This document shows positions 1-64,000 of a stretch of 64,000 nucleotides of DNA, piece after piece. Positions within the stretch are counted from its first letter, which is position 1. Each line of letters begins with the position of its first letter. Below the pieces are notes generated by a model, which saw only the letters and a list, made by a program, of their open reading frames with translations, was not told the origin of the DNA and did no database searches. The position numbers and the translations under genes are program-made. This DNA is from Desertivirga brevis (GTDB taxonomy: Bacteria; Bacteroidota; Bacteroidia; Sphingobacteriales; Sphingobacteriaceae): positions 62,001-126,000 of the forward strand of contig NZ_JAFEWF010000011.1 of assembly GCF_017355835.1 (NCBI RefSeq). Reading direction: 5' to 3'.

Positions 1-31
1 AAACGAGGGATAAACCTCTATTTTGCATTTA

Positions 32-895
32 ATGAGCGATAAAAATACGATTATTCGGAAAAAGAAAACTATTAATGCAGGAGGAACTCTAATTGATTTT
101 GCCAGTCCTAAAGTAATGGGTATTCTTAATATAACTCCTGATTCTTTTTACTCTGGCAGCAGGTTTACCTCAATTGATACAGCAGTACGAAGAACCGAAA
201 AAATGCTCGAAGACGGAGCTGACATAATTGATATAGGAGGATATTCATCACGACCTGGCGCAACGGATATATCGGCAGAAGATGAAAAGAGCAGGCTCAT
301 TCCCGTTATTAGAGAAATTTCCAAACGTTTTCCGTCTGCAATTCTTTCGATAGATACATTCCGAGCTGAAGTGGCACGAGCAGCTATTAACGAAGGAGGT
401 CATATTATAAACGATATATCCGGTGGTGAATTGGACAGTGAGATGTTTAGAACGATTTCCGAGTTAGAAACACCGTATGTACTTATGCATATGCGAGGTA
501 CGCCACAAGACATGAAACAGCACACAAATTATGAAGACATTGTTCGTGAGATACTTCAGTATTTTATGATCAAAGCTACGAAGCTTAAAGAAATGGGAGT
601 AAAAGACATTATTCTGGATCCCGGATTTGGTTTCGCTAAAACCATTGAACAAAATTTCCGGTTAGTGAATAACTTCGAACATTTTTCTATTCTGGGCATC
701 CCTGTACTTGCTGGAATTTCCAGAAAATCAATGATTTGGAAAACCTTGGGGATCAAAAGTGATGAAGCTTTAAATGGCACTACTGTACTTAATACAATTG
801 CGTTGCAAAAAGGCGCTGATATTGTTCGTGTTCACGACGTAAAAGAAGCTATTGAAGCGGCGAAATTAATTGAAGCTTTAAAACACACCCAGTAA
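32..895 (+). CDS. folP: dihydropteroate synthase
   Basis: Condenses 6-hydroxymethyl-dihydropterin diphosphate with p-aminobenzoate to dihydropteroate in cytosolic folate synthesis, and is the sulfonamide target. The protein has 287 residues, the usual length for the family. Family motifs are visible in order: GILNITPDSF near the N-terminus, IDIGGYSSRPGA, LSIDTFR, INDISGG, ILDPGFGFAK, GISRKS and a final RVHDV. I chose the ATG at 32; a TTG nine bases upstream is in frame but less likely. cdaA follows 64 bases downstream on the same strand, a neighbour pair common in Bacteroidota. Confidence 0.96.
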   Translation: MSDKNTIIRKKKTINAGGTLIDFASPKVMGILNITPDSFYSGSRFTSIDTAVRRTEKMLEDGADIIDIGGYSSRPGATDISAEDEKSRLIPVIREISKRFPSAILSIDTFRAEVARAAINEGGHIINDISGGELDSEMFRTISELETPYVLMHMRGTPQDMKQHTNYEDIVREILQYFMIKATKLKEMGVKDIILDPGFGFAKTIEQNFRLVNNFEHFSILGIPVLAGISRKSMIWKTLGIKSDEALNGTTVLNTIALQKGADIVRVHDVKEAIEAAKLIEALKHTQ

Positions 896-959
896 AACTA
901 TCTGCTGGTTCCGCACATGCATCATTTTTCATTTCAATAAAAAATCCTATTTTACGCTT

Positions 960-1751
960 ATGGAGGGATTTGACTTTAGTTTCCTGCACCTACGTTTTTT
1001 AGATATTATTGATATCGTTGTAGTAGCATTTATCATTTATTATATCTATAATTTAATAAGGGGAACTATTGCCCTGAACATCCTTCTTGGTTTAATTATA
1101 ATTTACCTTGTTTACCTTGTTACGATCCAACTGAAAATGCAACTTCTTAGTCACTTTCTGGGTGGCTTTGTAGGTGTGGGCGTCCTGGCTGTAGTAGTTG
1201 TTTTCCAGCAGGAAATACGCCGTTTTCTGCTTCTTATCGGCAAAAATGCTTTTATTCATCGAAACCGTCTTTGGAAGACATTTTTTGCTAGCAAACAAGA
1301 AGTAGCAAAAGACAATGTGATATCGCTGAAACCTATAGTTGATGCTTGTAAGTATATGCAGGCGACTCGAACAGGTGCTCTTATTGTATTCGCGAAATAC
1401 TTCGATGAGCAGTATTACCAAAATAGTGGAGAGCAAATGGATGCAATTATTTCTAAACGTTTGCTGGAGAGTATTTTTCAAAAGAACAGCCCTTTACACG
1501 ATGGAGCGGTAGTTATATCTGATGGAAAAATAAGATGTGCAAGTTGTATTTTGCCTCTTACTGACAATGAAAAACTACCCGCCCATTTTGGATTAAGACA
1601 CAGGGCCGGGATTGGAATATCTGAGATGAGTGATGCTGTAGCTGTAATAGTATCTGAGGAGACTGGAACTATCTCCTATGCCAGGCAGGGAAGGGTAAAA
1701 ATGAACCTCAACGCAGAAGATTTAGAGAAGCTTTTACTGGGAGACCTTTAA
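960..1751 (+). CDS. cdaA: diadenylate cyclase, CdaA family, membrane-bound
   Basis: Makes cyclic di-AMP from two ATP; in other bacteria this messenger controls potassium, osmotic and cell-wall balance. The 263-residue protein has three N-terminal hydrophobic segments (about residues 18-36, 41-58 and 65-85) followed by a cytosolic DisA_N domain. The catalytic DGA is at 181-183 and the RHR motif at 213-215, both intact. It follows folP and probably shares its transcript. No CdaR or GlmM partner is next to it. The gene ends convergent to brx across a palindromic repeat that may act as terminator. Confidence 0.94.
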   Translation: MEGFDFSFLHLRFLDIIDIVVVAFIIYYIYNLIRGTIALNILLGLIIIYLVYLVTIQLKMQLLSHFLGGFVGVGVLAVVVVFQQEIRRFLLLIGKNAFIHRNRLWKTFFASKQEVAKDNVISLKPIVDACKYMQATRTGALIVFAKYFDEQYYQNSGEQMDAIISKRLLESIFQKNSPLHDGAVVISDGKIRCASCILPLTDNEKLPAHFGLRHRAGIGISEMSDAVAVIVSEETGTISYARQGRVKMNLNAEDLEKLLLGDL

Positions 1752-1760
1752 GCTAGGATT

Positions 1761-1828
1761 TCACCGATTAATTGTGATTACACCGATTGTTATAATCAAA
1801 GCTCGGTGTAATCACTAATTAAGTGGAT
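1761..1828. repeat. intergenic palindromic repeat, copy 1
   Basis: Two perfect 13-base arms (1774-1786 and 1803-1815, GTGATTACACCGA and its complement) surround a 16-base loop. A shorter CACCGATT lies before the left arm, and an AATT/AATT extension continues the stem across a one-base bulge. The same unit, roughly ATCGGTGTAATC, recurs at 8503-8595 and 10735-10790. This copy sits between convergent genes and could end transcription of both, but it has no clear T-run. Confidence 0.75.
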
Positions 1829-1835
1829 TCTTATA

Positions 1836-2246
1836 TTAACAATACTGCTCAAAAGCACCGATCAAATTATCGGCAATCATCTGAGCAGGACGACCTTCAA
1901 TTTGATGACGCTCAATCATATGAACTAATTTTCCATCTTTAAACAAGGCCATAGATGGTGAAGACGGAGGATAAGGTAACATAAAACCACGTGCAGCGTG
2001 CACAGCATCCTTTTCCATGCCAGCAAAAACAGTAACAAACTTATCTGGATGCTTGTCATTTTGAACAGCAGCACGGGCAGCAGGACGAGCGTTTGCCGCC
2101 GCACAGCCACATACTGAATTCACGACTACAAACACGGTTCCTTGTGTGTTGATTGCCGCCTCAACATCTTCAGGAGTCTTTAATTCCTCGAAACCAACTT
2201 TAGTAAGTTCTTCCCGCATAGGGGCAACTAAATATTCTGGATACAT
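1836..2246 (-). CDS. bacilliredoxin, BrxA/BrxB (YphP/YqiW) family
   Basis: A small thioredoxin-fold protein that, in Firmicutes, removes bacillithiol from oxidised proteins; related proteins occur in Bacteroidota, where the thiol partner is less certain. The 136-residue length matches the family. The CGC active site is at residues 46-48 (SVCGCAAANARP), and the typical YPEYLVAPMREEL start and PPSSPS segment are present. It is transcribed alone on the minus strand, converging on cdaA. I am sure of the family; the physiological thiol substrate is inference. Confidence 0.92.
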   Translation of the reverse strand: MYPEYLVAPMREELTKVGFEELKTPEDVEAAINTQGTVFVVVNSVCGCAAANARPAARAAVQNDKHPDKFVTVFAGMEKDAVHAARGFMLPYPPSSPSMALFKDGKLVHMIERHQIEGRPAQMIADNLIGAFEQYC

Positions 2247-2332
2247 ATTCTTTTATTTACTACTATATTAAAATGCAAAATTAGTGCTATTGTGCTATTA
2301 GTGGAAGTATAAGGTATCAAGGCTCTGTCACA

Positions 2333-2623
2333 TTATTGGGTGATATTAACACTGACTAGGGTGTCTTTCCCGTTTATCCTTGTACAATATATGTATTTTC
2401 GAGAACCTTCAAACTTAGTGGAATACTTGTCTTCCCACCCTTCAAGCTCTTCATCCGCCCCACACTCTTCCTCCTTGTTCGCTGGTGCGCCGATACCAAG
2501 GTTAAGATTCATATCCTCGATATAGTAGGCTATACACGACACGCAAACGCTATTAGAATTTTTTTTACATGACAGAAAAAGGAACATAATTATGAGAAGA
2601 ACGAGGTTTTTATTCATATTCAT
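2333..2623 (-). CDS. small predicted lipoprotein, unknown function
   Basis: An unrecognised protein of about 97 residues. It begins with a lysine and a hydrophobic stretch ending in a lipobox (LFLSC, Cys about residue 19), so it is probably exported and lipidated. The mature part has several further cysteines (CVSC, one near the middle, one near the end) and an acidic glycine-rich stretch, which could form disulfides in the periplasm. I chose the ATG at 2623; another ATG two codons later is equally possible. It stands alone, 86 bases upstream of brx on the same strand. Confidence 0.55.
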   Translation of the reverse strand: MNMNKNLVLLIIMFLFLSCKKNSNSVCVSCIAYYIEDMNLNLGIGAPANKEEECGADEELEGWEDKYSTKFEGSRKYIYCTRINGKDTLVSVNITQ

Positions 2624-2731
2624 AAATTTCAACAAAAGTATAAATATCAGGTAATTTAGAGGTTGTAATCTATCCCTTTTAATTACCTGGTATTGTTGCT
2701 TTTAAAAAACAATAAATCCTTATTTAATTGA

Positions 2732-2739
2732 TAAATTTG
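2732..2739 (+). promoter_or_regulatory. candidate -7 element for ahcY
   Basis: TAAATTTG matches the Bacteroidota -7 consensus TAnnTTTG and would give a leader of about 60 bases before ahcY. I see no TTG at the right distance upstream, so the call rests on the -7 box only. Confidence 0.4.
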
Positions 2740-2803
2740 TAGCTTCAAATAATCACAGACGGTATTGATTATTTGAGACATTAATAAAATAAACAACACA
2801 ACT

Positions 2804-4120
2804 ATGTCATCAGTAGAGACAACTTATGTTCCTTACAAAGTTAAGGATATCTCACTTGCAGAGTGGGGACGCAAAGAGATTGAATTGGCGGAAGCGGAAA
2901 TGCCAGGATTAATGGCCCTACGTGCGGAATTCGGAGCGTCACAACCATTGAAGGGAGCTCGAATTGCAGGATGCCTGCACATGACCATTCAAACCGCGGT
3001 ACTTATTGAAACATTAAAAGCCCTTGGTGCAGAAGTTACCTGGTCTTCATGTAACATCTTCTCCACGCAAGACCATGCTGCCGCTGCGATTGCTGCTGCA
3101 GGAATTCAGGTTTATGCATGGAAAGGCATGAATGCCGAGGAGTTTGACTGGTGCATTGAACAGACTCTATATTTCGGTGAAGGCCGCGAACCATTAAACA
3201 TGATCCTTGATGATGGTGGGGATTTAACAAATATGGTATTTGATAAATACCCTGAACTGATTTCAGGAATTAAAGGTCTTTCCGAAGAAACCACTACAGG
3301 TGTTCACCGCCTGTACGAGCGTATGAAGAATGGCACTCTTCACCTTCCGGCCATTAATGTAAACGACTCTGTTACCAAGTCAAAATTTGACAATAAATAC
3401 GGTTGTCGTGAATCATTGGTAGATGCAATTCGTCGCGCTACTGATGTGATGATGGCAGGTAAAGTTGCTGTGGTTGCTGGCTACGGAGATGTAGGTAAAG
3501 GTTCTGCTGATTCATTACGTAACGCAGGTGTTCGCGTTATTGTTACTGAAATCGATCCTATTTGCGCTCTTCAGGCTGCAATGGAAGGATATGAAGTAAA
3601 GAAATTTGCAAATGCAGTAAAGGAAGCAGACATCATCGTTACTGCTACAGGTAACTGTGATATCGTTCGTGCAGAACACTTCCATTCTATGAAAGATAAG
3701 GCAATTGTTTGTAACATCGGTCACTTTGACAATGAGATCGACATGGCCTGGTTAAATACAAACTACGGGAATTCTAAGATTGAGATCAAGCCTCAGGTTG
3801 ATAAATATACTATTGAAGGCAAAGATATTATTGTCTTGGCTGAAGGCCGTTTAGTTAATCTTGGTTGTGCCACCGGACACCCTTCCTTTGTAATGTCAAA
3901 TTCATTTACTAACCAAACTCTTGCGCAGTTAGAGCTTTGGATGAATACAGAAAAGTACGAAAATAAGGTTTACACTCTTCCAAAACATTTGGATGAGAAA
4001 GTTGCCCGTCTTCACCTTGCTAAGATCGGTGTAGAATTAGATGTTCTTGATCAGCATCAGGCCGAATACATTGGTGTTGAAGTTCAGGGACCATTTAAAC
4101 CGGAGCACTACAGATATTAA
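2804..4120 (+). CDS. ahcY: adenosylhomocysteinase
   Basis: Reversibly hydrolyses S-adenosylhomocysteine to adenosine and homocysteine in the cytosol, clearing the inhibitor of methyltransferases. At 438 residues it has the bacterial family length. Visible are the substrate region ([23 protein letters not shown]), the NAD-binding [10 protein letters not shown], the GNCDI and [10 protein letters not shown] segments, and the invariant C-terminal PFKPEHYRY. The gene stands alone, with a leader of about 60 bases and a strong terminator after it. I see no S-adenosylhomocysteine riboswitch in the leader. Confidence 0.97.
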
Positions 4121-4137
4121 TATTAGTGTCAATAAAG

Positions 4138-4172
4138 AGAAAACCTCGACCAAAAGTCGGGGTTTTATTATT
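4138..4172 (+). terminator. factor-independent terminator after ahcY
   Basis: A stem of about 11 bp (AAAACCTCGAC with GTCGGGGTTTT) closes on a CAAAA loop and runs into a T-rich tail. It ends only about 10 bases before the pdxJ start, so pdxJ expression must use a promoter overlapping this structure or read-through. Confidence 0.85.
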
Positions 4173-4180
4173 TTTATCCC

Positions 4181-4903
4181 ATGACTAAGCTATCAGTAAA
4201 CATAAATAAAATTGCTACCCTACGTAATTCCCGGGGCGGAAATAATCCTGATGTGGTAAAAGCTGCCCTTGCGTGCGAGAGATTCGGAGCGCAGGGGATT
4301 ACAGTTCACCCTCGCCCGGATGAGCGACATATACGCTACCAGGATGTATATGACTTAAAAGCTGTGGTTACTACAGAATTTAACATTGAGGGAAATTGTC
4401 AGGAGCAGAAGTTTGTTGATCTTGTTTTAGCTAACAAACCAACTCAGGTAACCTTGGTTCCTGACGCCTTAAATCAAATTACTTCCAACCATGGCTGGGA
4501 CACTATTTCCAATCAGGAATATTTGAAAGAAATGATTTCTCAGTTTAAGGAAGCGGGAATACGTGTATCTATCTTTGTTGATCCTGATCCAAAGATGGTG
4601 GAAGCAGCAGCAACAACAGGGACAGACCGGGTTGAGCTGTATACTGAAGCCTATGCTCATGGATACCTTGCAAATAAAGAACAAGCGATTGCCCCATATA
4701 TTGAAGCCGCGAAAGTTGCTCAACAAGCGGGACTAGGACTAAACGCAGGGCACGACCTTGATTTACACAACTTAAAATATTTCGCTATTAATATCCCAGG
4801 ATTACTTGAAGTCAGTATAGGTCATGCCTTAATAGCAGACGCCCTTTACCTTGGCCTTGAAAACGTTATTCCTATGTATCAAAGACGTTTGGGCAACTTA
4901 TAA
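4181..4903 (+). CDS. pdxJ: pyridoxine 5'-phosphate synthase
   Basis: Joins 1-deoxy-xylulose 5-phosphate and 3-amino-2-oxopropyl phosphate to form pyridoxine 5'-phosphate, the last ring-forming step of the DXP-dependent vitamin B6 route. The protein has 240 residues, as usual. It shows the N-terminal [15 protein letters not shown], the phosphate and catalytic segment HPRPDERHI, and the late [13 protein letters not shown] and EVSIGHALI motifs. Its product feeds PLP-dependent enzymes such as GcvP encoded next, though the two genes are separated by a hairpin. Confidence 0.96.
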
Positions 4904-4953
4904 GCTCTGTTGAAAACTTTACAAGATATCAACTATTTAAAGCATTCTTGAAA

Positions 4954-4984
4954 TTGATACTGGAGCCGCAAATTTGTATTTTTG
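4954..4984 (+). promoter_or_regulatory. Bacteroidota-type promoter for gcvP
   Basis: TTG at 4954-4956 and TATTTTTG at 4977-4984 are 20 bases apart, fitting the phylum consensus TTG-N19-21-TAnnTTTG. The start of transcription would fall shortly before the gcvP ATG at 5009, giving a very short leader. The -7 box lies inside the hairpin that may end pdxJ. Confidence 0.6.
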
Positions 4985-4990
4985 CGGCTT
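4964..4990 (+). terminator. hairpin after pdxJ, possible terminator
   Basis: AGCCGCAAA and TTTGCGGCT form a 9-bp stem, followed by CTTTTAT. This could terminate pdxJ. Because the right arm is also the gcvP -7 region, the two signals overlap. Confidence 0.5.
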
Positions 4991-5008
4991 CTTTTATACC
5001 TCATATTC

Positions 5009-7894
5009 ATGAACTTAAACATTGATTTCCAGGAGAGATTTGAAGAACGACATATCGCTCCAAGTTCGAAAGAGTCAGCAGCGATGCTGAAAGTTGTAGG
5101 AGCAGAATCTCTGGATCAGCTGATAGATGAAACGGTGCCATCTAGAATAAGATTAAAGACGCCACTTAATCTTCCAGCACCTAAAAGTGAGTATGATTAC
5201 CTGAAACATCTCAAACAAGTATCTCTAAAAAATAAAATTTTCAAATCCTTCATCGGTCAAGGCTACTACGATACTGTTACTCCGCCTGTAATACTTAGAA
5301 ATATTTTCGAAAACCCAGGTTGGTATACCCAGTATACTCCATATCAGGCAGAAATTTCACAGGGAAGACTTCAGGCGCTTTTGAATTTTCAAACGATGGT
5401 TATTGATTTAACCGGAATGGAAATTGCCAATGCATCTTTATTGGATGAAGGTACTGCTGCCGCAGAAGCAATGTTCATGCAGTATAGTCTTCGAAAAAAC
5501 AAGCAGGCTAATACCTTCTTCGTCTCAGAAGAACTTTTCCCTCAGACCATCGACATACTAAAAACCCGTTCTACCCCATACGGTATCAATCTAGTTATTG
5601 GTGATCATCAAACAGTTGATCTAACGGAGGATATGTTTGGTGCCATTGTTCAATATCCGGCCGGAAACGGAGCTGTTTACAACTATAAAGGATTCGCTGA
5701 AAAAGCACATGAAAAAGGCATTAAGCTAACTGTTGTTGCTGATATCCTTAGCCTAACTTTACTAACTCCTCCGGGAGAATGGGGAGCTGATATTGTTGTA
5801 GGAAATACTCAACGCTTTGGTGTTCCTATTGGCTTTGGAGGCCCGCATGCTGCTTATTTCGCTACAAAAGAAGAATACAAACGTTCTATGCCGGGAAGGA
5901 TCATTGGTGTCACTATTGACTCCTCTGGCAATTACGCATTGAGGATGGCACTGCAAACCCGTGAGCAACACATTCGCCGGGATAAAGCCACTTCTAATAT
6001 TTGTACAGCTCAGGCATTACTAGCCATTATGGCCGGAATGTATGCTGCTTATCACGGACAAGAAGGTTTAAAACTGATTGCTCAACGGGTACATGGATTA
6101 TCCGTGCTTCTTTCTGATACGTTAGAAGAACTAGGTTATAAACAAAGCAATGAGAGTTTCTTTGATACACTTAGCTTCGATGTGGGTGATCTTGCTGGTG
6201 CTATTCATGCAGAAGCATTAAACAAGGAAATGAATTTTCATTACGCAAGTTCCGTTATTACGATATCTTTGGATGAAACTACGCGTTTTGAAGATATTCA
6301 GAATATCATTGGACTCTTTGCAAAAGTAAAAGGCAAGAACTTAAATAATGTTGAGCTCGACACAATAAAAAGATCCGTCGCAGCACGAATACCAGCTGAT
6401 TTAATCCGCACCTCTGATTTTCTAACCCATCAGGTTTTCAACACTCATCATTCTGAGCATGAAATGCTTCGGTATATAAAATCATTGGAGGCTAAAGATC
6501 TATCCCTTTGCCACTCAATGATTCCTTTGGGTTCATGTACCATGAAGTTAAATGCAACTTCAGAAATGATCCCGGTAACCTGGACCCACTTTAGCAAAAT
6601 CCATCCATTTGCTCCAATTGATCAGGTGGGAGGATACATCCAGGTGATCACAGAATTGAATGATTGGTTAAGCGAAATTACAGGTTTCGCCTCAATGAGT
6701 TTCCAACCCAATTCCGGAGCACAGGGAGAATATGCGGGACTAATGGTTATTCGTGCATACCATATAGATAGAGGTGAAGGACATCGTAACGTCGCTTTAA
6801 TTCCTGCTTCGGCACACGGAACGAACCCAGCTTCAGCGGCAATGGCCGGAATGAAAATTGTGGTAGTGAAATGTGACGAAAACGGAAATATAGATATAGA
6901 AGATCTGAAAGCACGAGCAGAAGAGCATAAAGATCAACTATCTTGTTTAATGGTTACCTATCCCTCTACTCACGGAGTCTTCGAAGAGTCGATCATTGAA
7001 GTGTGTGAGATTATTCACCAGAATGGCGGACAGGTTTACATGGATGGTGCAAATATGAATGCTCAAGTAGGCTTAACAAGTCCGGCAACTATTGGTGCAG
7101 ATGTTTGCCATTTGAACCTTCACAAAACTTTCTGTATACCTCATGGTGGTGGAGGTCCGGGTATGGGTCCTATCGGGGTAGCGAAACACCTTGTCCCTTA
7201 TCTTCCAGGACATCCAGTGGTAGATATAGAGAGAGGAAAATCTATTCATGCAGTTTCTGCAGCACCTTGGGGTTCCGCTTCAATCCTTCTAATCTCTCAT
7301 GCTTATATTGCCATGATGGGTTCCGAGGGCTTAACTAATGCTACGAGGTATGCAATCTTAAATGCAAATTACATCAAGTCCCGCCTGGAACAACATTATC
7401 CAGTTCTGTATACTGGTAGTAATGGACGTTGCGCACATGAGATGATCTTGGACTGCCGTACTTTTAAGACTGTAGGTATTGAAGTTGTTGATATTGCAAA
7501 AAGACTAATGGACTATGGCTTCCATGCGCCAACTGTATCTTTCCCAGTACCAGGAACGCTAATGGTCGAGCCCACCGAATCAGAACCAAAACATGAACTG
7601 GATAGATTCTGTGATGCTCTGATTGCAATTCGTAAAGAAATAAGTAAGATCGAAAGTGGAGAGGCAGATAAGGTTCAAAACCCGCTAAAAAATGCTCCCC
7701 ATACCTTTGGGGTAGCTACTTCTGACAATTGGGACAAGCCTTATTCAAGACAACAAGCAGCTTTCCCTCTTCCTTACGTTAAGGATAACAAGTTCTGGCC
7801 ATCAGTCGGAAGAGTCAATGACACTCATGGTGATCGCACCCTCATTTGTTCTTGCCCTCCATTGGAAGCCTACGCAGAAGAAGCCTTCGTTTAG
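5009..7894 (+). CDS. gcvP: glycine dehydrogenase (decarboxylating), P-protein
   Basis: The PLP-dependent P-protein of the glycine cleavage system decarboxylates glycine and passes the aminomethyl group to lipoylated GcvH. The single chain of 961 residues fuses the two halves that some bacteria split. The PLP lysine is K706 in [16 protein letters not shown], with the glycine-rich loop following. I chose the ATG at 5009 because alignment-typical FQERHIAPS-like sequence starts just after it and the promoter lies just upstream. gcvT and gcvH are not nearby. A strong terminator follows. Confidence 0.97.
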
Positions 7895-7911
7895 AGACAA
7901 AAGATTAAATC

Positions 7912-7949
7912 AAAAAAACGCAGGTAGAATCCTCTATCTGCGTTTTTTG
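7912..7949 (+). terminator. factor-independent terminator after gcvP
   Basis: A long stem (AAAAAACGCAGGTAGA paired with TCTATCTGCGTTTTTT, one mismatch) with a four-base loop. The A- and T-runs would allow it to work on either strand. Confidence 0.88.
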
Positions 7950-8062
7950 TTGCGCCCTAATTATATGAAGCTAAAACCAGACTAGCTTAGCATTAGATGT
8001 GTACCAATTTAACATTTTTATTTCCGCCAATGAACGGAGCAAAATTCGTGTAACTCGTATAA

Positions 8063-8095
8063 AGAAAAATCCCGTCAGGAAAACCTGACGGGATC
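8063..8095 (-). terminator. terminator of the str operon
   Basis: A perfect 11-bp stem (8069-8079 with 8084-8094, ATCCCGTCAGG) with a four-base loop. On the minus strand it is followed by TTTTTCTTT. It lies about 30 bases past the rpsJ stop, showing that the ribosomal operon ends here. Confidence 0.88.
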
Positions 8096-8125
8096 TATTT
8101 CTGTGAATTTAAAATCTCCAGCTAC

Positions 8126-8431
8126 TTAAACTTTGATCTCTACCTCAACTCCACTTGGCAATTCAAGTTTCATAAGCGCATCAACAGTCTTTGAGTTAGA
8201 ACTGTAGATATCCAATAATCTCTTGTAAGAGCATAACTGGAACTGCTCACGAGCTTTCTTGTTTACGTGCGGAGAACGTAATACAGTAAAGATTTTTTTC
8301 TCAGTTGGAAGAGGAATAGGTCCGCTAACAACAGCACCTGTAGGTTTTACAGTCTTTACGATTTTATCAGCTGACTTATCAACCAAGTTGTAATCGTAAG
8401 ATTTTAATTTGATTCTGATTCTTTGGCTCAT
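8126..8431 (-). CDS. rpsJ: 30S ribosomal protein S10
   Basis: S10 of the small ribosomal subunit, which also joins NusB in transcription antitermination in well-studied bacteria. The 101-residue protein has the family's [15 protein letters not shown] start, the [28 protein letters not shown] core and the [10 protein letters not shown] end. It is the last gene of rpsL-rpsG-fusA-rpsJ, with a terminator right after it; rplC and the rest of the S10 cluster do not follow. Confidence 0.97.
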
Positions 8432-8502
8432 TTTTATTTTAGTTAAACTGGAGGTAAGAGCTATTTATTACGACCAGCTATTTATTATTTTTATTAAAAT
8501 TT

Positions 8503-8595
8503 CACCGATTTATTAAGACAATTACACTGATTATCATTCAACAATCAGTGTAATCAAATATCATCGGTGTAATCTTCACGCGAATCTGGGTAATC
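8503..8595. repeat. intergenic palindromic repeat, copy 2 (rpsJ-fusA gap)
   Basis: Nested inverted repeats: inner arms of 12 bases (8521-8532 ATTACACTGATT with 8543-8554) and outer arms of 7 bases (8503-8509 CACCGAT with 8563-8569). Three direct units of the form ATCnGnGTAATC follow at 8544-8555, 8563-8574 and 8584-8595. It is in the transcribed gap of an essential operon, so the RNA could fold into a hairpin that sets the fusA/rpsJ ratio. Confidence 0.75.
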
Positions 8596-8599
8596 CTAG

Positions 8600-10705
8600 T
8601 TATGCGTTTACAGACTTACCTTTAGCTTTCGCTACAACTTCGTCCTGTACGTTTTTAGGAGCTGGTTCGTAGTGATCGAACTCCATCGTTGAAGTAGCAC
8701 GACCTGAAGTGATAGTACGTAATTGAGTTACATAACCAAACATTTCAGAAAGTGGAACTAACGCTTTAATTACTTGTGCACCGTTACGAGTGTCCATACC
8801 TTGAAGCTGGCCACGACGACGGTTCAAGTCGCCCATTACATCCCCCATGTTTTCTTCTGGTGTAAGAACCTCAATTTTCATGATCGGCTCCATTAACACA
8901 GGTTTACATTTTGGTAATGCTTCGCGGAACGCAGAACGAGCTGCAATTTCAAAAGATAATGAGTCTGAATCGACAGCGTGGAATGAACCATCAATTAAAC
9001 GAACTTTCATGTCGGTAACAGGGAATCCTGCTAACACACCATTCGCCATTGAAGAAGCAAAACCTTTTTCAACAGAAGGAATGTATTCACGTGGAATAGA
9101 TCCACCCACGATTTCATTTACAAACTGAAGACCAGTTTTACCTTCGTCAACAGGAGATATAACAACCTGGATGTCGGCAAACTTACCACGACCACCTGTT
9201 TGTTTCTTATAAGTTTCACGGTGTTGAACTGTACCAGTGATAGCCTCTTTGTAAGCTACCTGAGGAGCACCTTGATTAACTTCAACTTTAAACTCACGTT
9301 TCAAACGGTCCATGATGATATCCAAGTGAAGCTCACCCATACCAGAGATAACTGTCTGACCAGTATCCTCGTCAGTTTTTACCTGGAATGTAGGATCCTC
9401 TTCAGCTAATTTACCAAGCGCAAGACCTAATTTATCCATATCTGCCTGAGTTTTTGGCTCAATCGCTAAACCGATAACTGGCTCAGGGAAATTCATCGAC
9501 TCTAGTACAATAGGATTTTTTTCCTCACAAAGAGTATCTCCGGTTTTGATATCTTTAAATCCAACTACTGCAGCAATATCACCAGCACCAACATTAGGAA
9601 TTGGGTTTTGCTTATTAGCATGCATTTGGAAGATACGAGAAATACGCTCCTTATTTTCAGAACGTGCATTGTATACATAAGAACCTGCTTCCAGATTTCC
9701 CGAGTAAACGCGAATAAAGCAAAGACGACCTACGAATGGGTCAGTTGCGATCTTAAACGCAAGAGCAGCAAAAGGCTCACTTGCATCAGGCTTACGAGAT
9801 ACTTCTTCTCCAGTGTTAGGGTTTGTTCCTGTAATTGCTTCCTGATCCAATGGTGAAGGAAGTAGTTCCATCACGTAATCAAGCATAGTTTGAACACCTT
9901 TATTTTTGAAAGATGAACCACAAGTCATTGGAACAATTTTACCGGCAAGAGTTGCCTGACGTAATGCATCTAAAACTTCACGCTCAGTAATTGTAGATGG
10001 ATCATCAAAGAATTTCTCCATTAATGTCTCATCGTATTCAGCAACTGCTTCAAGAAGTTTCTCTCTCCACTCGTTTGCCTCATCGACCAAATCATCAGGA
10101 ATTGGCACTTCTGTAAAGGTCATTCCTTTATCATGCTCATTCCAAACGATACCACGGAAGTTAATCAGGTCAACCACTCCTTTAAACTGATCTTCAGCAC
10201 CGATAGGGATTTGAAGAGGCACAGCATGGCTACCTAACATTTCACGAACTTGTTTAACAACTTTTAAGAAGTCAGCACCTGAACGGTCCATCTTATTAAC
10301 GAAACCGATACGAGGTACATTATAGTTGTTAGCAAGACGCCAGTTGGTCTCTGATTGAGGCTCAACTCCATCAACAGCAGAAAATAAAAACACCAAACCG
10401 TCCAATACTCGAAGAGAGCGGTTTACCTCTACGGTAAAATCCACGTGTCCAGGAGTATCGATAACGTTAACCTGATATTTATTATTTCTGTAGTTCCAGA
10501 ATACAGTTGTTGCAGCAGAAGTAATTGTTATTCCACGCTCTGCTTCCTGAACCATCCAGTCCATTGTTGAAGCACCTTCGTGAACTTCACCAATTTTATG
10601 GTTTACACCTGCATAATATAAGATCCGCTCAGTAGTGGTAGTTTTACCAGCATCAATGTGAGCAGCGATACCTATATTTCTTGTATATTTTAAATCTCTT
10701 GCCAT
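8600..10705 (-). CDS. fusA: elongation factor G
   Basis: GTPase that translocates the ribosome and, with RRF, recycles it. The 701-residue protein has the G1 loop [15 protein letters not shown], the G2/G3 segments [10 protein letters not shown] and DTPGHVDFT, and G4 NKMDRSGAD, followed by the usual domains II-V. It lies in the str operon, but the gaps to rpsG (93 bases) and rpsJ (168 bases) each hold a palindromic repeat. A second EF-G paralogue elsewhere cannot be excluded. Confidence 0.97.
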
Positions 10706-10734
10706 CTTTTTATGATTTCTCTGATTTTAAACGG

Positions 10735-10790
10735 TTACACCGATCATGCAAAACGTACAATCGGTGTAATCATTATTAATCTGTGTAATC
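10735..10790. repeat. intergenic palindromic repeat, copy 3 (fusA-rpsG gap)
   Basis: Perfect 9-base arms (10735-10743 TTACACCGA with 10761-10769) around a 17-base loop, followed by a second direct unit ATCTGTGTAATC at 10779-10790. Same family as copies 1 and 2. Confidence 0.75.
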
Positions 10791-10798
10791 TTCTTTTA

Positions 10799-11266
10799 TT
10801 AGAAGCGGAAGTGTGAAAACGCCTTGTTGGCCTCAGCCATTTTGTGAGTATCCTCTTTTTTCTTCACTGCAGCACCTTCGCCTTTTGAAGCAGAGATAAT
10901 TTCACCAGCTAATTTTTCTTTCATCGTTTTCTCACCACGACGACGAGCATAAAGGATCAACCATTTCATACCTAAAGCGATCTTACGCTCAGGACGAACC
11001 TCAGTTGGAACCTGGAAGTTAGCACCACCTACACGACGAGATTTAACCTCAACAGCAGGCATTACATTATTTAATGCTTTCTTCCATGCATCTAAACCAC
11101 TTTCGTTAATTTTTTTCTCTACAAGTTCAACCGCATCGTAAAAAATAGCGTAAGCAGTAGACTTTTTCCCGTCGTACATCATGTTGTTCACGAAACGGGT
11201 TACCAGAACCTCGTTAAACTTCGGGTCAGGCAGGATAATGCGTTTTTTTGGTTTTGACTTTCTCAT
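10799..11266 (-). CDS. rpsG: 30S ribosomal protein S7
   Basis: Primary 16S rRNA-binding protein that starts assembly of the 30S head and lines the mRNA exit. The 155-residue protein shows the family's [17 protein letters not shown] start, the [19 protein letters not shown] helix and the [14 protein letters not shown] loop. A GGAGGATAA sequence stands just upstream of the start, a stronger Shine-Dalgarno match than is usual in this phylum. It is 18 bases downstream of rpsL in the same operon. Confidence 0.97.
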
Positions 11267-11284
11267 TTCTATTATCCTCCTTTA

Positions 11285-11698
11285 TTATTTCTTTTTACCT
11301 TTTGCAGGTGCCGCTGCCGGTTGACCTGGTTTAGGGCGTTTAGTACCATATTTAGAACGACGCTGATTTCTTCCGTTTACACCAGAAGTATCTAAAGCAC
11401 CACGAATGATGTGATAACGCACACCTGGTAAGTCTTTAACACGACCACCACGGATTAACACAATAGAGTGCTCCTGTAGGTTGTGTCCTTCTCCTGGGAT
11501 ATATGCGTTCACCTCTTTTCCGTTTGTTAAACGTACACGGGCAACTTTACGCATCGCTGAGTTTGGTTTCTTAGGGGTAGTGGTGTATACACGGGTACAC
11601 ACGCCTCTTCGCTGTGGACAGCTGTCCAACGCTGGGGATTTACTCTTATCCTCCAGAGCTACTCTACCTTTCCTAACTAATTGTTGAATAGTAGGCAT
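11285..11698 (-). CDS. rpsL: 30S ribosomal protein S12
   Basis: Decoding-centre protein of the small subunit. The 137-residue protein has the invariant [11 protein letters not shown] start, the [21 protein letters not shown] segment, and the decoding loop around [13 protein letters not shown]. The streptomycin-sensitive lysines of TPKKPNSA are present. It carries the lysine-rich C-terminal tail common in Bacteroidota. First gene of the str operon, behind a consensus promoter. Confidence 0.97.
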
Positions 11699-11758
11699 TT
11701 ACTGCTGTTGTTTTGTTTATAAATTTAACTAATCCTTTTATCCCAAAAATTGGGAACG

Positions 11759-11789
11759 CAAAAGTAGGGAACTTAAATTTGATTATCAA
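11759..11789 (-). promoter_or_regulatory. promoter of the str operon
   Basis: Read on the minus strand: TTG (11789-11787), a 20-base spacer, then TACTTTTG (11766-11759), an exact match to the Bacteroidota consensus. Transcription would start about 50 bases before rpsL. A small hairpin (TCCCAA/TTGGGA, 11741-11752) would lie at the 5' end of the message. Confidence 0.75.
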
Positions 11790-11870
11790 GCGGTTAATAG
11801 AAATTTAATGGAATGTTTTTATTATAGACAGGACCAGGCGCAAAGAAACAATCAAAAACTCTGCCTCAGC

Positions 11871-12809
11871 TTAATCAACAGAAGAAGCTATCCTTAATGA
11901 ATTAGGGGTTATACCAAACCGTGTTTTAAGTAGCCTTCCGAAAGAACTTGGACAATCGAAACCAGACCGATAGGTTATTTCATTGAAAGTAAGATTGGTT
12001 GATAATAACTGCTCCCTGGCAAACTCGAGTCGTTTATTAATAATATACTGATGTACACTTATGCCAAAAACGGCTTTAAAATACCGCATCACAAGATTTT
12101 CTGAAAGAAAGCAAGCCCTTGATACGTCGCCAACAGATATATTTTCAGTATAAAAAGACTCAACAAAGTCTCTGGCAATATAAACTCTTCTTAGAATTTC
12201 AAGTTTTGTAGATCTTTTTATTGCATCCACTTTATGAAATTTACCAGTCAGCTCTGCCTGGTGCAACCAAACGATCCTATGAAAAACCTTCCTTAACGCT
12301 TCATCTATCAGCAATCTTTCGCGCCCCCCGGTTTCCTCCAAATAGTTCTTAAACGCGCCGACTTCATAAACAATCTTCTCATTTAGCGGAATTAAAGTTT
12401 GAAAAAAAATAAGCTGCCCACTATCCGAGAAAACATTGAAGGGATTATCCAGCAATTTTTCATCCTTCAGGATCACATCGTCGACAGTCGACGCTACAAA
12501 AGTCGGATTAAAATAAATAGCGAAAGAGTTCACCCAACCCTCCGACTCTATCCAGCTGGCGTGTTCCTGTCCTTCGTTGACAATTAAAAAATTAGACCTG
12601 CTTACAGCGAGTTGCCTTTTGTCCAACTCGTAAAACTCGTTGCCCGAAAACGCAAATTTTAGCGATAAGTTCTCAACATGGTAGGGGAAATAACATTGCT
12701 TAAAGCGGGTATTTAAAATAATGTTATCTTTTTTATTCTCTTCATGCAACCTGTCAATAATCTCAACAGAGGCATTATGAAACTGCTCGGCTATCGCTTG
12801 TATATACAT
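11871..12809 (-). CDS. AraC-family transcriptional regulator
   Basis: A 312-residue regulator. The N-terminal two thirds (to about residue 205) form an unrecognised sensing region with a cupin-like ligand or dimer role in many relatives. The C-terminal 100 residues hold the double helix-turn-helix: ISVGDVSRACFLSENLVMRYFK, then LTFNEITYRSGFDCPSSFGRLLK and FGITP. I placed the start at the ATG at 12809 (MYIQAIAEQF) rather than further upstream, where the sequence is hydrophobic and atypical. It is divergent from the interrupted gene at 12969, which is a possible target. Confidence 0.88.
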   Translation of the reverse strand: MYIQAIAEQFHNASVEIIDRLHEENKKDNIILNTRFKQCYFPYHVENLSLKFAFSGNEFYELDKRQLAVSRSNFLIVNEGQEHASWIESEGWVNSFAIYFNPTFVASTVDDVILKDEKLLDNPFNVFSDSGQLIFFQTLIPLNEKIVYEVGAFKNYLEETGGRERLLIDEALRKVFHRIVWLHQAELTGKFHKVDAIKRSTKLEILRRVYIARDFVESFYTENISVGDVSRACFLSENLVMRYFKAVFGISVHQYIINKRLEFAREQLLSTNLTFNEITYRSGFDCPSSFGRLLKTRFGITPNSLRIASSVD

Positions 12810-12968
12810 ATCAATTACCCAAAGGAATAGGCTTTTGATAAATATTGCAATGAGGTAAGTCAATTGGGATGTTGACGAAAATCAACTTACAACATCTTTA
12901 AATTTAGTGCTTTTCGCATATCCCAAAAATCCCTTCCTGCAGATCTTTGGAATATAAAACTAGCAATT

Positions 12969-13424
12969 ATGAAACGGATAATCTATTTAATGACCTTATT
13001 ATTTGTAATAGGCATTAGAGCCTTTGGACAATCAACTACAACTAAAGAAGACCCAAGTCTACACGAAAAAATCCAAAGCTTCGTGCGTGCATAGCTTAAT
13101 AATGAAGTAGCTCAGTTACGAAAAATATTGGATAAAGATGCAGTGATATTTACCCCGGGGAAACTCGGAGAAATTCAAATTTCGAAAGGAGAATATGTGC
13201 ATTTTTTGCAGCAAGTCGGCAATCTAGATCAGGATTGCTATCCTCAGTACGAGATTATAAGGTATACTGCAAATACTGCCGAGGTAAATGTTAACTTCGC
13301 TTATCCTGACTTTGTAGCGAAACATTTTTTGAGCATGGTGAAAAAAGGCGAGGATTGGAAAATAATACAATTAAAAAAGTATATTGAAACAGAACCCGCT
13401 CCCGTTACTGTTATGCAACAATAA
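12969..13424 (+). pseudogene. SnoaL/NTF2-like secreted protein, interrupted by a stop codon
   Basis: An ATG at 12969 opens a frame with a clear signal peptide (MKRIIYLMTLLFVIGIRAFG then QS). At codon 42 the frame is stopped by TAG (13092-13094), yet it stays open in the same frame to 13424. The two parts read as one 151-codon protein: the start helix KIQSFV-RA, then LNNEVAQLRKIL and a cone-shaped NTF2-like fold ending in GEDWKIIQLKKYIE. I infer a nonsense mutation in a periplasmic SnoaL-like protein. Function unknown. A terminator hairpin follows. Confidence 0.7.
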
Positions 13425-13435
13425 GCGGCAATTAT

Positions 13436-13474
13436 TTAGCATTGAGGGTATAATACTAGTAACCCCAATGCTAA
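13436..13474. terminator. bidirectional terminator between convergent genes
   Basis: Arms 13436-13447 and 13463-13474 pair over 12 positions with one mismatch (TTAGCATTGAGG with CCCCAATGCTAA). It lies between the interrupted SnoaL-like gene and the converging gene at 13507. Confidence 0.65.
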
Positions 13475-13506
13475 TACCTTTAACTTAGCAAATCTGATCC
13501 TTAACT

Positions 13507-13980
13507 TTAGATCCTTTGAAAATTTCCTTCTCTCAAAGCCTTACCTGTCTTATCCATACTTACTCCAAAAAAATTAAAGTAACTACCAGCTTCATCTCTA
13601 GAAATTGCTCTTTCAATAACATTTATAGTTTTAATAGACGCAGGAACACGTTCAAAATAAATTTTGAAGACAAACTTGCCCTCATCGCCCTTCAAAGTTT
13701 TCTTTTGAGGAGTCAAGGGAATACCCTCAGCTTTAATAAACTTATATATCTGGTCTCCCTCTGCATTTTGCAGATAAATTGACTTACTCAATGCTATCCA
13801 GCCTTCCGCTGTTTGCGCATGTTCGAATGTGATGATAGTAAATTTAGAGACCTGCTCTATCCGGGTAATTGTTGTTGTAGGATCGTCACTCGTTCTATAA
13901 TATGGATTCTCAAAAACCTGAGAATAAACACTTCCCCAAATCAGAAAAACAGTAAAAACCGTTATAAATAATGCTTTCAT
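13507..13980 (-). CDS. secreted protein of unknown function
   Basis: A 157-residue protein with an N-terminal signal peptide (MKALFITVFTVFLIWGSVYSQ), so probably periplasmic. The rest reads as a beta-rich single domain: strands such as TITRIEQVSKFTIITFEH, then KFVFKIYFERVPASIKTINVIE and a final YFNFFGVSMD. I recognise this as a pattern frequent in Bacteroidota secreted orphans but cannot name a function. It is a single-gene unit, converging on the interrupted gene before it. Confidence 0.7.
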   Translation of the reverse strand: MKALFITVFTVFLIWGSVYSQVFENPYYRTSDDPTTTITRIEQVSKFTIITFEHAQTAEGWIALSKSIYLQNAEGDQIYKFIKAEGIPLTPQKKTLKGDEGKFVFKIYFERVPASIKTINVIERAISRDEAGSYFNFFGVSMDKTGKALREGNFQRI

Positions 13981-14109
13981 GCGTTTTAATTGTAAAACAG
14001 CAAAATTATTTTTCCAAAGTATATCTCACAAGGCCTACATCTCGTAACTTTATCGCAGAGCCTTTTACCTTTTATCGAATATAGAAGCCAAGCCTTTTTA
14101 TATCTCAGT

Positions 14110-16590
14110 ATGGAAAAAAATCACCAACTCGAAATCGCCAGAAACTTCGTGCTTTACACTGATAAAAATATCTTTTTAACAGGCAAAGCAGGAACAGGAA
14201 AAACCACCTTCCTCCGCAACCTGAAAGAAGAATGCCCAAAACGCATGGCAATTGTGGCGCCAACTGGAGTGGCTGCAATCAATGCAGGCGGAGTTACCAT
14301 ACATTCCCTTTTTCAAATGCCTTTTGGACCTTACCTAGCTGAAGCTGTTTCTGGCAATAGAGATCCCTTAACCAAGAATAGAAAGTTCAACAAAGAAAAG
14401 ATTAACCTTATTCAAAGTCTTGACCTTCTAGTGATAGATGAAATAAGTATGGTAAGGGCTGATCTTCTTGACGGAATAGACGAGGTTCTACGCAGATATA
14501 AAAACAAATTGAAACCCTTCGGTGGAGTACAATTATTGATGATAGGTGACCTCCACCAGCTGTCGCCGGTAATAAAGGAAGAGGACTGGAGAATATTAAA
14601 GCCCTACTATCCGAACCTCTATTTCTTCAGTAGTAAAGCCCTGCTTCAAAGTGCTCCTGCTTGTATTGAACTGAAGCACATATACAGGCAGTCAGACACT
14701 TATTTTATAGATATTCTCAATAAAGTAAGGGAAAACAAAATCGATCAGCAGCTTCTAATGCAGCTAAATCAGCGCCATATCACCGACTTCAAGCCAGACG
14801 AGGATGAAGGATACATCACCCTCACCACCCATAATAATTCAGCCCTTGATATCAATAACTCAAAGTTAAAAGAGCTCGATACCAAAACCTCAATATTTAA
14901 GGCTGTAGTTACAGGCGAGTTTCCTGAATTCAGCTATCCTACAGAATCAGAGCTTGAGCTTAAAGTTGGAGCACAAGTTATGTTTGTAAAAAATGATGTA
15001 TCAAGAGACAAACTATTTTACAACGGAAAAATAGGAAAAATCACAAGGATCGAAAGTGAACGGATTTTTGTCCGCTGCCCTAAAGAATTTCATGACATCG
15101 AAGTAACAGCAACACAATGGGATAACCTTAATTATGAACTAAACCCAGAAACCAAGGAAGTTTCAGAAAAAATAATCGGAACGTTTACTCAGGTACCACT
15201 CAAACTTGCTTGGGCAATAACCATCCATAAAAGTCAGGGCTTGACATTTGACAAAGCTATTATTGACGCAGCTTCTTCCTTCGCCCACGGCCAGGTATAC
15301 GTCGCACTTAGTCGCTGTAAAACTTTTGAGGGGATGGTGCTAAGTTCTCCTATAAAATTAAATAGTGTTAAAACAGATGGCACAATTGCAACTTACACTC
15401 GACAGGCAGAACAAAATGCACCAGGTGAGGAGCAACTAATTGCTGCTAAAGCTTCATTTCAGCGTAACATCCTTTCCGAGCTTTTCGACTTTAAAGCTCT
15501 GCAGTCGCGGTTATTTTACTGCCGGAAGCAAGCTCAGGAACACTACAACCTGTTACCTCAGACTTCTCTTGAAATTATTGACAGCATTAAGTCCCAAGCT
15601 GAAAAGGAAATATACACAGTTGCAGAAACATTCAAAAGAGAAATTGCAAGACTCGATTCAACAATTATCCCACCCGAAGAGAACGATGCTCTACAGCACC
15701 GGATTAAAAAAGCGTCGACCTATTTTTTTGAAAAGCTTCACCAAACTTTTTTTGAGCAATTAAAAGCATTATCGCTCGAAACGGACAATAGAGCGGTAAA
15801 TAAAATACTTAGTGAAGCGAAAGACAATCTAAGGAAAGAGGTAATCGTAAAACTTGCTACCTTAAATATAGCTGTATCGGGACTAAACACCATAGCCTAT
15901 TTAAGAGCAAAAGCTGACGCAGAAATAGACTTTCAGGCAACGGAAAAAACATCTGAAGCCCGGACTACGACAGCTCCTGCAAGTATTTCGAATGGGGAGC
16001 TTTATCAGCTTCTAAAGAAATGGCGAGACGACCTGGCAAAACAAAGAAACACTGCTGTCTATCTTATCCTTCCTTCGAAAGTATTACTAGAGCTTGTTTC
16101 CTCTTTGCCCTCATCTTTATATGAGTTGGAGAAGATCAAGGGAGTCGGAAAGCAAAAAGTAAAACAATACGGCCAACAAATCTTGCAGATCATTAATGAC
16201 TACTGTGGTGAGAATGATATTAAAAGATCTTCATCCCGAAATTCGGTAGATAAAGAAAAAAGCAATCCTGATACAAAAAGACAAAGTCTGGAACTATTTA
16301 AAGCTGGAAAGCAGATTAGCGAAATAGCAAAAGAAAGAAATTTAACAGCAGGAACTGTAGAGGGACACCTAATCAGTTATATAGGGACCGCGGAATTAGA
16401 CTTCTATGAATTAGTACCTAAAAAGAAAGCTCAACAGATAATAGAAACTATTGAAACGCAAAGACTAAGATCTTTGAACGAAATAAAATCAATATTGGGA
16501 GACGACTTCTCCTTCGGTGAAATAAAGGCTGTATTAAAGCATTTAGGAGCAATTGAAGCAGCAGAAACAAGCTCGGGGGAGTTATTTTAG
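14110..16590 (+). CDS. Pif1/RecD-like helicase with HRDC and C-terminal HTH domains
   Basis: An 826-residue superfamily 1 helicase of the Pif1 type, which would unwind DNA 5' to 3'. Walker A is GKAGTGKT at 25-32 and Walker B is VIDE with D110-E111; the late helicase motifs include AWAITIHKSQGLTFD and YVALSR. A long linker follows, then an HRDC domain (about 630-700) of the kind seen in RecQ, and an HTH_40-type domain (about 724-813). It thus joins a Pif1 motor with RecQ-style accessory domains, an arrangement that I believe recurs in Bacteroidota. Its last 9 bases overlap the converging gene at 16582. Confidence 0.88.
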   Translation: MEKNHQLEIARNFVLYTDKNIFLTGKAGTGKTTFLRNLKEECPKRMAIVAPTGVAAINAGGVTIHSLFQMPFGPYLAEAVSGNRDPLTKNRKFNKEKINLIQSLDLLVIDEISMVRADLLDGIDEVLRRYKNKLKPFGGVQLLMIGDLHQLSPVIKEEDWRILKPYYPNLYFFSSKALLQSAPACIELKHIYRQSDTYFIDILNKVRENKIDQQLLMQLNQRHITDFKPDEDEGYITLTTHNNSALDINNSKLKELDTKTSIFKAVVTGEFPEFSYPTESELELKVGAQVMFVKNDVSRDKLFYNGKIGKITRIESERIFVRCPKEFHDIEVTATQWDNLNYELNPETKEVSEKIIGTFTQVPLKLAWAITIHKSQGLTFDKAIIDAASSFAHGQVYVALSRCKTFEGMVLSSPIKLNSVKTDGTIATYTRQAEQNAPGEEQLIAAKASFQRNILSELFDFKALQSRLFYCRKQAQEHYNLLPQTSLEIIDSIKSQAEKEIYTVAETFKREIARLDSTIIPPEENDALQHRIKKASTYFFEKLHQTFFEQLKALSLETDNRAVNKILSEAKDNLRKEVIVKLATLNIAVSGLNTIAYLRAKADAEIDFQATEKTSEARTTTAPASISNGELYQLLKKWRDDLAKQRNTAVYLILPSKVLLELVSSLPSSLYELEKIKGVGKQKVKQYGQQILQIINDYCGENDIKRSSSRNSVDKEKSNPDTKRQSLELFKAGKQISEIAKERNLTAGTVEGHLISYIGTAELDFYELVPKKKAQQIIETIETQRLRSLNEIKSILGDDFSFGEIKAVLKHLGAIEAAETSSGELF

Positions 16591-17007
16591 AAAAGCATCT
16601 TCTTCATACAAGAAGTTTCTGCCCTCACTCTCCCATTCAAACTTCAATTTCCATTGTCCTACAGACAACCCAGAGAGGGGAATATTAACATCTTTGGACC
16701 TACCACTATTAATAGGATAGCTCCTATTCTGATTTGCATCTTCTATATTGACGAGGGTCAGTTTACCTTTTGCTGGCTGCACAAAATCCATACTAATACC
16801 GTCTGCATCAAATTTAACATTAGGCTCTGACTTATCTACATTGATGTGATTGGAAGTGAAATCCTGCTCGTACAAAAAAGGCCCGGAGCCGACGAAGTCA
16901 GCATCAGTTAAACCAGTGCTGTTAACAATAATAATGCGAGCGGTATAAGCTAAAACAACTGCCATACACAGCCCTGATAGTAATACCACCAAAGAAGCGC
17001 GTTTCAT
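16582..17007 (-). CDS. membrane-anchored FixH-like protein
   Basis: A 141-residue protein with one N-terminal membrane segment (about residues 4-25) and an exported domain. The later part (IPLSGLSVGQWKLKFEWE, FLYEED) resembles the C-terminal half of FixH-like domains, which occur with cbb3-oxidase copper assembly, but no oxidase or copper gene is nearby. I chose the ATG at 17007; the TTG further upstream is not needed. The stop overlaps the end of the helicase gene. The family call is tentative. Confidence 0.5.
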   Translation of the reverse strand: MKRASLVVLLSGLCMAVVLAYTARIIIVNSTGLTDADFVGSGPFLYEQDFTSNHINVDKSEPNVKFDADGISMDFVQPAKGKLTLVNIEDANQNRSYPINSGRSKDVNIPLSGLSVGQWKLKFEWESEGRNFLYEEDAFLK

Positions 17008-17165
17008 AAAATGAACATTGTCGCAACTCAATTACACAGGAACAGGGACACTGTTGCAGGCTGTTTTACGCAATAAAAGCAGTAAGGTTACGCAGGGATT
17101 TATTATTTGTTGACTTTATTTATCAATACGGGCAAACATTTCCCCCATACTTCCGTATCTCAAGA

Positions 17166-17411
17166 ATGGATAGGATCAGGATAGAAGTTCAAAAAAGCAC
17201 AGAGGTAATCAATTTCGAAATAGTAGATTATATTCATCATAGACATCATCACTGCAAGTTTGACGTATTTAAAGGCGAAGAACTTGTAGCTAGCTTTGAA
17301 CCGGATCAATACGGATACCTTCACATTTGCAAAAATCCCGGCAAGTTAGACTCCGAGCTATTGCATCAATTGGCAGAAAAAATTGAATCATACAACCTTT
17401 CGGGGAATTAA
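17166..17411 (+). CDS. small hypothetical protein
   Basis: An 81-residue soluble protein that I do not recognise. It has a histidine-rich run (YIHHRHHHCKF, residues 22-32) followed by a short two-strand pattern (ASFEPDQYGYLHICKNPG) and a C-terminal amphipathic helix (LLHQLAEKIESYNL). The His-rich run could bind metal, which is inference only. It ends 6 bases before the converging methionine aminopeptidase remnant. Confidence 0.5.
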   Translation: MDRIRIEVQKSTEVINFEIVDYIHHRHHHCKFDVFKGEELVASFEPDQYGYLHICKNPGKLDSELLHQLAEKIESYNLSGN

Positions 17412-17416
17412 AAATT

Positions 17417-18058
17417 TTAGTTCCAAAGGGGATTTGCTTCCGTTAATATCAATGGCTCGCCCTCTGTAACCAGAATAGTATGCTCATGCTGTGCCACAAA
17501 ACTTCCGTCTCTAGTTTCCATTATCCATCCATCTGCATTTTCATGGGCATAAGTAGCCCTGGTAGAAATAAAAGTCTCAATAGCAACGACAGAATTTTTA
17601 CGGAAACGAGTTTTATTTGAAGGATCAGAATAGCATAAAATATCATGAGGATCCTCGTGCAAGCTCCTCCCTATTACATGTCCTGCCAGGCTCTTAATAA
17701 CAGTCAGGCCTTTTTTCTTGGCCTCTGTTTCAATTAATCTTCCAATATCCGAAATCTTCACACCTCCTTTGATTTGATGAATTGCTTTATACAAAATATC
17801 TTTTGAAGCATTCACTACCGGCGAAAGATAATTCACATCTTGCCCCAGAATGAAAGATGCGCCATTATCAGAAAAAAAACCATCAACTTCCGCCGACACA
17901 TCAATATTAACAAGATCCTCATCTTTAAGTACCTTCGAGTCAGAAGGAATACCATGTGCTACCTCATTATTTATGCTAATACAGGTGTAACCTGGAAAAC
18001 CGTAGGTAACGTTAGGAGCTGATTTCGCACCGTATTCTTCAAGTAGCTTGCTACCATA
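17417..18058 (-). pseudogene. map: methionine aminopeptidase type I, 5'-degraded
   Basis: A continuous frame of 213 codons covers almost the whole catalytic domain: PNVTYGFPGYTCISINNEV, AHGIPSD, the metal ligands in NIDVSAEVDGF and SDNG, GHVIG, VAIETF and QHEHTI are all in place. The N-terminal 40 or so residues are missing. A TAG at 18059-18061 precedes the frame directly, upstream sequence no longer resembles the family, and the first possible start inside the frame is a GTG at 17899, downstream of the first ligands. I infer a decayed paralogue; another map gene should exist elsewhere. Confidence 0.72.
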
Positions 18059-18213
18059 CTACGTATCACCAGTGCTTCCTTCCTCGCCAATCCAGATTAT
18101 TAATAGCAATATAACCTGCAAGCTAAAAACAGCATGACCCAAGGCTGATATTTTCGGTTAACTTATTTTTGTAGTTTTGCTGCCCAGCAAATTTAAGCAG
18201 CAGTTGATATTTT

Positions 18214-20544
18214 ATGTGGGAGAAACTTTCAAAACTCGTTCTTTCAAATCGTTTAACAGTACTCGTCATCTTCCTTCTGATTTCTTTATTTATGGGATGG
18301 CAAGCGAGCAAAGTTCAACTATCTTTTTCCGGAAGTAAAGTTCTACCACTTACCGATAGTGCTTTTAGCACTTATAATCAATTTAAGAACAGATTTGGAG
18401 AGGATGGAAGTATTCTGGTGCTTGGTGTCCAGTCTCCAAAAATGGATGACTTCCAAACATTTAATGACTGGCGAGCCCTGACCAATGAGATTCAGAAACT
18501 ACATGGAATTCAGCAAACCCTGTCTATTGGAAATTTATTTGAGTTAAAGAAAGATACTCTTGCGCAAAAATTCCGTTTTGAGCCTTTGGTAAAAGAACCA
18601 TTGAGATCGCAGAACGAGTTGATCGCCTTTAAAAAGAAACTCTATAACCAAAGGTTCTATGATGGACTTATATTCAACAGCAGGAAAAACGCATCCTTAA
18701 TGGCGATCACCTTCGACAGGAAGGTTCTAAATTCAAAGGAGCGCATTCCGGTGATAAACTCAATCCTGACCAAGAGTAAAGCTTTCAGTAAAAAACATAA
18801 CATTAGCCTCCATTACTCGGGCCTTCCTTACATCAGGACGGTAATTAGTAAGAAAGTTTCGCAAGAGTTTGCATTATTCCTAGGTCTTTCCATACTGGTA
18901 GCAGCTCTGATCCTATTTGTATTCTTCAGGTCCTTTTACGCGGTCATATTTCCTGTGATAGTGGTAATTGCCGGAGTTGTATGGAGCTTGGGAATTTTAG
19001 TCCTATTTGAATACGAGATAACATTGCTTACGGGATTAATTCCACCACTTATTGTAATTATTGGTATTCCCAATAGCATCCTTTTGTTAAATAAATTTCA
19101 CAATGAATATGGCAAACATAGGCATAAACAACAAGCACTTCAAACTGTAATTTCTCGTGTTGCAATCACAACATTTATTGCCAACCTTACAACCGCCATT
19201 GGTTTTGGCGTTCTATATATTACTCAAAGCGAACTACTCATGCAATTTGGTATTGTTGCTTCAATAAGCATCCTCGCTACTTGGTTAATGTGCTTATGTT
19301 TAATACCAATTATCTTCAGCTATCTCCCTGCTCCTGATCTTAAGCACATTAAACACCTGGAGACTCCGTTCCTGAGAAGACTGCTTGCTACAATCGATAA
19401 TCTTGTTCATAACAAAAGGAATTGGGTATACATTACTACATTTTTCCTTTTGATTATATCCGGATACGGGATTACTAAGATTAATATTAACGGTTACATT
19501 GTTGATGATCTACCTAAAAATGACCCTGTATATCGTGACCTCAAGTTTTTCGACAGTAATTTTGAAGGAGTGATGCCATTCGAATTAAGCATCGACACGA
19601 GAAAAAAAAACGGGGTAATGAAAATGCCGGTAATAAACAAAATAGAGAGACTTCAGGAAATGATATCCTCTTATTCGGAGTTTTCGCGGCCTATATCTCT
19701 CATCGAAGTGCTCAAATTTTCATCCCAGGCTTTTTATGAGGGTAATACAGATTTCTACAGAGTTCCTTCAGATTTCGAAATGAACTTTATCCTCGCCTAC
19801 GCTGCCCATTCGGGAGGCAATGGGAATCTTTTAAAAAGCTTTGTAGATAAAAACCGGCAAGTAACAAGGGTTAGCTTTCAGATGGCAGATGTGGGTTCTA
19901 AACGAATGAATCAGCTAATTGATGAAATTAAGCCACGAATAGATTCTATAATGAATCCAGAGCGATACACTGTAGATGTAACAGGAACAAGTATTATTTA
20001 TGTTAAGGGCACAAATTATTTAGTAGAAAACCTGCGGGATAGTCTTTTAATTGCGGTAGCTTTAATTGCCTTACTAATGTGGATTTTATTCCGCGGTTTA
20101 AAAATGATCCTTATTTCTCTTATTCCAAACATCATCCCACTAATTATTACCGCTGGAATCATGGGCTTTACAGGAATTCCATTAAAACCTTCCACTATTC
20201 TCATTTACAGTATTGCTTTTGGAATAGCCTCCGATCAAACAATTTATTTCCTTACCCGATACCGCTATGAGATGAAAGTGACAAATCACAGTATCTCAAA
20301 ACTTGTTTCAGATACAATTGCTGAAACTGGTATCAGTATGATCTATGTTGCACTAATCCTCTTTTTTGGTTTCGGCATTTTCATAGCCTCTACATTCGGA
20401 GGTACCGTTGCTCTGGGAATACTTCTATCAATAACACTATTGGTCGCTCTTGTTTCGAACCTTACGCTTCTACCGGCTTTACTGTTGAGCTTGGAAAGTG
20501 GGTTGTCTAAGAAGAAGGTCCAAGCTTTTATTGAGAAGGAATAG
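18214..20544 (+). CDS. RND superfamily MMPL/patched-type exporter
   Basis: A 776-residue inner-membrane protein built as two similar halves. Each half has one N-terminal helix, a periplasmic domain of about 170 residues and a bundle of five helices; in the first, TGLIPPLIVIIGIPNSI resembles the sterol-sensing segment. Relatives export lipids or hydrophobic compounds. There is no adaptor or outer-membrane factor next to it. Two overlapping -7 boxes (TATTTTTG 18164-18171, TAGTTTTG 18172-18179) lie about 40 bases upstream. Substrate unknown. Confidence 0.88.
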   Translation: MWEKLSKLVLSNRLTVLVIFLLISLFMGWQASKVQLSFSGSKVLPLTDSAFSTYNQFKNRFGEDGSILVLGVQSPKMDDFQTFNDWRALTNEIQKLHGIQQTLSIGNLFELKKDTLAQKFRFEPLVKEPLRSQNELIAFKKKLYNQRFYDGLIFNSRKNASLMAITFDRKVLNSKERIPVINSILTKSKAFSKKHNISLHYSGLPYIRTVISKKVSQEFALFLGLSILVAALILFVFFRSFYAVIFPVIVVIAGVVWSLGILVLFEYEITLLTGLIPPLIVIIGIPNSILLLNKFHNEYGKHRHKQQALQTVISRVAITTFIANLTTAIGFGVLYITQSELLMQFGIVASISILATWLMCLCLIPIIFSYLPAPDLKHIKHLETPFLRRLLATIDNLVHNKRNWVYITTFFLLIISGYGITKININGYIVDDLPKNDPVYRDLKFFDSNFEGVMPFELSIDTRKKNGVMKMPVINKIERLQEMISSYSEFSRPISLIEVLKFSSQAFYEGNTDFYRVPSDFEMNFILAYAAHSGGNGNLLKSFVDKNRQVTRVSFQMADVGSKRMNQLIDEIKPRIDSIMNPERYTVDVTGTSIIYVKGTNYLVENLRDSLLIAVALIALLMWILFRGLKMILISLIPNIIPLIITAGIMGFTGIPLKPSTILIYSIAFGIASDQTIYFLTRYRYEMKVTNHSISKLVSDTIAETGISMIYVALILFFGFGIFIASTFGGTVALGILLSITLLVALVSNLTLLPALLLSLESGLSKKKVQAFIEKE

Positions 20545-20571
20545 AATAAATAAGCGCAAAAGCAAGGAACA

Positions 20572-20850
20572 TTAAGAGGCCGGAGAAACTTTCTTCGGCT
20601 TTTTTAATTCCAGTCGAAAACGTTTCTTTTTCTCTTTGTCCTCTGCGCGTTCTTCTCTAAGCCCCTGAGCCTCCACTTTTCTCATAAAGCTATACAGCAC
20701 TAAAATAAATCCGAGCCCAAAAAGGATTACCCCCGGGACCATCAACCATCCATAATGGTTTTGATTGTCCTCCATCATTAGGTAGCCGCCAATATTGAGA
20801 GCAATTCCGACAAACAGCGAAATTAAGCCTCTTTTTAAAAATCTATTCAT
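20572..20850 (-). CDS. small membrane protein, unknown function
   Basis: A 92-residue protein with two predicted membrane helices (about residues 8-26 and 36-55, the second rich in G and F) and a strongly charged C-terminal tail (KEKKKRFRLELKKPKK). It converges with the MMPL exporter 27 bases away. I do not recognise a family. Confidence 0.6.
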   Translation of the reverse strand: MNRFLKRGLISLFVGIALNIGGYLMMEDNQNHYGWLMVPGVILFGLGFILVLYSFMRKVEAQGLREERAEDKEKKKRFRLELKKPKKVSPAS

Positions 20851-21042
20851 AAACGCATTTACAGTTAAGGAAATTTACAGCTATAAATTTATGTGCTAAA
20901 ATCACGCCATCCATAACATTGCTTAATTAAGTATAAACACCTAAGGCTTTTGTACACTAAACCATACAAAAGGTATTTTTAATACTCCTGTTGACCCAAA
21001 TACGGGAAACCGAAAAGGCAGCTAATTCTCAATTCAAATCCC

Positions 21043-21050
21043 TAAATTTG
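21043..21050 (+). promoter_or_regulatory. candidate -7 element for ileS
   Basis: TAAATTTG matches the Bacteroidota -7 box and would start transcription about 20 bases before the ileS ATG. No TTG is seen at the expected distance upstream. Confidence 0.45.
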
Positions 21051-21077
21051 CAGCCTTAAAATTTGTTTAAAATCCTG

Positions 21078-24000
21078 ATGTACAAAGAATATAAACAACT
21101 TAACTTATCTGAAACCGGAAAGGAAATCCTGGAGTATTGGAAGAATAATAGCATATTCGAAAAAAGTGTTACAAACCGTCCGGCTTCTAAACCATATACA
21201 TTTTACGAAGGACCTCCCTCCGCTAATGGAATGCCTGGTATCCACCATGTTATGGCCAGAACTATCAAAGATATTTTTTGCCGTTATAAAACCTTAAAAG
21301 GGTTCCGTGTAGAACGTAAAGGAGGTTGGGATACCCATGGTCTACCGATCGAACTTGCCGTAGAAAAGACCCTAGGTATAGTTAAAGAAGACATCGGAAA
21401 GAAAATATCTGTTGAAGAATATAACGCTGCCTGCCGTAGGGAAGTAATGAAATTTACTGACGTCTGGAATGACCTGACGGAGAAAATGGGCTATTGGGTG
21501 GATTTAGAGAATCCATACATTACCTACGAAAACGAGTATATCGAGACATTGTGGTGGATATTAAAAGAGCTATATCAGAAAGGCTATTTATATAAAGGTT
21601 ATACCATTCAGCCTTTTTCTCCGGCTGCCGGAACTGGCCTAAGTTCTCATGAGCTTAACCAGCCGGGAACTTACAGGAACGTAAAAGATACCACAATCGT
21701 TGCCCAGTTCCGGGTTAAGAAAGATCAGGTACACCCCTTAATGTCTGTTCTTTTTCAGAACGAATTGGAGGATACTTCTATATTGGCATGGACAACTACC
21801 CCATGGACTCTTCCTTCAAACAGCGCTCTAGCTGTAGGAAATAACATCCCGTACGTAAAAGTCAGAACTTTTAACCAATATACGTATTCGCCCGTGAGCG
21901 TCATACTCGCCAAAGATTTGATAGCTAAACATTTCAAAGCAGATGCACAAAATGCTTCTTTTCAGGAGTATAAAGCAGGTGACAAATTGATTCCTTGGGA
22001 AATTGCAGCTGAATTTACAGGTACGGAGCTTGTGGGACTTCGCTACCATCAGCTTCTGCCTTACGTGACTAATGAAGAACTTGAGGCAAATGGTTTCCGG
22101 GTAATACCTGGAGACTTTGTTACTACAGAAGATGGAACAGGGATCGTTCATATTGCTCCTACTTTCGGTGCTGACGACTTCAGAGCAGCGAAGGCTGCAG
22201 GAGTTCCAGCAGTGGTAGTAACTGATGCCGAGGGCAGGCAACATCCATTGGTTAATCGTCAGGGAAAGTTCGTAGATGAAGTTACGGATTTTGCAGGTCG
22301 TTACGTAAAAGAAGAATATTACGCCACTGACCATACAGGAGAAAAAGATTTCAAGCCTACAGATGTTCTGATCGCGATTAAGCTTAAAGAAGAAAATAAA
22401 GCATTCGACGTAAAGAAATACGAACACAGTTACCCTCATTGCTGGAGAACAGACAAGCCCGTCCTTTACTATCCGCTCGACAGCTGGTTCATCAAGACAA
22501 CAGCAGTTAAAGACCGTCTGGTTGAATTAAACAAATCTATAAACTGGAAACCAGAGGCAACTGGCACAGGCCGCTTTGGTAATTGGCTGGAGAACCTGGT
22601 GGATTGGAACCTTTCGCGTTCGAGATATTGGGGAACACCCCTCCCTATCTGGAGGACAGAAGACAGTACTGAAGAGATCTGTATCGGGTCTATACAGGAA
22701 TTAAAGGAAAAAATTATTGAAGCTGTAGACAGTGGGTTACTGGATCAGGAAGAATTAGATAAAGCACAAGCTCAAATACTTCAAATTACTGAAGGCAACT
22801 TTGATCTGCACAGACCGTATGTCGATGATGTTATTATCATATCTTCTACCGGAAAGAAGATGCTGCGTGAGCCAGACCTAATCGATGTTTGGTTCGATTC
22901 AGGCGCAATGCCTTACGCTCAATGGCACTTCCCTTTCGAAAATCAGGATAAATTCGAGAACGCCTATCCTGCAGACTTTATCGCAGAAGGTGTAGATCAA
23001 ACCCGTGGATGGTTCTTCACGCTCCATGCCATTGCAGTAATGCTTAATGATTCGGTAGCATTTAAAAACGTGGTATCAAACGGACTTGTGCTAGATAAAA
23101 ATGGCAATAAGATGTCAAAAAGGCTGGGCAATGCTGTTGATCCCTTTGAAACGATCGAAAAATACAGCGCAGATGCAACTCGCTGGTATATGATCAGTAA
23201 TGCCTCGCCCTGGGATAACTTGAAGTTCAACATAGAAGGCCTGGATGAGGTTCGCCGCAAGTTCTTCGGCACCCTTTATAACACTTATGCTTTCTTCGCC
23301 CTCTACGCCAATATTGACAACTTTAAGTATAAAGAGGCAGAGATTCCACTTGCTGAAAGGCCAGAGATAGACCGTTGGATCATTTCATTGCTAAATACAC
23401 TTTCACAGGAAGTAGACAGCTTTTACGCAGAATTTGAGCCAACTCGTGCTGCCCGTGCTATTCAGGACTTTGTGGATGAACATTTAAGTAACTGGTACGT
23501 CCGCCTTTGCCGCCGTCGCTTCTGGAAGGGTGACTATAGCAGTGATAAAATATCAGCTTACCAAACGCTTTATACCTGTCTGTCAACAATAGCTAAATTA
23601 ATGTCGCCCGTCGCGCCTTTCTTTAGCGAGCGTTTATTCCTTGATTTAAATACAATTACTCAAAAAGATCAAGCTGAATCAATCCACCTGTCAGATTTCC
23701 CAACTTATCAGGAAGAATTAGTTGATAAAGATCTTGAAGAACGCATGTCATTAGCTCAGGATATTTCGTCCATGATCCTATCCCTGCGTAAAAAGGTTGG
23801 CATCAATGTTCGCCAACCATTAAACAAGATTTTAATGCCGGTTTTAGACAGCAGTTTCCAGGAAAAAGTTGAGAAAGTAAAGGACTTAATCCTTTCCGAA
23901 ACCAATATTAAAAACATTGAGTATATTAACGATACTTCTGGTATCATCAAAAAGAAGGTTAAACCTAATTTTAAAGCATTAGGCGCGAAAGCTGGCAAAA

Positions 24001-24470
24001 ACATGAAAGATGTTGCTGCTTTTATAAATAACCTATCACAGCAAGAGCTTGCCGACTTTGAGAAAGAAGGTACTGTAAGTTTCAGTAGAGATGAGTTTAG
24101 TTTAACGATTTCAGTTGATGACGTAGAGATTATTGCGGAAGATGTTCCTGGATGGCAGGTAACAAATATGGGAAAACTAACCGTTGCTTTAGATGTTACG
24201 GTAACTAACGAATTGAAGCAGGAAGGTATTTCCCGTGAGTTGATCAATCGCATTCAGAATCTTAGAAAAGATAAAGGCTTTGAAGTAACAGATAAGATCA
24301 ATGTGAGGATAATTGAGCATCCCTATATAACTGAAGCTGTACAAGCGAATTTATCATATATTAGCGCCGAAATTCTGGCAGCTTCATTCAATTTAGATAA
24401 AAATCTATCAGAAGGTGATAGTATAGAAATCGACGAGCAGGAATTTTTAGTAACTCTTACAAAAGCTTAA
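21078..24470 (+). CDS. ileS: isoleucine--tRNA ligase
   Basis: Class I synthetase that charges tRNA-Ile and edits valine. The 1130-residue protein has the HIGH-like signature PPSANGMPGIHH, a CP1 editing insertion with TTPWTLPSN, WFDSG, and KMSKR at 678-682. The length and the lack of a C-terminal zinc domain fit the eukaryote-like type found in Bacteroidota, often linked with mupirocin resistance. I chose the ATG at 21078; a TTG five codons earlier is less likely. It leads the ileS-dksA-like-lspA operon. Confidence 0.96.
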   Translation: MYKEYKQLNLSETGKEILEYWKNNSIFEKSVTNRPASKPYTFYEGPPSANGMPGIHHVMARTIKDIFCRYKTLKGFRVERKGGWDTHGLPIELAVEKTLGIVKEDIGKKISVEEYNAACRREVMKFTDVWNDLTEKMGYWVDLENPYITYENEYIETLWWILKELYQKGYLYKGYTIQPFSPAAGTGLSSHELNQPGTYRNVKDTTIVAQFRVKKDQVHPLMSVLFQNELEDTSILAWTTTPWTLPSNSALAVGNNIPYVKVRTFNQYTYSPVSVILAKDLIAKHFKADAQNASFQEYKAGDKLIPWEIAAEFTGTELVGLRYHQLLPYVTNEELEANGFRVIPGDFVTTEDGTGIVHIAPTFGADDFRAAKAAGVPAVVVTDAEGRQHPLVNRQGKFVDEVTDFAGRYVKEEYYATDHTGEKDFKPTDVLIAIKLKEENKAFDVKKYEHSYPHCWRTDKPVLYYPLDSWFIKTTAVKDRLVELNKSINWKPEATGTGRFGNWLENLVDWNLSRSRYWGTPLPIWRTEDSTEEICIGSIQELKEKIIEAVDSGLLDQEELDKAQAQILQITEGNFDLHRPYVDDVIIISSTGKKMLREPDLIDVWFDSGAMPYAQWHFPFENQDKFENAYPADFIAEGVDQTRGWFFTLHAIAVMLNDSVAFKNVVSNGLVLDKNGNKMSKRLGNAVDPFETIEKYSADATRWYMISNASPWDNLKFNIEGLDEVRRKFFGTLYNTYAFFALYANIDNFKYKEAEIPLAERPEIDRWIISLLNTLSQEVDSFYAEFEPTRAARAIQDFVDEHLSNWYVRLCRRRFWKGDYSSDKISAYQTLYTCLSTIAKLMSPVAPFFSERLFLDLNTITQKDQAESIHLSDFPTYQEELVDKDLEERMSLAQDISSMILSLRKKVGINVRQPLNKILMPVLDSSFQEKVEKVKDLILSETNIKNIEYINDTSGIIKKKVKPNFKALGAKAGKNMKDVAAFINNLSQQELADFEKEGTVSFSRDEFSLTISVDDVEIIAEDVPGWQVTNMGKLTVALDVTVTNELKQEGISRELINRIQNLRKDKGFEVTDKINVRIIEHPYITEAVQANLSYISAEILAASFNLDKNLSEGDSIEIDEQEFLVTLTKA

Positions 24471-24471
24471 T

Positions 24472-24855
24472 ATGGAAAATAACGAGAAAACAAGGTACTC
24501 AGACGTAGAACTACAAGAATTTAAGGAACTTATTTTAGAGAAAATTCGCATAGCTAAGGAAGAGTTAAATGCATTAACCCAATCATTGAGTAATCCTAAT
24601 TTAAACGGCACTGATGATACAGCAGGAACATATAAAACACTCGAGGATGGATCGGCAACACTCGAAAAGGAGCAGACTAATCAATTAGCTGCACGCCAGA
24701 AAAAGTTTATCGAGAACCTAGAAGCAGCCTTAGTACGTATTGAGAACAAAACTTACGGACTGTGCCGGGAAACAGGCAAGCTGATCCCGAAAGAACGTCT
24801 AAGGGCCGTACCTCATACTACCTTGAGTATGGAAGCAAAATTGAAGCAATCTTAA
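24472..24855 (+). CDS. TraR/DksA-family protein
   Basis: A 127-residue relative of DksA, which in proteobacteria enters the RNA polymerase secondary channel. The N-terminal half is a long coiled-coil hairpin; the C-terminal part aligns with the zinc finger but keeps only one cysteine (GLCRETGKLIPKERL). It is probably metal-free, as in many Bacteroidota copies. It starts one base after ileS ends and its stop abuts the lspA ATG, so the three genes are surely cotranscribed. Whether it acts on polymerase is inferred. Confidence 0.88.
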   Translation: MENNEKTRYSDVELQEFKELILEKIRIAKEELNALTQSLSNPNLNGTDDTAGTYKTLEDGSATLEKEQTNQLAARQKKFIENLEAALVRIENKTYGLCRETGKLIPKERLRAVPHTTLSMEAKLKQS

Positions 24856-25506
24856 ATGAAAGCATATACCAAGCCTGTATTGGCTATTATTTTAATACTA
24901 CTTGCAGACCAGGTTCTGAAAATCTGGATAAAGCTAAACATGACCCTTGGCCAGGAATTTAGATTTCTTGGAGATAGGGGTATGATACATTTCACAGAAA
25001 ACAACGGCATGGCATTCGGTATGGAGTTTGGAGGTGTAGCTGGAAAGCTTGCCCTAACGCTATTTCGCATTGTAGCTGTTTCCCTTATAGGATATGGAGT
25101 TGTATACCTTATTAAGAAAAAGTACCATCGCGGCCTCATCTTAAATGTCGCATTAATTTTTGCCGGCGCGTTGGGAAATATTATCGATTCCACTTTCTAT
25201 GGAATGCTTTTTAGTGAGAGCACATACTTCCAGCCAGCGCAGTTCCTTCCTGGAAATGGGGGATATGCAGGGATTTTTCAAGGTAAAGTGGTAGACATGT
25301 TCTATTTTCCATTAATACAAGGTACTTTCCCTTCTTGGTTCCCTATATGGCAGAATGAAGAATTCGTTTTCTTTAGACCAGTTTTCAACATTGCAGATGC
25401 TGCAATCTCCATAGGTGTAATTGCCATTCTTATATGGCAGAAACGATATTTTAAAGAAGAAAAAATAGAGGAAAGCTATCCACATAGCGAGATCATTGAA
25501 GAATAA
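24856..25506 (+). CDS. lspA: lipoprotein signal peptidase (signal peptidase II)
   Basis: Membrane aspartyl protease that removes the signal peptide of prolipoproteins after lipidation. The 216-residue protein has four membrane helices. The catalytic aspartates lie in GNIIDSTFYG and FNIADAAISIG, and the conserved ENNGMAFGM segment is present. It is longer than the E. coli enzyme because of an extra loop between helices (MLFSESTYFQ onward), as is usual in this phylum. Last gene of its operon, followed by a terminator. Confidence 0.95.
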   Translation: MKAYTKPVLAIILILLADQVLKIWIKLNMTLGQEFRFLGDRGMIHFTENNGMAFGMEFGGVAGKLALTLFRIVAVSLIGYGVVYLIKKKYHRGLILNVALIFAGALGNIIDSTFYGMLFSESTYFQPAQFLPGNGGYAGIFQGKVVDMFYFPLIQGTFPSWFPIWQNEEFVFFRPVFNIADAAISIGVIAILIWQKRYFKEEKIEESYPHSEIIEE

Positions 25507-25508
25507 AT

Positions 25509-25540
25509 AATAAAGCCCCGTCCCGGGCTTTATTATTTTA
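25509..25540 (+). terminator. terminator after lspA
   Basis: Perfect 10-bp stem, AATAAAGCCC (25509-25518) with GGGCTTTATT (25525-25534), then ATTTT. It ends the ileS operon. Confidence 0.88.
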
Positions 25541-25703
25541 ACGGCCTTCCTTCTTTAACTCAACACACCTGCAAATCCTCAAATCTTATTTTAATGTTAA
25601 CTTAACATTTAGTTTACAATAAATATTAAGTTTTCACCCTTTTGAAACTCCTTCATTTTTTTTACGTTTAATTTATATTAAGTTTATGTAAATTCCGATT
25701 GCC

Positions 25704-26912
25704 ATGAGGAGGCTTGTAAAACTGATTTGCTTTGCTTTCCTGATATTTGAAATGGTGCAACTGAAAGCCCAGGAACAGTATCGGGGGTATAGCTTTGAGT
25801 TTTACGAAGGCACGGTGAATTTTCAAGTGCCTCAAGCTGCTATTATCAATACAGACAGTATTCCGCATCAGAATGAAGTCCATAAATTCTATGATCAGAT
25901 AAACAAAACTGATTATAAAATTATTCTAGCCTCCCTGTTGCATTATAAAGAATCACATAAATTGAACGACTGGCTATACTACCAGTTAGTTAGAAAAACA
26001 GCCCAGCAACTGGCACCCAAAAAAGAAAACTATTTCAGATATACTCTTTATAAGTGGTTCCTTCTTTCCCAATCTGGTTTTGATGCGCGACTGGCAATTG
26101 CTAATCGTAAGATAATTTTTTACGTTAGGAACGAGGAAGACATTATGGACATACCTTTTTTCAAAGTGGAGGGAAACAAGTACATGTGTTTGAATTATCA
26201 TGACTATGGGAAGATCGATTTTGCGAGGGAAGTTGCAATTCCAGTAGAAATAAATATCCCAGGCGCAACGAAGGAGTTCTCCTATAAAGTCACCAGGATG
26301 CCTGAATTTAAACCAGAGAATTACTCAGAAAAGGATCTTAAGTTCAGCTATAAACAAAGGGTGTATCACTTTAAAGTTAAAGTGAATTCTGAGGTTCAGA
26401 ACATTTTCGCTAATTATCCAGTTGTAGACTTTGCCACCTACTTTAATATTCCTTTAAGTCATGAAACTTATGGATCTTTAATTCCTGTTTTAAAAAAAGC
26501 AGTAGAGGGCAAAAGTCAGAAAAGAGGTATTGAATATCTTATGAATTTCACCCGTTATGCCTTCCTCTACCAGGATGATAGCCAGCTTTTTGGAAAGGAA
26601 AAACGGTTTGCACCCGAACAGACCCTATTCGCGGAGTATAGTGATTGTGATGACCGCGCAGCTCTATTCTTCTACCTGGTAAAGGAAATATATAATCTTC
26701 CAATGATTGCGCTTCTATATCCAACTCACATAACTGTAGCTGTAGCATTTGATAAACCTATTGGAAACCCCATCATTTACCAGGGAAAACATTATTCTAT
26801 CTGTGAGCCAACTCCTCAAGGTAATAACCTTAAGATCGGTCAAGTTGCGTTAAAACAGCAGCATACTGCTTATACTGTTGTTTACCACTACGACCCCAAA
26901 AACAGCAATTAA
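25704..26912 (+). CDS. secreted protein with transglutaminase-like domain
   Basis: A 402-residue protein with a signal peptide (MRRLVKLICFAFLIF, cut after about 22 residues). Residues 25-290 are a beta-rich region I do not recognise. The C-terminal part looks like a transglutaminase-like thiol fold: SDCDDRA with Cys about residue 315, then PTHITVAV with the histidine, then ICEPT for the acidic member. The order Cys, His, Asp/Glu and spacing fit. It probably acts in the periplasm; substrate unknown. An AT-rich 200-base gap precedes it. Confidence 0.72.
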   Translation: MRRLVKLICFAFLIFEMVQLKAQEQYRGYSFEFYEGTVNFQVPQAAIINTDSIPHQNEVHKFYDQINKTDYKIILASLLHYKESHKLNDWLYYQLVRKTAQQLAPKKENYFRYTLYKWFLLSQSGFDARLAIANRKIIFYVRNEEDIMDIPFFKVEGNKYMCLNYHDYGKIDFAREVAIPVEINIPGATKEFSYKVTRMPEFKPENYSEKDLKFSYKQRVYHFKVKVNSEVQNIFANYPVVDFATYFNIPLSHETYGSLIPVLKKAVEGKSQKRGIEYLMNFTRYAFLYQDDSQLFGKEKRFAPEQTLFAEYSDCDDRAALFFYLVKEIYNLPMIALLYPTHITVAVAFDKPIGNPIIYQGKHYSICEPTPQGNNLKIGQVALKQQHTAYTVVYHYDPKNSN

Positions 26913-27050
26913 ATACTGCTGCGTTTCTTGCCCTGTATGTTACGTTTGCTACGTTTTTGTCGTCCTTATTATAAAGCAATTCTATTTTAAAGATGTTTAT
27001 GGAATTAAGTTTCCACAAGCATCATAAGTACACACACAGTAGACAAATTT

Positions 27051-27755
27051 ATGAAAAGAATATTCTTCATCGCGTTAATTAGTGGTATCACGATTACCAC
27101 ATCAGCTCAGACAGTTGATCTTCGTAGAAAAATTGAAGTTTCAGGATCAGCAGAAACCGAAGTAACCCCTGATATCATTCATGTTGGTATTTCCCTCAAA
27201 GAACACTATCGGGACAATGCCAACAAGAAAAAAGTTGATATTGAGGACCTGGAAAAGCAACTTTACTCTGCTGTAATAAGTGCTGGAATACCTAAGGAAA
27301 ACTTCACTATCAATAACATTTCCAGTTATAACTACTCTTGGGAAAAGAAGAAAAACCCGGATTTCCTGGCAAGGAAACAATACCGGATCAAAGTAACCGA
27401 TCTGAATAAGTTTAATCAGATACTAAATGGAATTGACTCCAAGGCCATCGAGTACACGAACATTGAATCTTATGATTATTCTAAAATAGAATCGTTGAAA
27501 AGAGACCTAAAAATAAAAGCACTTCAAGCCGCAAAGGACAAAGCAAGTTTTTTGGCAGAAGCCGTTAATGACAAAGTGGGAGATGCGATAGAAATACAGG
27601 AGATCAACAATGAAGTTTACCCACAGCCATATTATCGGGCAAATGTAATGATGATGGATAAGGCGTCAGTGGCAGAATCCGCACCAGTGCCAGATATCGA
27701 TTTTAAAAAGATTAAGCTAAACTACCAGATGAGAGCAATTTTTGAGCTTAAATAA
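27051..27755 (+). CDS. SIMPL (DUF541) domain secreted protein
   Basis: A 234-residue periplasmic protein with a signal peptide ending SAQT. The mature part has the SIMPL start pattern (IEVSGSAETEVTPDIIHVGISLKE) and the later LKIKALQAAKDKASFLAEAVN helix typical of the family. Relatives assemble as channel-like oligomers or are linked to oxidative stress; the exact role is not settled. It ends convergent with the receiver gene across a strong hairpin. Confidence 0.88.
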   Translation: MKRIFFIALISGITITTSAQTVDLRRKIEVSGSAETEVTPDIIHVGISLKEHYRDNANKKKVDIEDLEKQLYSAVISAGIPKENFTINNISSYNYSWEKKKNPDFLARKQYRIKVTDLNKFNQILNGIDSKAIEYTNIESYDYSKIESLKRDLKIKALQAAKDKASFLAEAVNDKVGDAIEIQEINNEVYPQPYYRANVMMMDKASVAESAPVPDIDFKKIKLNYQMRAIFELK

Positions 27756-27762
27756 AATAGTT

Positions 27763-27809
27763 AAGGGATTAGACCAAAGGTACGATTAATACTGAAGGTC
27801 CAATCCCTT
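27763..27809. terminator. bidirectional terminator
   Basis: Arms 27763-27775 and 27797-27809 pair over 12 of 13 positions (AAGGGATT...ACC). It ends both the SIMPL gene and the phytochrome operon. Confidence 0.75.
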
Positions 27810-27818
27810 CTATAAATC

Positions 27819-28178
27819 TTAAGAAAGCGCAAATTGATTGACGATCTTCTCCAATTCGTCTAAATCAAAAGGCTTAGCAATATAAGCGTCAGCACCAGCC
27901 TTCTGTGAAAGAATTTCAACATCATTATTAGCAGAAAAGTAAATAACCGGGATATTGGAAAGCTCCGGATCTGCTTTTAGCAATTGAGTAGCCTTTATTC
28001 CTCCTGTGTCTGGAATCCAGTTGTCCATCAAGATAACATCGGGCCTTTTTTCAGAAATAATTTGTAAAATATTATTACAAGTTGTTCGCGTATGGACTTC
28101 CCACCCCTTCTCCGTCAGTAAATATGTGAGAATTTCTAAAATATCCACATCGTCATCAAAAATTACTATACGCTTCAT
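27819..28178 (-). CDS. single-domain response regulator (CheY-like receiver)
   Basis: A 119-residue stand-alone receiver. The acidic pocket is D8-D9-D10, the phosphoacceptor D52 (ILMDNW), and K102 lies in AKPF. With no output domain it must act by binding a partner or passing phosphate on. It lies 80 bases after the large kinase gene on the same strand, so it is the likely partner of that kinase and of the phytochrome upstream. Confidence 0.93.
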   Translation of the reverse strand: MKRIVIFDDDVDILEILTYLLTEKGWEVHTRTTCNNILQIISEKRPDVILMDNWIPDTGGIKATQLLKADPELSNIPVIYFSANNDVEILSQKAGADAYIAKPFDLDELEKIVNQFALS

Positions 28179-28258
28179 TCAAGCATAAAGCTATAACAAA
28201 TAAATGAACCTGCAAAAATTTAATTATTAATATATTTTGAAAGCAGAAATCTATTCTG

Positions 28259-31200
28259 TCAATTTGCAATAGGTAAATCAAACCAAAATGTAGATCCCTT
28301 ACCTTCTTCACTATAAACTCCTACATCGCCTTCATGGCGTTTAACAATTTCGGCGGAAATGAATAACCCTAAACCTAGTCCGGAAAACTTCTGTGAAGAC
28401 TCCTGAACCCTGAAGAATCTGTCGAAGACAAAATTTATCTTATCTTCCGGAATACCAATCCCAAAATCGGTAACATAAACTCTCACTTTATCCTCTTCTT
28501 TCCTGATATTTACCAGTACCTTCTCTGAATCGGGCGAGTACTTGATAGCGTTTGATAAGAAGTTAACAATAACTTGTTCCAGGCGATGCATGTCTCCCCA
28601 AACCGGAATCTCTTTTTCCCCCTCTACAAGAATTGTATGCCTGATTGAGTCGTTCTGCATTTGATCAACTGAGCTTTGTACAACCTCATCGATGTAGAAC
28701 CTGTCTTTCTCAAACTGTAATTTCCCAGCTTGGATCTTTGTTACATCCAATAAGTCCTCAACTAAGGCAGTAAGGCGATTTACTTGCTTGTTCGCTTTCT
28801 CAATGAAAGACTGGATCTTTTCCACCTCTACTTTCCGCGTACTTAAGCGTTCAGCAATTTGCAAAGATGCTTTCATACTGGTAATAGGTGTTTTAAGCTC
28901 ATGACTTGCAATACTCATAAACTCGTCCTTCTTCTGCATCAACAGCTTGGTAGCCTGCTGGGCAAGTTCTTGTTCCGTTATGTCCGTTAAACTGCCTATA
29001 TATCCTTCAAATGAGCCTCCAAACACAGGATTTGCCTGTGCAAGAACCCAGTGATACTCCCCTTTTATACTTCTAAGACGGAACTTGGAATAGAATATTT
29101 CTCTCGCCTCAAAGGCCTTCAAAAACTTATTATACTCCTTGTCTGCATCATCCTGATGAAAAGCTTTGCTCCACCCTAAACCCATACTGTCGTTAAAGCT
29201 AAGACCAGTGAATGAAATCCACTTTTTATTGACGTAGTTACAATCCCCTTTTTCATCAACTTTCCAGATCATGAAAGGAGATTGGTCTGCCAGTTGACGA
29301 AAATAGTCCTCACTTTCCTTCAAGGCTTCAGAAGCGGTCTTCTGATCATGAATGTCGGTACTCGTACCCACCCATATTACAATTTCCCCGTTATCATCCC
29401 TCTGGGGTATGCTTCTACTTAAATGCCAGCGATACTCTCCATCAGCGCCTAAGATCCTTCTCTCCATCTCGAAATCCAGTCCAGATTTGACAGACTGGAG
29501 CCATAGCTCTCTATTCTTTTCGCGATCTTCAGGATGTATAACATTAAGCCATTGCCAGCCTTCAAGCTCATGCATATCCTTGCCTGTATAATCCAGCCAA
29601 ACCTTGTTGAAATACTCCCCCAGTCCGTCGGGCTTTGCAGTCCATACCTTTTGTGGTACTGATTCGGCGAGGAACCTAAACCTGCCTTCATTTTTCTTAA
29701 TCTCCTGATTAGCCCTGATCATATCAGATACATCAAAAGCAAAGGTGGCAACTCCATCTACTATCCCCTCATTACTATACACGGGCTGATAGACGAAATC
29801 AAACCAGGCATCTTCTAAAATACCTGTTCTGTTCTTATCAAATCGGATATGGAATGCTTTTCCAAAGAATGGAATTCCGGTTTTGTATACTTGTTGAATC
29901 AACTCGTGTGACTCAGTACTCGCAGGCTTGTACTCTCCTATCAGATCTCTATTATTTTTACCAACAAGGTCAGACCTTTCGAAATAATCCATTGCCGTTT
30001 GATTTACGAATTCAACCCTTAGGTCCTCTCCTCGGCGAATGGAAATAAGCGCAGGGGCATTCATAAAAATACCTTTAAACTCATCCTGCTGTTTCTGAAT
30101 AATTCTTTGAAGTTCCTGTTCTTTTTTCTCCGCTTCCTTTTTTGCTGTAATATCGATGATATAGGTAACGGCAACAGCATCATCTTCGCTTACTGAGGCA
30201 GCCCCTAATAACACGCAAATCCGCGAACCGTCTTTGCGAAGATATTCTCCCTCGAAGGGTGGACATACACCACTAGTCCAAATTTGCTCTGCGGCGAGCC
30301 TGTTTTTTTCCAGGAATTCAGGCGGAGTAATTCTGCTCCAGGCAATGAGGCCATTCTTCAAATCTTCCTTGCTGTAGCCGATCATCTGCAAAAAAGCATC
30401 ATTTGCATTTATAATTACAGAATCTTTATTGGTAAAAAGCATCCCTATCATGTTTGATTCGAATACTTTACGGAATCGGCTTTCACTTTTGATAATTTGA
30501 TACTGGGCCTCTTTTAGTTCAGAAATATCTAACCTTGAACCGAGCATTCTATACGGCGTACCGTATTCATCCTGCAATAAATAACCCCTGTCTAGAATAC
30601 AAGCATAAGACCCATCGTTCTTTTCGAATCGATACTCCTCCGTCCATTGATCACTACCTTTGTTAATAACCGAATTAATACTTTTCCTTACACGATCCCT
30701 GTCTTCAGGATGGATTTTACTAATCCAAAAGTTACTACTATGGACCTCTTCAGAATCATCGTACCCGAATAGTTTAAAGAAGCTATCACTCCACCATAAA
30801 CTATTATTAACCAAATCCCAATCCCAAATAGCGTCGTTTGTTGCCTTGGAAACAAGTCTGAACCTTTCTTCAGAAATGCTAAGTTCCCGAGTTCTTTCAA
30901 TTACTTTGTCTTCAAGTTCAAGATTCAGCTGCTTGAGGTTTTCCCGCACCGAGATCAGTTCATTATAATTCTGTCTTAATTTCTGCTCTCCATCCCGCTT
31001 GTCAGTAATGTCAGTGAAGGTTGCCACAAAGCCGTCCATCATTTTAACTGCCACAACCTCGTACCAGCGATCACCGATACTAAGCTCTGTGTGAAGAGGG
31101 TTGCCTTTATCAACCACCTCCACACAACTCTTCGAAAAATCTGTGCCCGACAAGCTGGCTATCTCATTCAAGTGCTTACCTGCCTGATTTATACTTCCCC

Positions 31201-33850
31201 CTAATATGGTGTCAGAAGCATAATTACAAGTAAGGATAACAAAGTCCTCTATCTGGCTATTATAGTTCCTTACCGCTTTAAATGCGATAATAGAACTTAA
31301 ACTAGAGTTAAAGACCCCATTTATAATATTATTAAGATTTGCAATGGCCGAAATATCTACGAAGGTGATAATTGCACCGTCTGTCCGTTTATCCTGCCGG
31401 ACATACGGCATGATCCTCATCAGATAGCGTCTATCATTTGTAAGGATAATTTCCTTCTCTACGATTTCATCTGTGTCTATTACGTGAGCAATATCTCTTA
31501 GTAGATTTTCGTATCGGATATTCGTTGATATATGACTGATGGGCCGTCCAATGTCACTCTCTATCAGATTAACCAGTCTTAAAGCCGAGGCGTTAAACTT
31601 CCTTATATTCTGATTTCTATCGATAAATATCTGGCCTATATCAGTGCTTCTGAAATAGTTATTCAGATCATCATTCAGCTCGATCAGCTCTTTGATTTTA
31701 AGCTGATGCTCTGTGTTTAAAGTATGTAATTCCTCATTAAGCGACTGCAACTCCTCATTACTCGACTGCAATTCCTCATTGGCTGAAAGCAACTCTTCGT
31801 TGCTTGACTGCAATTCTTCGTTTGTGGTTTCCAGCCCCTCGACTGCCATCTGCAAATTGGAGCGGGTTTCATTTAACTCAGCCTCCAATTCAGCGATATA
31901 TTCGTTATGCTCGGCGCTAGGTATCGGATGACTTTCTTCTCTTACATGTATCTGGCTCAAGCTGTTTTCTCCCAGAACAACAAGAGTGTATGGCTTTCCC
32001 CGTAAAGGCTCTGCTGGCCTAACAGAGATACTCAAGAACAGGTCCGCTTGATCCTGCTTTACACGTACACTTTTAAGAAAAACTTTAGTCTCCTCTTTCC
32101 AACTTTTACGAATTGCGGTATTAAGAGCTACAGACAGTTCCTGAGGAACCATCTTGAGAATATTCAGGTTCAGCTTTTTCTCGGGAAGAGATAAGAATCG
32201 GCTGAAATTGCCTACTGATTCTTTAATTTCGTAATTCTTATCTATATAAAAACATACATAGCCAAAGTCATCTATAATAGCTTCGGTGAGATCTTCAGCC
32301 AACGGATTACTCTTTTTTTGTATACTCTTTGTTAAAGTTTGAGAAATTCTTGGTTGCTCGCCCTTATTATCCAGCTGCCTGTAAACTTCATATGGGGAGA
32401 TCCGGTTTTTTCCGATCTTACGGTAAATCTTCCACTTACTATTAACCTCATCCACCGAATCTTTAATGGATGAAGCTGTTTCACTTGTACCCAGGAAAAG
32501 ATAGCCGCCGGTATTAATAGAAAAATGAAGGGTATTCATAACTTTCTGCTGCAGCACGCTATTCATATAAATGAGCATATTCCTACAACTTACCAGATCA
32601 TTTTTAATAAAGGGAGGATCTTTAATTACATTATGTCTTGCGAAAACTATTTGTTTGCGAATACGCGGGATGATGGAATAGGATTTACCCTCCTTAACAA
32701 AATATTTTTTAAGTGTATCCTCATCTATGTCTTTCTCAATAGACTGAGGATATAGATTTTTAGCTGCAAAGCCAATACTGCTTTCGTCAATATCTGTTGC
32801 AAAAATTTTAACTTCCAGCAAACGGCGGAAACGTTGAATGTACTGGTCTATAAGAATAGCCAAAGAATAAGCCTCTTCTCCTGTACTACAGGCACAGATC
32901 CAAACTTTTAGAATCTCTCCATCCTGCTTATCATTCACAATATCGGGCAGAACTTGCTGGAATAAGGCTTCAAAAGCTTGCTTATCGCGAAAAAATCGTG
33001 TTACACCAATTAAAAAGTCTTTGCTAAGACTCTTGACCTCTTCAGGACTTTGTCTCAGCACTGCAACATAATCATCCAGCTTTTTGATGTTATGTTGACC
33101 CATTCTCTTTCCTATCCTCCTAATAATCGTAGGGGTTTTATAGTAATGGAAATCGTACCCGTGCGCCTTATGTATGAGGTTAAAAATATCATCCAGTAAA
33201 CGATCGTCTATCTTGCCCTTATTTAAAACAAGGATAGGACTCTCATTTACATGATTATAGATTTCTTCAGGGATCATCTCCGGAGGCAAAATCAAATCCG
33301 CATTGCCAGATGCTATTGCACTATTTGGCATACCATCAAATTTGGCGGTAACGGGATCCTGAACAATAACCATCCCTCCACAACTTTTGATCACTTCAAT
33401 CCCTCGGGTTCCGTCAGAGCCTGTTCCTGATAAGATAATCGCGATAGCTTTATCCTTCTTCTCCTGAGCTAATGAATAAAGAAAACGGTCAATTGCTGTG
33501 TTAGGCTGCTTGTCAGGAACTTTCTCTACCAGATGTAACTTCCCGTTATAAATAGTCATTAACTTATTATTGGGAATTACATAGATACATTCCTTTTGTA
33601 CCGTCATTTTATCTTCCGCTTCGAAGACCTTCATGTGGGTGTGTTTCGACACCAGCTCTACAAGCAGGCTTTTATAATCCGGTGAAAGGTGCTGTATAAC
33701 TATGAAAGAAAAGTTGGCATTGGTGGGCATATTGTCGAAGAATTCGTGAATAGCTTCCAGGCCACCGGCAGACGCACCAATAGCAACTACATAATGATCT
33801 AGCTTCGTAGAATTCCTTTTTATTAAACCTTCATTCACCGTCTTTTCCAT
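28259..33850 (-). CDS. CheB-CheR fusion multi-PAS sensor histidine kinase
   Basis: An 1863-residue protein. In order: a CheB methylesterase domain (to about 205; triad S27, H54, D146), a CheR methyltransferase domain (about 215-490, with SAM-binding WICACSTGEEAYSLA), a coiled coil of repeating EELQSSNEEL units (about 650-735), about seven PAS domains (740-1630), a HisKA domain with H1650 (SIASHELKTP) and an ATPase (about 1750-1860, NFLSNAIKYSP, GIGIPE, GLGLGLF). No receiver is attached. It may link methylation chemistry to kinase output. No other chemotaxis gene is in the window. It follows the phytochrome by 15 bases, so it may receive the light signal. Confidence 0.92.
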   Translation of the reverse strand: MEKTVNEGLIKRNSTKLDHYVVAIGASAGGLEAIHEFFDNMPTNANFSFIVIQHLSPDYKSLLVELVSKHTHMKVFEAEDKMTVQKECIYVIPNNKLMTIYNGKLHLVEKVPDKQPNTAIDRFLYSLAQEKKDKAIAIILSGTGSDGTRGIEVIKSCGGMVIVQDPVTAKFDGMPNSAIASGNADLILPPEMIPEEIYNHVNESPILVLNKGKIDDRLLDDIFNLIHKAHGYDFHYYKTPTIIRRIGKRMGQHNIKKLDDYVAVLRQSPEEVKSLSKDFLIGVTRFFRDKQAFEALFQQVLPDIVNDKQDGEILKVWICACSTGEEAYSLAILIDQYIQRFRRLLEVKIFATDIDESSIGFAAKNLYPQSIEKDIDEDTLKKYFVKEGKSYSIIPRIRKQIVFARHNVIKDPPFIKNDLVSCRNMLIYMNSVLQQKVMNTLHFSINTGGYLFLGTSETASSIKDSVDEVNSKWKIYRKIGKNRISPYEVYRQLDNKGEQPRISQTLTKSIQKKSNPLAEDLTEAIIDDFGYVCFYIDKNYEIKESVGNFSRFLSLPEKKLNLNILKMVPQELSVALNTAIRKSWKEETKVFLKSVRVKQDQADLFLSISVRPAEPLRGKPYTLVVLGENSLSQIHVREESHPIPSAEHNEYIAELEAELNETRSNLQMAVEGLETTNEELQSSNEELLSANEELQSSNEELQSLNEELHTLNTEHQLKIKELIELNDDLNNYFRSTDIGQIFIDRNQNIRKFNASALRLVNLIESDIGRPISHISTNIRYENLLRDIAHVIDTDEIVEKEIILTNDRRYLMRIMPYVRQDKRTDGAIITFVDISAIANLNNIINGVFNSSLSSIIAFKAVRNYNSQIEDFVILTCNYASDTILGGSINQAGKHLNEIASLSGTDFSKSCVEVVDKGNPLHTELSIGDRWYEVVAVKMMDGFVATFTDITDKRDGEQKLRQNYNELISVRENLKQLNLELEDKVIERTRELSISEERFRLVSKATNDAIWDWDLVNNSLWWSDSFFKLFGYDDSEEVHSSNFWISKIHPEDRDRVRKSINSVINKGSDQWTEEYRFEKNDGSYACILDRGYLLQDEYGTPYRMLGSRLDISELKEAQYQIIKSESRFRKVFESNMIGMLFTNKDSVIINANDAFLQMIGYSKEDLKNGLIAWSRITPPEFLEKNRLAAEQIWTSGVCPPFEGEYLRKDGSRICVLLGAASVSEDDAVAVTYIIDITAKKEAEKKEQELQRIIQKQQDEFKGIFMNAPALISIRRGEDLRVEFVNQTAMDYFERSDLVGKNNRDLIGEYKPASTESHELIQQVYKTGIPFFGKAFHIRFDKNRTGILEDAWFDFVYQPVYSNEGIVDGVATFAFDVSDMIRANQEIKKNEGRFRFLAESVPQKVWTAKPDGLGEYFNKVWLDYTGKDMHELEGWQWLNVIHPEDREKNRELWLQSVKSGLDFEMERRILGADGEYRWHLSRSIPQRDDNGEIVIWVGTSTDIHDQKTASEALKESEDYFRQLADQSPFMIWKVDEKGDCNYVNKKWISFTGLSFNDSMGLGWSKAFHQDDADKEYNKFLKAFEAREIFYSKFRLRSIKGEYHWVLAQANPVFGGSFEGYIGSLTDITEQELAQQATKLLMQKKDEFMSIASHELKTPITSMKASLQIAERLSTRKVEVEKIQSFIEKANKQVNRLTALVEDLLDVTKIQAGKLQFEKDRFYIDEVVQSSVDQMQNDSIRHTILVEGEKEIPVWGDMHRLEQVIVNFLSNAIKYSPDSEKVLVNIRKEEDKVRVYVTDFGIGIPEDKINFVFDRFFRVQESSQKFSGLGLGLFISAEIVKRHEGDVGVYSEEGKGSTFWFDLPIAN

Positions 33851-33865
33851 AGATGTAAAGCCGCC

Positions 33866-35383
33866 CTAACTATATATGTATTTAGTAGAATATTCAAATA
33901 TAAAGCTTCTAAGGCTTTCTGCAACCCTTACTTCTTCTCCTGACCATGGCAACGAGGTCCCTTTAACTGTTTCCTGCCATATTGAAAACGAATTTCTAGG
34001 GTGATACTTTTTTCCATCTGGCTCAAACCTAATGGCTTCGCTTGGATTTCCACCCCAGCTGACCGTTGTTTGTACTTCCGGCCGAAAAAGCAAAAGAAAA
34101 TCTTCATTTCGGCCACCGATTGGGATGGCAAGCAATCCACTGACCTCTTCTATAAAATTTTGCGCGGGCTCGAAAGTGCTGGAAAGATTGCTTTCCACAA
34201 AGGCCTCTGAAATCATTTTATGCTGGAGCCAAAACACGAGATGCTTTACATCTTCAACTTGTGGCGTTTTTCCCTGCAAATGAACTTTCCCCTTATAAAC
34301 CAGAGCGAGACCACCTGCACTAAATAATTCTAGGAGTTCGTTATCTTTTTTAACCAGCCCCGAAAATAGCTCATTCACACTGTAAATACCATCTAGAACC
34401 AACCTCTTTTTCTCCCATAGCGTACTCTTATACTCAAACTGCTCCTGATATAACATAGAGGTAATCTTAGATGAGATCAACTCAGACAAAAGTTCAAAGA
34501 CAGAACAGACCTCGTAATTGAGATACTTTGCTTCCCTGTGATGGCAGGATATTAATGCCCACAACTGGCCGTTGCGAATTATACGGATGGACATAGATGC
34601 TTTTATTCCCATGTTCTCCATATATTCCAAATGTACCCCTGCAACACTCCGAAGATTACAATCGGTAAGATCAATAAAAGAATTGGTGAGCGGATTAATC
34701 ACCGGATATACCTTCACGGGCTTGTCCTCTCGATTTGGTATTAAGCGATAAGTATTCTTATGGTATAATGCACGAGCTTGCTTTGGGATATCAGATGCAG
34801 GGAACTTAAGCCCAATGTAAGGTTCCATATCCAACTCCCTTTCCTCGGCAATCACTGTTCCGTTCCAATCTGAATCGAATTGATACATCAAAACACGGTC
34901 AAAACCAGCGAGTTTCCTTAGGGCAGAAACAGAAATCTGGCAAATGGTTTCAATTGAGCTTGCTGAATTAACTTCCGCCATTACATATTTCATCTCCTGA
35001 TAAACCTCAAGAAACGACTTTCGGGTATCCGCCTTTTCCAATTCAGCCACCAGCAAGGTTTCCTTCATGTGAACAAGAGCAATATACTCAACCTCAATGT
35101 CTCCTATGCTGATATTCAAATTAAGAGGTATCTTGTCAGAAATGCCTTTAGCAAAGCTTGCCTCAAGCATTTTTATTTGCTCCTTACTTACAAAATCAGA
35201 AAGATTTGAATCAACAACATCGGCTACATCCTTTCCGAACACTTCCGAGACGTTTTCGCTTGCCTGAACAATCTTTAAATCTTCCTTACTTAACACAACT
35301 AAGTATCCATAAGGTTGAATTTGATTAATGTGATGAAGCGGCAAACTACCACAAAACTCCGAGTCATAATTTTTTTTGCTCAT
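33866..35383 (-). CDS. bacteriophytochrome photosensory core without kinase
   Basis: A 505-residue red/far-red light receptor with PAS, GAF and PHY domains. The biliverdin-attachment Cys is C11, spaced before IQPYG as in known bacteriophytochromes. The GAF domain has FPASDIP (D198) and H251; the PHY tongue keeps PRNSFSIW. The chain stops right after the PHY domain, so it has no histidine kinase and must signal to a partner. I chose the ATG at 35383; it overlaps the heme oxygenase stop as ATGA, which implies translational coupling. The next gene is a large kinase. Confidence 0.9.
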   Translation of the reverse strand: MSKKNYDSEFCGSLPLHHINQIQPYGYLVVLSKEDLKIVQASENVSEVFGKDVADVVDSNLSDFVSKEQIKMLEASFAKGISDKIPLNLNISIGDIEVEYIALVHMKETLLVAELEKADTRKSFLEVYQEMKYVMAEVNSASSIETICQISVSALRKLAGFDRVLMYQFDSDWNGTVIAEERELDMEPYIGLKFPASDIPKQARALYHKNTYRLIPNREDKPVKVYPVINPLTNSFIDLTDCNLRSVAGVHLEYMENMGIKASMSIRIIRNGQLWALISCHHREAKYLNYEVCSVFELLSELISSKITSMLYQEQFEYKSTLWEKKRLVLDGIYSVNELFSGLVKKDNELLELFSAGGLALVYKGKVHLQGKTPQVEDVKHLVFWLQHKMISEAFVESNLSSTFEPAQNFIEEVSGLLAIPIGGRNEDFLLLFRPEVQTTVSWGGNPSEAIRFEPDGKKYHPRNSFSIWQETVKGTSLPWSGEEVRVAESLRSFIFEYSTKYIYS

Positions 35384-35931
35384 GCTAGCCAATCTTTAAA
35401 TTTTATAAAGGTCTCATCCGCACTCTCTATTACGATTTTCCAGACTTCTTCTGGTAAAGCATCCAACACACCTTTAAATTTGTCCCACATCTCTCTCGTT
35501 CTGTCTCCATAGGAATAGAAAAAAGAAACACCTTCGGATGCAGGTATTCCTAGTCTCTCTGTTACCATTTTAGTAATGATTGTTCCACCAAGCGTAGAAC
35601 CTTCAAGTACATATAACGCCCCAAGTGCCTCGTACGTGTTCTTTATCTCAGGTAAGTCTTCACACAAAACAACCCTGGGATCTGCCCTAAATTGCCGTAA
35701 ATCTACCATCAGGTCGTCAGATTTACGTCTTTCAGCATAATCAGGTACAATGTTTATATCAAGATTTTTACTTATTTTCTCTTCAAGCGGCTTAATGTAG
35801 CCATAAAACTTCCTTAAAATCTCAACGTAGTCGCCTTCAACAGATAGTGACTTTAACTTGCCAATGAGCAGCTTTTCCAGTTGTTGATGTGATTCAATAG
35901 TTTTATCTTTAAGGACTAAACTCAATTTCAT
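35380..35931 (-). CDS. bphO: biliverdin-producing heme oxygenase
   Basis: Opens heme to biliverdin, carbon monoxide and iron, supplying the phytochrome chromophore. The 183-residue protein has the proximal histidine H15 (TIESHQQLEKLL) and the distal-helix glycine segment in VLEGSTLGGTII. I chose the ATG at 35931 instead of a TTG nine codons upstream. Its stop codon overlaps the phytochrome start, and the pairing of the two genes gives strong support for both calls. Confidence 0.9.
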   Translation of the reverse strand: MKLSLVLKDKTIESHQQLEKLLIGKLKSLSVEGDYVEILRKFYGYIKPLEEKISKNLDINIVPDYAERRKSDDLMVDLRQFRADPRVVLCEDLPEIKNTYEALGALYVLEGSTLGGTIITKMVTERLGIPASEGVSFFYSYGDRTREMWDKFKGVLDALPEEVWKIVIESADETFIKFKDWLA

Positions 35932-36085
35932 TAGAGGACAAAATGTAAAAAGCGGCAATGATAAGCATTAGTAATTTCTAATACTCATCTTTGCTAAAGT
36001 TTCGTAATTAATTAATCTCAAAATAAGATTGGAGTGAAATTCACTCATCATCACTAATAATAAAAACAGGATGGGTATGAAAACC

Positions 36086-36313
36086 TTATATTCTATATCT
36101 TAAAGATAAGGAGTTACCAATGGCCCGAACTAACTCATCTACTATAGGTAAAGTGTTCTCTTTCTGCTTCCACCCCCGATCATCCTTATAAAGCGTAACT
36201 GTATTACCTTGTAGTAAAATTTCAGACTCCACAACTCTGTTGTTCTGATTTAATTTTAATAACTGATAATGAAATTTAGCGCCCTCCAGGCTTATAGTAA
36301 AAACCTGCCCCAT
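36086..36313 (-). CDS. small hypothetical protein
   Basis: A 75-residue soluble protein that I do not recognise. It reads as a short antiparallel sheet (VFTISLEGAKFHYQLLKL, ESEILLQGNTVTLYKDDRGW) and a final helix (LPIVDELVRAIGNSL). It follows the DUF4112 gene by 87 bases on the same strand. Confidence 0.5.
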   Translation of the reverse strand: MGQVFTISLEGAKFHYQLLKLNQNNRVVESEILLQGNTVTLYKDDRGWKQKENTLPIVDELVRAIGNSLSLRYRI

Positions 36314-36400
36314 ATTTTATTTTCCTTTTTAATTCATAAACAACAACTTACGCTAAGTTGTTTGTAGCTCCCGCAAGTATTGTTTCTGAACTAATTGAGT

Positions 36401-36883
36401 TTAAAATTGGTTAAAAATCCATGCAGTAATTTGCCATAAAAGATAGATCATTAAAATAAAGATTACAAGAAGGACTAATCCTACCCCAATAAGCACTCCC
36501 TTTCCACTACCCTGATGCTTGCCTTCCACGTAGTGCTCATTAAGCAACCTAATATTACGCTTATTAGCCTTGAAGAAGAAATCGAAAACATGGCCAATGA
36601 TAGGTATTGCACCAATGGTAGCGTCGAGAACAATATTTAGCACCATTAATGTGACAATTTTACTACTGGCACCGTTCTTAGCTAAAGTTAGAACCAGAGC
36701 TGCAGAGATTAAAAGCCCGCTCATATCTCCAGCAAAAGGAATAAGATTTAAAATGGGATCCAAGCCAAAGCGAAACTTTGTTCCAGGCAATCTAAACTGC
36801 TCATCTAAAAGATATGACAACTTTTCTACCCAACGTAACTTGTTATTCTCACTTGGATAATTGCGGCGATCGTTAAATTCCAT
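36401..36883 (-). CDS. DUF4112 membrane protein
   Basis: A 160-residue protein of the DUF4112 family, recognised from the LLDEQFRLPGTKFRFGLDPI start and the IPFAGD...IPIIGHVFDFFFKANKRN core. Two or three hydrophobic helices plus a C-terminal membrane segment (GKGVLIGVGLVLLVIFILM) suggest an inner-membrane place. Start set at the ATG at 36883, 18 bases after the CvpA-CAP gene stop. Function unknown. Confidence 0.85.
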   Translation of the reverse strand: MEFNDRRNYPSENNKLRWVEKLSYLLDEQFRLPGTKFRFGLDPILNLIPFAGDMSGLLISAALVLTLAKNGASSKIVTLMVLNIVLDATIGAIPIIGHVFDFFFKANKRNIRLLNEHYVEGKHQGSGKGVLIGVGLVLLVIFILMIYLLWQITAWIFNQF

Positions 36884-36900
36884 ATTTCTGTAAAGCAAAT

Positions 36901-37854
36901 TCAGTTCCGAAAGTTTTGCGTCACCATCAAACCATAAATTCCTCCGTCAAGTACTCCTATCCCCACCCTTCCAAAGGATCTATTAAGAATATTTGCACGA
37001 TGTCCAGGAGAGTTCATAAGACCTTCGTGGGCGATATTTAAAGTCTGAGCCAAAGCCAGATTTTCTCCCGCTGTTAAAAATCTCACCCTCGCAGCACGCA
37101 TACGATCAAAAGGAGTTTTGTCTTCGGGAGTATAGTGCGAAAAATATCCCCTTGCAAACATATCAGCCGAATGCGCTCTTGCCACCACTGCGATCTCACG
37201 ATCTTCCTTAAGTGGCCGAAGATTAGCTTTAGCCCTCTCCGCATTTATCAATACCAACATCCTGGCTTCCAAATCCCGACGCACCCTCGAACGCTCTACC
37301 GTAAAATTTAATTTAATGAATTTATCGTCTTTCTTGTTAAGTGTTAGCAGGGGCCCGGCTTCCTTCTCTAACTCTTCAATATAAGGAGAGATCGAAAGGT
37401 GAATCTTTTCAAGTCCCGGTGTTAGTTGAGACATCATCCAGCTTTTTTCAGCAGCAGACTTTAGCGAGGGACTAAAAGGAAACAAGATCAATAAAGACGT
37501 TATCAATAGCAAATAAACTAATCCCGTAAAACCTCCAGGAACACTTCCGAGTATCTTATTAAATTTTGATGTATGATAAATTGAAGGAACTTTTGAAAGG
37601 CCGAAGTTAGCGATTGCTGAAAGGGCTAGGCGGGCAATGACAATGGCAAGAATAAAAGAAACAGGTAAAACCCAAAAACCTGAGGCGATAAACTTCTGGA
37701 TAAAACTTGATATATAAGGATAGCAAAGGAAAGCAATTACCAGGCCCGCACCCCACATGAACACTTCAACTATCCCAATCAAAAAGCCTTTTAAAATCCC
37801 TTGCCAAACAGAAAAGACAAGTATCAGCACTAAAATGAGATCCAAATAATTCAT
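36901..37854 (-). CDS. CvpA-like membrane domain fused to CAP (SCP/PR1) domain
   Basis: A 317-residue protein. Residues 1-165 have four membrane helices like CvpA (colicin V production), starting MNYLDLILVLILVFSVWQG. Residues 195-317 form a CAP domain: LINAERAKANLRPL, the metal-site histidine in ARAHSADM, GYFSHYTPEDKTP, GENLA, and NSPGHRANILN. The CAP part most likely faces the periplasm and may bind or cut wall or lipid material; in bacteria this is not well known. It lies in a minus-strand run with DUF4112 and the sugar genes, separated from the latter by 69 bases. Confidence 0.87.
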   Translation of the reverse strand: MNYLDLILVLILVFSVWQGILKGFLIGIVEVFMWGAGLVIAFLCYPYISSFIQKFIASGFWVLPVSFILAIVIARLALSAIANFGLSKVPSIYHTSKFNKILGSVPGGFTGLVYLLLITSLLILFPFSPSLKSAAEKSWMMSQLTPGLEKIHLSISPYIEELEKEAGPLLTLNKKDDKFIKLNFTVERSRVRRDLEARMLVLINAERAKANLRPLKEDREIAVVARAHSADMFARGYFSHYTPEDKTPFDRMRAARVRFLTAGENLALAQTLNIAHEGLMNSPGHRANILNRSFGRVGIGVLDGGIYGLMVTQNFRN

Positions 37855-37923
37855 AGCAATATCCTTTCCTTATAAGGCTCAAGTAAGAATACTGTTTTAA
37901 GCAAACCATCCTTTAATTTTTTG

Positions 37924-38910
37924 CTAAAGCCACTTCCTTTCCGCTAGCAAAAGTTTAAGGCCATCTTCAACACTAACTTGTGGATTATTTGAAAGCATAG
38001 AACTAGCCTTAGAAATGTCAGCCAAACTATTTCGTACATCTCCTTTTCTTTCTGCATTATATACCGCGGGAATGTTACTGCCATTATGCCTATTTAGAAC
38101 AGTCCAAAGCCCGTTTAGGGAAATACTTTCACCAACCGCAATATTATAAACCTGATTTAGAGCACTTTCTTTTTCTGAAAAGAAGGCCTTTACATTTGCC
38201 TGAACCGCGTTTTCAACAAAGGTAAAATCTCTCGTTTGTTCACCATCTCCATTTATTACAGCGGGCTCCCCTGCTCTTAAAGCTTTAATAAACTTAGGGA
38301 TAACTGCTGCATACTCTCCTTCAGGATTCTGTCTTGGTCCAAAAACATTAAAATATCTCAAACCAATTAAATTCATACCGTAGGTATTTGCAAATACGTT
38401 TGCATATAGCTCGTTTACATACTTAGTTACAGCATAAGGAGACAAGGGCCTACCGATTCTCTCTTCAACCTTCGGCAGCTCTGCACTATCGCCGTAGGTT
38501 GAAGATGAAGCTGCGTAAACAAACCGCTTTACCCTCGCATTGGCTTTTGTAGCCCAAAGCATATTAACGAAGCCGGATACATTGACTTCATTGGTAGTTA
38601 CCGGGTCATTAATAGATCTTGGAACTGAACCAAGGGCTGCTTGGTGACTTAAATAATCTATTCCTTCAACCGCGTTGCTGCAGGTTTCAATATCCCTGAT
38701 ATCTCCCTCTATTAATTCAAAAGCAGGATGAGAGAGGAACGGAGTAATATTATCATGGGATCCGGTGGAAAAATTATCTAATACCCGAACCTTACCTGCC
38801 CCATATTTCAACAGATATTCTACCAAGTTAGAACCTATAAATCCGGCCCCTCCTGTTATCAGGAAGCTAAACCGGCTTAAGTTGACTGAGTGATATTCAA
38901 TTTCATACAT
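37924..38910 (-). CDS. NAD-dependent epimerase, WbpP-like UDP-N-acetylglucosamine 4-epimerase
   Basis: A 328-residue extended short-chain dehydrogenase: GGAGFIGSNLVEYLL for NAD, the SSSTYGD serine site, Y159 and K163 of YAVTK, and LRYFNVFGPRQNPEGEYAAVIPKF. The last segment is like WbpP-type enzymes that act on UDP-GlcNAc or its uronic acid. It follows the UDP-sugar dehydrogenase by 15 bases; together they would make a UDP-GalNAcA-type sugar for surface polysaccharide. The exact substrate is inferred. Confidence 0.85.
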   Translation of the reverse strand: MYEIEYHSVNLSRFSFLITGGAGFIGSNLVEYLLKYGAGKVRVLDNFSTGSHDNITPFLSHPAFELIEGDIRDIETCSNAVEGIDYLSHQAALGSVPRSINDPVTTNEVNVSGFVNMLWATKANARVKRFVYAASSSTYGDSAELPKVEERIGRPLSPYAVTKYVNELYANVFANTYGMNLIGLRYFNVFGPRQNPEGEYAAVIPKFIKALRAGEPAVINGDGEQTRDFTFVENAVQANVKAFFSEKESALNQVYNIAVGESISLNGLWTVLNRHNGSNIPAVYNAERKGDVRNSLADISKASSMLSNNPQVSVEDGLKLLLAERKWL

Positions 38911-38925
38911 AGCTGGATAGATAGA

Positions 38926-40230
38926 TTATAACCTGGCGTCTACGAGATCGATGTCTAGCACTCCCTTTACATCATACAATACCGCAGACTTTTTAAGCAG
39001 GGCACCGTATTCCAGGTCGCAAAACTCACTGTGGCAAACCGCAAGGATTACCGCGTCGTATTGCTTATCCTTGGGCAATTCATCAATACACTTTATACCA
39101 TACTCTTCCTCTACCTGCATACAACTTGCCAAGGGGTCATATACAGTAATATTAGCTTTATATAAGCTAAGCTCCTTAATAATATCTACCACCTTCGTAT
39201 TTCGTACATCAGGACAATTCTCCTTAAAAGTGATTCCTAAAATCAATATATCTGCCCCCCAAACCACAATTTCCTTTTTAACCATTAGCTTAACTACCGC
39301 ATCCGCTATATATGGCCCCATGCTATCATTAATCCGCCTTCCTGACAAAATGATTTCTGGATAATAACCTGCAGAAGTAGCTTTTTGAGCCAAATAATAA
39401 GGATCTACTCCAATACAATGCCCTCCAACCAAACCTGGTTTAAAATCAAGGAAATTCCATTTGGTGGCTGCTGCTTCAAGAACATGTTGAGTATTGATAT
39501 GCAGGAGAGAGAATATTTTCGACAACTCATTTACGAAGGCTATATTGATATCCCTTTGCGCGTTTTCGATAACCTTTGCAGCCTCGGCCACCTTTATAGA
39601 TTGAGCAAGATGCGTCCCTGCAGGAATAATAGAAGCATATAACGAATTCACAATGTGTGCAACCTCGGGTGTAGACCCTGAAGTTACCTTTTTAATGTTA
39701 GGCAATTTTCTGGCATTGTCTCCCGGATTAATTCTCTCGGGCGAATATCCACAGAAGAAATCAACATTGAACTTTAGTCCGGAAAACATTTCAAGTACAG
39801 GGACACATTCTTCTTCAGTGCAGCCTGGGAATACCGTCGACTCATAAACTACAATATCGCCCTTCTTCAATGCCCCTGCCACCATCTCAGTAGCCTTTTT
39901 TAAAGGAGTAAGGTCGGGGTTATTGTATCTATCTACCGGCGTTGGAACCGTTACTATATAAACATTACAATCCTTCAAACTTTCCTTGTCGCCGGAAAAA
40001 AATATACCCTTATCTGAATCAATATCACGTATTACTGCTTGCAAATCTGACGGATCTACTTCCAGCGTATGATCTCTTCCATGATTAAGCTCGTCTATCC
40101 GGCCCCGGCTAATATCGAATCCAGTTACTTTATATTTCTTTCCAAATTCAACAGCCAGAGGAAGACCTACATAGCCAAGTCCGATCACTGCAATTGAGTA
40201 AGAAGACGGATTATATAATGTACTTATCAT
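38926..40230 (-). CDS. nucleotide-sugar dehydrogenase, WbpO/TviB type
   Basis: Oxidises C6 of a UDP-N-acetylhexosamine in two NAD steps to the uronic acid. The 434-residue protein has the N-terminal NAD fold (AVIGLGYVGLPLA), SPERINPGD, the catalytic cysteine C272 in GGHCIGVDPYY, and the C-terminal UDP-binding domain with GITFKENCPDVRNTK. It is first in a pair with the epimerase. Apart from these two, no polysaccharide genes are nearby, so this is an isolated supply module. Confidence 0.88.
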   Translation of the reverse strand: MISTLYNPSSYSIAVIGLGYVGLPLAVEFGKKYKVTGFDISRGRIDELNHGRDHTLEVDPSDLQAVIRDIDSDKGIFFSGDKESLKDCNVYIVTVPTPVDRYNNPDLTPLKKATEMVAGALKKGDIVVYESTVFPGCTEEECVPVLEMFSGLKFNVDFFCGYSPERINPGDNARKLPNIKKVTSGSTPEVAHIVNSLYASIIPAGTHLAQSIKVAEAAKVIENAQRDINIAFVNELSKIFSLLHINTQHVLEAAATKWNFLDFKPGLVGGHCIGVDPYYLAQKATSAGYYPEIILSGRRINDSMGPYIADAVVKLMVKKEIVVWGADILILGITFKENCPDVRNTKVVDIIKELSLYKANITVYDPLASCMQVEEEYGIKCIDELPKDKQYDAVILAVCHSEFCDLEYGALLKKSAVLYDVKGVLDIDLVDARL

Positions 40231-40411
40231 TTTTTCTTTAGGAGCTGAGCCACTATTATGAATGCAACAATATCAATTCCTGAAACATACTGATTAGGGA
40301 AGCTAAGATAAAGATTCAGATTACTCTGTGACTAAAAATCACACAGGTTGTTCTTCTTATGTGCATAACCCGCCCACTACCGCTAAATAAAGAAAAATGA
40401 GCTTCAAAAAG

Positions 40412-40438
40412 AAATCCCCACCTTTTGGGTGGGGATTT
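40412..40438 (-). terminator. terminator after tRNA-Asn
   Basis: AAATCCCCACC (40412-40422) pairs with GGTGGGGATTT (40428-40438). On the minus strand the stem directly follows the tRNA and runs into ATTTCTTTTT. Confidence 0.85.
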
Positions 40439-40439
40439 G

Positions 40440-40513
40440 CTCCTGAGGCTGGGCTCGAACCAGCGACCCTCTGATTAACAGTCAGATGCTCTAACCGGCT
40501 GAGCTACTCAGGA
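40440..40513 (-). tRNA. tRNA-Asn (anticodon GTT)
   Basis: A 74-base cloverleaf. Acceptor TCCTGAG pairs with CTCAGGA, with G as discriminator; D arm GCTC/GAGC; anticodon stem TCTGA/TCAGA around CTGTTAA; T arm GCTGG/CCAGC around TTCGAGC. CCA is not encoded (GCA follows). Confidence 0.95.
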
Positions 40514-40631
40514 GTATTTACCGGTTTTACAGCGTTTGTTTTTTTAAACCCTCGCTGTGTTTTGGGACTGCAATATTCGGGATTTAAATTTATTTCTGCA
40601 ATATTTGCGGAAACTTTTTTTTGAAAAAAAC

Positions 40632-41549
40632 ATGAGCTTAGTCATTATAGGAACCGTAGCGTTTGATGCAATAGAAACTCCTTTCGGAAAAACAGACAAA
40701 ATTGTGGGTGGAGCAGCCACATATGCCAGTCTCGCCGCATCGTACTTCTACGATAAAACAAAGATAATTGCCGTGGTGGGCGATGACTTTCATCAGGAAG
40801 ATATTAACGACTTTCAAAAACACGGTATTGACGTGGAGGGCCTGCAAGTCAAGGAAGGCGAGAAATCCTTCTTCTGGGCAGGCAAATACCATAACGACAT
40901 GAACTCAAGGGATACGCTAATAACAGAATTAAATGTTCTGGCAGATTTCGATCCTGTAGTTCCAACTTCATACCAGGGTTGCGAATACTTGCTATTAGGA
41001 AATCTCACTCCGCAAATTCAGAGAACAACTATCGAAAGATTGGAAAAACGCCCCAAGTTGATTGTTCTAGATACTATGAACTTTTGGATGGACGTAGCAT
41101 TAAACGATCTGTTGGAAACACTAAAACTTGTTGATGTACTTACCATTAATGACGCTGAAGCACGCCAGCTTTCCGGCGAGTACTCCTTGGTTAAAGCAGC
41201 CAGAAAGATCCTTCAAATGGGTCCTAAATATCTTATCATCAAAAAGGGCGAGCATGGTGCTCTGCTCTTCCATGAAGATAAGGTATTTTCTGCACCGGCA
41301 CTTCCTTTAGCCGAAGTTTTCGATCCAACCGGTGCTGGCGACTCATTTGCAGGAGGTTTCGTCGGGTATCTGGCGAAAGTGGGCACCATCAACTTTAACA
41401 ACATGAAGAATGCAATCATCTTCGGATCAGCACTTGCTTCTTTCTGTGTGGAGAAATTTGGGACAGAAAGAATTAAAGATCTCTCTCAGGAAGAGATAGC
41501 AGATCGCGTTAAGCAATTTGTGAATCTGAGTAGTTTCGAGATAGCTTAA
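40632..41549 (+). CDS. PfkB-family carbohydrate kinase
   Basis: A 306-residue ribokinase-fold sugar kinase. It has the N-terminal GGAATYASLAAS glycine pair, the acidic NDAEARQL region and the late anion-hole motif DPTGAGDSFAGGF with the catalytic aspartate. I chose the ATG at 40632 (MSLVIIGTV); the frame is open further upstream but without family sequence. Substrate unknown: ribose, adenosine or a similar sugar is possible. It converges on the cytochrome b5-like gene. Confidence 0.9.
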   Translation: MSLVIIGTVAFDAIETPFGKTDKIVGGAATYASLAASYFYDKTKIIAVVGDDFHQEDINDFQKHGIDVEGLQVKEGEKSFFWAGKYHNDMNSRDTLITELNVLADFDPVVPTSYQGCEYLLLGNLTPQIQRTTIERLEKRPKLIVLDTMNFWMDVALNDLLETLKLVDVLTINDAEARQLSGEYSLVKAARKILQMGPKYLIIKKGEHGALLFHEDKVFSAPALPLAEVFDPTGAGDSFAGGFVGYLAKVGTINFNNMKNAIIFGSALASFCVEKFGTERIKDLSQEEIADRVKQFVNLSSFEIA

Positions 41550-41559
41550 ATTTGCCTAT

Positions 41560-41588
41560 ACAGATTGAAGTTATGTGCTTCAATCTGT
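41560..41588. terminator. bidirectional terminator
   Basis: A perfect 11-bp stem, ACAGATTGAAG (41560-41570) with CTTCAATCTGT (41578-41588), seven-base loop, between the converging PfkB and cytochrome b5-like genes. Confidence 0.8.
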
Positions 41589-41589
41589 A

Positions 41590-41829
41590 CTATACTTTTA
41601 TTTTACCAATAACCTTGAATTTAGAGAACACCGATTCTGTATGGGGTGCATCTCTAAGTTCTTCAGTCAGATCCTGTCCAGCCCAGTGTTCATAATGCTT
41701 CCCATTCTTCCACAACCGGCTCTCGGTTACATCGTAAATAAGACCATTAAAACAAACCCAGATCTCAGGTTTATCCTGACCGTTTCTTAAAGCTAACTGA
41801 TTTTTTGTATATGTAGGAGTATTACTCAT
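41590..41829 (-). CDS. cytochrome b5-like heme/steroid-binding domain protein
   Basis: A 79-residue single-domain protein: YTKNQLALRNGQDKPEIWV, then NGLIYDVTES and the loop GKHYEHWAGQDLTEEL that replaces the HPGG heme loop. Such short domains are related to the MAPR group; one histidine of the usual heme pair may be missing, so heme binding is uncertain. Start at the ATG at 41829. It overlaps the lycopene cyclase gene by 8 bases, pointing to cotranscription and perhaps a redox role in carotenoid chemistry (inference). Confidence 0.82.
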   Translation of the reverse strand: MSNTPTYTKNQLALRNGQDKPEIWVCFNGLIYDVTESRLWKNGKHYEHWAGQDLTEELRDAPHTESVFSKFKVIGKIKV

Positions 41830-42508
41830 TCCTCGATTTTTTATCCCGGAAATATTCAAAGAACAACATATTCATCAGCAACATTGCCAGTGAATAAAAA
41901 TGATCTTCAAAAGGAATTGTCCCTACCCTAACCCCCATGTTTTCAGCGTTATTGTAAAGAACAACGGGTATTGAGGTAAGCAAGCCGTTTACCACATAAA
42001 AAGGAATAAGCGAAATAAAATAGGCCAGATAAAAGCGTCCTGCCTTCTTCTCGCCCTTTACTATAATATAAACCGACATAAGGGCCAGAAGTCCAAAGGT
42101 TATTAAAGTATAGACGCGATCGAAAAAGAAGACTAAAAACACCAGGGACAGAGCCAGAAACCCAACAGTAATTGCCCTGGCATACCTTGCAAGAATATCT
42201 TTTTTTATATAGGCATTAAGACACTCGTAAATAAATAAGCAGGCAAACGGAACCGTAATAAAAAAAAGGATCTCCTCAAGTGGCAGGTTCAGGAACCACA
42301 CACCGATCACGTAATCGCCATTGAACGACCATACGTCGTAAAGGGTAAAAATATAATCCCAGATAAGGAATACGATCCCTGAGATGAACAACCCTGGAAA
42401 AATGTGCTTCCATTTCGTATAAAACCTGACCTTTTTGTCGAATGATAAAATCAGTGGAAAAAAAATGGTAAGGAAATTTATAAGCAAGTAGGTATAATGC
42501 TTATCCAT
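41822..42508 (-). CDS. lycopene cyclase, CrtYc/CrtYd-type fused
   Basis: A 228-residue membrane protein with six or seven helices and two repeats of the lycopene cyclase domain. The acidic PLEEILFF motif of the first repeat and PFEDHFYSLAMLL of the second are visible. It would turn the psi ends of lycopene into beta rings. The reading frames of three genes (42510, this, 41590) are nearly overlapping on the minus strand, divergent from crtI. No phytoene synthase or hydroxylase is seen here. Confidence 0.88.
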   Translation of the reverse strand: MDKHYTYLLINFLTIFFPLILSFDKKVRFYTKWKHIFPGLFISGIVFLIWDYIFTLYDVWSFNGDYVIGVWFLNLPLEEILFFITVPFACLFIYECLNAYIKKDILARYARAITVGFLALSLVFLVFFFDRVYTLITFGLLALMSVYIIVKGEKKAGRFYLAYFISLIPFYVVNGLLTSIPVVLYNNAENMGVRVGTIPFEDHFYSLAMLLMNMLFFEYFRDKKSRNE

Positions 42509-42509
42509 T

Positions 42510-43022
42510 CTATAACGCCTTGTTTAAAACCGTTAACTCTGAAGAAGAGCATCGTTTCGTTTCCTTCATAAACGCAATGATATTTTTTAGCAGCGCTTTA
42601 TCTACAGAGCCAAATTTTTCAGCTCCAATTAATTTTACTATTTGTTTTCTATCTTCATCCAGATGCTTTGACGCCCCTAAAAAAGCTGGCAGATAATGTT
42701 CCAGGCTGAATCTCAGAAATCTGATCTCAAGGCTAGCTGGCTCTTCTCCCACAGCCTGTTCCAGTTTTTTCGATCCGGATTTTAACAAAGATAACTTATT
42801 GTATGGATTGAAGGCGTGTTTCGCTTTCACTGCTTCGGTCGACCCCAGATAGGCCAGCAAAAGAGCGTCCTTCTTCTCAATCCCCTTTAACTTTTTATAA
42901 AGGGAATTGGCTGTGCTGGCATCGTTCACCGCCTTATAAAATTCAACTCGAATTCCCTGAAGGTCATATGCGCCTGCAGATCCAGCAAAAATTAGAGATA
43001 GTAAAAGCAAGACTACTCGCAT
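42510..43022 (-). CDS. secreted helical protein next to lycopene cyclase
   Basis: A 170-residue protein with a signal peptide (MRVVLLLLSLIFAGSAGAYD). The mature part is all alpha-helical, with the pattern ALLLAYLGSTEAVKAKHAFNP and EIRFLRFSLEHYLPAFLG. I recognise it only as a neighbour type in carotenoid clusters of this phylum; function unknown. Start set at the ATG at 43022. Its stop is one base from the lycopene cyclase start, so the two are surely cotranscribed. Divergent from crtI (92-base gap). Confidence 0.7.
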   Translation of the reverse strand: MRVVLLLLSLIFAGSAGAYDLQGIRVEFYKAVNDASTANSLYKKLKGIEKKDALLLAYLGSTEAVKAKHAFNPYNKLSLLKSGSKKLEQAVGEEPASLEIRFLRFSLEHYLPAFLGASKHLDEDRKQIVKLIGAEKFGSVDKALLKNIIAFMKETKRCSSSELTVLNKAL

Positions 43023-43114
43023 TTTGGGAAATATTAATGTCAAATTACAAAACTACAAAACCCTTAACTTGTTTTCTCTGCCTTAAGTGGTACAGGTTTA
43101 CTAGATTTACTCCC

Positions 43115-44599
43115 ATGACAAAGCCCAAAGTTGCCGTAATAGGTTCAGGTTTTGCCGGACTCACTGCTGCGTCCCTACTGGCAAAACAAGGTTACGAAGT
43201 ATCTATTTTTGAAAAAAATGACCAGTTAGGTGGAAGGGCCAGAACCTGGCAGAAAGATGGGTTTACCTTCGACATGGGACCAAGCTGGTATTGGATGCCA
43301 GAGGTCTTCGAAAATTATTATAAACTCTTCGGGAAGAAATCCTCCGATTTCTATCAACTGGACCGGCTGAACCCTTCCTACCGTGTGTATTGGGGACCCG
43401 GTGATTTTACAGATATCCCCGCAGATATTGGCCAGTTAAAAGAACTGTTTGAATCCATGGAAGAAGGAGCTGGTGAGAAATTAGACAAATTTCTTAAACA
43501 GGCAGAATACAAATATTCTAAAGGAATGAACGAATATGTATTTCGCCCCTCCCATTCTGTAGTAGAATATATGGACCTGAAGCTTTTGATAGAAAGCTTT
43601 AAAATTCAAATGTTCACCTCTGTCGGTTCTCATATACGCCAATATTTCTCTCATCCGAAAATTATTAAGATCCTTGAATTCCCGGTATTGTTTCTGGGGG
43701 GTACTGCACAAAACACACCCGCTCTTTATAGTATGATGAACTATGCTGACTTAAGCCTTGGTACCTGGTACCCAAAAGGAGGTATGAATCAGATTGTTAA
43801 AGCTATGGTGAGCATTGCAGAAGAGCAAGGAGTCAAGTTTTACCTCAATCAGGAGGTTAAGAAGATTGTGATCGAAAACAAGAATGCAAAAGGTATTGAA
43901 ACAACATCAGGATTCTTCGGTGCAGATATCATTATCTCCAGTGCTGATTACCAGCATACAGATCAATCATTGACCGACAAAAAATATCAGAACTACAATC
44001 AGCAATATTGGGATAAACGAACTCTTTCGCCGTCCTCTCTTCTGTTCTATATAGGTCTCAACAAAACAGTTCCGGGAATAAAACATCACAATTTGTTTTT
44101 TGACGAAGATTTTAATGCTCACGCAGACGAAATTTACAAAACTCCAAAATGGCCAAGCAAACCCCTGTTTTATGTTTCATGCACTTCCAAGTCAGATACA
44201 AGCGTTGCTCCAGCCCATTCCGAGAACCTTTTCTTCCTTGTTCCTATTGCTCCGGGACTTGAAGATTCAGAAAGCACGAGGGAAAAGTATTTCGATCTTC
44301 TGATGCAAAGATTCGCTGATATCACAGGAATAGATATAAGAGATTCCATCGTAGTGAAAAGAAGCTATGCAGTAGAAGATTTCAAGAAAGACTACCATTC
44401 TTTTAAAGGAAACGCGTACGGTCTGGCCAATACCTTGCTTCAAACTGCATTCTTAAAACCAAAAATGAAATCTAAAAAAGTTGAAAATCTACTATTTGCC
44501 GGGCAGCTTACCGTTCCAGGACCTGGAGTTCCTCCAGCTATAATATCGGGACAGATAGCTGCGATTGAAGCCGATAAAATTTTGCAGGGCAATAAGTAA
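43115..44599 (+). CDS. crtI: phytoene desaturase
   Basis: FAD enzyme that introduces the double bonds turning phytoene into lycopene. The 494-residue protein has the dinucleotide site (AVIGSGFAGLTAASLLAKQG), GGRARTW, DMGPSWYWMPEVF, and the carotenoid signature near the C-terminus (LLFAGQLTVPGPGVPPAIISG). I chose the ATG at 43115 because the FAD site starts a few residues later; the open frame extends further upstream into the divergent gene. With the lycopene cyclase opposite, it would supply beta-carotene-type pigment if crtB is elsewhere. Confidence 0.95.
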   Translation: MTKPKVAVIGSGFAGLTAASLLAKQGYEVSIFEKNDQLGGRARTWQKDGFTFDMGPSWYWMPEVFENYYKLFGKKSSDFYQLDRLNPSYRVYWGPGDFTDIPADIGQLKELFESMEEGAGEKLDKFLKQAEYKYSKGMNEYVFRPSHSVVEYMDLKLLIESFKIQMFTSVGSHIRQYFSHPKIIKILEFPVLFLGGTAQNTPALYSMMNYADLSLGTWYPKGGMNQIVKAMVSIAEEQGVKFYLNQEVKKIVIENKNAKGIETTSGFFGADIIISSADYQHTDQSLTDKKYQNYNQQYWDKRTLSPSSLLFYIGLNKTVPGIKHHNLFFDEDFNAHADEIYKTPKWPSKPLFYVSCTSKSDTSVAPAHSENLFFLVPIAPGLEDSESTREKYFDLLMQRFADITGIDIRDSIVVKRSYAVEDFKKDYHSFKGNAYGLANTLLQTAFLKPKMKSKKVENLLFAGQLTVPGPGVPPAIISGQIAAIEADKILQGNK

Positions 44600-44706
44600 A
44601 AATCCTTTTCAAATTTTTACCGTTTTTCATTTTCTCTTCATGTTGCCAAAATAATTTCGTTTCGTCAAGATAACAGTAATTGAAAGGATATTTAAATTAT
44701 AGCATC

Positions 44707-45591
44707 ATGAAAAGAAACACACTTATTAAAAGATTATTTTTAGCGGTAACAGCCCTTACATTCACTTTTGCTTCCTGCGAAAAGGAAACACAAGATTCCT
44801 CGGATGACGTTGCTTCAACTCAGGCCATCCTTGTTGAGAGCGCAAGCGTTTCCGGAGAAGCGGTATACATCATTAACACAACCCCTGAAGGAGCTAGTCG
44901 TGATTCTATCACTGCGACAGAATTACCAGCTTCTGTAGCTACCTACTTAATTGCAAACTATAATGGTTATACGCTTAAAAAAACCTTTAAAGTTTCTATA
45001 AGCAGTGCAGTTGACAGCTATATTGTTGTTATTCTTTATAATGGCAAACCAGTAGGGTTGAAATTTGATTCGACAGGCGCTTTTGTAAAAGCTTTTGAAC
45101 AACGCGAACGAGGTGATCTTAAAGGAAAAGGTTGGAAACGTGGAGGACGCTTCGACGGAAGAGAAGGACGTCATCATGACACTATTGCGGTGACCTCACT
45201 TTCTACTGTCATTAAAGCTTATTTCCTGGTTAACCATCCAACAGATACTCTGGTTTCAGCATTTAGAGGTAAAGACAGTAGCACTGTCGTAATCAGTTCA
45301 AATAACGGATTATATGCAACAGCATTTAACTCTGCTAACTTGTTCCAAAAACGCGCTCAGATTATTGCTCACAAAGGTAAAAAAACCGCAGTTGCACAAA
45401 CAGAATTACCAGCAAAGACACTTTCATACTTGACTACTACTTATCCGGGTTACGTATTTGACAAGGCATTCGCGGTAAAAATCAACAGCAATGTACAAGC
45501 CTACGTTGTCATCATTAACTCCAACAATACCCGTCATGGACTTCACTTTAACGCAGCCGGGGACTTTGTTAAAACAGTTGTAATCCGATAA
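44707..45591 (+). CDS. lipoprotein with three PepSY-like repeats
   Basis: A 294-residue predicted lipoprotein (lipobox TFASC, Cys at 24). After a short acidic linker come three PepSY-like units of about 75 residues, each beginning near LPA or LST, then a YLIANYNGY-like helix and a strand-rich TYIVVI segment (about 62-132, 160-220, 235-294). The first and third are closest. PepSY-like repeats occur on many secreted Bacteroidota proteins; function is uncertain, perhaps protein inhibition or metal binding. Start at the ATG at 44707. A terminator follows. Confidence 0.78.
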   Translation: MKRNTLIKRLFLAVTALTFTFASCEKETQDSSDDVASTQAILVESASVSGEAVYIINTTPEGASRDSITATELPASVATYLIANYNGYTLKKTFKVSISSAVDSYIVVILYNGKPVGLKFDSTGAFVKAFEQRERGDLKGKGWKRGGRFDGREGRHHDTIAVTSLSTVIKAYFLVNHPTDTLVSAFRGKDSSTVVISSNNGLYATAFNSANLFQKRAQIIAHKGKKTAVAQTELPAKTLSYLTTTYPGYVFDKAFAVKINSNVQAYVVIINSNNTRHGLHFNAAGDFVKTVVIR

Positions 45592-45612
45592 ATTTTTTCT
45601 GCTCATATTTTA

Positions 45613-45648
45613 AAAACAGTATGCCTGGTTTGGTATACTGTTTTTTTA
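45613..45648 (+). terminator. terminator after the PepSY-like lipoprotein
   Basis: AAACAGTAT pairs with ATACTGTTT around a GCC/GGT-closed loop, followed by TTTTATA. It separates the lipoprotein from thioredoxin. Confidence 0.8.
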
Positions 45649-45690
45649 TACCTTTAATTTTGATTGGAATAGTATTTGACACTATCAGGT

Positions 45691-45987
45691 ATGGCAACAT
45701 TTAATGAGATTATCAATTCCGACAAACCTGTACTAGTGGACTTTTCGGCAGAATGGTGCGGCCCTTGTAAAATGATGGCACCTATTCTTGATCAGACGAA
45801 AAACATGCTGGGAGATAAAGCTGTAATCCTCAAAGTTGACGTTGATAAAAACCCTGCTGCTGCTAAGGCATACAACATTCAAGGCGTTCCTACACTGATC
45901 TTGTTTAAGAACGGACAGACAAAATGGCGACAGTCTGGAGTAATACAGGCAGGTCAGCTAAAACAAGTGATTGAACAATTCGTGTAA
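45691..45987 (+). CDS. trxA: thioredoxin
   Basis: A 98-residue single-domain thioredoxin that reduces protein disulfides in the cytosol. The active site is WCGPC (C23, C26), followed by MMAPIL, the [19 protein letters not shown] segment with the cis-proline, and KNGQ. I chose the ATG at 45691. It is the last core gene before the accessory region. Several thioredoxin paralogues are usual, so trxA is a family name here. Confidence 0.9.
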
Positions 45988-46363
45988 AGCCTTTCTACCT
46001 CCTCGAAGAACAACACGCATTTGCCCAAATAGTGATTTAATAAATCCCTTCTGTAAACCTTCTGGTCATAGTCCCCGCAAGAGAGACTTAGGATCCGTCT
46101 ATGCCTATGTTGGAGTCAACTTGTCCACAACACGGACTTATTTAACTATCAGTTTAGATTCAGGCACCATTAAAATACCTTTAAATAACGGGATTTACAC
46201 GTACTTGAATCGTATTTGAATCGTACCTAAATCGTTTCTGTTCATAAGCATGTATTAACCATGGGTTAAATACAATTGGTTATATCAAGATCATTATGAG
46301 AAATTAAAAAGGGCTTTTTATGAAGAATTTGAGAGGGCCTTGGCTATTGACTTATTCAAAAAA

Positions 46364-46400
46364 GAAAAGTCTGCAATCTTCTATCAGATCACAGACTTTT
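46364..46400 (-). terminator. terminator following a tRNA fragment
   Basis: Perfect 9-bp arms AAAAGTCTG (46365-46373) and CAGACTTTT (46392-46400); on the minus strand the tail reads CTTTTTTGAA. This is probably the native terminator of a tRNA gene now split. Confidence 0.8.
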
Positions 46401-46417
46401 CGTCAATATTATTAAAA

Positions 46418-46440
46418 GCAGAGAGAGCGGGATTCGAACC
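46418..46440 (-). other. tRNA 3'-end fragment, candidate attachment site
   Basis: On the minus strand the sequence reads GGTTCGAATCCCGC then CTCTCTGC: the T-loop, the 3' half of the T stem and an acceptor 3' strand. Pairing to the expected 5' half of the T stem breaks just upstream, and no rest of a tRNA lies beyond. With the terminator right after it, this looks like the 3' remainder of a tRNA gene left at one end of an integrated element. Confidence 0.65.
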
Positions 46441-46687
46441 TACCCTTAAAAACCTGCTTTTTATCAATATTTCAACGGTTTTCATTCTGGTAGTCCCGAA
46501 TTAGTCACCTGTTTTTTCTAGCTGCAAATGCTTGTATAAAAATAGGAAAATTCCCTTGACCGAACAAGGCAAAAATCTAATTTGGCTCAGATTTACATGA
46601 AGTCATTCTCTTACCACTAATTCATCAGCGATTTTACTCCTAGTTAAATACCAAGTTTTCTTATCTGTGGGGGCCGCTTACTTTCTG

Positions 46688-46937
46688 TTAGTGAGTCTCC
46701 TTCCCGCGTTCAAATTTCGGAGCGACAAATTCCCATTCCTTCACGTGAGCAGGCTGATGTTCCTTTTTAACAATCTCAGATAATTTGGCTACGATGCCTG
46801 GATGCTGAACAGCTACATCACTGGTTTCATTTCTATCCGTTTTCAGATTGAAGAGCAGCTAGGGGCTGTTTGGTCGTTTGCCATCGTTATTGTCAACCAA
46901 GAAGCGGATGAACTTGAGCTTATTGTTCCAGGATCTA
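46688..46937 (-). pseudogene. C-terminal remnant of a sulfatase
   Basis: On the minus strand a frame ending in TAA at 46688-46690 translates to a typical arylsulfatase tail: LLFNLKTDRNETSDVA, then QHPGIVAKLSEIVKKEH and EWEFVAPKFERGK. Upstream the frame continues as FIRFLVDNNDGKRPNSP but is broken by TAG at 46859-46861, where tryptophan or glutamate would fit. The rest of the gene is absent. Just beyond lies a duplicated segment of the same coding region. I infer a truncated, inactive sulfatase gene at the edge of the accessory DNA. Confidence 0.6.
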
Positions 46938-47007
46938 ATGGTTATTGTAAACCAAGAATCAGATGTACGCCGACCTACTGTTCCAGAATGTAATCGTTTT
47001 TTGAGAT
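46938..47007. repeat. 70-bp direct repeat, copy A
   Basis: Matches 47706-47775 with two differences in 70 bases. Its inner 54 bases (46941-46994) are also a diverged copy (about 41 of 54 identical) of the segment 46886-46939 inside the sulfatase remnant. Confidence 0.8.
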
Positions 47008-47029
47008 TAGTTCTCTCTCTACAACTTCT

Positions 47030-47674
47030 TTATACTCGACCAATTGGTAGATAAGGCGTAAGATGATGAAAATAGATATGCTGGTCCCAGGGGAATAACT
47101 CTTGGGAAAGTCTTTCGTCTTCCAAAAGTTCTTCCAGGGATATGGAATCGTTATAACCATAATTTCCATTCATATCAATTACATGGTCTATATCACCTTC
47201 TTCATTATAAAAGAAAACTAAACGATCATCAGGTTCATCATCATTAGAATCACCATAAAACTGTTTCTTGCCGCCTGCTTTAAGCTTTCCGGTTAAAAGA
47301 TCAAATTGGCAGTCACAGATTAGTTGATGATTTTCATCATAGACATCAATCCCTTTGTATTTTAATCCTATCTTCGATTTGTAATCTTCTCTATCCCATT
47401 GATTAAAGGATCCAGAGGATATTTTATTAAAGAAAAGCGAGCAGAATGTTTTTTCAGGATATCTATCAAAGTGGGAATTTAGTATCACCTGCTTATCGTC
47501 TTCTAGAGAAAGAAAGTAATGTACGCTTCCTATGCGGTGCTGAGACAGAACAAGCTCGACTTTCATTACCGCCGTATTTTCAACTGTTATCTTTCTGTAG
47601 AAGTCAGAGGCCAAAGCTTGATCTGGAGAAATTTCCTTCCCAAAACTATTTATAAACTTGATGTGTGTTGTCAT
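47030..47674 (-). CDS. orphan protein, 214 residues
   Basis: Not recognised. A soluble acidic protein with alternating strands and turns: KVELVLSQHRIGSVHYFLSLEDD, then a DVYDENHQLICDCQFD and DDRLVFFYNEEGDIDHVIDM pattern, ending in a tail rich in aromatic residues. It has no signal peptide. The look recalls immunity-type or phage-defence orphans, but nothing decisive. It is bracketed by two copies of a 70-bp direct repeat, one on each side, as if it came in as a unit. Same strand as the next three genes. Confidence 0.6.
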   Translation of the reverse strand: MTTHIKFINSFGKEISPDQALASDFYRKITVENTAVMKVELVLSQHRIGSVHYFLSLEDDKQVILNSHFDRYPEKTFCSLFFNKISSGSFNQWDREDYKSKIGLKYKGIDVYDENHQLICDCQFDLLTGKLKAGGKKQFYGDSNDDEPDDRLVFFYNEEGDIDHVIDMNGNYGYNDSISLEELLEDERLSQELFPWDQHIYFHHLTPYLPIGRV

Positions 47675-47705
47675 AGGTTCTGATTTCTAAGCAGCATATG
47701 AAGAT

Positions 47706-47775
47706 ATGGTTATTGTAAACCAAGAATCTGATGTACGCCGACCTACTGTTCCAGAATGTAATCGTTTTCTGAGAT
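47706..47775. repeat. 70-bp direct repeat, copy B
   Basis: Second copy of the repeat at 46938-47007. It begins GGTTAT just inside the left edge and is followed by ATAACC, a short inverted end pair not kept in copy A. Confidence 0.8.
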
Positions 47776-47802
47776 AACCTTAATTTGTTTAAGCGCTTTA
47801 AT

Positions 47803-48162
47803 TTAATCATATAAGTAAAACACCCGATTCCCATTCAAGATAGCAGAGTTACAAATGTCTTTTATAACGTTATATGCATTTAAAGCAACAGAGGGGATAG
47901 CCGCTTCTACCTCTACTAGCTGGTCGTAAAATTCTTGTAATCGTGGACACTCCTTTATTGTATCCTCAAAAGGAGTAGTATGATATTTATAGATAAAGCT
48001 ATCTGGGTGGGATGTCGGATTGAAAGGAATTAATTCCATTATCGAGTCAAAGTACCCGTTCCACATCTCCACCTCACAAATTACCTCATCAGTCACTGTT
48101 TTCTCCCACCAAAAAACTTCTCTTTCCCCCTCAAAACCACTGTATAAATCTATTCTTTTCAT
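47803..48162 (-). CDS. orphan protein, 119 residues
   Basis: Not recognised. A small acidic soluble protein: WWEKTVTDEVICEVEMWNGY, then a DSIMELIPFNP turn and a C-terminal helix (LQEFYDQLVEVEAAIPSVALNAYNVIKD). The size, low pI and presence in an array of unrelated single genes fit immunity-type or small defence proteins, but this is inference. Start ATG at 48162. Confidence 0.55.
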   Translation of the reverse strand: MKRIDLYSGFEGEREVFWWEKTVTDEVICEVEMWNGYFDSIMELIPFNPTSHPDSFIYKYHTTPFEDTIKECPRLQEFYDQLVEVEAAIPSVALNAYNVIKDICNSAILNGNRVFYLYD

Positions 48163-48250
48163 CGTTGATTCCTATCGTTTTTTGAGTCATTGAGTGAGGT
48201 TCTAATGGTTGTCCAATATGTGTAATAAGTCCTGTTTATAATCATAGCTT

Positions 48251-48871
48251 CTAATGGCTATTTACCCAGTAGTAGTAATCAAACGAAGTTCGCTCAATAT
48301 CTTCTTTAAGTCGCTCAATAAAGTGGGGAGAAATTATATTCAATTCAAAAACTTGTCGTTCATCGAAATACCCGGTGTCAAAATACTCTTTAGCTTTTGA
48401 TAAAAGTGGATGATTCATTTGTTTTGCTTTTGAAACTTGAGCATCCTTATCTTCGTCGAAAAAATAACTAACTAACAAAATCCAATTCACTACATCTAGC
48501 AACTCAGATCGCGTAAAAATATAGCTCTCTCCATCCTCTGAAATTGGAATTTTAGGTTCATTATCATAGTCAAAATTGCGATTTAAATCATCGGCCAGTA
48601 GACCAACTACCTGTCCCAAGTACCTATGACTGAAATGAAAGACTTCAGCATCAGTAAATTCTAAGGTAAATTTCTCCCAGTCGTATACATAATTATTGTC
48701 GATAAGATAACTTGCCAGGTTTTCCAGATCACCAATAGAGATTCCTTTTTTGAACCGTCGACAAAGAGTTGAATGTTTTGCATGATCTACCCATAACTTA
48801 ATAAGTTGATTTCTCAGCTTAGTTTTAAAACTTGAATGGTCTATACCATAAATAGTGAAATGATGTGACAT
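48251..48871 (-). CDS. orphan protein, 206 residues
   Basis: Not recognised. A mostly alpha-helical soluble protein: LRNQLIKLWVDHAKHSTLCRR, GDLENLASYLIDNNYVYDWE, and RSELLDVVNWILLVSYFFDE. It has no signal or membrane segment. A run of seven C (minus strand, 48881-48875) stands 3 bases before the ATG, in the place of a ribosome-binding leader. It is 49 bases downstream of the RNA ligase gene and may be cotranscribed with it. Confidence 0.55.
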   Translation of the reverse strand: MSHHFTIYGIDHSSFKTKLRNQLIKLWVDHAKHSTLCRRFKKGISIGDLENLASYLIDNNYVYDWEKFTLEFTDAEVFHFSHRYLGQVVGLLADDLNRNFDYDNEPKIPISEDGESYIFTRSELLDVVNWILLVSYFFDEDKDAQVSKAKQMNHPLLSKAKEYFDTGYFDERQVFELNIISPHFIERLKEDIERTSFDYYYWVNSH

Positions 48872-48920
48872 GCTGGGGGGGAAGTGCTATTAGCGTTTTA
48901 CGAAGAAAAGATCAGTGGCG

Positions 48921-49505
48921 TTATTTTCTTCCATCCCCCTCAAAATCTTTAAGTTTTATCTTACACATTTCGCCTGTATGCACATGGTGCCAGACTATTC
49001 CTTCAATGCCAGTGCCATTTCCAAACTTAGTCTTCTGTTCTGGTAACCACTTTTTTAAAGCTTCAAATTCAGTTGGTACGTTCTCATATTTGACCTTTTC
49101 GCGCCATTCTGGTAAAGAGAAAATAAATAAAGTATGCCCGATAAGATTCAACGAATTCCCTTGAATTTTTTCTCCTAGTGCTTCTGCGCTCCATTCCCCA
49201 TCGGGAACACCAGAAAAATCTGTGTTTTTTACAGCTTCAAAAATATAAGCATCTGCTCTGTCTCTCTCATCAGCATCAACGTACCAAGGATCTACAATTC
49301 CTTTTGCCTTTTGGATCTTGTCAGGATTTCTACGTTTCTCAACTCGGACAACAGTATGATTCCTAACGGTGACACGTACGTTCGTTCCATCCAGTTTTTC
49401 GGTGGCTATAGCATTGTTAAAATCGAAATGTTCAACAACTAATTTTTCATTTACCTTTCGGTCTGTCTCCCAATTCCTATCGAAGATTGTAGGTATTTTT
49501 TCCAT
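48921..49505 (-). CDS. RNA ligase (Rnl2-like nucleotidyltransferase)
   Basis: A 194-residue minimal ATP-dependent RNA ligase core. The nucleotidyl-lysine is K37 in motif I (EKLDGTN); motif III includes the GEWSAEALGEKIQGN segment (103-117); motif IV is GIEGIVWH with E168; motif V is KIKLKDF with K182 and K184. All catalytic motifs are intact, without an extra C-terminal domain. Such enzymes seal or repair RNA breaks, for example tRNAs cut by toxins. It is the first of the minus-strand array and its only recognisable member. Confidence 0.85.
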   Translation of the reverse strand: MEKIPTIFDRNWETDRKVNEKLVVEHFDFNNAIATEKLDGTNVRVTVRNHTVVRVEKRRNPDKIQKAKGIVDPWYVDADERDRADAYIFEAVKNTDFSGVPDGEWSAEALGEKIQGNSLNLIGHTLFIFSLPEWREKVKYENVPTEFEALKKWLPEQKTKFGNGTGIEGIVWHHVHTGEMCKIKLKDFEGDGRK

Positions 49506-49631
49506 CTTAAAATAATGTGATATCGTTCCGGTTACTTCTCTTTATCAAATCAAATATAGTTTAAGTACTGTATTCGAGGAACTTCTAATAAAGTTTTAAA
49601 TTTTAGATTCTCTTTTTGCAAGCGCACCTTT

Positions 49632-50249
49632 TCATTTATCTTTCCTATCACCTGCACCATTCTTCACCCAACCATTTACCTCCACGCCAGCATACCTTAA
49701 GTATCGGTACAAGGTTGTCTTACTTCCAATATTCAACATCTTACAGATTTCGGCAGTAGAAAGGTTTGTGGTGTTATAAAGAGTGGCAGCTGTGCCAGCT
49801 AATTTCTTTGCATCTTCTGTCAGACCTTTAGGTCGGCCACCAACTCTGCCTCTGGCTTTTGCAGAAGCCAGGCCTGCCTTCGTCCGTTCCCTAATAATCT
49901 CTCTTTCGTTTTCGGCAAAAATGGAACTTAACATATACCAGATTCTGCCCATAGAGGTGGAAGTATCAATACCTTCAACGATACTTTTAAATTCTATACC
50001 CTTTTCCCGGAACTCCACCATCAATTTTATCAATTCCAGAGTAGTTCTTCCTAGCCGGTCAATTCTCCAAACGGTAACAGTATCACCTTTGCGTAGACCC
50101 TCAATCATTTTTAAATATTGAGGTCGCTCTTTTTCAGCTCCGGAAATCTTCTCTTTAAAGATCTGTTCGCATCCTGCTTTCTTCAAAGCTTCCACCTGGA
50201 GATCTAAATTCTGCTCGTTCTTCGATACCCTTACATATCCTATTTGCAT
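49632..50249 (-). CDS. serine recombinase, resolvase/invertase family
   Basis: A 205-residue small serine recombinase. The catalytic serine is S9 (YVRVSKNEQN), with the arginines in VWRIDRLGRT; the E-helix SSIFAENEREIIRERTKAGLA and a C-terminal helix-turn-helix (TNLSTAEICKMLNIGSKTTLYRYL) follow. It would catalyse inversion or resolution between specific sites. Three copies of a 19-base repeat lie close on its right side and are candidates for its sites or for remnants of earlier exchanges. Confidence 0.92.
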   Translation of the reverse strand: MQIGYVRVSKNEQNLDLQVEALKKAGCEQIFKEKISGAEKERPQYLKMIEGLRKGDTVTVWRIDRLGRTTLELIKLMVEFREKGIEFKSIVEGIDTSTSMGRIWYMLSSIFAENEREIIRERTKAGLASAKARGRVGGRPKGLTEDAKKLAGTAATLYNTTNLSTAEICKMLNIGSKTTLYRYLRYAGVEVNGWVKNGAGDRKDK

Positions 50250-50279
50250 TGTACACTTTAACGTTTCTATTGCAATATA

Positions 50280-50432
50280 ATGGAATTTGTTTTTGTATAC
50301 GATATTAATGAACTAGTAATAAAATTAAAAGAGACGGAAAAGGACGGCAGTCAAAGAGTCCATTTTATCGTTCGTTTTGGTGGACAGGCTACTTTCCAAT
50401 TCGATATTAGGGGAAAGCATCTAAGCACTTAG
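50280..50432 (+). CDS. possible small protein, 50 residues
   Basis: A short open frame beginning MEFVFVYDINELVIKLKETE and ending FQFDIRGKHLST. It is divergent from the recombinase gene (30 bases away). The composition looks protein-like, with two strands after a helix. One copy of the 19-base repeat lies inside it. It could be real or chance. Confidence 0.35.
   Translation: MEFVFVYDINELVIKLKETEKDGSQRVHFIVRFGGQATFQFDIRGKHLST
50358..50376. repeat. 19-base repeat, copy 1 (diverged)
   Basis: GTCCATTTTATCGTTCGTT; 17 of 19 positions agree with the copy at 52962. Confidence 0.6.
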
Positions 50433-50458
50433 AAAAGTAACTTATTATAGACCACTTA

Positions 50459-50662
50459 TTATTCTGTAAATTCTAGGATATCACCGGGTTGGCAATCCAA
50501 TGCCTTACATATACCTGCTAACGTATCAAATCGTACACCCTTTGCTTTGCCTGTTTTTAAAATTGAAAGATTGACGGTTGTTACACCTACTTTTTTAGAC
50601 AGGTCATTTAATGACATTTTTTTTTTAGCCATTATAACATCTAAATTAACTACAATCCCCAT
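50459..50662 (-). CDS. Cro/C1-type helix-turn-helix regulator
   Basis: A 67-residue DNA-binding protein of the short type beginning MGIVVNLDVIMAKKKMS, with the helix-turn-helix at SLNDLSKKVGVTTVNLSILKTGKA and the ALDCQPGDILEF ending. This type is commonly paired with a DUF2975 membrane protein, as here; the genes are one base apart. It probably regulates its own operon and maybe responds to its membrane partner. Confidence 0.92.
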   Translation of the reverse strand: MGIVVNLDVIMAKKKMSLNDLSKKVGVTTVNLSILKTGKAKGVRFDTLAGICKALDCQPGDILEFTE

Positions 50663-50663
50663 C

Positions 50664-51200
50664 TTAAATAATTGAGTCGTTTTCTATTTTCAACTCCAAC
50701 GCTTCGATGACAAACTGTTTAACCGCCCATATAACTACTGCCAAAAGTATTAACAGTGATTGTGGTTCCTGAAAGACAAGTAATTTGGTAACAGTGCGAA
50801 ACGCGAGATTAAGAGCTCCCTCCATGGTATTCCAGTGATTTAGGTGTACTTCCTTAAAATTGCTGCTTACGGAAAGGATAGATTGTAGAACTGCAAATAA
50901 AATACATGCACCAATTATCAAGTTAAAAACCCTCAAAGCTGAAGTGTCAAAAAATCTCACCTTTTGATAACGAATAAAAAGACCAATCAAATTATACCCA
51001 ACAACAAGGAATATTATGTTTGATGCAATTTGAACAGGGAACCAGATGACGGGTAATTGATGATCGGGAACTGTACCTACTGATCCCGACATTATAAATG
51101 GCACAAACCATCTAATATGAAAAATTAAAGCTAAAAGTGAGTAGCCAATAATACTAGCAAGGCTTAGTTTTACAAGCAACAATGTAGATGACTTTTTCAT
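50664..51200 (-). CDS. DUF2975 membrane protein
   Basis: A 178-residue protein with four membrane helices, matching DUF2975 (LPVIWFPVQIASNIIFLVVGYNLIGLFIRYQ and FFDTSALRVFNLIIGACIL segments). Start at the ATG at 51200. Paired with the HTH protein downstream; such pairs may form a membrane-linked switch, but no signal is known. Confidence 0.88.
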   Translation of the reverse strand: MKKSSTLLLVKLSLASIIGYSLLALIFHIRWFVPFIMSGSVGTVPDHQLPVIWFPVQIASNIIFLVVGYNLIGLFIRYQKVRFFDTSALRVFNLIIGACILFAVLQSILSVSSNFKEVHLNHWNTMEGALNLAFRTVTKLLVFQEPQSLLILLAVVIWAVKQFVIEALELKIENDSII

Positions 51201-51701
51201 GTTTTCTGCGATTTTGATATACAATACTCTGAATAAATTTAAAATAAAACAAGTAAAATTTATCGTTTTATTTTAAATAATAGCAGTCTACGTTCGTTTC
51301 TTCATTGCATTTGTTTACTAGCCGTTAGGTTCACTTTCAAAAAGATGTCTTATTAATCCTCACTTAAAGTCCATTTTAACGGTCATTTTTCGGTACCACC
51401 TCCTCCTTCCTGTACCTTTTGATTCAAAATGAACCATACGATCGTTTTAATTCTCTGGTTTATTTGCTTCAAAGGGATTCGTATTTGTCTCGTAGGTCTT
51501 GTTTGATCATTTTAGCTATAGCAGATGGTCTTTCTGCCTGTATGCGTAATTAGTACTCTTTGTAACATCTGCGATTAAAATTGGTTGAACAAGCGGAGTT
51601 AGTTCTGCTCAATGAGTTTTATATCGTTGAATGATCTTCTGAAACCAATACATCATTAGAACGTATGCTAATTTGAGGAATTAGCAAGCTCACAGATCTT
51701 C
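51201..51701. other. 500-base gap
   Basis: AT-rich, no gene that I can support. It holds one copy of the 19-base repeat (51369-51387) and a few short frames. A short stretch at 51588-51640 looks weakly protein-like but has no start or extension. Confidence 0.5.
51369..51387. repeat. 19-base repeat, copy 2
   Basis: GTCCATTTTAACGGTCATT; differs from copy 3 at one position. The core CCATTTTAACGG is a partial dyad (CC-TT and AA-GG). Confidence 0.7.
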
Positions 51702-52748
51702 ATGCCAGTAGTTGAAATATGTAATGGCCAAAATATAATTGATATCATTTTTGATGATTTTGCAAGTTGCCTTGTAGTTAAGAGGGCACTCGTTGTAAAC
51801 TGGCCCGATTGCCGGGGAAGCATTGGAGAATATTATGCGATTTCTTCTTTTAGTACCCAAGAGCGGAATAATTTTACAGGAACGCTTAACGAAGCATTGA
51901 TTGAGGGTACTGATCAGGAGCAGATCGAAGCCGTGAAAAGCTTTTTAGAACTCTTTGCTAATGGGAAGTATTCGGTGGATAAGCTTACTCTTCAAATTGA
52001 TAAGACGAGCTTTCTGGCAAACAACTCTACTACTTACGCGGAAGGCACACCACGGAACGAAAGGTTCTCCAATGCCTTTTTTCCTTGTCATTGGATCGAT
52101 AACTCAAAGCATTATATATTCAGCATCACCAATGAAAAAATTGACAGGAATCGGGTGAATTTTTATTGTGATCTTATTGCCAAAGGAAAAAAACCCTCTA
52201 TCCTTACATCTATGGTATATAATGAGTTGACAGGGAATTATAGTTGTTCTTACGTCTTGGATGGTCACCATAAAATAGAAGCATACCTTCGAATGAAGGA
52301 GAATATTCCTGCGATCTCTATTATAAAGTCGGAGGAGTGCACCAAGAAAACGGGCACTCTGTTACAACTTGTAAAGCCGATTTTACAAGACTTTGAATAT
52401 AAGCATCTTTTTGAAAATAGCGATGAGAACTTGATGGACGTCGACTTCGTCAATAATTTAGAGTTAACTATATACCTGGACGAGCTACTCCTAAGGTCTG
52501 AAAAGATCGATCTAGCTGTCATTGGAATATTGAAGAAGTTTTCTGATTCGAAAAACAACAATGACCTTGAGTGGCTAGATGCCAGAATAGGTACATTAAA
52601 GGAAAACGACCATTTAAATACATTTGAAGGCTTAGGGATTTATGAACAATCTAAGGATATGAAGCGTGGCAACTTTTGGCTTGGAAAAAGACTTAAATCA
52701 AAATTTGAATTGGATCTTTGGATTAAAAAAACGCTATATGGGCATTGA
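51702..52748 (+). CDS. orphan protein with ParB-like DGHHK motif
   Basis: A 348-residue protein that I do not recognise as a whole. Residues 180-210 hold SYVLDGHHKIEAYLRM then IPAISII, the helix-strand pattern and DGHH(R/K) motif of the ParB/sulfiredoxin-like fold, where the motif contacts nucleotide. The first 170 residues and the helical last 130 residues have no clear relative. It has no membrane or signal segment. It stands alone between copies 2 and 3 of the 19-base repeat, like a cargo gene. Function unknown. Confidence 0.6.
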   Translation: MPVVEICNGQNIIDIIFDDFASCLVVKRALVVNWPDCRGSIGEYYAISSFSTQERNNFTGTLNEALIEGTDQEQIEAVKSFLELFANGKYSVDKLTLQIDKTSFLANNSTTYAEGTPRNERFSNAFFPCHWIDNSKHYIFSITNEKIDRNRVNFYCDLIAKGKKPSILTSMVYNELTGNYSCSYVLDGHHKIEAYLRMKENIPAISIIKSEECTKKTGTLLQLVKPILQDFEYKHLFENSDENLMDVDFVNNLELTIYLDELLLRSEKIDLAVIGILKKFSDSKNNNDLEWLDARIGTLKENDHLNTFEGLGIYEQSKDMKRGNFWLGKRLKSKFELDLWIKKTLYGH

Positions 52749-53098
52749 AGCCGGAAGAATCCTGATTTATGACTATCCCCAAAATTGAAGAAAAATTATT
52801 GTGAAGATCTTAGGGTAGTACCTTATTTAATATAAATGATTTTGATTTTTTATAAGCTAAAGTATTATTAAAATACTTAAAAAAAAATTGAAACTGAAGG
52901 AATCTATGGAGATCTTTGAAGTTTAGATGCGCTTATATAGAATCGTATTCAGAGTTGTCGAGTCCATTTTAACGGTCGTTATTTAATAAGGATTTTGATA
53001 CGGATGATATCAGTGCCTAGTTTCATCTGAGGTACTGGTTTTATTACACTAAGAAGCACACTTGGCAACTTTTTTTCGACTACGCCGTACACTAATCC
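52749..53098. other. 350-base gap
   Basis: AT-rich sequence without a gene. It contains copy 3 of the 19-base repeat (52962-52980) and leads into a sensor kinase. Confidence 0.5.
52962..52980. repeat. 19-base repeat, copy 3
   Basis: GTCCATTTTAACGGTCGTT, 18 of 19 positions identical to copy 2. Together with copy 2 it brackets about 1.6 kb carrying only the ParB-like orphan. Confidence 0.7.
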
Positions 53099-55843
53099 AT
53101 GCATTTAGAAAGGGTAAAGGAGCATCCAAAATATAAAAGCATTCCTGAAAAGTATAAAAATTTGTTTGTAGAGATCCTTGAGGATTATAACGATTTCTAC
53201 GTCCAGAGTTCAGGATTAGCAGATCCGGATGTTATAGAGAGAAGGCTTGCAGCAATTCTAGGTAGTCTTAGACCTGACATTATAAAACCTAATGATTCCG
53301 GTACAGAAAATTTGAATAACGCTCCGGAACTCTTAACGCTGTTAGAACGAGAGGTCAATTCCATTAAACTTCAATTGAATGAGCTTGAAAAAGAGGCGAA
53401 GCACCGGGATGCGATGCTTTCTATCGCCAAGGCTGGAAGTTGGGAAGTAATGTTATCAGGCGACGTTTATAGCAATCAAAATTATTGGTCCGAGGAGCTT
53501 TTTCGAATATTAGGAATAGAACCAGGAAGCGTCGACCTAAATTATGATACTTATCTTAGTTTCATTCACCCCGAAGATATTTTATATTTTGAAACGGAAG
53601 TTCACCGCGCAATAGAGCTAAGAGGCCGTTATGATATTGAGTATCGGATTGTCTTGAAAAATGGATCACTGAAGTATGTAAGAGATATTGGAGAGGTAGT
53701 TGTAGATAGCGTTTCCGGCAGGGCTCCCAAGTTTGTTGGAATAACTTTCGATATTACTGAATTTAAGACAGCTCAATTTGAGGTTAAGAGAAGTGAGATC
53801 AAGTATAAATCTCTATTCGAAAACAACCCTGATATGGTTTACTATCAAAACAGGGATGGATATATCACTGATATCAACAATTCTGTCAAAACTCTATATG
53901 GTCTTCCCCCGGAAGCTGTTATTAATAAGCATTATTCATTCTTTGTTGAACCAGATAAAGTAGAAGCGTCTGAAAAACAATTACAAATTACCCTAAGGGG
54001 GCAACCGGTAACTTTTGAACAAGAACTCTTTATTCCTTCTTTAAGTAAAAGATGCTTCATTCATGTATCTAAAATTCCTGTTATTGTTGATGGAGAGGTC
54101 ATTGGGATCCATAACATATCTAAAGACATTACAGATCTAAAATTAAGTTTGGAAAGGGTACAGGTGCAAACAGAAGAGCTTCAGGCAATTAATGAGGAAC
54201 TGCAGGCACAATCCGAGGAGTTGACTGTTCAAACAGAGAATTTAAACGAACTAAACAGAGCCCTTTACGAAGAAAGGGCAAAGGCAGATAAAGCAAATCA
54301 GGCAAAAAGCTCGTTCCTGGCAACGATGAGTCATGAAATTCGTACGCCAATGAATGGGGTAATTGGTATGGCTAAGCTTTTAACCTCAACGTCTTTAAAT
54401 AGCGAGCAGGAGGAATATGTAGATATAATAAGCAAAAGCGGAGATGCATTACTATCATTAATTAACGATATTCTGGATTATTCTAAGATAGAAGCTGGTC
54501 ATCTCGAGTTAGAGCACCACGATTTTAATCTGACTGAATGCATTGAATCAGTAATGGATGTCTTTGCTGTCAAAGCTGCAGATAAAGGTCTAGACTTGAT
54601 TTATACCACTGATCCCGCAATCAATTCCAATATCATGGGAGACAGTCATCGTTTGCGCCAGGTCTTGATTAATTTAATAAATAACGCAATTAAGTTTACT
54701 GTTTCGGGAGAGGTGTTGGTGAAAGTAGGCCTGGAACAATCTAAAGGGAAAGGGCTTTTTCTTAATTTCAACGTGATTGATACAGGGATTGGAATCCCCG
54801 AAAATAAAATTTCCCGTCTTTTCAAAGCATTTTCCCAGGTAGATTCATCAACAACCAGAAAATATGGAGGGACAGGTCTTGGCCTAGTTATATCAGAACG
54901 GCTTGTTAATCTAATGGGAGGAAAAATAGAAGTAAACAGCATTGTGGGTGCTGGAAGTACTTTTTCATTCGATATTCCATATCAGCCGTCAGAAAGCATA
55001 AAAAGTAATATGCGGATCCTTTCAGAGGATATTAAGAACAAAAGAATACTTATTGTTAATGATAATCGGAACTATCTTGATATTTTAAAAGCCCAGCTAG
55101 AGCATTGGGGATTGGTTGCAATATGCAAAGAAACACCTAAAGAAGCGCTTGAAATCGTCTCGCAAAACACCCGTTTCGACCTTATTTTTACAGATAAAGT
55201 GCTTCCGGAAATGGATGGAGTGGAACTGGCAGAAGCGATTAAGAAGATCCAGCCGTATGTTCCTATCGTTCTTTTTAGCACCGTAGGAGATGTGACCCGA
55301 ACGAAGTTTTCGCATTTATTTTCCTCCGTACTAACGAAGCCGGTCAAGGAAAATTTGCTGTACAATACTATTCAGACTGAACTTAATAAAAGCAAAACTG
55401 GTTTAAAGGGACCAGATATACCAAATATTTCAAATGTTCCTACCCCTTTCTCCGAAGATTTTGCTGAAATCTATCCTCAGAGAATATTGGTAGCAGAGGA
55501 TAACCTGATTAATCAGAAGCTAATATCAAGAGTTCTAAATAAGTTAGGCTATTCCCTTGATATGGCAAATAACGGAGTCGAAGCAGTTAACATTCTTAAG
55601 CTAAAAGAATATGATCTAGTTTTGATGGATGTATTGATGCCTGATATGGACGGATTGGAGGCAACTAAAGTGATCCGGTCAATGAAACTTGAACAACCAC
55701 GGATTGTAGCTATGACTGCTAATGCCTCGGCTGAGGACCGGGAAGAATGTTTAAATGCTGGAATGGACGATTTTGCAACAAAACCTTTAAAACTCGAAGA
55801 CCTTAAAGCGATATTGAAGCAGACCTTACTGCATAAAGTCTAA
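53099..55843 (+). CDS. hybrid sensor histidine kinase with two PAS and two receiver domains
   Basis: A 914-residue cytosolic hybrid kinase. An N-terminal helical region (1-110) precedes two PAS domains (about 110-225 and 235-350), a coiled coil, HisKA with H412 (ATMSHEIRTPMNG), an ATPase (NLINNAIKFT, GIGIPE, GGTGLGLVIS), then two receivers: the first with D699 (IFTDKVLPEMDG) and an altered acidic pocket (IVNDN), the second canonical with D844 (VLMDVLMPDMDG). The second is the more likely phosphoacceptor. No membrane segment; signal unknown. No output regulator is adjacent. Confidence 0.93.
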   Translation: MHLERVKEHPKYKSIPEKYKNLFVEILEDYNDFYVQSSGLADPDVIERRLAAILGSLRPDIIKPNDSGTENLNNAPELLTLLEREVNSIKLQLNELEKEAKHRDAMLSIAKAGSWEVMLSGDVYSNQNYWSEELFRILGIEPGSVDLNYDTYLSFIHPEDILYFETEVHRAIELRGRYDIEYRIVLKNGSLKYVRDIGEVVVDSVSGRAPKFVGITFDITEFKTAQFEVKRSEIKYKSLFENNPDMVYYQNRDGYITDINNSVKTLYGLPPEAVINKHYSFFVEPDKVEASEKQLQITLRGQPVTFEQELFIPSLSKRCFIHVSKIPVIVDGEVIGIHNISKDITDLKLSLERVQVQTEELQAINEELQAQSEELTVQTENLNELNRALYEERAKADKANQAKSSFLATMSHEIRTPMNGVIGMAKLLTSTSLNSEQEEYVDIISKSGDALLSLINDILDYSKIEAGHLELEHHDFNLTECIESVMDVFAVKAADKGLDLIYTTDPAINSNIMGDSHRLRQVLINLINNAIKFTVSGEVLVKVGLEQSKGKGLFLNFNVIDTGIGIPENKISRLFKAFSQVDSSTTRKYGGTGLGLVISERLVNLMGGKIEVNSIVGAGSTFSFDIPYQPSESIKSNMRILSEDIKNKRILIVNDNRNYLDILKAQLEHWGLVAICKETPKEALEIVSQNTRFDLIFTDKVLPEMDGVELAEAIKKIQPYVPIVLFSTVGDVTRTKFSHLFSSVLTKPVKENLLYNTIQTELNKSKTGLKGPDIPNISNVPTPFSEDFAEIYPQRILVAEDNLINQKLISRVLNKLGYSLDMANNGVEAVNILKLKEYDLVLMDVLMPDMDGLEATKVIRSMKLEQPRIVAMTANASAEDREECLNAGMDDFATKPLKLEDLKAILKQTLLHKV

Positions 55844-56028
55844 TAAGAAATTTTTATCCTAAAAAACAAGTCATTGATCAAGCTTTTTTTTCGATTATTA
55901 TTCTGCCCCCTGGGCTTCCATAAATGGAAATACCGATACGATGGCGAGAGAAAAAAATGTAGCTTCTGTAGAAAACGGATCGATATAATTCCTCTGAAAC
56001 AAATTAACAAGAGTTCTGGTGCTATCGA

Positions 56029-57321
56029 TTGAAGAAAGTAAAACTATCTTATTATATGAATAATGGTATTTATAAGCCTGTTTTTGGTTATTTGCTATTT
56101 GGAATACTCTGGATTATTCTAAGCGACCGGATAGTACATGTTTTTAATGAGAAGATAGATGAAGCGTTTTTTCAAACGGCTAAGGGAGCTTTGTTCGTTT
56201 TGACGAGTAGCGCACTGCTTTTTGTATTGCTAGCCATTCACAAGAAGAAGCTTTGCATTTCAGAGGAACAGTATAGGTACTTATTTTTCTCCAATCCAAA
56301 TCCTATGTGGATTTATGACCTTGGTACTCTTAATTTTTTAGAATGCAACGATGCCGCAGTTCGGCAGTATGGATATAGTCAGGAGGAATTTAAAAAGATG
56401 ACCATTTTAGACATCCGACCAGCCGAAGACTGGGAAAAAGTGCGTGAAACAACTAAGAGGATGCCCGAAACTTTCCATGTCTCAGGAGATTGGTGTCACA
56501 TAAAGAAAAATGGGAAAAGAATTATTGTTTCTATTAAGTCACATAAAATTAAGTTTAATGGAATTGAAGCTGTTATGGTTATGGCACAAGATATTACTGT
56601 TCGGGCTAAGTATGAAGAAACAATAAAAGAAGCATATCAAATAGAAAAAAAGCTAAAAGAGGAACTCCAGCAACATATCTTACTGATTAAACAGGCTGGT
56701 TTAGAGAATCAGAAATTAGCAGAAATAGTAGATAGGATAAATAATATTGTCATAATAACGGACCCCTATGGGGTTGTTACTTGGGTAAACAAAGCGTTTG
56801 TGAAAATCACAGGTTACACCTATGAAGAGGCCATTGGCAATACACTTCATTTTCTACAAGGACCGAAAACGGAACTTGGAATCCAAAAAAAAATAATGGA
56901 ATCGCTTGAAAAGAACCGCTTTGAAGATTTTGAGGTCCTGAATTACACTAAAGATGGACACGAATATTGGGTTAGCCTCAACATCTCCCCGGTACTTGAC
57001 GAGCACAGCAGGTTGGAAAGGTACATTTCTGTTCAAAGTGTTATCACTGAAAGAAAAAAGCGAGAAGAACAAATAAGAGATTATAATGAAGCGATAAAAA
57101 AATTAGCTTGGACGAATTCTCATGAAGTTAGACGGCCTGTAGCTTCTATACTAAGCCTGGTAGATATTGCTAATTCAACGGATGAACTACAGGAGATAAA
57201 GGAATTACAATCCCTCATTGGAAAATGCACTGCTGATTTGGACGAACTAATAAAGGAAATGGCTTTAGAAATTTCAAGATATGAAGTTCGCTTGTCTGAA
57301 TCTACTATAACAGACCCTTAA
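56029..57321 (+). CDS. membrane PAS/LOV-like protein ending at a DHp domain, no ATPase
   Basis: A 430-residue protein. Two N-terminal membrane helices (about 17-33 and 50-70), a PAS domain (79-190), a coiled coil, a second PAS domain (235-345) related to LOV domains (NTLHFLQGPKTE at 271-282, where the flavin-adduct cysteine is replaced), then a DHp-like helix with H365 (SHEVRRPVASILSL). It ends about 65 residues later with no catalytic ATPase. It might be phosphorylated by another kinase or act as a dimeric adaptor. Start uncertain within the first ten codons. Confidence 0.82.
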   Translation: MKKVKLSYYMNNGIYKPVFGYLLFGILWIILSDRIVHVFNEKIDEAFFQTAKGALFVLTSSALLFVLLAIHKKKLCISEEQYRYLFFSNPNPMWIYDLGTLNFLECNDAAVRQYGYSQEEFKKMTILDIRPAEDWEKVRETTKRMPETFHVSGDWCHIKKNGKRIIVSIKSHKIKFNGIEAVMVMAQDITVRAKYEETIKEAYQIEKKLKEELQQHILLIKQAGLENQKLAEIVDRINNIVIITDPYGVVTWVNKAFVKITGYTYEEAIGNTLHFLQGPKTELGIQKKIMESLEKNRFEDFEVLNYTKDGHEYWVSLNISPVLDEHSRLERYISVQSVITERKKREEQIRDYNEAIKKLAWTNSHEVRRPVASILSLVDIANSTDELQEIKELQSLIGKCTADLDELIKEMALEISRYEVRLSESTITDP

Positions 57322-58457
57322 TACTTCTGCTGAATTAGTAGAAGTTATCGATACTATTACATATTAGAACAGCTTTAATAGTAAAGTAGCATGTATTTTC
57401 TTCCCCATATTGGGTAAAAGGCAAAATAGGAGTTCTCAACTCTAAAGATGGATGAGTTGTAGCTGCTAATAGAGAAGCTTTCATTTTGCGAGTTGTTATA
57501 CCAAGCAAGTTAGATTTATGGAAAAGCTGATTCCTTTTGGTATAATTTTGGCATTCGTATATACATTCTACATTTTACCTATGAAAAAGAAGGAACTGGT
57601 CTTAATCGGTTCCTTTTAATTTTCCATTTAAATCATCTGCACACTTCAAATACTAAGACCACTTATTCTAGTCCTGTTATCATTACCGAAAAGGATCATT
57701 TAAATAGCGGAGAGCTTACAGCTTCTAATCCCGACAGACAATTAAGGTAAAGTCAGAAGAATGAAAGAGTCTGATACATTAGGCATACCTGCATTATTGA
57801 ACTTATCATTAGTTTAAAAATGGGCTGGAATACTCCAGCCCTACATCTACCTAAAAACAATATTGCCTGGAAAGCAATGCTGCTAGTACTTCAAATCAAC
57901 TTTTAAGGTTACATTTTTCCTGCTTATTTGTAAGAAAAGAATTGATTCTGCATAATTCTGGAAATCAAATAGTAAGGATGTACAATAACGATTGTATCAG
58001 GGGAGAATATCAAAATGGATATATTTCCTAAAGCCCGGTCTTTAAGTAGCTTCTGAACTTGGACCTACTCCAAATTTTTGGCAATTAAAAACTTTCTTAA
58101 TAAAACCATAACACCAAACTTATCTATTCCTGGAAATCATATTTATAAAATTAGGGAATTATTAAAAACAATATAAAACACCACCGCTTTAATAATCAAT
58201 TTTCTAAGGGTAAAGTAAATAGAAAAAGGGAGTTGTTCCCATAACACTCCCTTTTTGATATAACCAGCAAGGGAGGTTTGGGATTTTATATTCCTTTTGC
58301 TATTCTCAATTATCCTTACAGCACTTAATCAAATCTCCTTTTCTCTTAATGCATTATTCAGTTATACGAGGTTCAAACAAGTTTTGGCTTAAATGATGAT
58401 TTCTAAACTAACAAAGCTACTTTTACCCCTACTGGATAAGGATTGAGTACAATAGAA
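57322..58457. other. 1.1-kb gap with three hairpins and no gene
   Basis: I find no supported protein gene; the best frame (57520-57621) codes for only 33 residues. Three hairpins stand out: 57590-57615 (AAGGAAC/GTTCCTT then TTTTAATTTT), 57822-57841 (perfect 8-bp GGGCTGGA/TCCAGCCC), and 58223-58256 (perfect 11-bp AAAAAGGGAGT/ACTCCCTTTTT). Two of them look like terminators, which suggests short transcripts or the trace of lost genes. Confidence 0.6.
58223..58256 (+). terminator. strong hairpin, likely terminator
   Basis: Perfect 11-bp stem AAAAAGGGAGT (58223-58233) and ACTCCCTTTTT (58246-58256). No gene lies just upstream on the plus strand, so what it terminates is not known. Confidence 0.7.
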
Positions 58458-60860
58458 ATGGATTCGAGGTTAAATAGGATAAGACAATTGGAAGACGAGC
58501 ACGGATTTGGACTAGTTGGGACATACCTACTGGACTATAAGAAAAAAATAGTATATGCGGATAAAACACTAAGTACGATGTACGGATTGGCGTTTGATGA
58601 AGCAGGTATTCCACTAGCCGACTTCTTAAAAAACATCGATGAAGAGGACCTTCAACGTGCCAATCAGTTAAGAGAGGCTCAAATAAATAAAAGTGAGCCC
58701 TACCAAATTGAATACAGGGTTAGAATTTCACCTGAGAAAACGAAGTGGGTTTTAGCAAGAGCAAAGGCGAAGATGGTGGATGGTGAACTTTTTTATGAGG
58801 GTATAGTAGTTGACGTAACTTCAGGCAAAGAGGCTGACATTGCACTTCAAACGCAAAATAAACTGATTAAGACAATCACCGACAATGCGACCTCTGCTTT
58901 GTTTATGATGAACGACAAAGGATATTGTACTTTTATGAATCCAGCTGCCGAAACTATGTTTGGGTATTCCTTAACGGAGATTAAAAGTAAACCTCTGCAC
59001 TATTTAATTCACCATCATTATCCGGATGGCCGGGAGTTTCCAATGGAAGAATGCCCCCTTGATAGGGCTTTACCTCAAAACTTTGAAATGCGTGCGCACG
59101 AAGATCTTTTTTTTCGTAAAGACGGAACTTCTCTCCCTGTGCTCTGCGCTGCCAGCCCGATCTTCGAAGATGGAATTCCAGTAGCAACAGTGATCGAAGT
59201 CCGGGATATTTCAGAGCAGAAGAAAGCAAATATGCTCCTTCAGGCTCATGCAGAACGCCTTGAAATCTTAAACTCGATAGGTTTATCAATTTCAGGTAGT
59301 TTAGAATTGCAGGAAATACTACAAAAGGTTACCGATGCAGTAACTAAGCTGACAGGTGCCAATTTTGGGGCTTTCTTCTATAATACGATTAATGCATCTG
59401 GCGAGGCTTTTTTGCTATATACATTGTCGGGAGCCCCGAGAGAGGCCTTTGAAAAGTTTGGCACACCGCGCAATACTGCTGTTTTTCATCCCACTTTTGC
59501 CGGCGACGGCGTAGTCAGGGTAGCTGATATCACTAAGGATCCACGCTATGGCAAAAATGCGCCGAATAATGGAATGCCTAAAGGGCATCTTCCGGTTGTT
59601 AGCTATCTGGCTGTACCGGTAATTTCTAAGTCCGGTAAAGTTATTGGAGGACTATTTTTGGGCCATAAGGATGCAGATGTATTTACCGCAGAACACGAGA
59701 ATTTAGTCCTGGGGCTTGCTTCGCAAGCGGCAATAGCCCTGGATAATGCAAAATTATACGAAGAGGTAAAAGAACTTAGTTTAAAAAAAGATGAGTTTTT
59801 GTCTATCGCCAGTCATGAACTTAAAACTCCCCTTACGAGTATAAAAGCCTTCAACCAGTTGATGCAGCGCACGAAAGACTCCACAAAGTTGCCGGATTTT
59901 GTTCAAAAGTCTGCCGAGCATATTTGCAGATTGGAGAAGCTTATTAATGACCTTTTGGATGTTAGTAAGATCAATGCCGGAAAGATGCAATATAGTATGG
60001 AGCAATTCAACTTTAGGCAGATTATTACAGATTGTGTGGAGAGTGTTCAGCACCTTGCTCCCTCTCATAAAATTTCTGTTGAAAATGTTGTTGACGTTCT
60101 ATATACGGGCGATCGTTTGAGGCTGGAACAGGTATTAAATAACTTTTTGACCAATGCGATTAAATACTCTCCTGGTGGGGAAAGGGTATTAGTTAACAGC
60201 ACATTACAAGGTAATAATCTCATAGTTTCGGTACAGGATTTTGGTATCGGAATTCCTCAGGACCATCTGGATAAATTATTTGACAGATACTACAGGGTAG
60301 ATAACACCTCAATGCGGTTTGAAGGCTTGGGATTAGGTTTATTTATATCATCTGAAATATTGAAGCGCCATGGTGGCGACTTTTGGATTGAAAGTGAACA
60401 GGGGAAAGGCTCAACCTTCTTTTTCAGGCTGCCACTTGAAAGGCAGGGGGAAGCGGAGGTAACAGAGACAGAGATCTCTTATAAAGATTCTTCTATTACC
60501 ATTCTATATAACCAGCAGGACGATCGAATTGAAGTGGATTGGAAAGGCTTTCAAAATTTTTCTTCGGTCCAGAACGGCTGTATGAAAATGTTGGAAATAT
60601 TAAAAAAGAATAAGTGTTATAAAGTAATTAATGATAACAGAAATGTTCAGGGAACCTGGTCAGAAGCAGCAGAATGGGTAGGTCGGGAATGGTTTCCTAT
60701 GATGGAAGAGGCTGGTCTCCGTTACTTTGCATGGATCTTCTCTCCCAGCACTTTCAGCCAATTATCCGCTAAAAAGAGCGTAGATATAAAAGAGGGTAGG
60801 GTGATCACCGAATTTTTTACAGATATCAGTTTGGCTGAGAAATGGTTGGACGGGAAATGA
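58458..60860 (+). CDS. PAS-PAS-GAF sensor histidine kinase with C-terminal STAS-like domain
   Basis: An 800-residue cytosolic kinase. In order: two PAS domains (about 15-125 and 135-255), GAF (280-435), HisKA with H453 (SIASHELKTPLTSI), ATPase (NFLTNAIKYSPGG, GIGIPQ, GLGLGLFIS; about 550-660), and an extra 120-residue domain (680-800) with a DDRIEVDWKGF start and a KCYKVINDNRNVQG strand-turn, like SpoIIAA/STAS-type domains seen in Bacteroidota. The last domain may bind a partner. I used the ATG at 58458; a TTG five codons upstream is possible. A 14-bp perfect terminator stem follows. Confidence 0.88.
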   Translation: MDSRLNRIRQLEDEHGFGLVGTYLLDYKKKIVYADKTLSTMYGLAFDEAGIPLADFLKNIDEEDLQRANQLREAQINKSEPYQIEYRVRISPEKTKWVLARAKAKMVDGELFYEGIVVDVTSGKEADIALQTQNKLIKTITDNATSALFMMNDKGYCTFMNPAAETMFGYSLTEIKSKPLHYLIHHHYPDGREFPMEECPLDRALPQNFEMRAHEDLFFRKDGTSLPVLCAASPIFEDGIPVATVIEVRDISEQKKANMLLQAHAERLEILNSIGLSISGSLELQEILQKVTDAVTKLTGANFGAFFYNTINASGEAFLLYTLSGAPREAFEKFGTPRNTAVFHPTFAGDGVVRVADITKDPRYGKNAPNNGMPKGHLPVVSYLAVPVISKSGKVIGGLFLGHKDADVFTAEHENLVLGLASQAAIALDNAKLYEEVKELSLKKDEFLSIASHELKTPLTSIKAFNQLMQRTKDSTKLPDFVQKSAEHICRLEKLINDLLDVSKINAGKMQYSMEQFNFRQIITDCVESVQHLAPSHKISVENVVDVLYTGDRLRLEQVLNNFLTNAIKYSPGGERVLVNSTLQGNNLIVSVQDFGIGIPQDHLDKLFDRYYRVDNTSMRFEGLGLGLFISSEILKRHGGDFWIESEQGKGSTFFFRLPLERQGEAEVTETEISYKDSSITILYNQQDDRIEVDWKGFQNFSSVQNGCMKMLEILKKNKCYKVINDNRNVQGTWSEAAEWVGREWFPMMEEAGLRYFAWIFSPSTFSQLSAKKSVDIKEGRVITEFFTDISLAEKWLDGK

Positions 60861-60877
60861 GCATATTCCACTTTGAC

Positions 60878-60911
60878 CTAAAAGAGAAAAACCTTTGTTT
60901 TTCTCTTTTAG
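60878..60911 (+). terminator. terminator after the STAS-tailed kinase
   Basis: Perfect 14-bp arms, CTAAAAGAGAAAAA (60878-60891) with its complement at 60898-60911, loop of six. It can work on both strands between the convergent neighbours. Confidence 0.8.
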
Positions 60912-60966
60912 TAAACATACAAATTTTAGATGCGAGCTAGTCGGTTAGAGGGAAATATGTCCCTGG

Positions 60967-61503
60967 CTATATTTGTGCTTTTTCGTATGATTCAATTTCC
61001 TCTATTCGTCGTTCAAGCTCTCTTGTAACATTACTGGCAAGCCATTCCAATCTCTTATACTCGTCACCCCGAAACTTACGAGGCCTTGTATCGATTACAC
61101 AAAATGCTCCAATCTTATATCCTTCTTTTGACAATATAGGTGCAGCAGCATAAAACCGCAGTCCGAATGCCCCGGTTACGAAAGGGTGAGCAAGCAAGCA
61201 CTGGGCCTGACTCGCATCTTCAAAAATTGTAGTATCATCGTTTAATATGGCAAGGGAGCAAACACTCAACTCGCGTGGGACTTCCGCTCCAGCCTGGCCT
61301 CTCTTATCTGCTTTGGTCCATACCCGGTTGCTATCAACAAAATTTATCAGGGCAATGGGAGTATTGAATATGGTTGCTGCAAGAGCAGCCATATTACCAA
61401 ATACCTGATCGTGCCCGGTATCAAGGATTTTATACTTATAAAGGCTTTCAAGACGCTTGCTTTCATTAGGCGGGATAATATCCAAGTCAAAAAACTTCAT
61501 CAT
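60967..61503 (-). CDS. GAF domain protein
   Basis: A 178-residue protein made of one GAF domain (about 25-170): PPNESKRLESLYKYKILDT, IALINFVDSNRVW, VCSLAILNDDTTIFEDASQ and KIGAFCVID. Such stand-alone GAF proteins often sit by sensor kinases, where they may feed in a ligand signal. The conserved cysteine in the VCSLAIL strand is present, but I cannot say what is bound. It converges with the STAS-tailed kinase. Confidence 0.88.
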   Translation of the reverse strand: MMKFFDLDIIPPNESKRLESLYKYKILDTGHDQVFGNMAALAATIFNTPIALINFVDSNRVWTKADKRGQAGAEVPRELSVCSLAILNDDTTIFEDASQAQCLLAHPFVTGAFGLRFYAAAPILSKEGYKIGAFCVIDTRPRKFRGDEYKRLEWLASNVTRELERRIEEIESYEKAQI

Positions 61504-61725
61504 TACTTATGTGTGTGTAGGTGGTTTATAAAATGGTCCTTTACTACTTAAAAACGTTAATTGTTGGCAAATTGTTCTACTAAATACGCTCTGGAAAATA
61601 TCATGACGATTAACCATAAGAATATCAGAGATCTTTACCCATGTAGCAAAATCCTCAATAGCTTCGTAAGGGTATCTAACATTCGGTAAGAGAAAAAAGT
61701 ACTATTAAGAATAAAACATCATAAT

Positions 61726-62340
61726 ATGGAAAGGGGGATTTCAAAGTTTTTGAAACCAGCACTAATTTTAATTGATATTCAAAAAGCGTTTGACAATTTA
61801 AACTATTGGGGAGGACAAAGAAACAACCCCAATGCCGAAAATAATGCTAGTAAACTTTTGAAGTTCTGGAGGGACAGCAATCTTCCAATTTTTCACATCA
61901 AGCACTGTTCTTCAAATCCAGTGTCATTGCTTCATGAGTCTAACGAAGGAAATGAATTTAAAGAAATTGTCGAGCCAATTAAAGGCGAAAGAATAATTAA
62001 AAAAAGTGTTAATAGTGCTTTTATTAATACGGACTTAAAAGAACTACTGGACTGGGAGAAAATCACTCAGCTTGTAATCGTAGGACTAACCACAGACCAT
62101 TGTGTATCCACAACTGTTAGAATGGCGGGCAATTACGGCTATGAAACGTACTTAGTTTCGGATGCAACTGCAACATTTAACAAAAAAGGCTTGGGTGGTC
62201 AGAACTTTTCTGCAGAATTGATACATGAAACAGCCCTGGCCAGTTTAAAGGATGAATTTGCGACTGTTATTTCCACTGACTTAATAACCAGCCAATATAC
62301 TAAGGGTGAGGGCACTCTGAATTCTATATATCTAAAATGA
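61726..62340 (+). CDS. isochorismatase-like cysteine hydrolase
   Basis: A 204-residue hydrolase of the isochorismatase/nicotinamidase fold. The triad is D17 (LILIDIQKAF), a lysine at 92 or 93 (RIIKKSVNSAF) and C126 (VGLTTDHCVSTT), with the cis-peptide segment just before the cysteine. Substrate is unknown; most such proteins in this group are uncharacterised. The next gene, a broken monooxygenase, lies 83 bases downstream on the same strand and probably was in the same operon. Confidence 0.92.
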   Translation: MERGISKFLKPALILIDIQKAFDNLNYWGGQRNNPNAENNASKLLKFWRDSNLPIFHIKHCSSNPVSLLHESNEGNEFKEIVEPIKGERIIKKSVNSAFINTDLKELLDWEKITQLVIVGLTTDHCVSTTVRMAGNYGYETYLVSDATATFNKKGLGGQNFSAELIHETALASLKDEFATVISTDLITSQYTKGEGTLNSIYLK

Positions 62341-62423
62341 AAGTCACGCATTAACATTATTTATTTGAAAAACAGGGAATGAATCAAACCAAACATCAAT
62401 AATTAAATAACAATATATCTTTA

Positions 62424-62743
62424 ATGATGATAGCAAACACACCACAACCTCCTTACTGTGCTGTAATATTTAGCTCAATTAGAACAGAAGTAAATGATGG
62501 TTATTCTGAAATGGCTGATTTAATGGTAGAATTAGCCCGTGAGCAAGAAGGGTTTATCGGGGTTGAAAGCGCAAGAAATGAACTTGAATTACTGTTTCTT
62601 ACTGGAAAGATTTGGATTCGATTAGAAAATGGAAACAGAATTCGGGCCATCTGATTGCGCAAAATAAAGGAAGATCTGATTGGTATAAACATTATAAAAC
62701 GAGAATAGCCAAAGTTGAAAGGGACTATGGTTTTGATAAATAA
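62424..62743 (+). pseudogene. antibiotic biosynthesis monooxygenase-like (ABM) protein, frameshifted
   Basis: The frame starts MMIANTPQPPYCAVIFSSIR and is a typical ABM domain up to GFIGVESARNEL. At about 62586 one base is missing (CTTGAATT where CTTGGAATT would keep frame). In the shifted frame the family sequence goes on: ITVSYWKDLDSIRKWKQNS, then HLIAQNKG and WYKHYKTRIAKVERDYGF to a stop at 62741-62743. Together they give about 106 residues, the usual length. A real pseudogene or a sequencing error. Confidence 0.75.
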
Positions 62744-62893
62744 ATCAGAAATGCATGGTATGTAAGATGAATGTTAATAGAGCATCCCCTTTTGAAGTCT
62801 TGTGTACTAATTCAATTACCTGAAATTAAGGTAGTTTTGTAGCTGTTAGCTGACTTGCAGGTATTTTCTCTGTAAGCTTTCTTATTTTTGCGA

Positions 62894-64000
62894 GTGACCC
62901 ATTCAAACACCGATTCATTTTATACCAGTAAAGAATTTCATACTTTTTTTGAAAATTCACCGCGTTCGTTGGTACTCAAAGGCCGATGCGCCTCGTTTTA
63001 CCATTTTGGCGGTCAGTGATACTTACTTAAACCTCGTACACAATCAACGCCGAGAAATATTGGGTAAAGGCCTTTTTGAGGCGTTCCCTGGAAGCGAGGG
63101 TGATCCGTCGGAGCAGAATAGCGTTCAAAGTTCATTTATGCGAGTCATCACAACAAGGGAGCCCGACGAGCTACCCATATTCAAATATGAAATAGTTGTC
63201 GACAATACCGGTAAGAAAGAAACACACTACTGGACAAACTTAAATGAACCGATTTTAGATGAGGAAGGTAACGTGGCCTACCTCATTAACACCACTACAA
63301 ACATCACGGGCCGTATCAGGTTGGAGCAGGCTGTGGAAGAGAGCGAAGCCCGCTTTCGTATCATGGCCGAAGGAACCAATATCTTTATAGCCATGGTCGA
63401 CCAGGAAAGCAATGCTATTTATTTCAACCGGGCATGGAGCAGATTAACCGGCCGGTCCGTTGAAGATTTGATGGCTTACGGTTGGGTAGACCTGCTACAC
63501 CCTGAAGATAAAGAGCGGTACCTTAAAATTTACCTGGATGCATTCAAGGTAAAAGGTCCGTTTCATGGCGACTTTCGCATATTGAATAAAGATGGAGAGT
63601 ACCGGTGTTTATTAGCTGATGGTTCAGCACGCTGGCATACCGACGGTTCATTTGCGGGATACGTCGGTGCATCTATTGATATTACCGAGCAAAAGCAAAG
63701 CGAGCAGCGCAAAAATGACTTTATCTCGATGGTTAGCCATGAGCTGAAAACGCCACTAACTTCCATGAAGAGCTTTGTTCAGGTATTACAGAGAAAAGCT
63801 CAAAAAGACGGGGATGAGCTAACGGTATCGATGCTGGATAAAGCTGACAAACAAGTTAGCCGAATGACCAGGCTAATCAACGGCTTCCTAAACCTATCAC
63901 GACTGGAATCAGCCGGGATCTTTATTGATTGCAAACATGTGGATCTGGCTGAATTGATTAAAGAAGCGAAGGAAGATGCCTTAGCTCATATCAGTAGCCA
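62894..64000 (+). pseudogene. PAS sensor histidine kinase, frameshifted near the start and cut by the window end
   Basis: From a GTG at about 62894 the frame reads FYTSKEFHTFFENSPRSLVLK, and at 62981 an extra G breaks it; after the shift it continues ADAPRFTILAVSDTYLNLV and through two PAS domains (the second with a HPEDKERY box) into HisKA (MVSHELKTPLTSMK) and beyond. The rest lies outside the window. A downstream ATG at 63138 could start a shortened product. A TATTTTTG box (62883-62890) lies just before the start, which would give almost no leader. Confidence 0.7.

Follow-up and report, generated by a model that had tools for sequence, protein, structure and literature searches.

Results and Discussion

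Four tightly packed genes in the window

Within the 64,000-nucleotide stretch of Desertivirga brevis DNA analyzed here (the window), four minus-strand genes encode a heme oxygenase (35380..35931; 183 aa), a kinase-less phytochrome (33866..35383; 505 aa), a CheB-CheR histidine kinase (28259..33850; 1,863 aa), and a single-domain receiver (27819..28178; 119 aa). An earlier note on this DNA described the genes as tightly packed. Indeed, the heme oxygenase and phytochrome genes overlap as ATGA, 15 bases separate the phytochrome from the kinase, and 80 bases separate the kinase from the receiver. The gene identities proposed in that note were also recovered by Pfam (Heme_oxygenase, PAS_2-GAF-PHY, CheB/CheR/PAS/HisKA/HATPase_c, and Response_reg). 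The heme oxygenase, the likely source of biliverdin, passes the gathering score of PF01126 (50 bits, with a cut-off of 23), while its best match to a solved heme oxygenase reaches only E 1.8e-5. The receiver carries a response-regulator domain (PF00072, residues 4-113) and, according to Pfam, no output domain, i.e., it is a single-domain response regulator. In the nearest genome found, that of Desertivirga arenae, the corresponding identities are 70% for the heme oxygenase, 88% for the phytochrome, 93% for the kinase, and 97% for the receiver.

A phytochrome that ends after the PHY domain

Phytochromes are textbook one-chain light switches. We found that the phytochrome of the window consists of PAS_2 (residues 14-117), GAF (144-304), and PHY (331-498) domains, in that order, with no Pfam domain C-terminal of PHY. 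It contains C11, PASDIP (195), H251, H281/H282, and a PRNSF tongue (462), corresponding to the biliverdin cysteine, the DIP motif, the key histidines, and the PRxSF tongue. The earlier note had pointed out both these residues and the end of the protein after PHY, and it was right on both counts: all of the residues are present, PHY ends at residue 498 of 505, and a kinase domain is absent. Domain order and residues are those of a bacteriophytochrome photosensory core, and the C-terminal histidine kinase that a canonical BphP carries on the same chain is missing. The phytochrome scores 284 bits against the NCBIfam BphP model NF041576 (cut-off 1040), and its best solved-structure matches are photosensory cores named FiDCB, BphP, and Cph1 (best E 2e-98). 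A truncated or broken canonical gene was ruled out, since lengths of approximately 495-558 aa recur in related loci with the cysteine kept. In the C11 column, all 44 rows scored as short have Cys, including one gene fragment that comes from a long gene with a broken frame (L103).

Seven residues from the end of the phytochrome lies an aromatic motif, RSFIFEY (residues 492-498; 33890..33910, minus strand). A loose form of this motif is found in 61 and a strict form in 42 of 70 kinase-less phytochromes, mostly 2-10 residues before the C-terminus, while the loose form occurs in 0 of 33 kinase-bearing phytochromes. In a low-confidence structure model (mean pLDDT 63.9, five sequences; too weak for claims about fold), residues 482-503 form a helix. 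The motif is missing in both kinase-less phytochromes whose kinase neighbor is changed or absent (L149 and L150, see below) compared with 7 of 68 others (Fisher p 0.015, one among several patterns examined, uncorrected and with kinship ignored). This distribution makes the motif a candidate contact site to the kinase, possibly as part of a docking helix.

Conservation of the phytochrome-kinase pair

We sampled 399 genomes from the family of the closest relative, referred to here as the first family. These contain 75 phytochromes resembling that of the window (at least 383 bits, with the next match at 255 bits; row G083, with 31% identity and 749 aa, was left out) and 77 CheB-CheR genes with at least 56% identity (the next class among the matches listed reaches at most 49%), both counts being minima because the scans scored the best 3-4 candidates per genome and may miss copies. 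Each of the 75 phytochromes is immediately followed by a kinase of a single lineage, and of the 77 kinases in that lineage, 75 come immediately after such a phytochrome. Across 42 short-phytochrome neighborhoods, mostly of 20 kb, a gene starting with CheB follows directly on the same strand in every case, and it extends to CheR in 41; the remaining contig, L081, stops after CheB. No CheB-CheR gene was found beside an ordinary phytochrome-kinase in 21 first-family loci (approximately 20 kb each) or in 11 loci of a second family (5-6 kb each).

Among linked loci other than the window, 62 of 69 share none of six genes that flank the cluster in the window, which indicates that the phytochrome-kinase pair outlives its surroundings. 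Given that the phytochrome-kinase order is repeated in 75 of 75 related loci with mostly unshared flanks, the packing seen in the window is not due to chance. The pair correlation, calculated with no species control and with L081, L082, and L058 left out, was 0.83. One genome contains two paralogous pairs (L001 and L080) with a separate kinase in each, and encodes an additional ordinary phytochrome-kinase of 743 aa (frame 754). Spread by plasmids was considered and rejected: 134 plasmid records match, all below 60% identity (15 of the 134 listed).

We next looked beyond the first family. Of 395 genomes sampled across the phylum, 37 contain a phytochrome match of E 1e-40 or better, and short phytochrome frames, among the best 3-4 candidates scored per genome, occur only in G001 (two), G053, and G433. 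The family of G433, which we infer to be Chitinophagaceae, is the second family. In 146 genomes of this family we found 13 phytochromes of the window type, these being the 13 of 24 rows at or above 410 bits (the remaining 11 frames measure 733-825 aa). Ten adjoin a CheB-CheR kinase and one, L149, a PAS kinase; L151 carries a kinase on the same chain, and L150 stands without a neighboring kinase. Phytochrome identities across the two families go down to approximately 40%. In the first family, all 55 linked kinases compared have the H-box SHELKTP, and in the second, 9 of 10 have SHDL[QK]EP; judged by these motifs, the kinase core is changeable, and its class differs between the two families. No phytochrome was found near two second-family kinases of the lineage, L153 and L154, in the stretch examined, which for L154 covers only 2.1 kb upstream.

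The earlier note had held that a shared pathway would be contradicted by relatives without a conserved gene order. The pair is instead present in 75 of 75 first-family cases and in 10 of 13 second-family cases, and the proposal withstands this comparison. What is conserved is the two-gene core of phytochrome and kinase and not the full four-gene order on which the note had focused, which is present in 17 of 70 loci (a non-random set chosen partly by score, with the window included and with L003 and L082 looking like one contig). In the same 70 loci, the heme oxygenase is a same-strand upstream neighbor in 23 and a divergent one in 5, and it lies downstream in 1. Behind the kinase, a short receiver is encoded on the same strand in 21 loci and in convergent orientation in 1. 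A heme oxygenase (PF01126) is nevertheless encoded in 55 of 56 genomes scanned out of 79 with the window kinase type. The single exception, G037, also lacks a PHY match.

The CheB-CheR kinase and its glutamate-rich helix

The 1,863-aa kinase combines CheB, CheR, HisKA, and HATPase domains with their motifs on one chain, and it belongs by this layout to the CheB-CheR fusion histidine kinases. From its N-terminus it consists of a CheB methylesterase domain (PF01339, residues 22-197; 33260..33787), a CheR methyltransferase domain (PF03705 and PF01739, residues 219-474; 32429..33196), a long single helix (residues 645-735; 31646..31918), an array of approximately seven PAS domains, including two that match weakly (residues 729-1624; 28979..31666), and a HisKA and HATPase_c catalytic core (residues 1641-1862; 28265..28930), all on the minus strand. 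In a motif comparison over 42 kinases, GASAGG of CheB and CRNMLIY of CheR are present in 42 of 42, and the H-box SHELKTP is present in 40, with the remaining two gapped at that position.

Residues 490-660, C-terminal of CheR, match no Pfam family above cut-off. After CheR and a variable stretch, a structure model (four sequences) predicts the 91-residue helix, with a pLDDT of 93-95 over three repeats: EELQSS at 678, EELLSA at 685, and EELQSS at 692. No other 42-residue stretch of the kinase is as conserved as residues 675-716, which have a mean identity of 0.974 compared with 0.878 for the best stretch elsewhere and with 0.80 for CheB, 0.71 for CheR, 0.73 for HisKA, and 0.71 for HATPase (40 rows, all of the first family, with L082 and L058 left out). 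The repeats form EExx[AST][AST] sites, seven apart on the predicted helix, that resemble chemoreceptor methylation sites in part; one half of the two-sided consensus fits and the other half is mismatched.

We propose that CheR and CheB may methylate this glutamate-rich helix of their own kinase reversibly. The coil is not specific to phytochrome-linked kinases, a possibility we considered and ruled out. All 20 of the unlinked CheB-CheR frames compared (L129-L148; 18 include a kinase core) have a NEEL heptad coil, which is less strict in L144 and L148. Among 67 kinases that lack CheR, 4 have a loose NEEL coil. Since unlinked CheB-CheR kinases share the coil, self-methylation, if real, would belong to the wider CheB-CheR kinase family, and the self-methylating design would extend to that larger set of kinases. 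The kinase adjoining L149, which lacks CheB and CheR, also lacks the coil, although a single deletion could remove all three together.

Loci with lost, changed, or fused partners

Two loci, L108 and L109, occupy the same site as the cluster in the window, with the same CvpA-CAP, DUF4112, and SIMPL neighbors. In L108 the heme oxygenase is absent and short remnants of both phytochrome ends are left, and in L109 a deletion extends from within the heme oxygenase to near the end of the phytochrome. The frames of their kinases (1,873 and 1,869 aa, respectively) and receivers are open. A tree built on the CheB-CheR part groups L108 with the window and L001 (support 0.921) and L109 with L002 (support 1.0). 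The branch of L109 measures 0.055 compared with 0.050 for its sister, and that of L108 measures 0.21 compared with approximately 0.14 for the window lineage. Given these separate positions and branch lengths, the two losses look independent and the kinase seems to be still in use. Since the kinase was kept after its phytochrome was lost, light is probably not its only input. In a third locus, L110, the phytochrome frame is broken and the kinase frame is open.

The earlier note had suggested that light sensing and phosphorylation are on separate proteins with the kinase as partner. The conserved pairing supports this, while an exclusive partnership does not fit at least two relatives in which the kinase is kept without a phytochrome. 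Variant loci of the second family keep parts of the arrangement. The kinase adjoining L149 consists of PAS-HisKA-HATPase only, aligns to residues 864-1502 of the L162 kinase, and has no CheB, CheR, or coil. In L150, a kinase-less phytochrome stands with no kinase adjacent.

In L151, a phytochrome of the split group, or of its nearest sister, is joined to a kinase core on one chain. The best matches of this core are CheB-CheR kinases of its own family and L149, at no more than 44% identity, with no ordinary phytochrome kinase among the 16 matches listed. One tree places it with CheB-CheR cores (0.916), and a second tree gives a bootstrap of 54-64. Five ordinary phytochrome kinases (L173-L176 and L178) join the group of L151 and CheB-CheR cores next (0.992 and bootstrap 96), and in the sensor tree no kinase-bearing phytochromes are closer to the split group than these five (bootstrap 100). 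Since sensor and core trees agree, our data suggest that the kinase core of second-family CheB-CheR kinases and that of these phytochromes have a common origin. In a sensor tree of 42 rows, 24 short phytochromes and L151 group together (bootstrap 93), with a bootstrap of 39 for the place of L151 within them. Other sensor trees place 70 short phytochromes alone with L151 outside (0.875) or L151 with L112 and L162 (97.9), and a topology with the short phytochromes as one clade is not rejected (p 0.49). The bootstrap trees contain hand-picked rows, 42 of 103 for the sensor and 47 of 159 for the core. An early placement of L151 as a re-fusion nested deep in the clade (sensor 0.991, core 0.995) was dropped, as the trees behind it contained none of the 11 ordinary second-family phytochromes that the later trees include. 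By its sequence, L151 may be either a re-fusion or an older fused form, and on both readings the sensor is tied to a kinase. A phytochrome fused to CheB-CheR itself was not found among 20 matches of a word-based search with limited lengths.

A probable split bacteriophytochrome two-component system

We consider it likely that the locus encodes a split bacteriophytochrome two-component system, in which the phytochrome is a separate light-input subunit of the kinase encoded just downstream. The heme oxygenase would make biliverdin, which the 505-aa phytochrome would bind at C11 and use to photoconvert between red and far-red forms. Since it lacks a kinase of its own, the phytochrome would then act on the neighboring kinase as a separate light subunit, probably through its truncated exit helix, which bears the aromatic C-terminal motif and would touch the N-terminal or PAS part of the kinase. 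The kinase may combine light with other inputs through its PAS array, autophosphorylate on the HisKA histidine, and pass phosphate to the single-domain receiver, whose gene is adjacent in some relatives. The kinase may be tuned through reversible methylation of its own glutamate-rich helix by CheR and CheB. A more specific version, in our view less likely than not, is that the phytochrome serves the kinase as a docked, detachable subunit for light while CheR and CheB of the kinase methylate its helix heptads, such that the red/far-red response adapts.

An unlikely, though the best surviving, alternative is that the kinase mainly serves other signals, that the phytochrome uses an unlinked kinase, and that their neighborhood reflects co-expression only. 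Retention of the kinase in L108 and L109, the ordinary phytochrome-kinase in the L001 genome, and the frequent non-adjacency of heme oxygenase and receiver all fit this explanation. It accounts poorly for 75 of 75 pairings with the same kinase lineage while the flanks change, for paralogous pairs that each have their own kinase in one genome (L001 and L080), and for L149 and L151, which still join the sensor with a histidine kinase. Still less probable, in our judgment, is that the phytochrome acts on the CheB-CheR half of its partner rather than on the kinase, so that light would control the methylation of some target located elsewhere. The CheB and CheR motifs are kept, and the CheB-CheR front is constant across the two families while the class of the kinase core changes, as this explanation would have it. 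However, L149 has a partner that dispenses with CheB, CheR, and coil and keeps PAS-HisKA-HATPase, the L151 phytochrome sits directly on a kinase core, and no methyl-accepting receptor was found among the subset of window genes scanned. That the pairing is functionless, a product of shared ancestry and operon inertia, is hardly credible: losses do occur (L108 and L109), and the 75 pairs, coming from related loci, are not 75 independent events, but the pairing spans two families, phytochrome identities down to approximately 40%, and 62 of 69 loci without the flank genes of the window.

In weighing the split two-component system, we counted against it the losses in L108 and L109, the kinases L153 and L154, L150, the change of core class between families, the pair correlation having no species control, the word-based search that gave no phytochrome fused to CheB-CheR, and the weak support for the L151 core. 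The rechecked placement of L151 lowered our confidence slightly.

Relation to known systems

The individual parts of the locus are known families; the new element is their split, conserved arrangement. Canonical bphO-bphP-receiver systems are alike in their PAS-GAF-PHY sensor with Cys, DIP, histidines, and PRxSF tongue and in having a heme oxygenase and receiver nearby. They differ in that a canonical BphP has its own histidine kinase, whereas here the sensor has none and a second protein, of CheB-CheR-PAS type, carries the kinase. CheB-CheR fusion histidine kinases (source name 'two-component system CheB/CheR fusion protein') share the CheB-CheR-coil-kinase layout. The lineage of the window kinase is set apart from them by its link to phytochromes (75 of 77), with other CheB-CheR kinases at no more than 49% identity among the matches listed. 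Phytochromes of Bacteroidetes have been discussed in a report that, according to its methods, extracted a sensor part as well as a kinase part from every sequence (PMC4422448). In the openly accessible part of the literature, we found no description of a phytochrome that lacks a kinase domain and is paired with a CheB-CheR kinase.

Separate steps of the proposed mechanism have parallels elsewhere. In Bacillus cereus, RsbM methylates the signaling helix of the sensor histidine kinase RsbK; methyltransferase and kinase are separate proteins, and there is no cognate methylesterase (PMC4574943). RsbM/RsbK is a precedent for helix methylation, while here a single chain carries CheB, CheR, and helix. 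Archaeal sensory rhodopsin II passes its light signal to a separate partner of the methyl-accepting type, HtrII (PMC3274258). We draw a functional analogy and claim no homology: a membrane rhodopsin works with CheA/CheW there, and a phytochrome would work with a fused kinase here.

In the literature searched, we found no methylation target for CheB-CheR fusion kinases, and the helix near CheR offers a testable candidate substrate. Having switch and kinase on separate chains provides a way to study how a light signal passes between proteins, for which nature supplies controls: L149 without CheB-CheR, L151 with sensor and kinase fused, and L108 and L109 with the sensor deleted. Detachable light subunits of this kind could also serve optogenetics.

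Relatives of the split system with fused, unpaired or deleted phytochromes

In the sensor tree, the nearest neighbours of the split group, in which a kinase-less phytochrome is paired with a separate CheB-CheR-PAS-histidine kinase, are L173-L176 and L178 (bootstrap 100), all five of them ordinary phytochrome-kinases from the second family. The same five proteins are nearest to the CheB-CheR kinases of the split group in the kinase-core tree (bootstrap 96). These trees suggest that they possibly represent the stock that gave rise to the split system. Also in the second family, a phytochrome is fused to a kinase core at locus L151 (6687-8945), and the sensor joined to this core is either a phytochrome of the split group or that group's nearest sister. 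The fusion gene is directly followed by a heme oxygenase gene, while a receiver gene lies upstream on the opposite strand.

The phytochrome of L150, likewise a second-family locus, is kinase-less and has no kinase adjoining it. Here (6227-11062) the heme oxygenase-phytochrome pair is followed by a 158-aa frame, for which no Pfam match was found, and then by a GH127 glycosidase. In two relatives that have lost the phytochrome, L108 (3783-3916) and L109 (9574-9946), remnants mark two different phytochrome deletions at the same site, and the kinase is open in both.

Kinase regions and irregular CheB-CheR frames

Between CheR and the predicted coil, the window kinase contains a stretch (residues 490-660; 31871-32383, minus strand) in which no Pfam family scored above the cut-off, and conservation across residues 490-650 is low (0.512). 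A CheR-less kinase frame bearing the NEEL coil was found at L140 (5107-6924), where it adjoins a CheB-CheR kinase, just upstream of it, close to the end of the fetched stretch; this frame may be a tandem copy that is broken or cut short. A CheB-CheR match in genome G888 (C1:6810531-6811955) counts two stops, one TAG and one TAA. Since the frame itself is open in L159 (1,504 aa), these stops probably fall at the upstream edge of the match.

Other genes of the window

On the minus strand at 36086-36313, upstream of the heme oxygenase gene, lies a frame of 75 aa. It is present in seven of the eight loci of the first test, among them both loci that have lost the phytochrome, L108 and L109. It occurs in only 5 of the 69 linked loci, always upstream of the phytochrome and on the same strand. 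This frame is a local neighbour and lies outside the module. A 317-aa protein combining Colicin_V (CvpA-like) and CAP domains (36901-37854, minus strand) has a match at the corresponding site in the nearest relatives and in 3 of the 69 linked loci. The plus strand carries two additional multi-PAS histidine kinases, a hybrid with two receiver matches (53099-55843) and another at 58443-60860.
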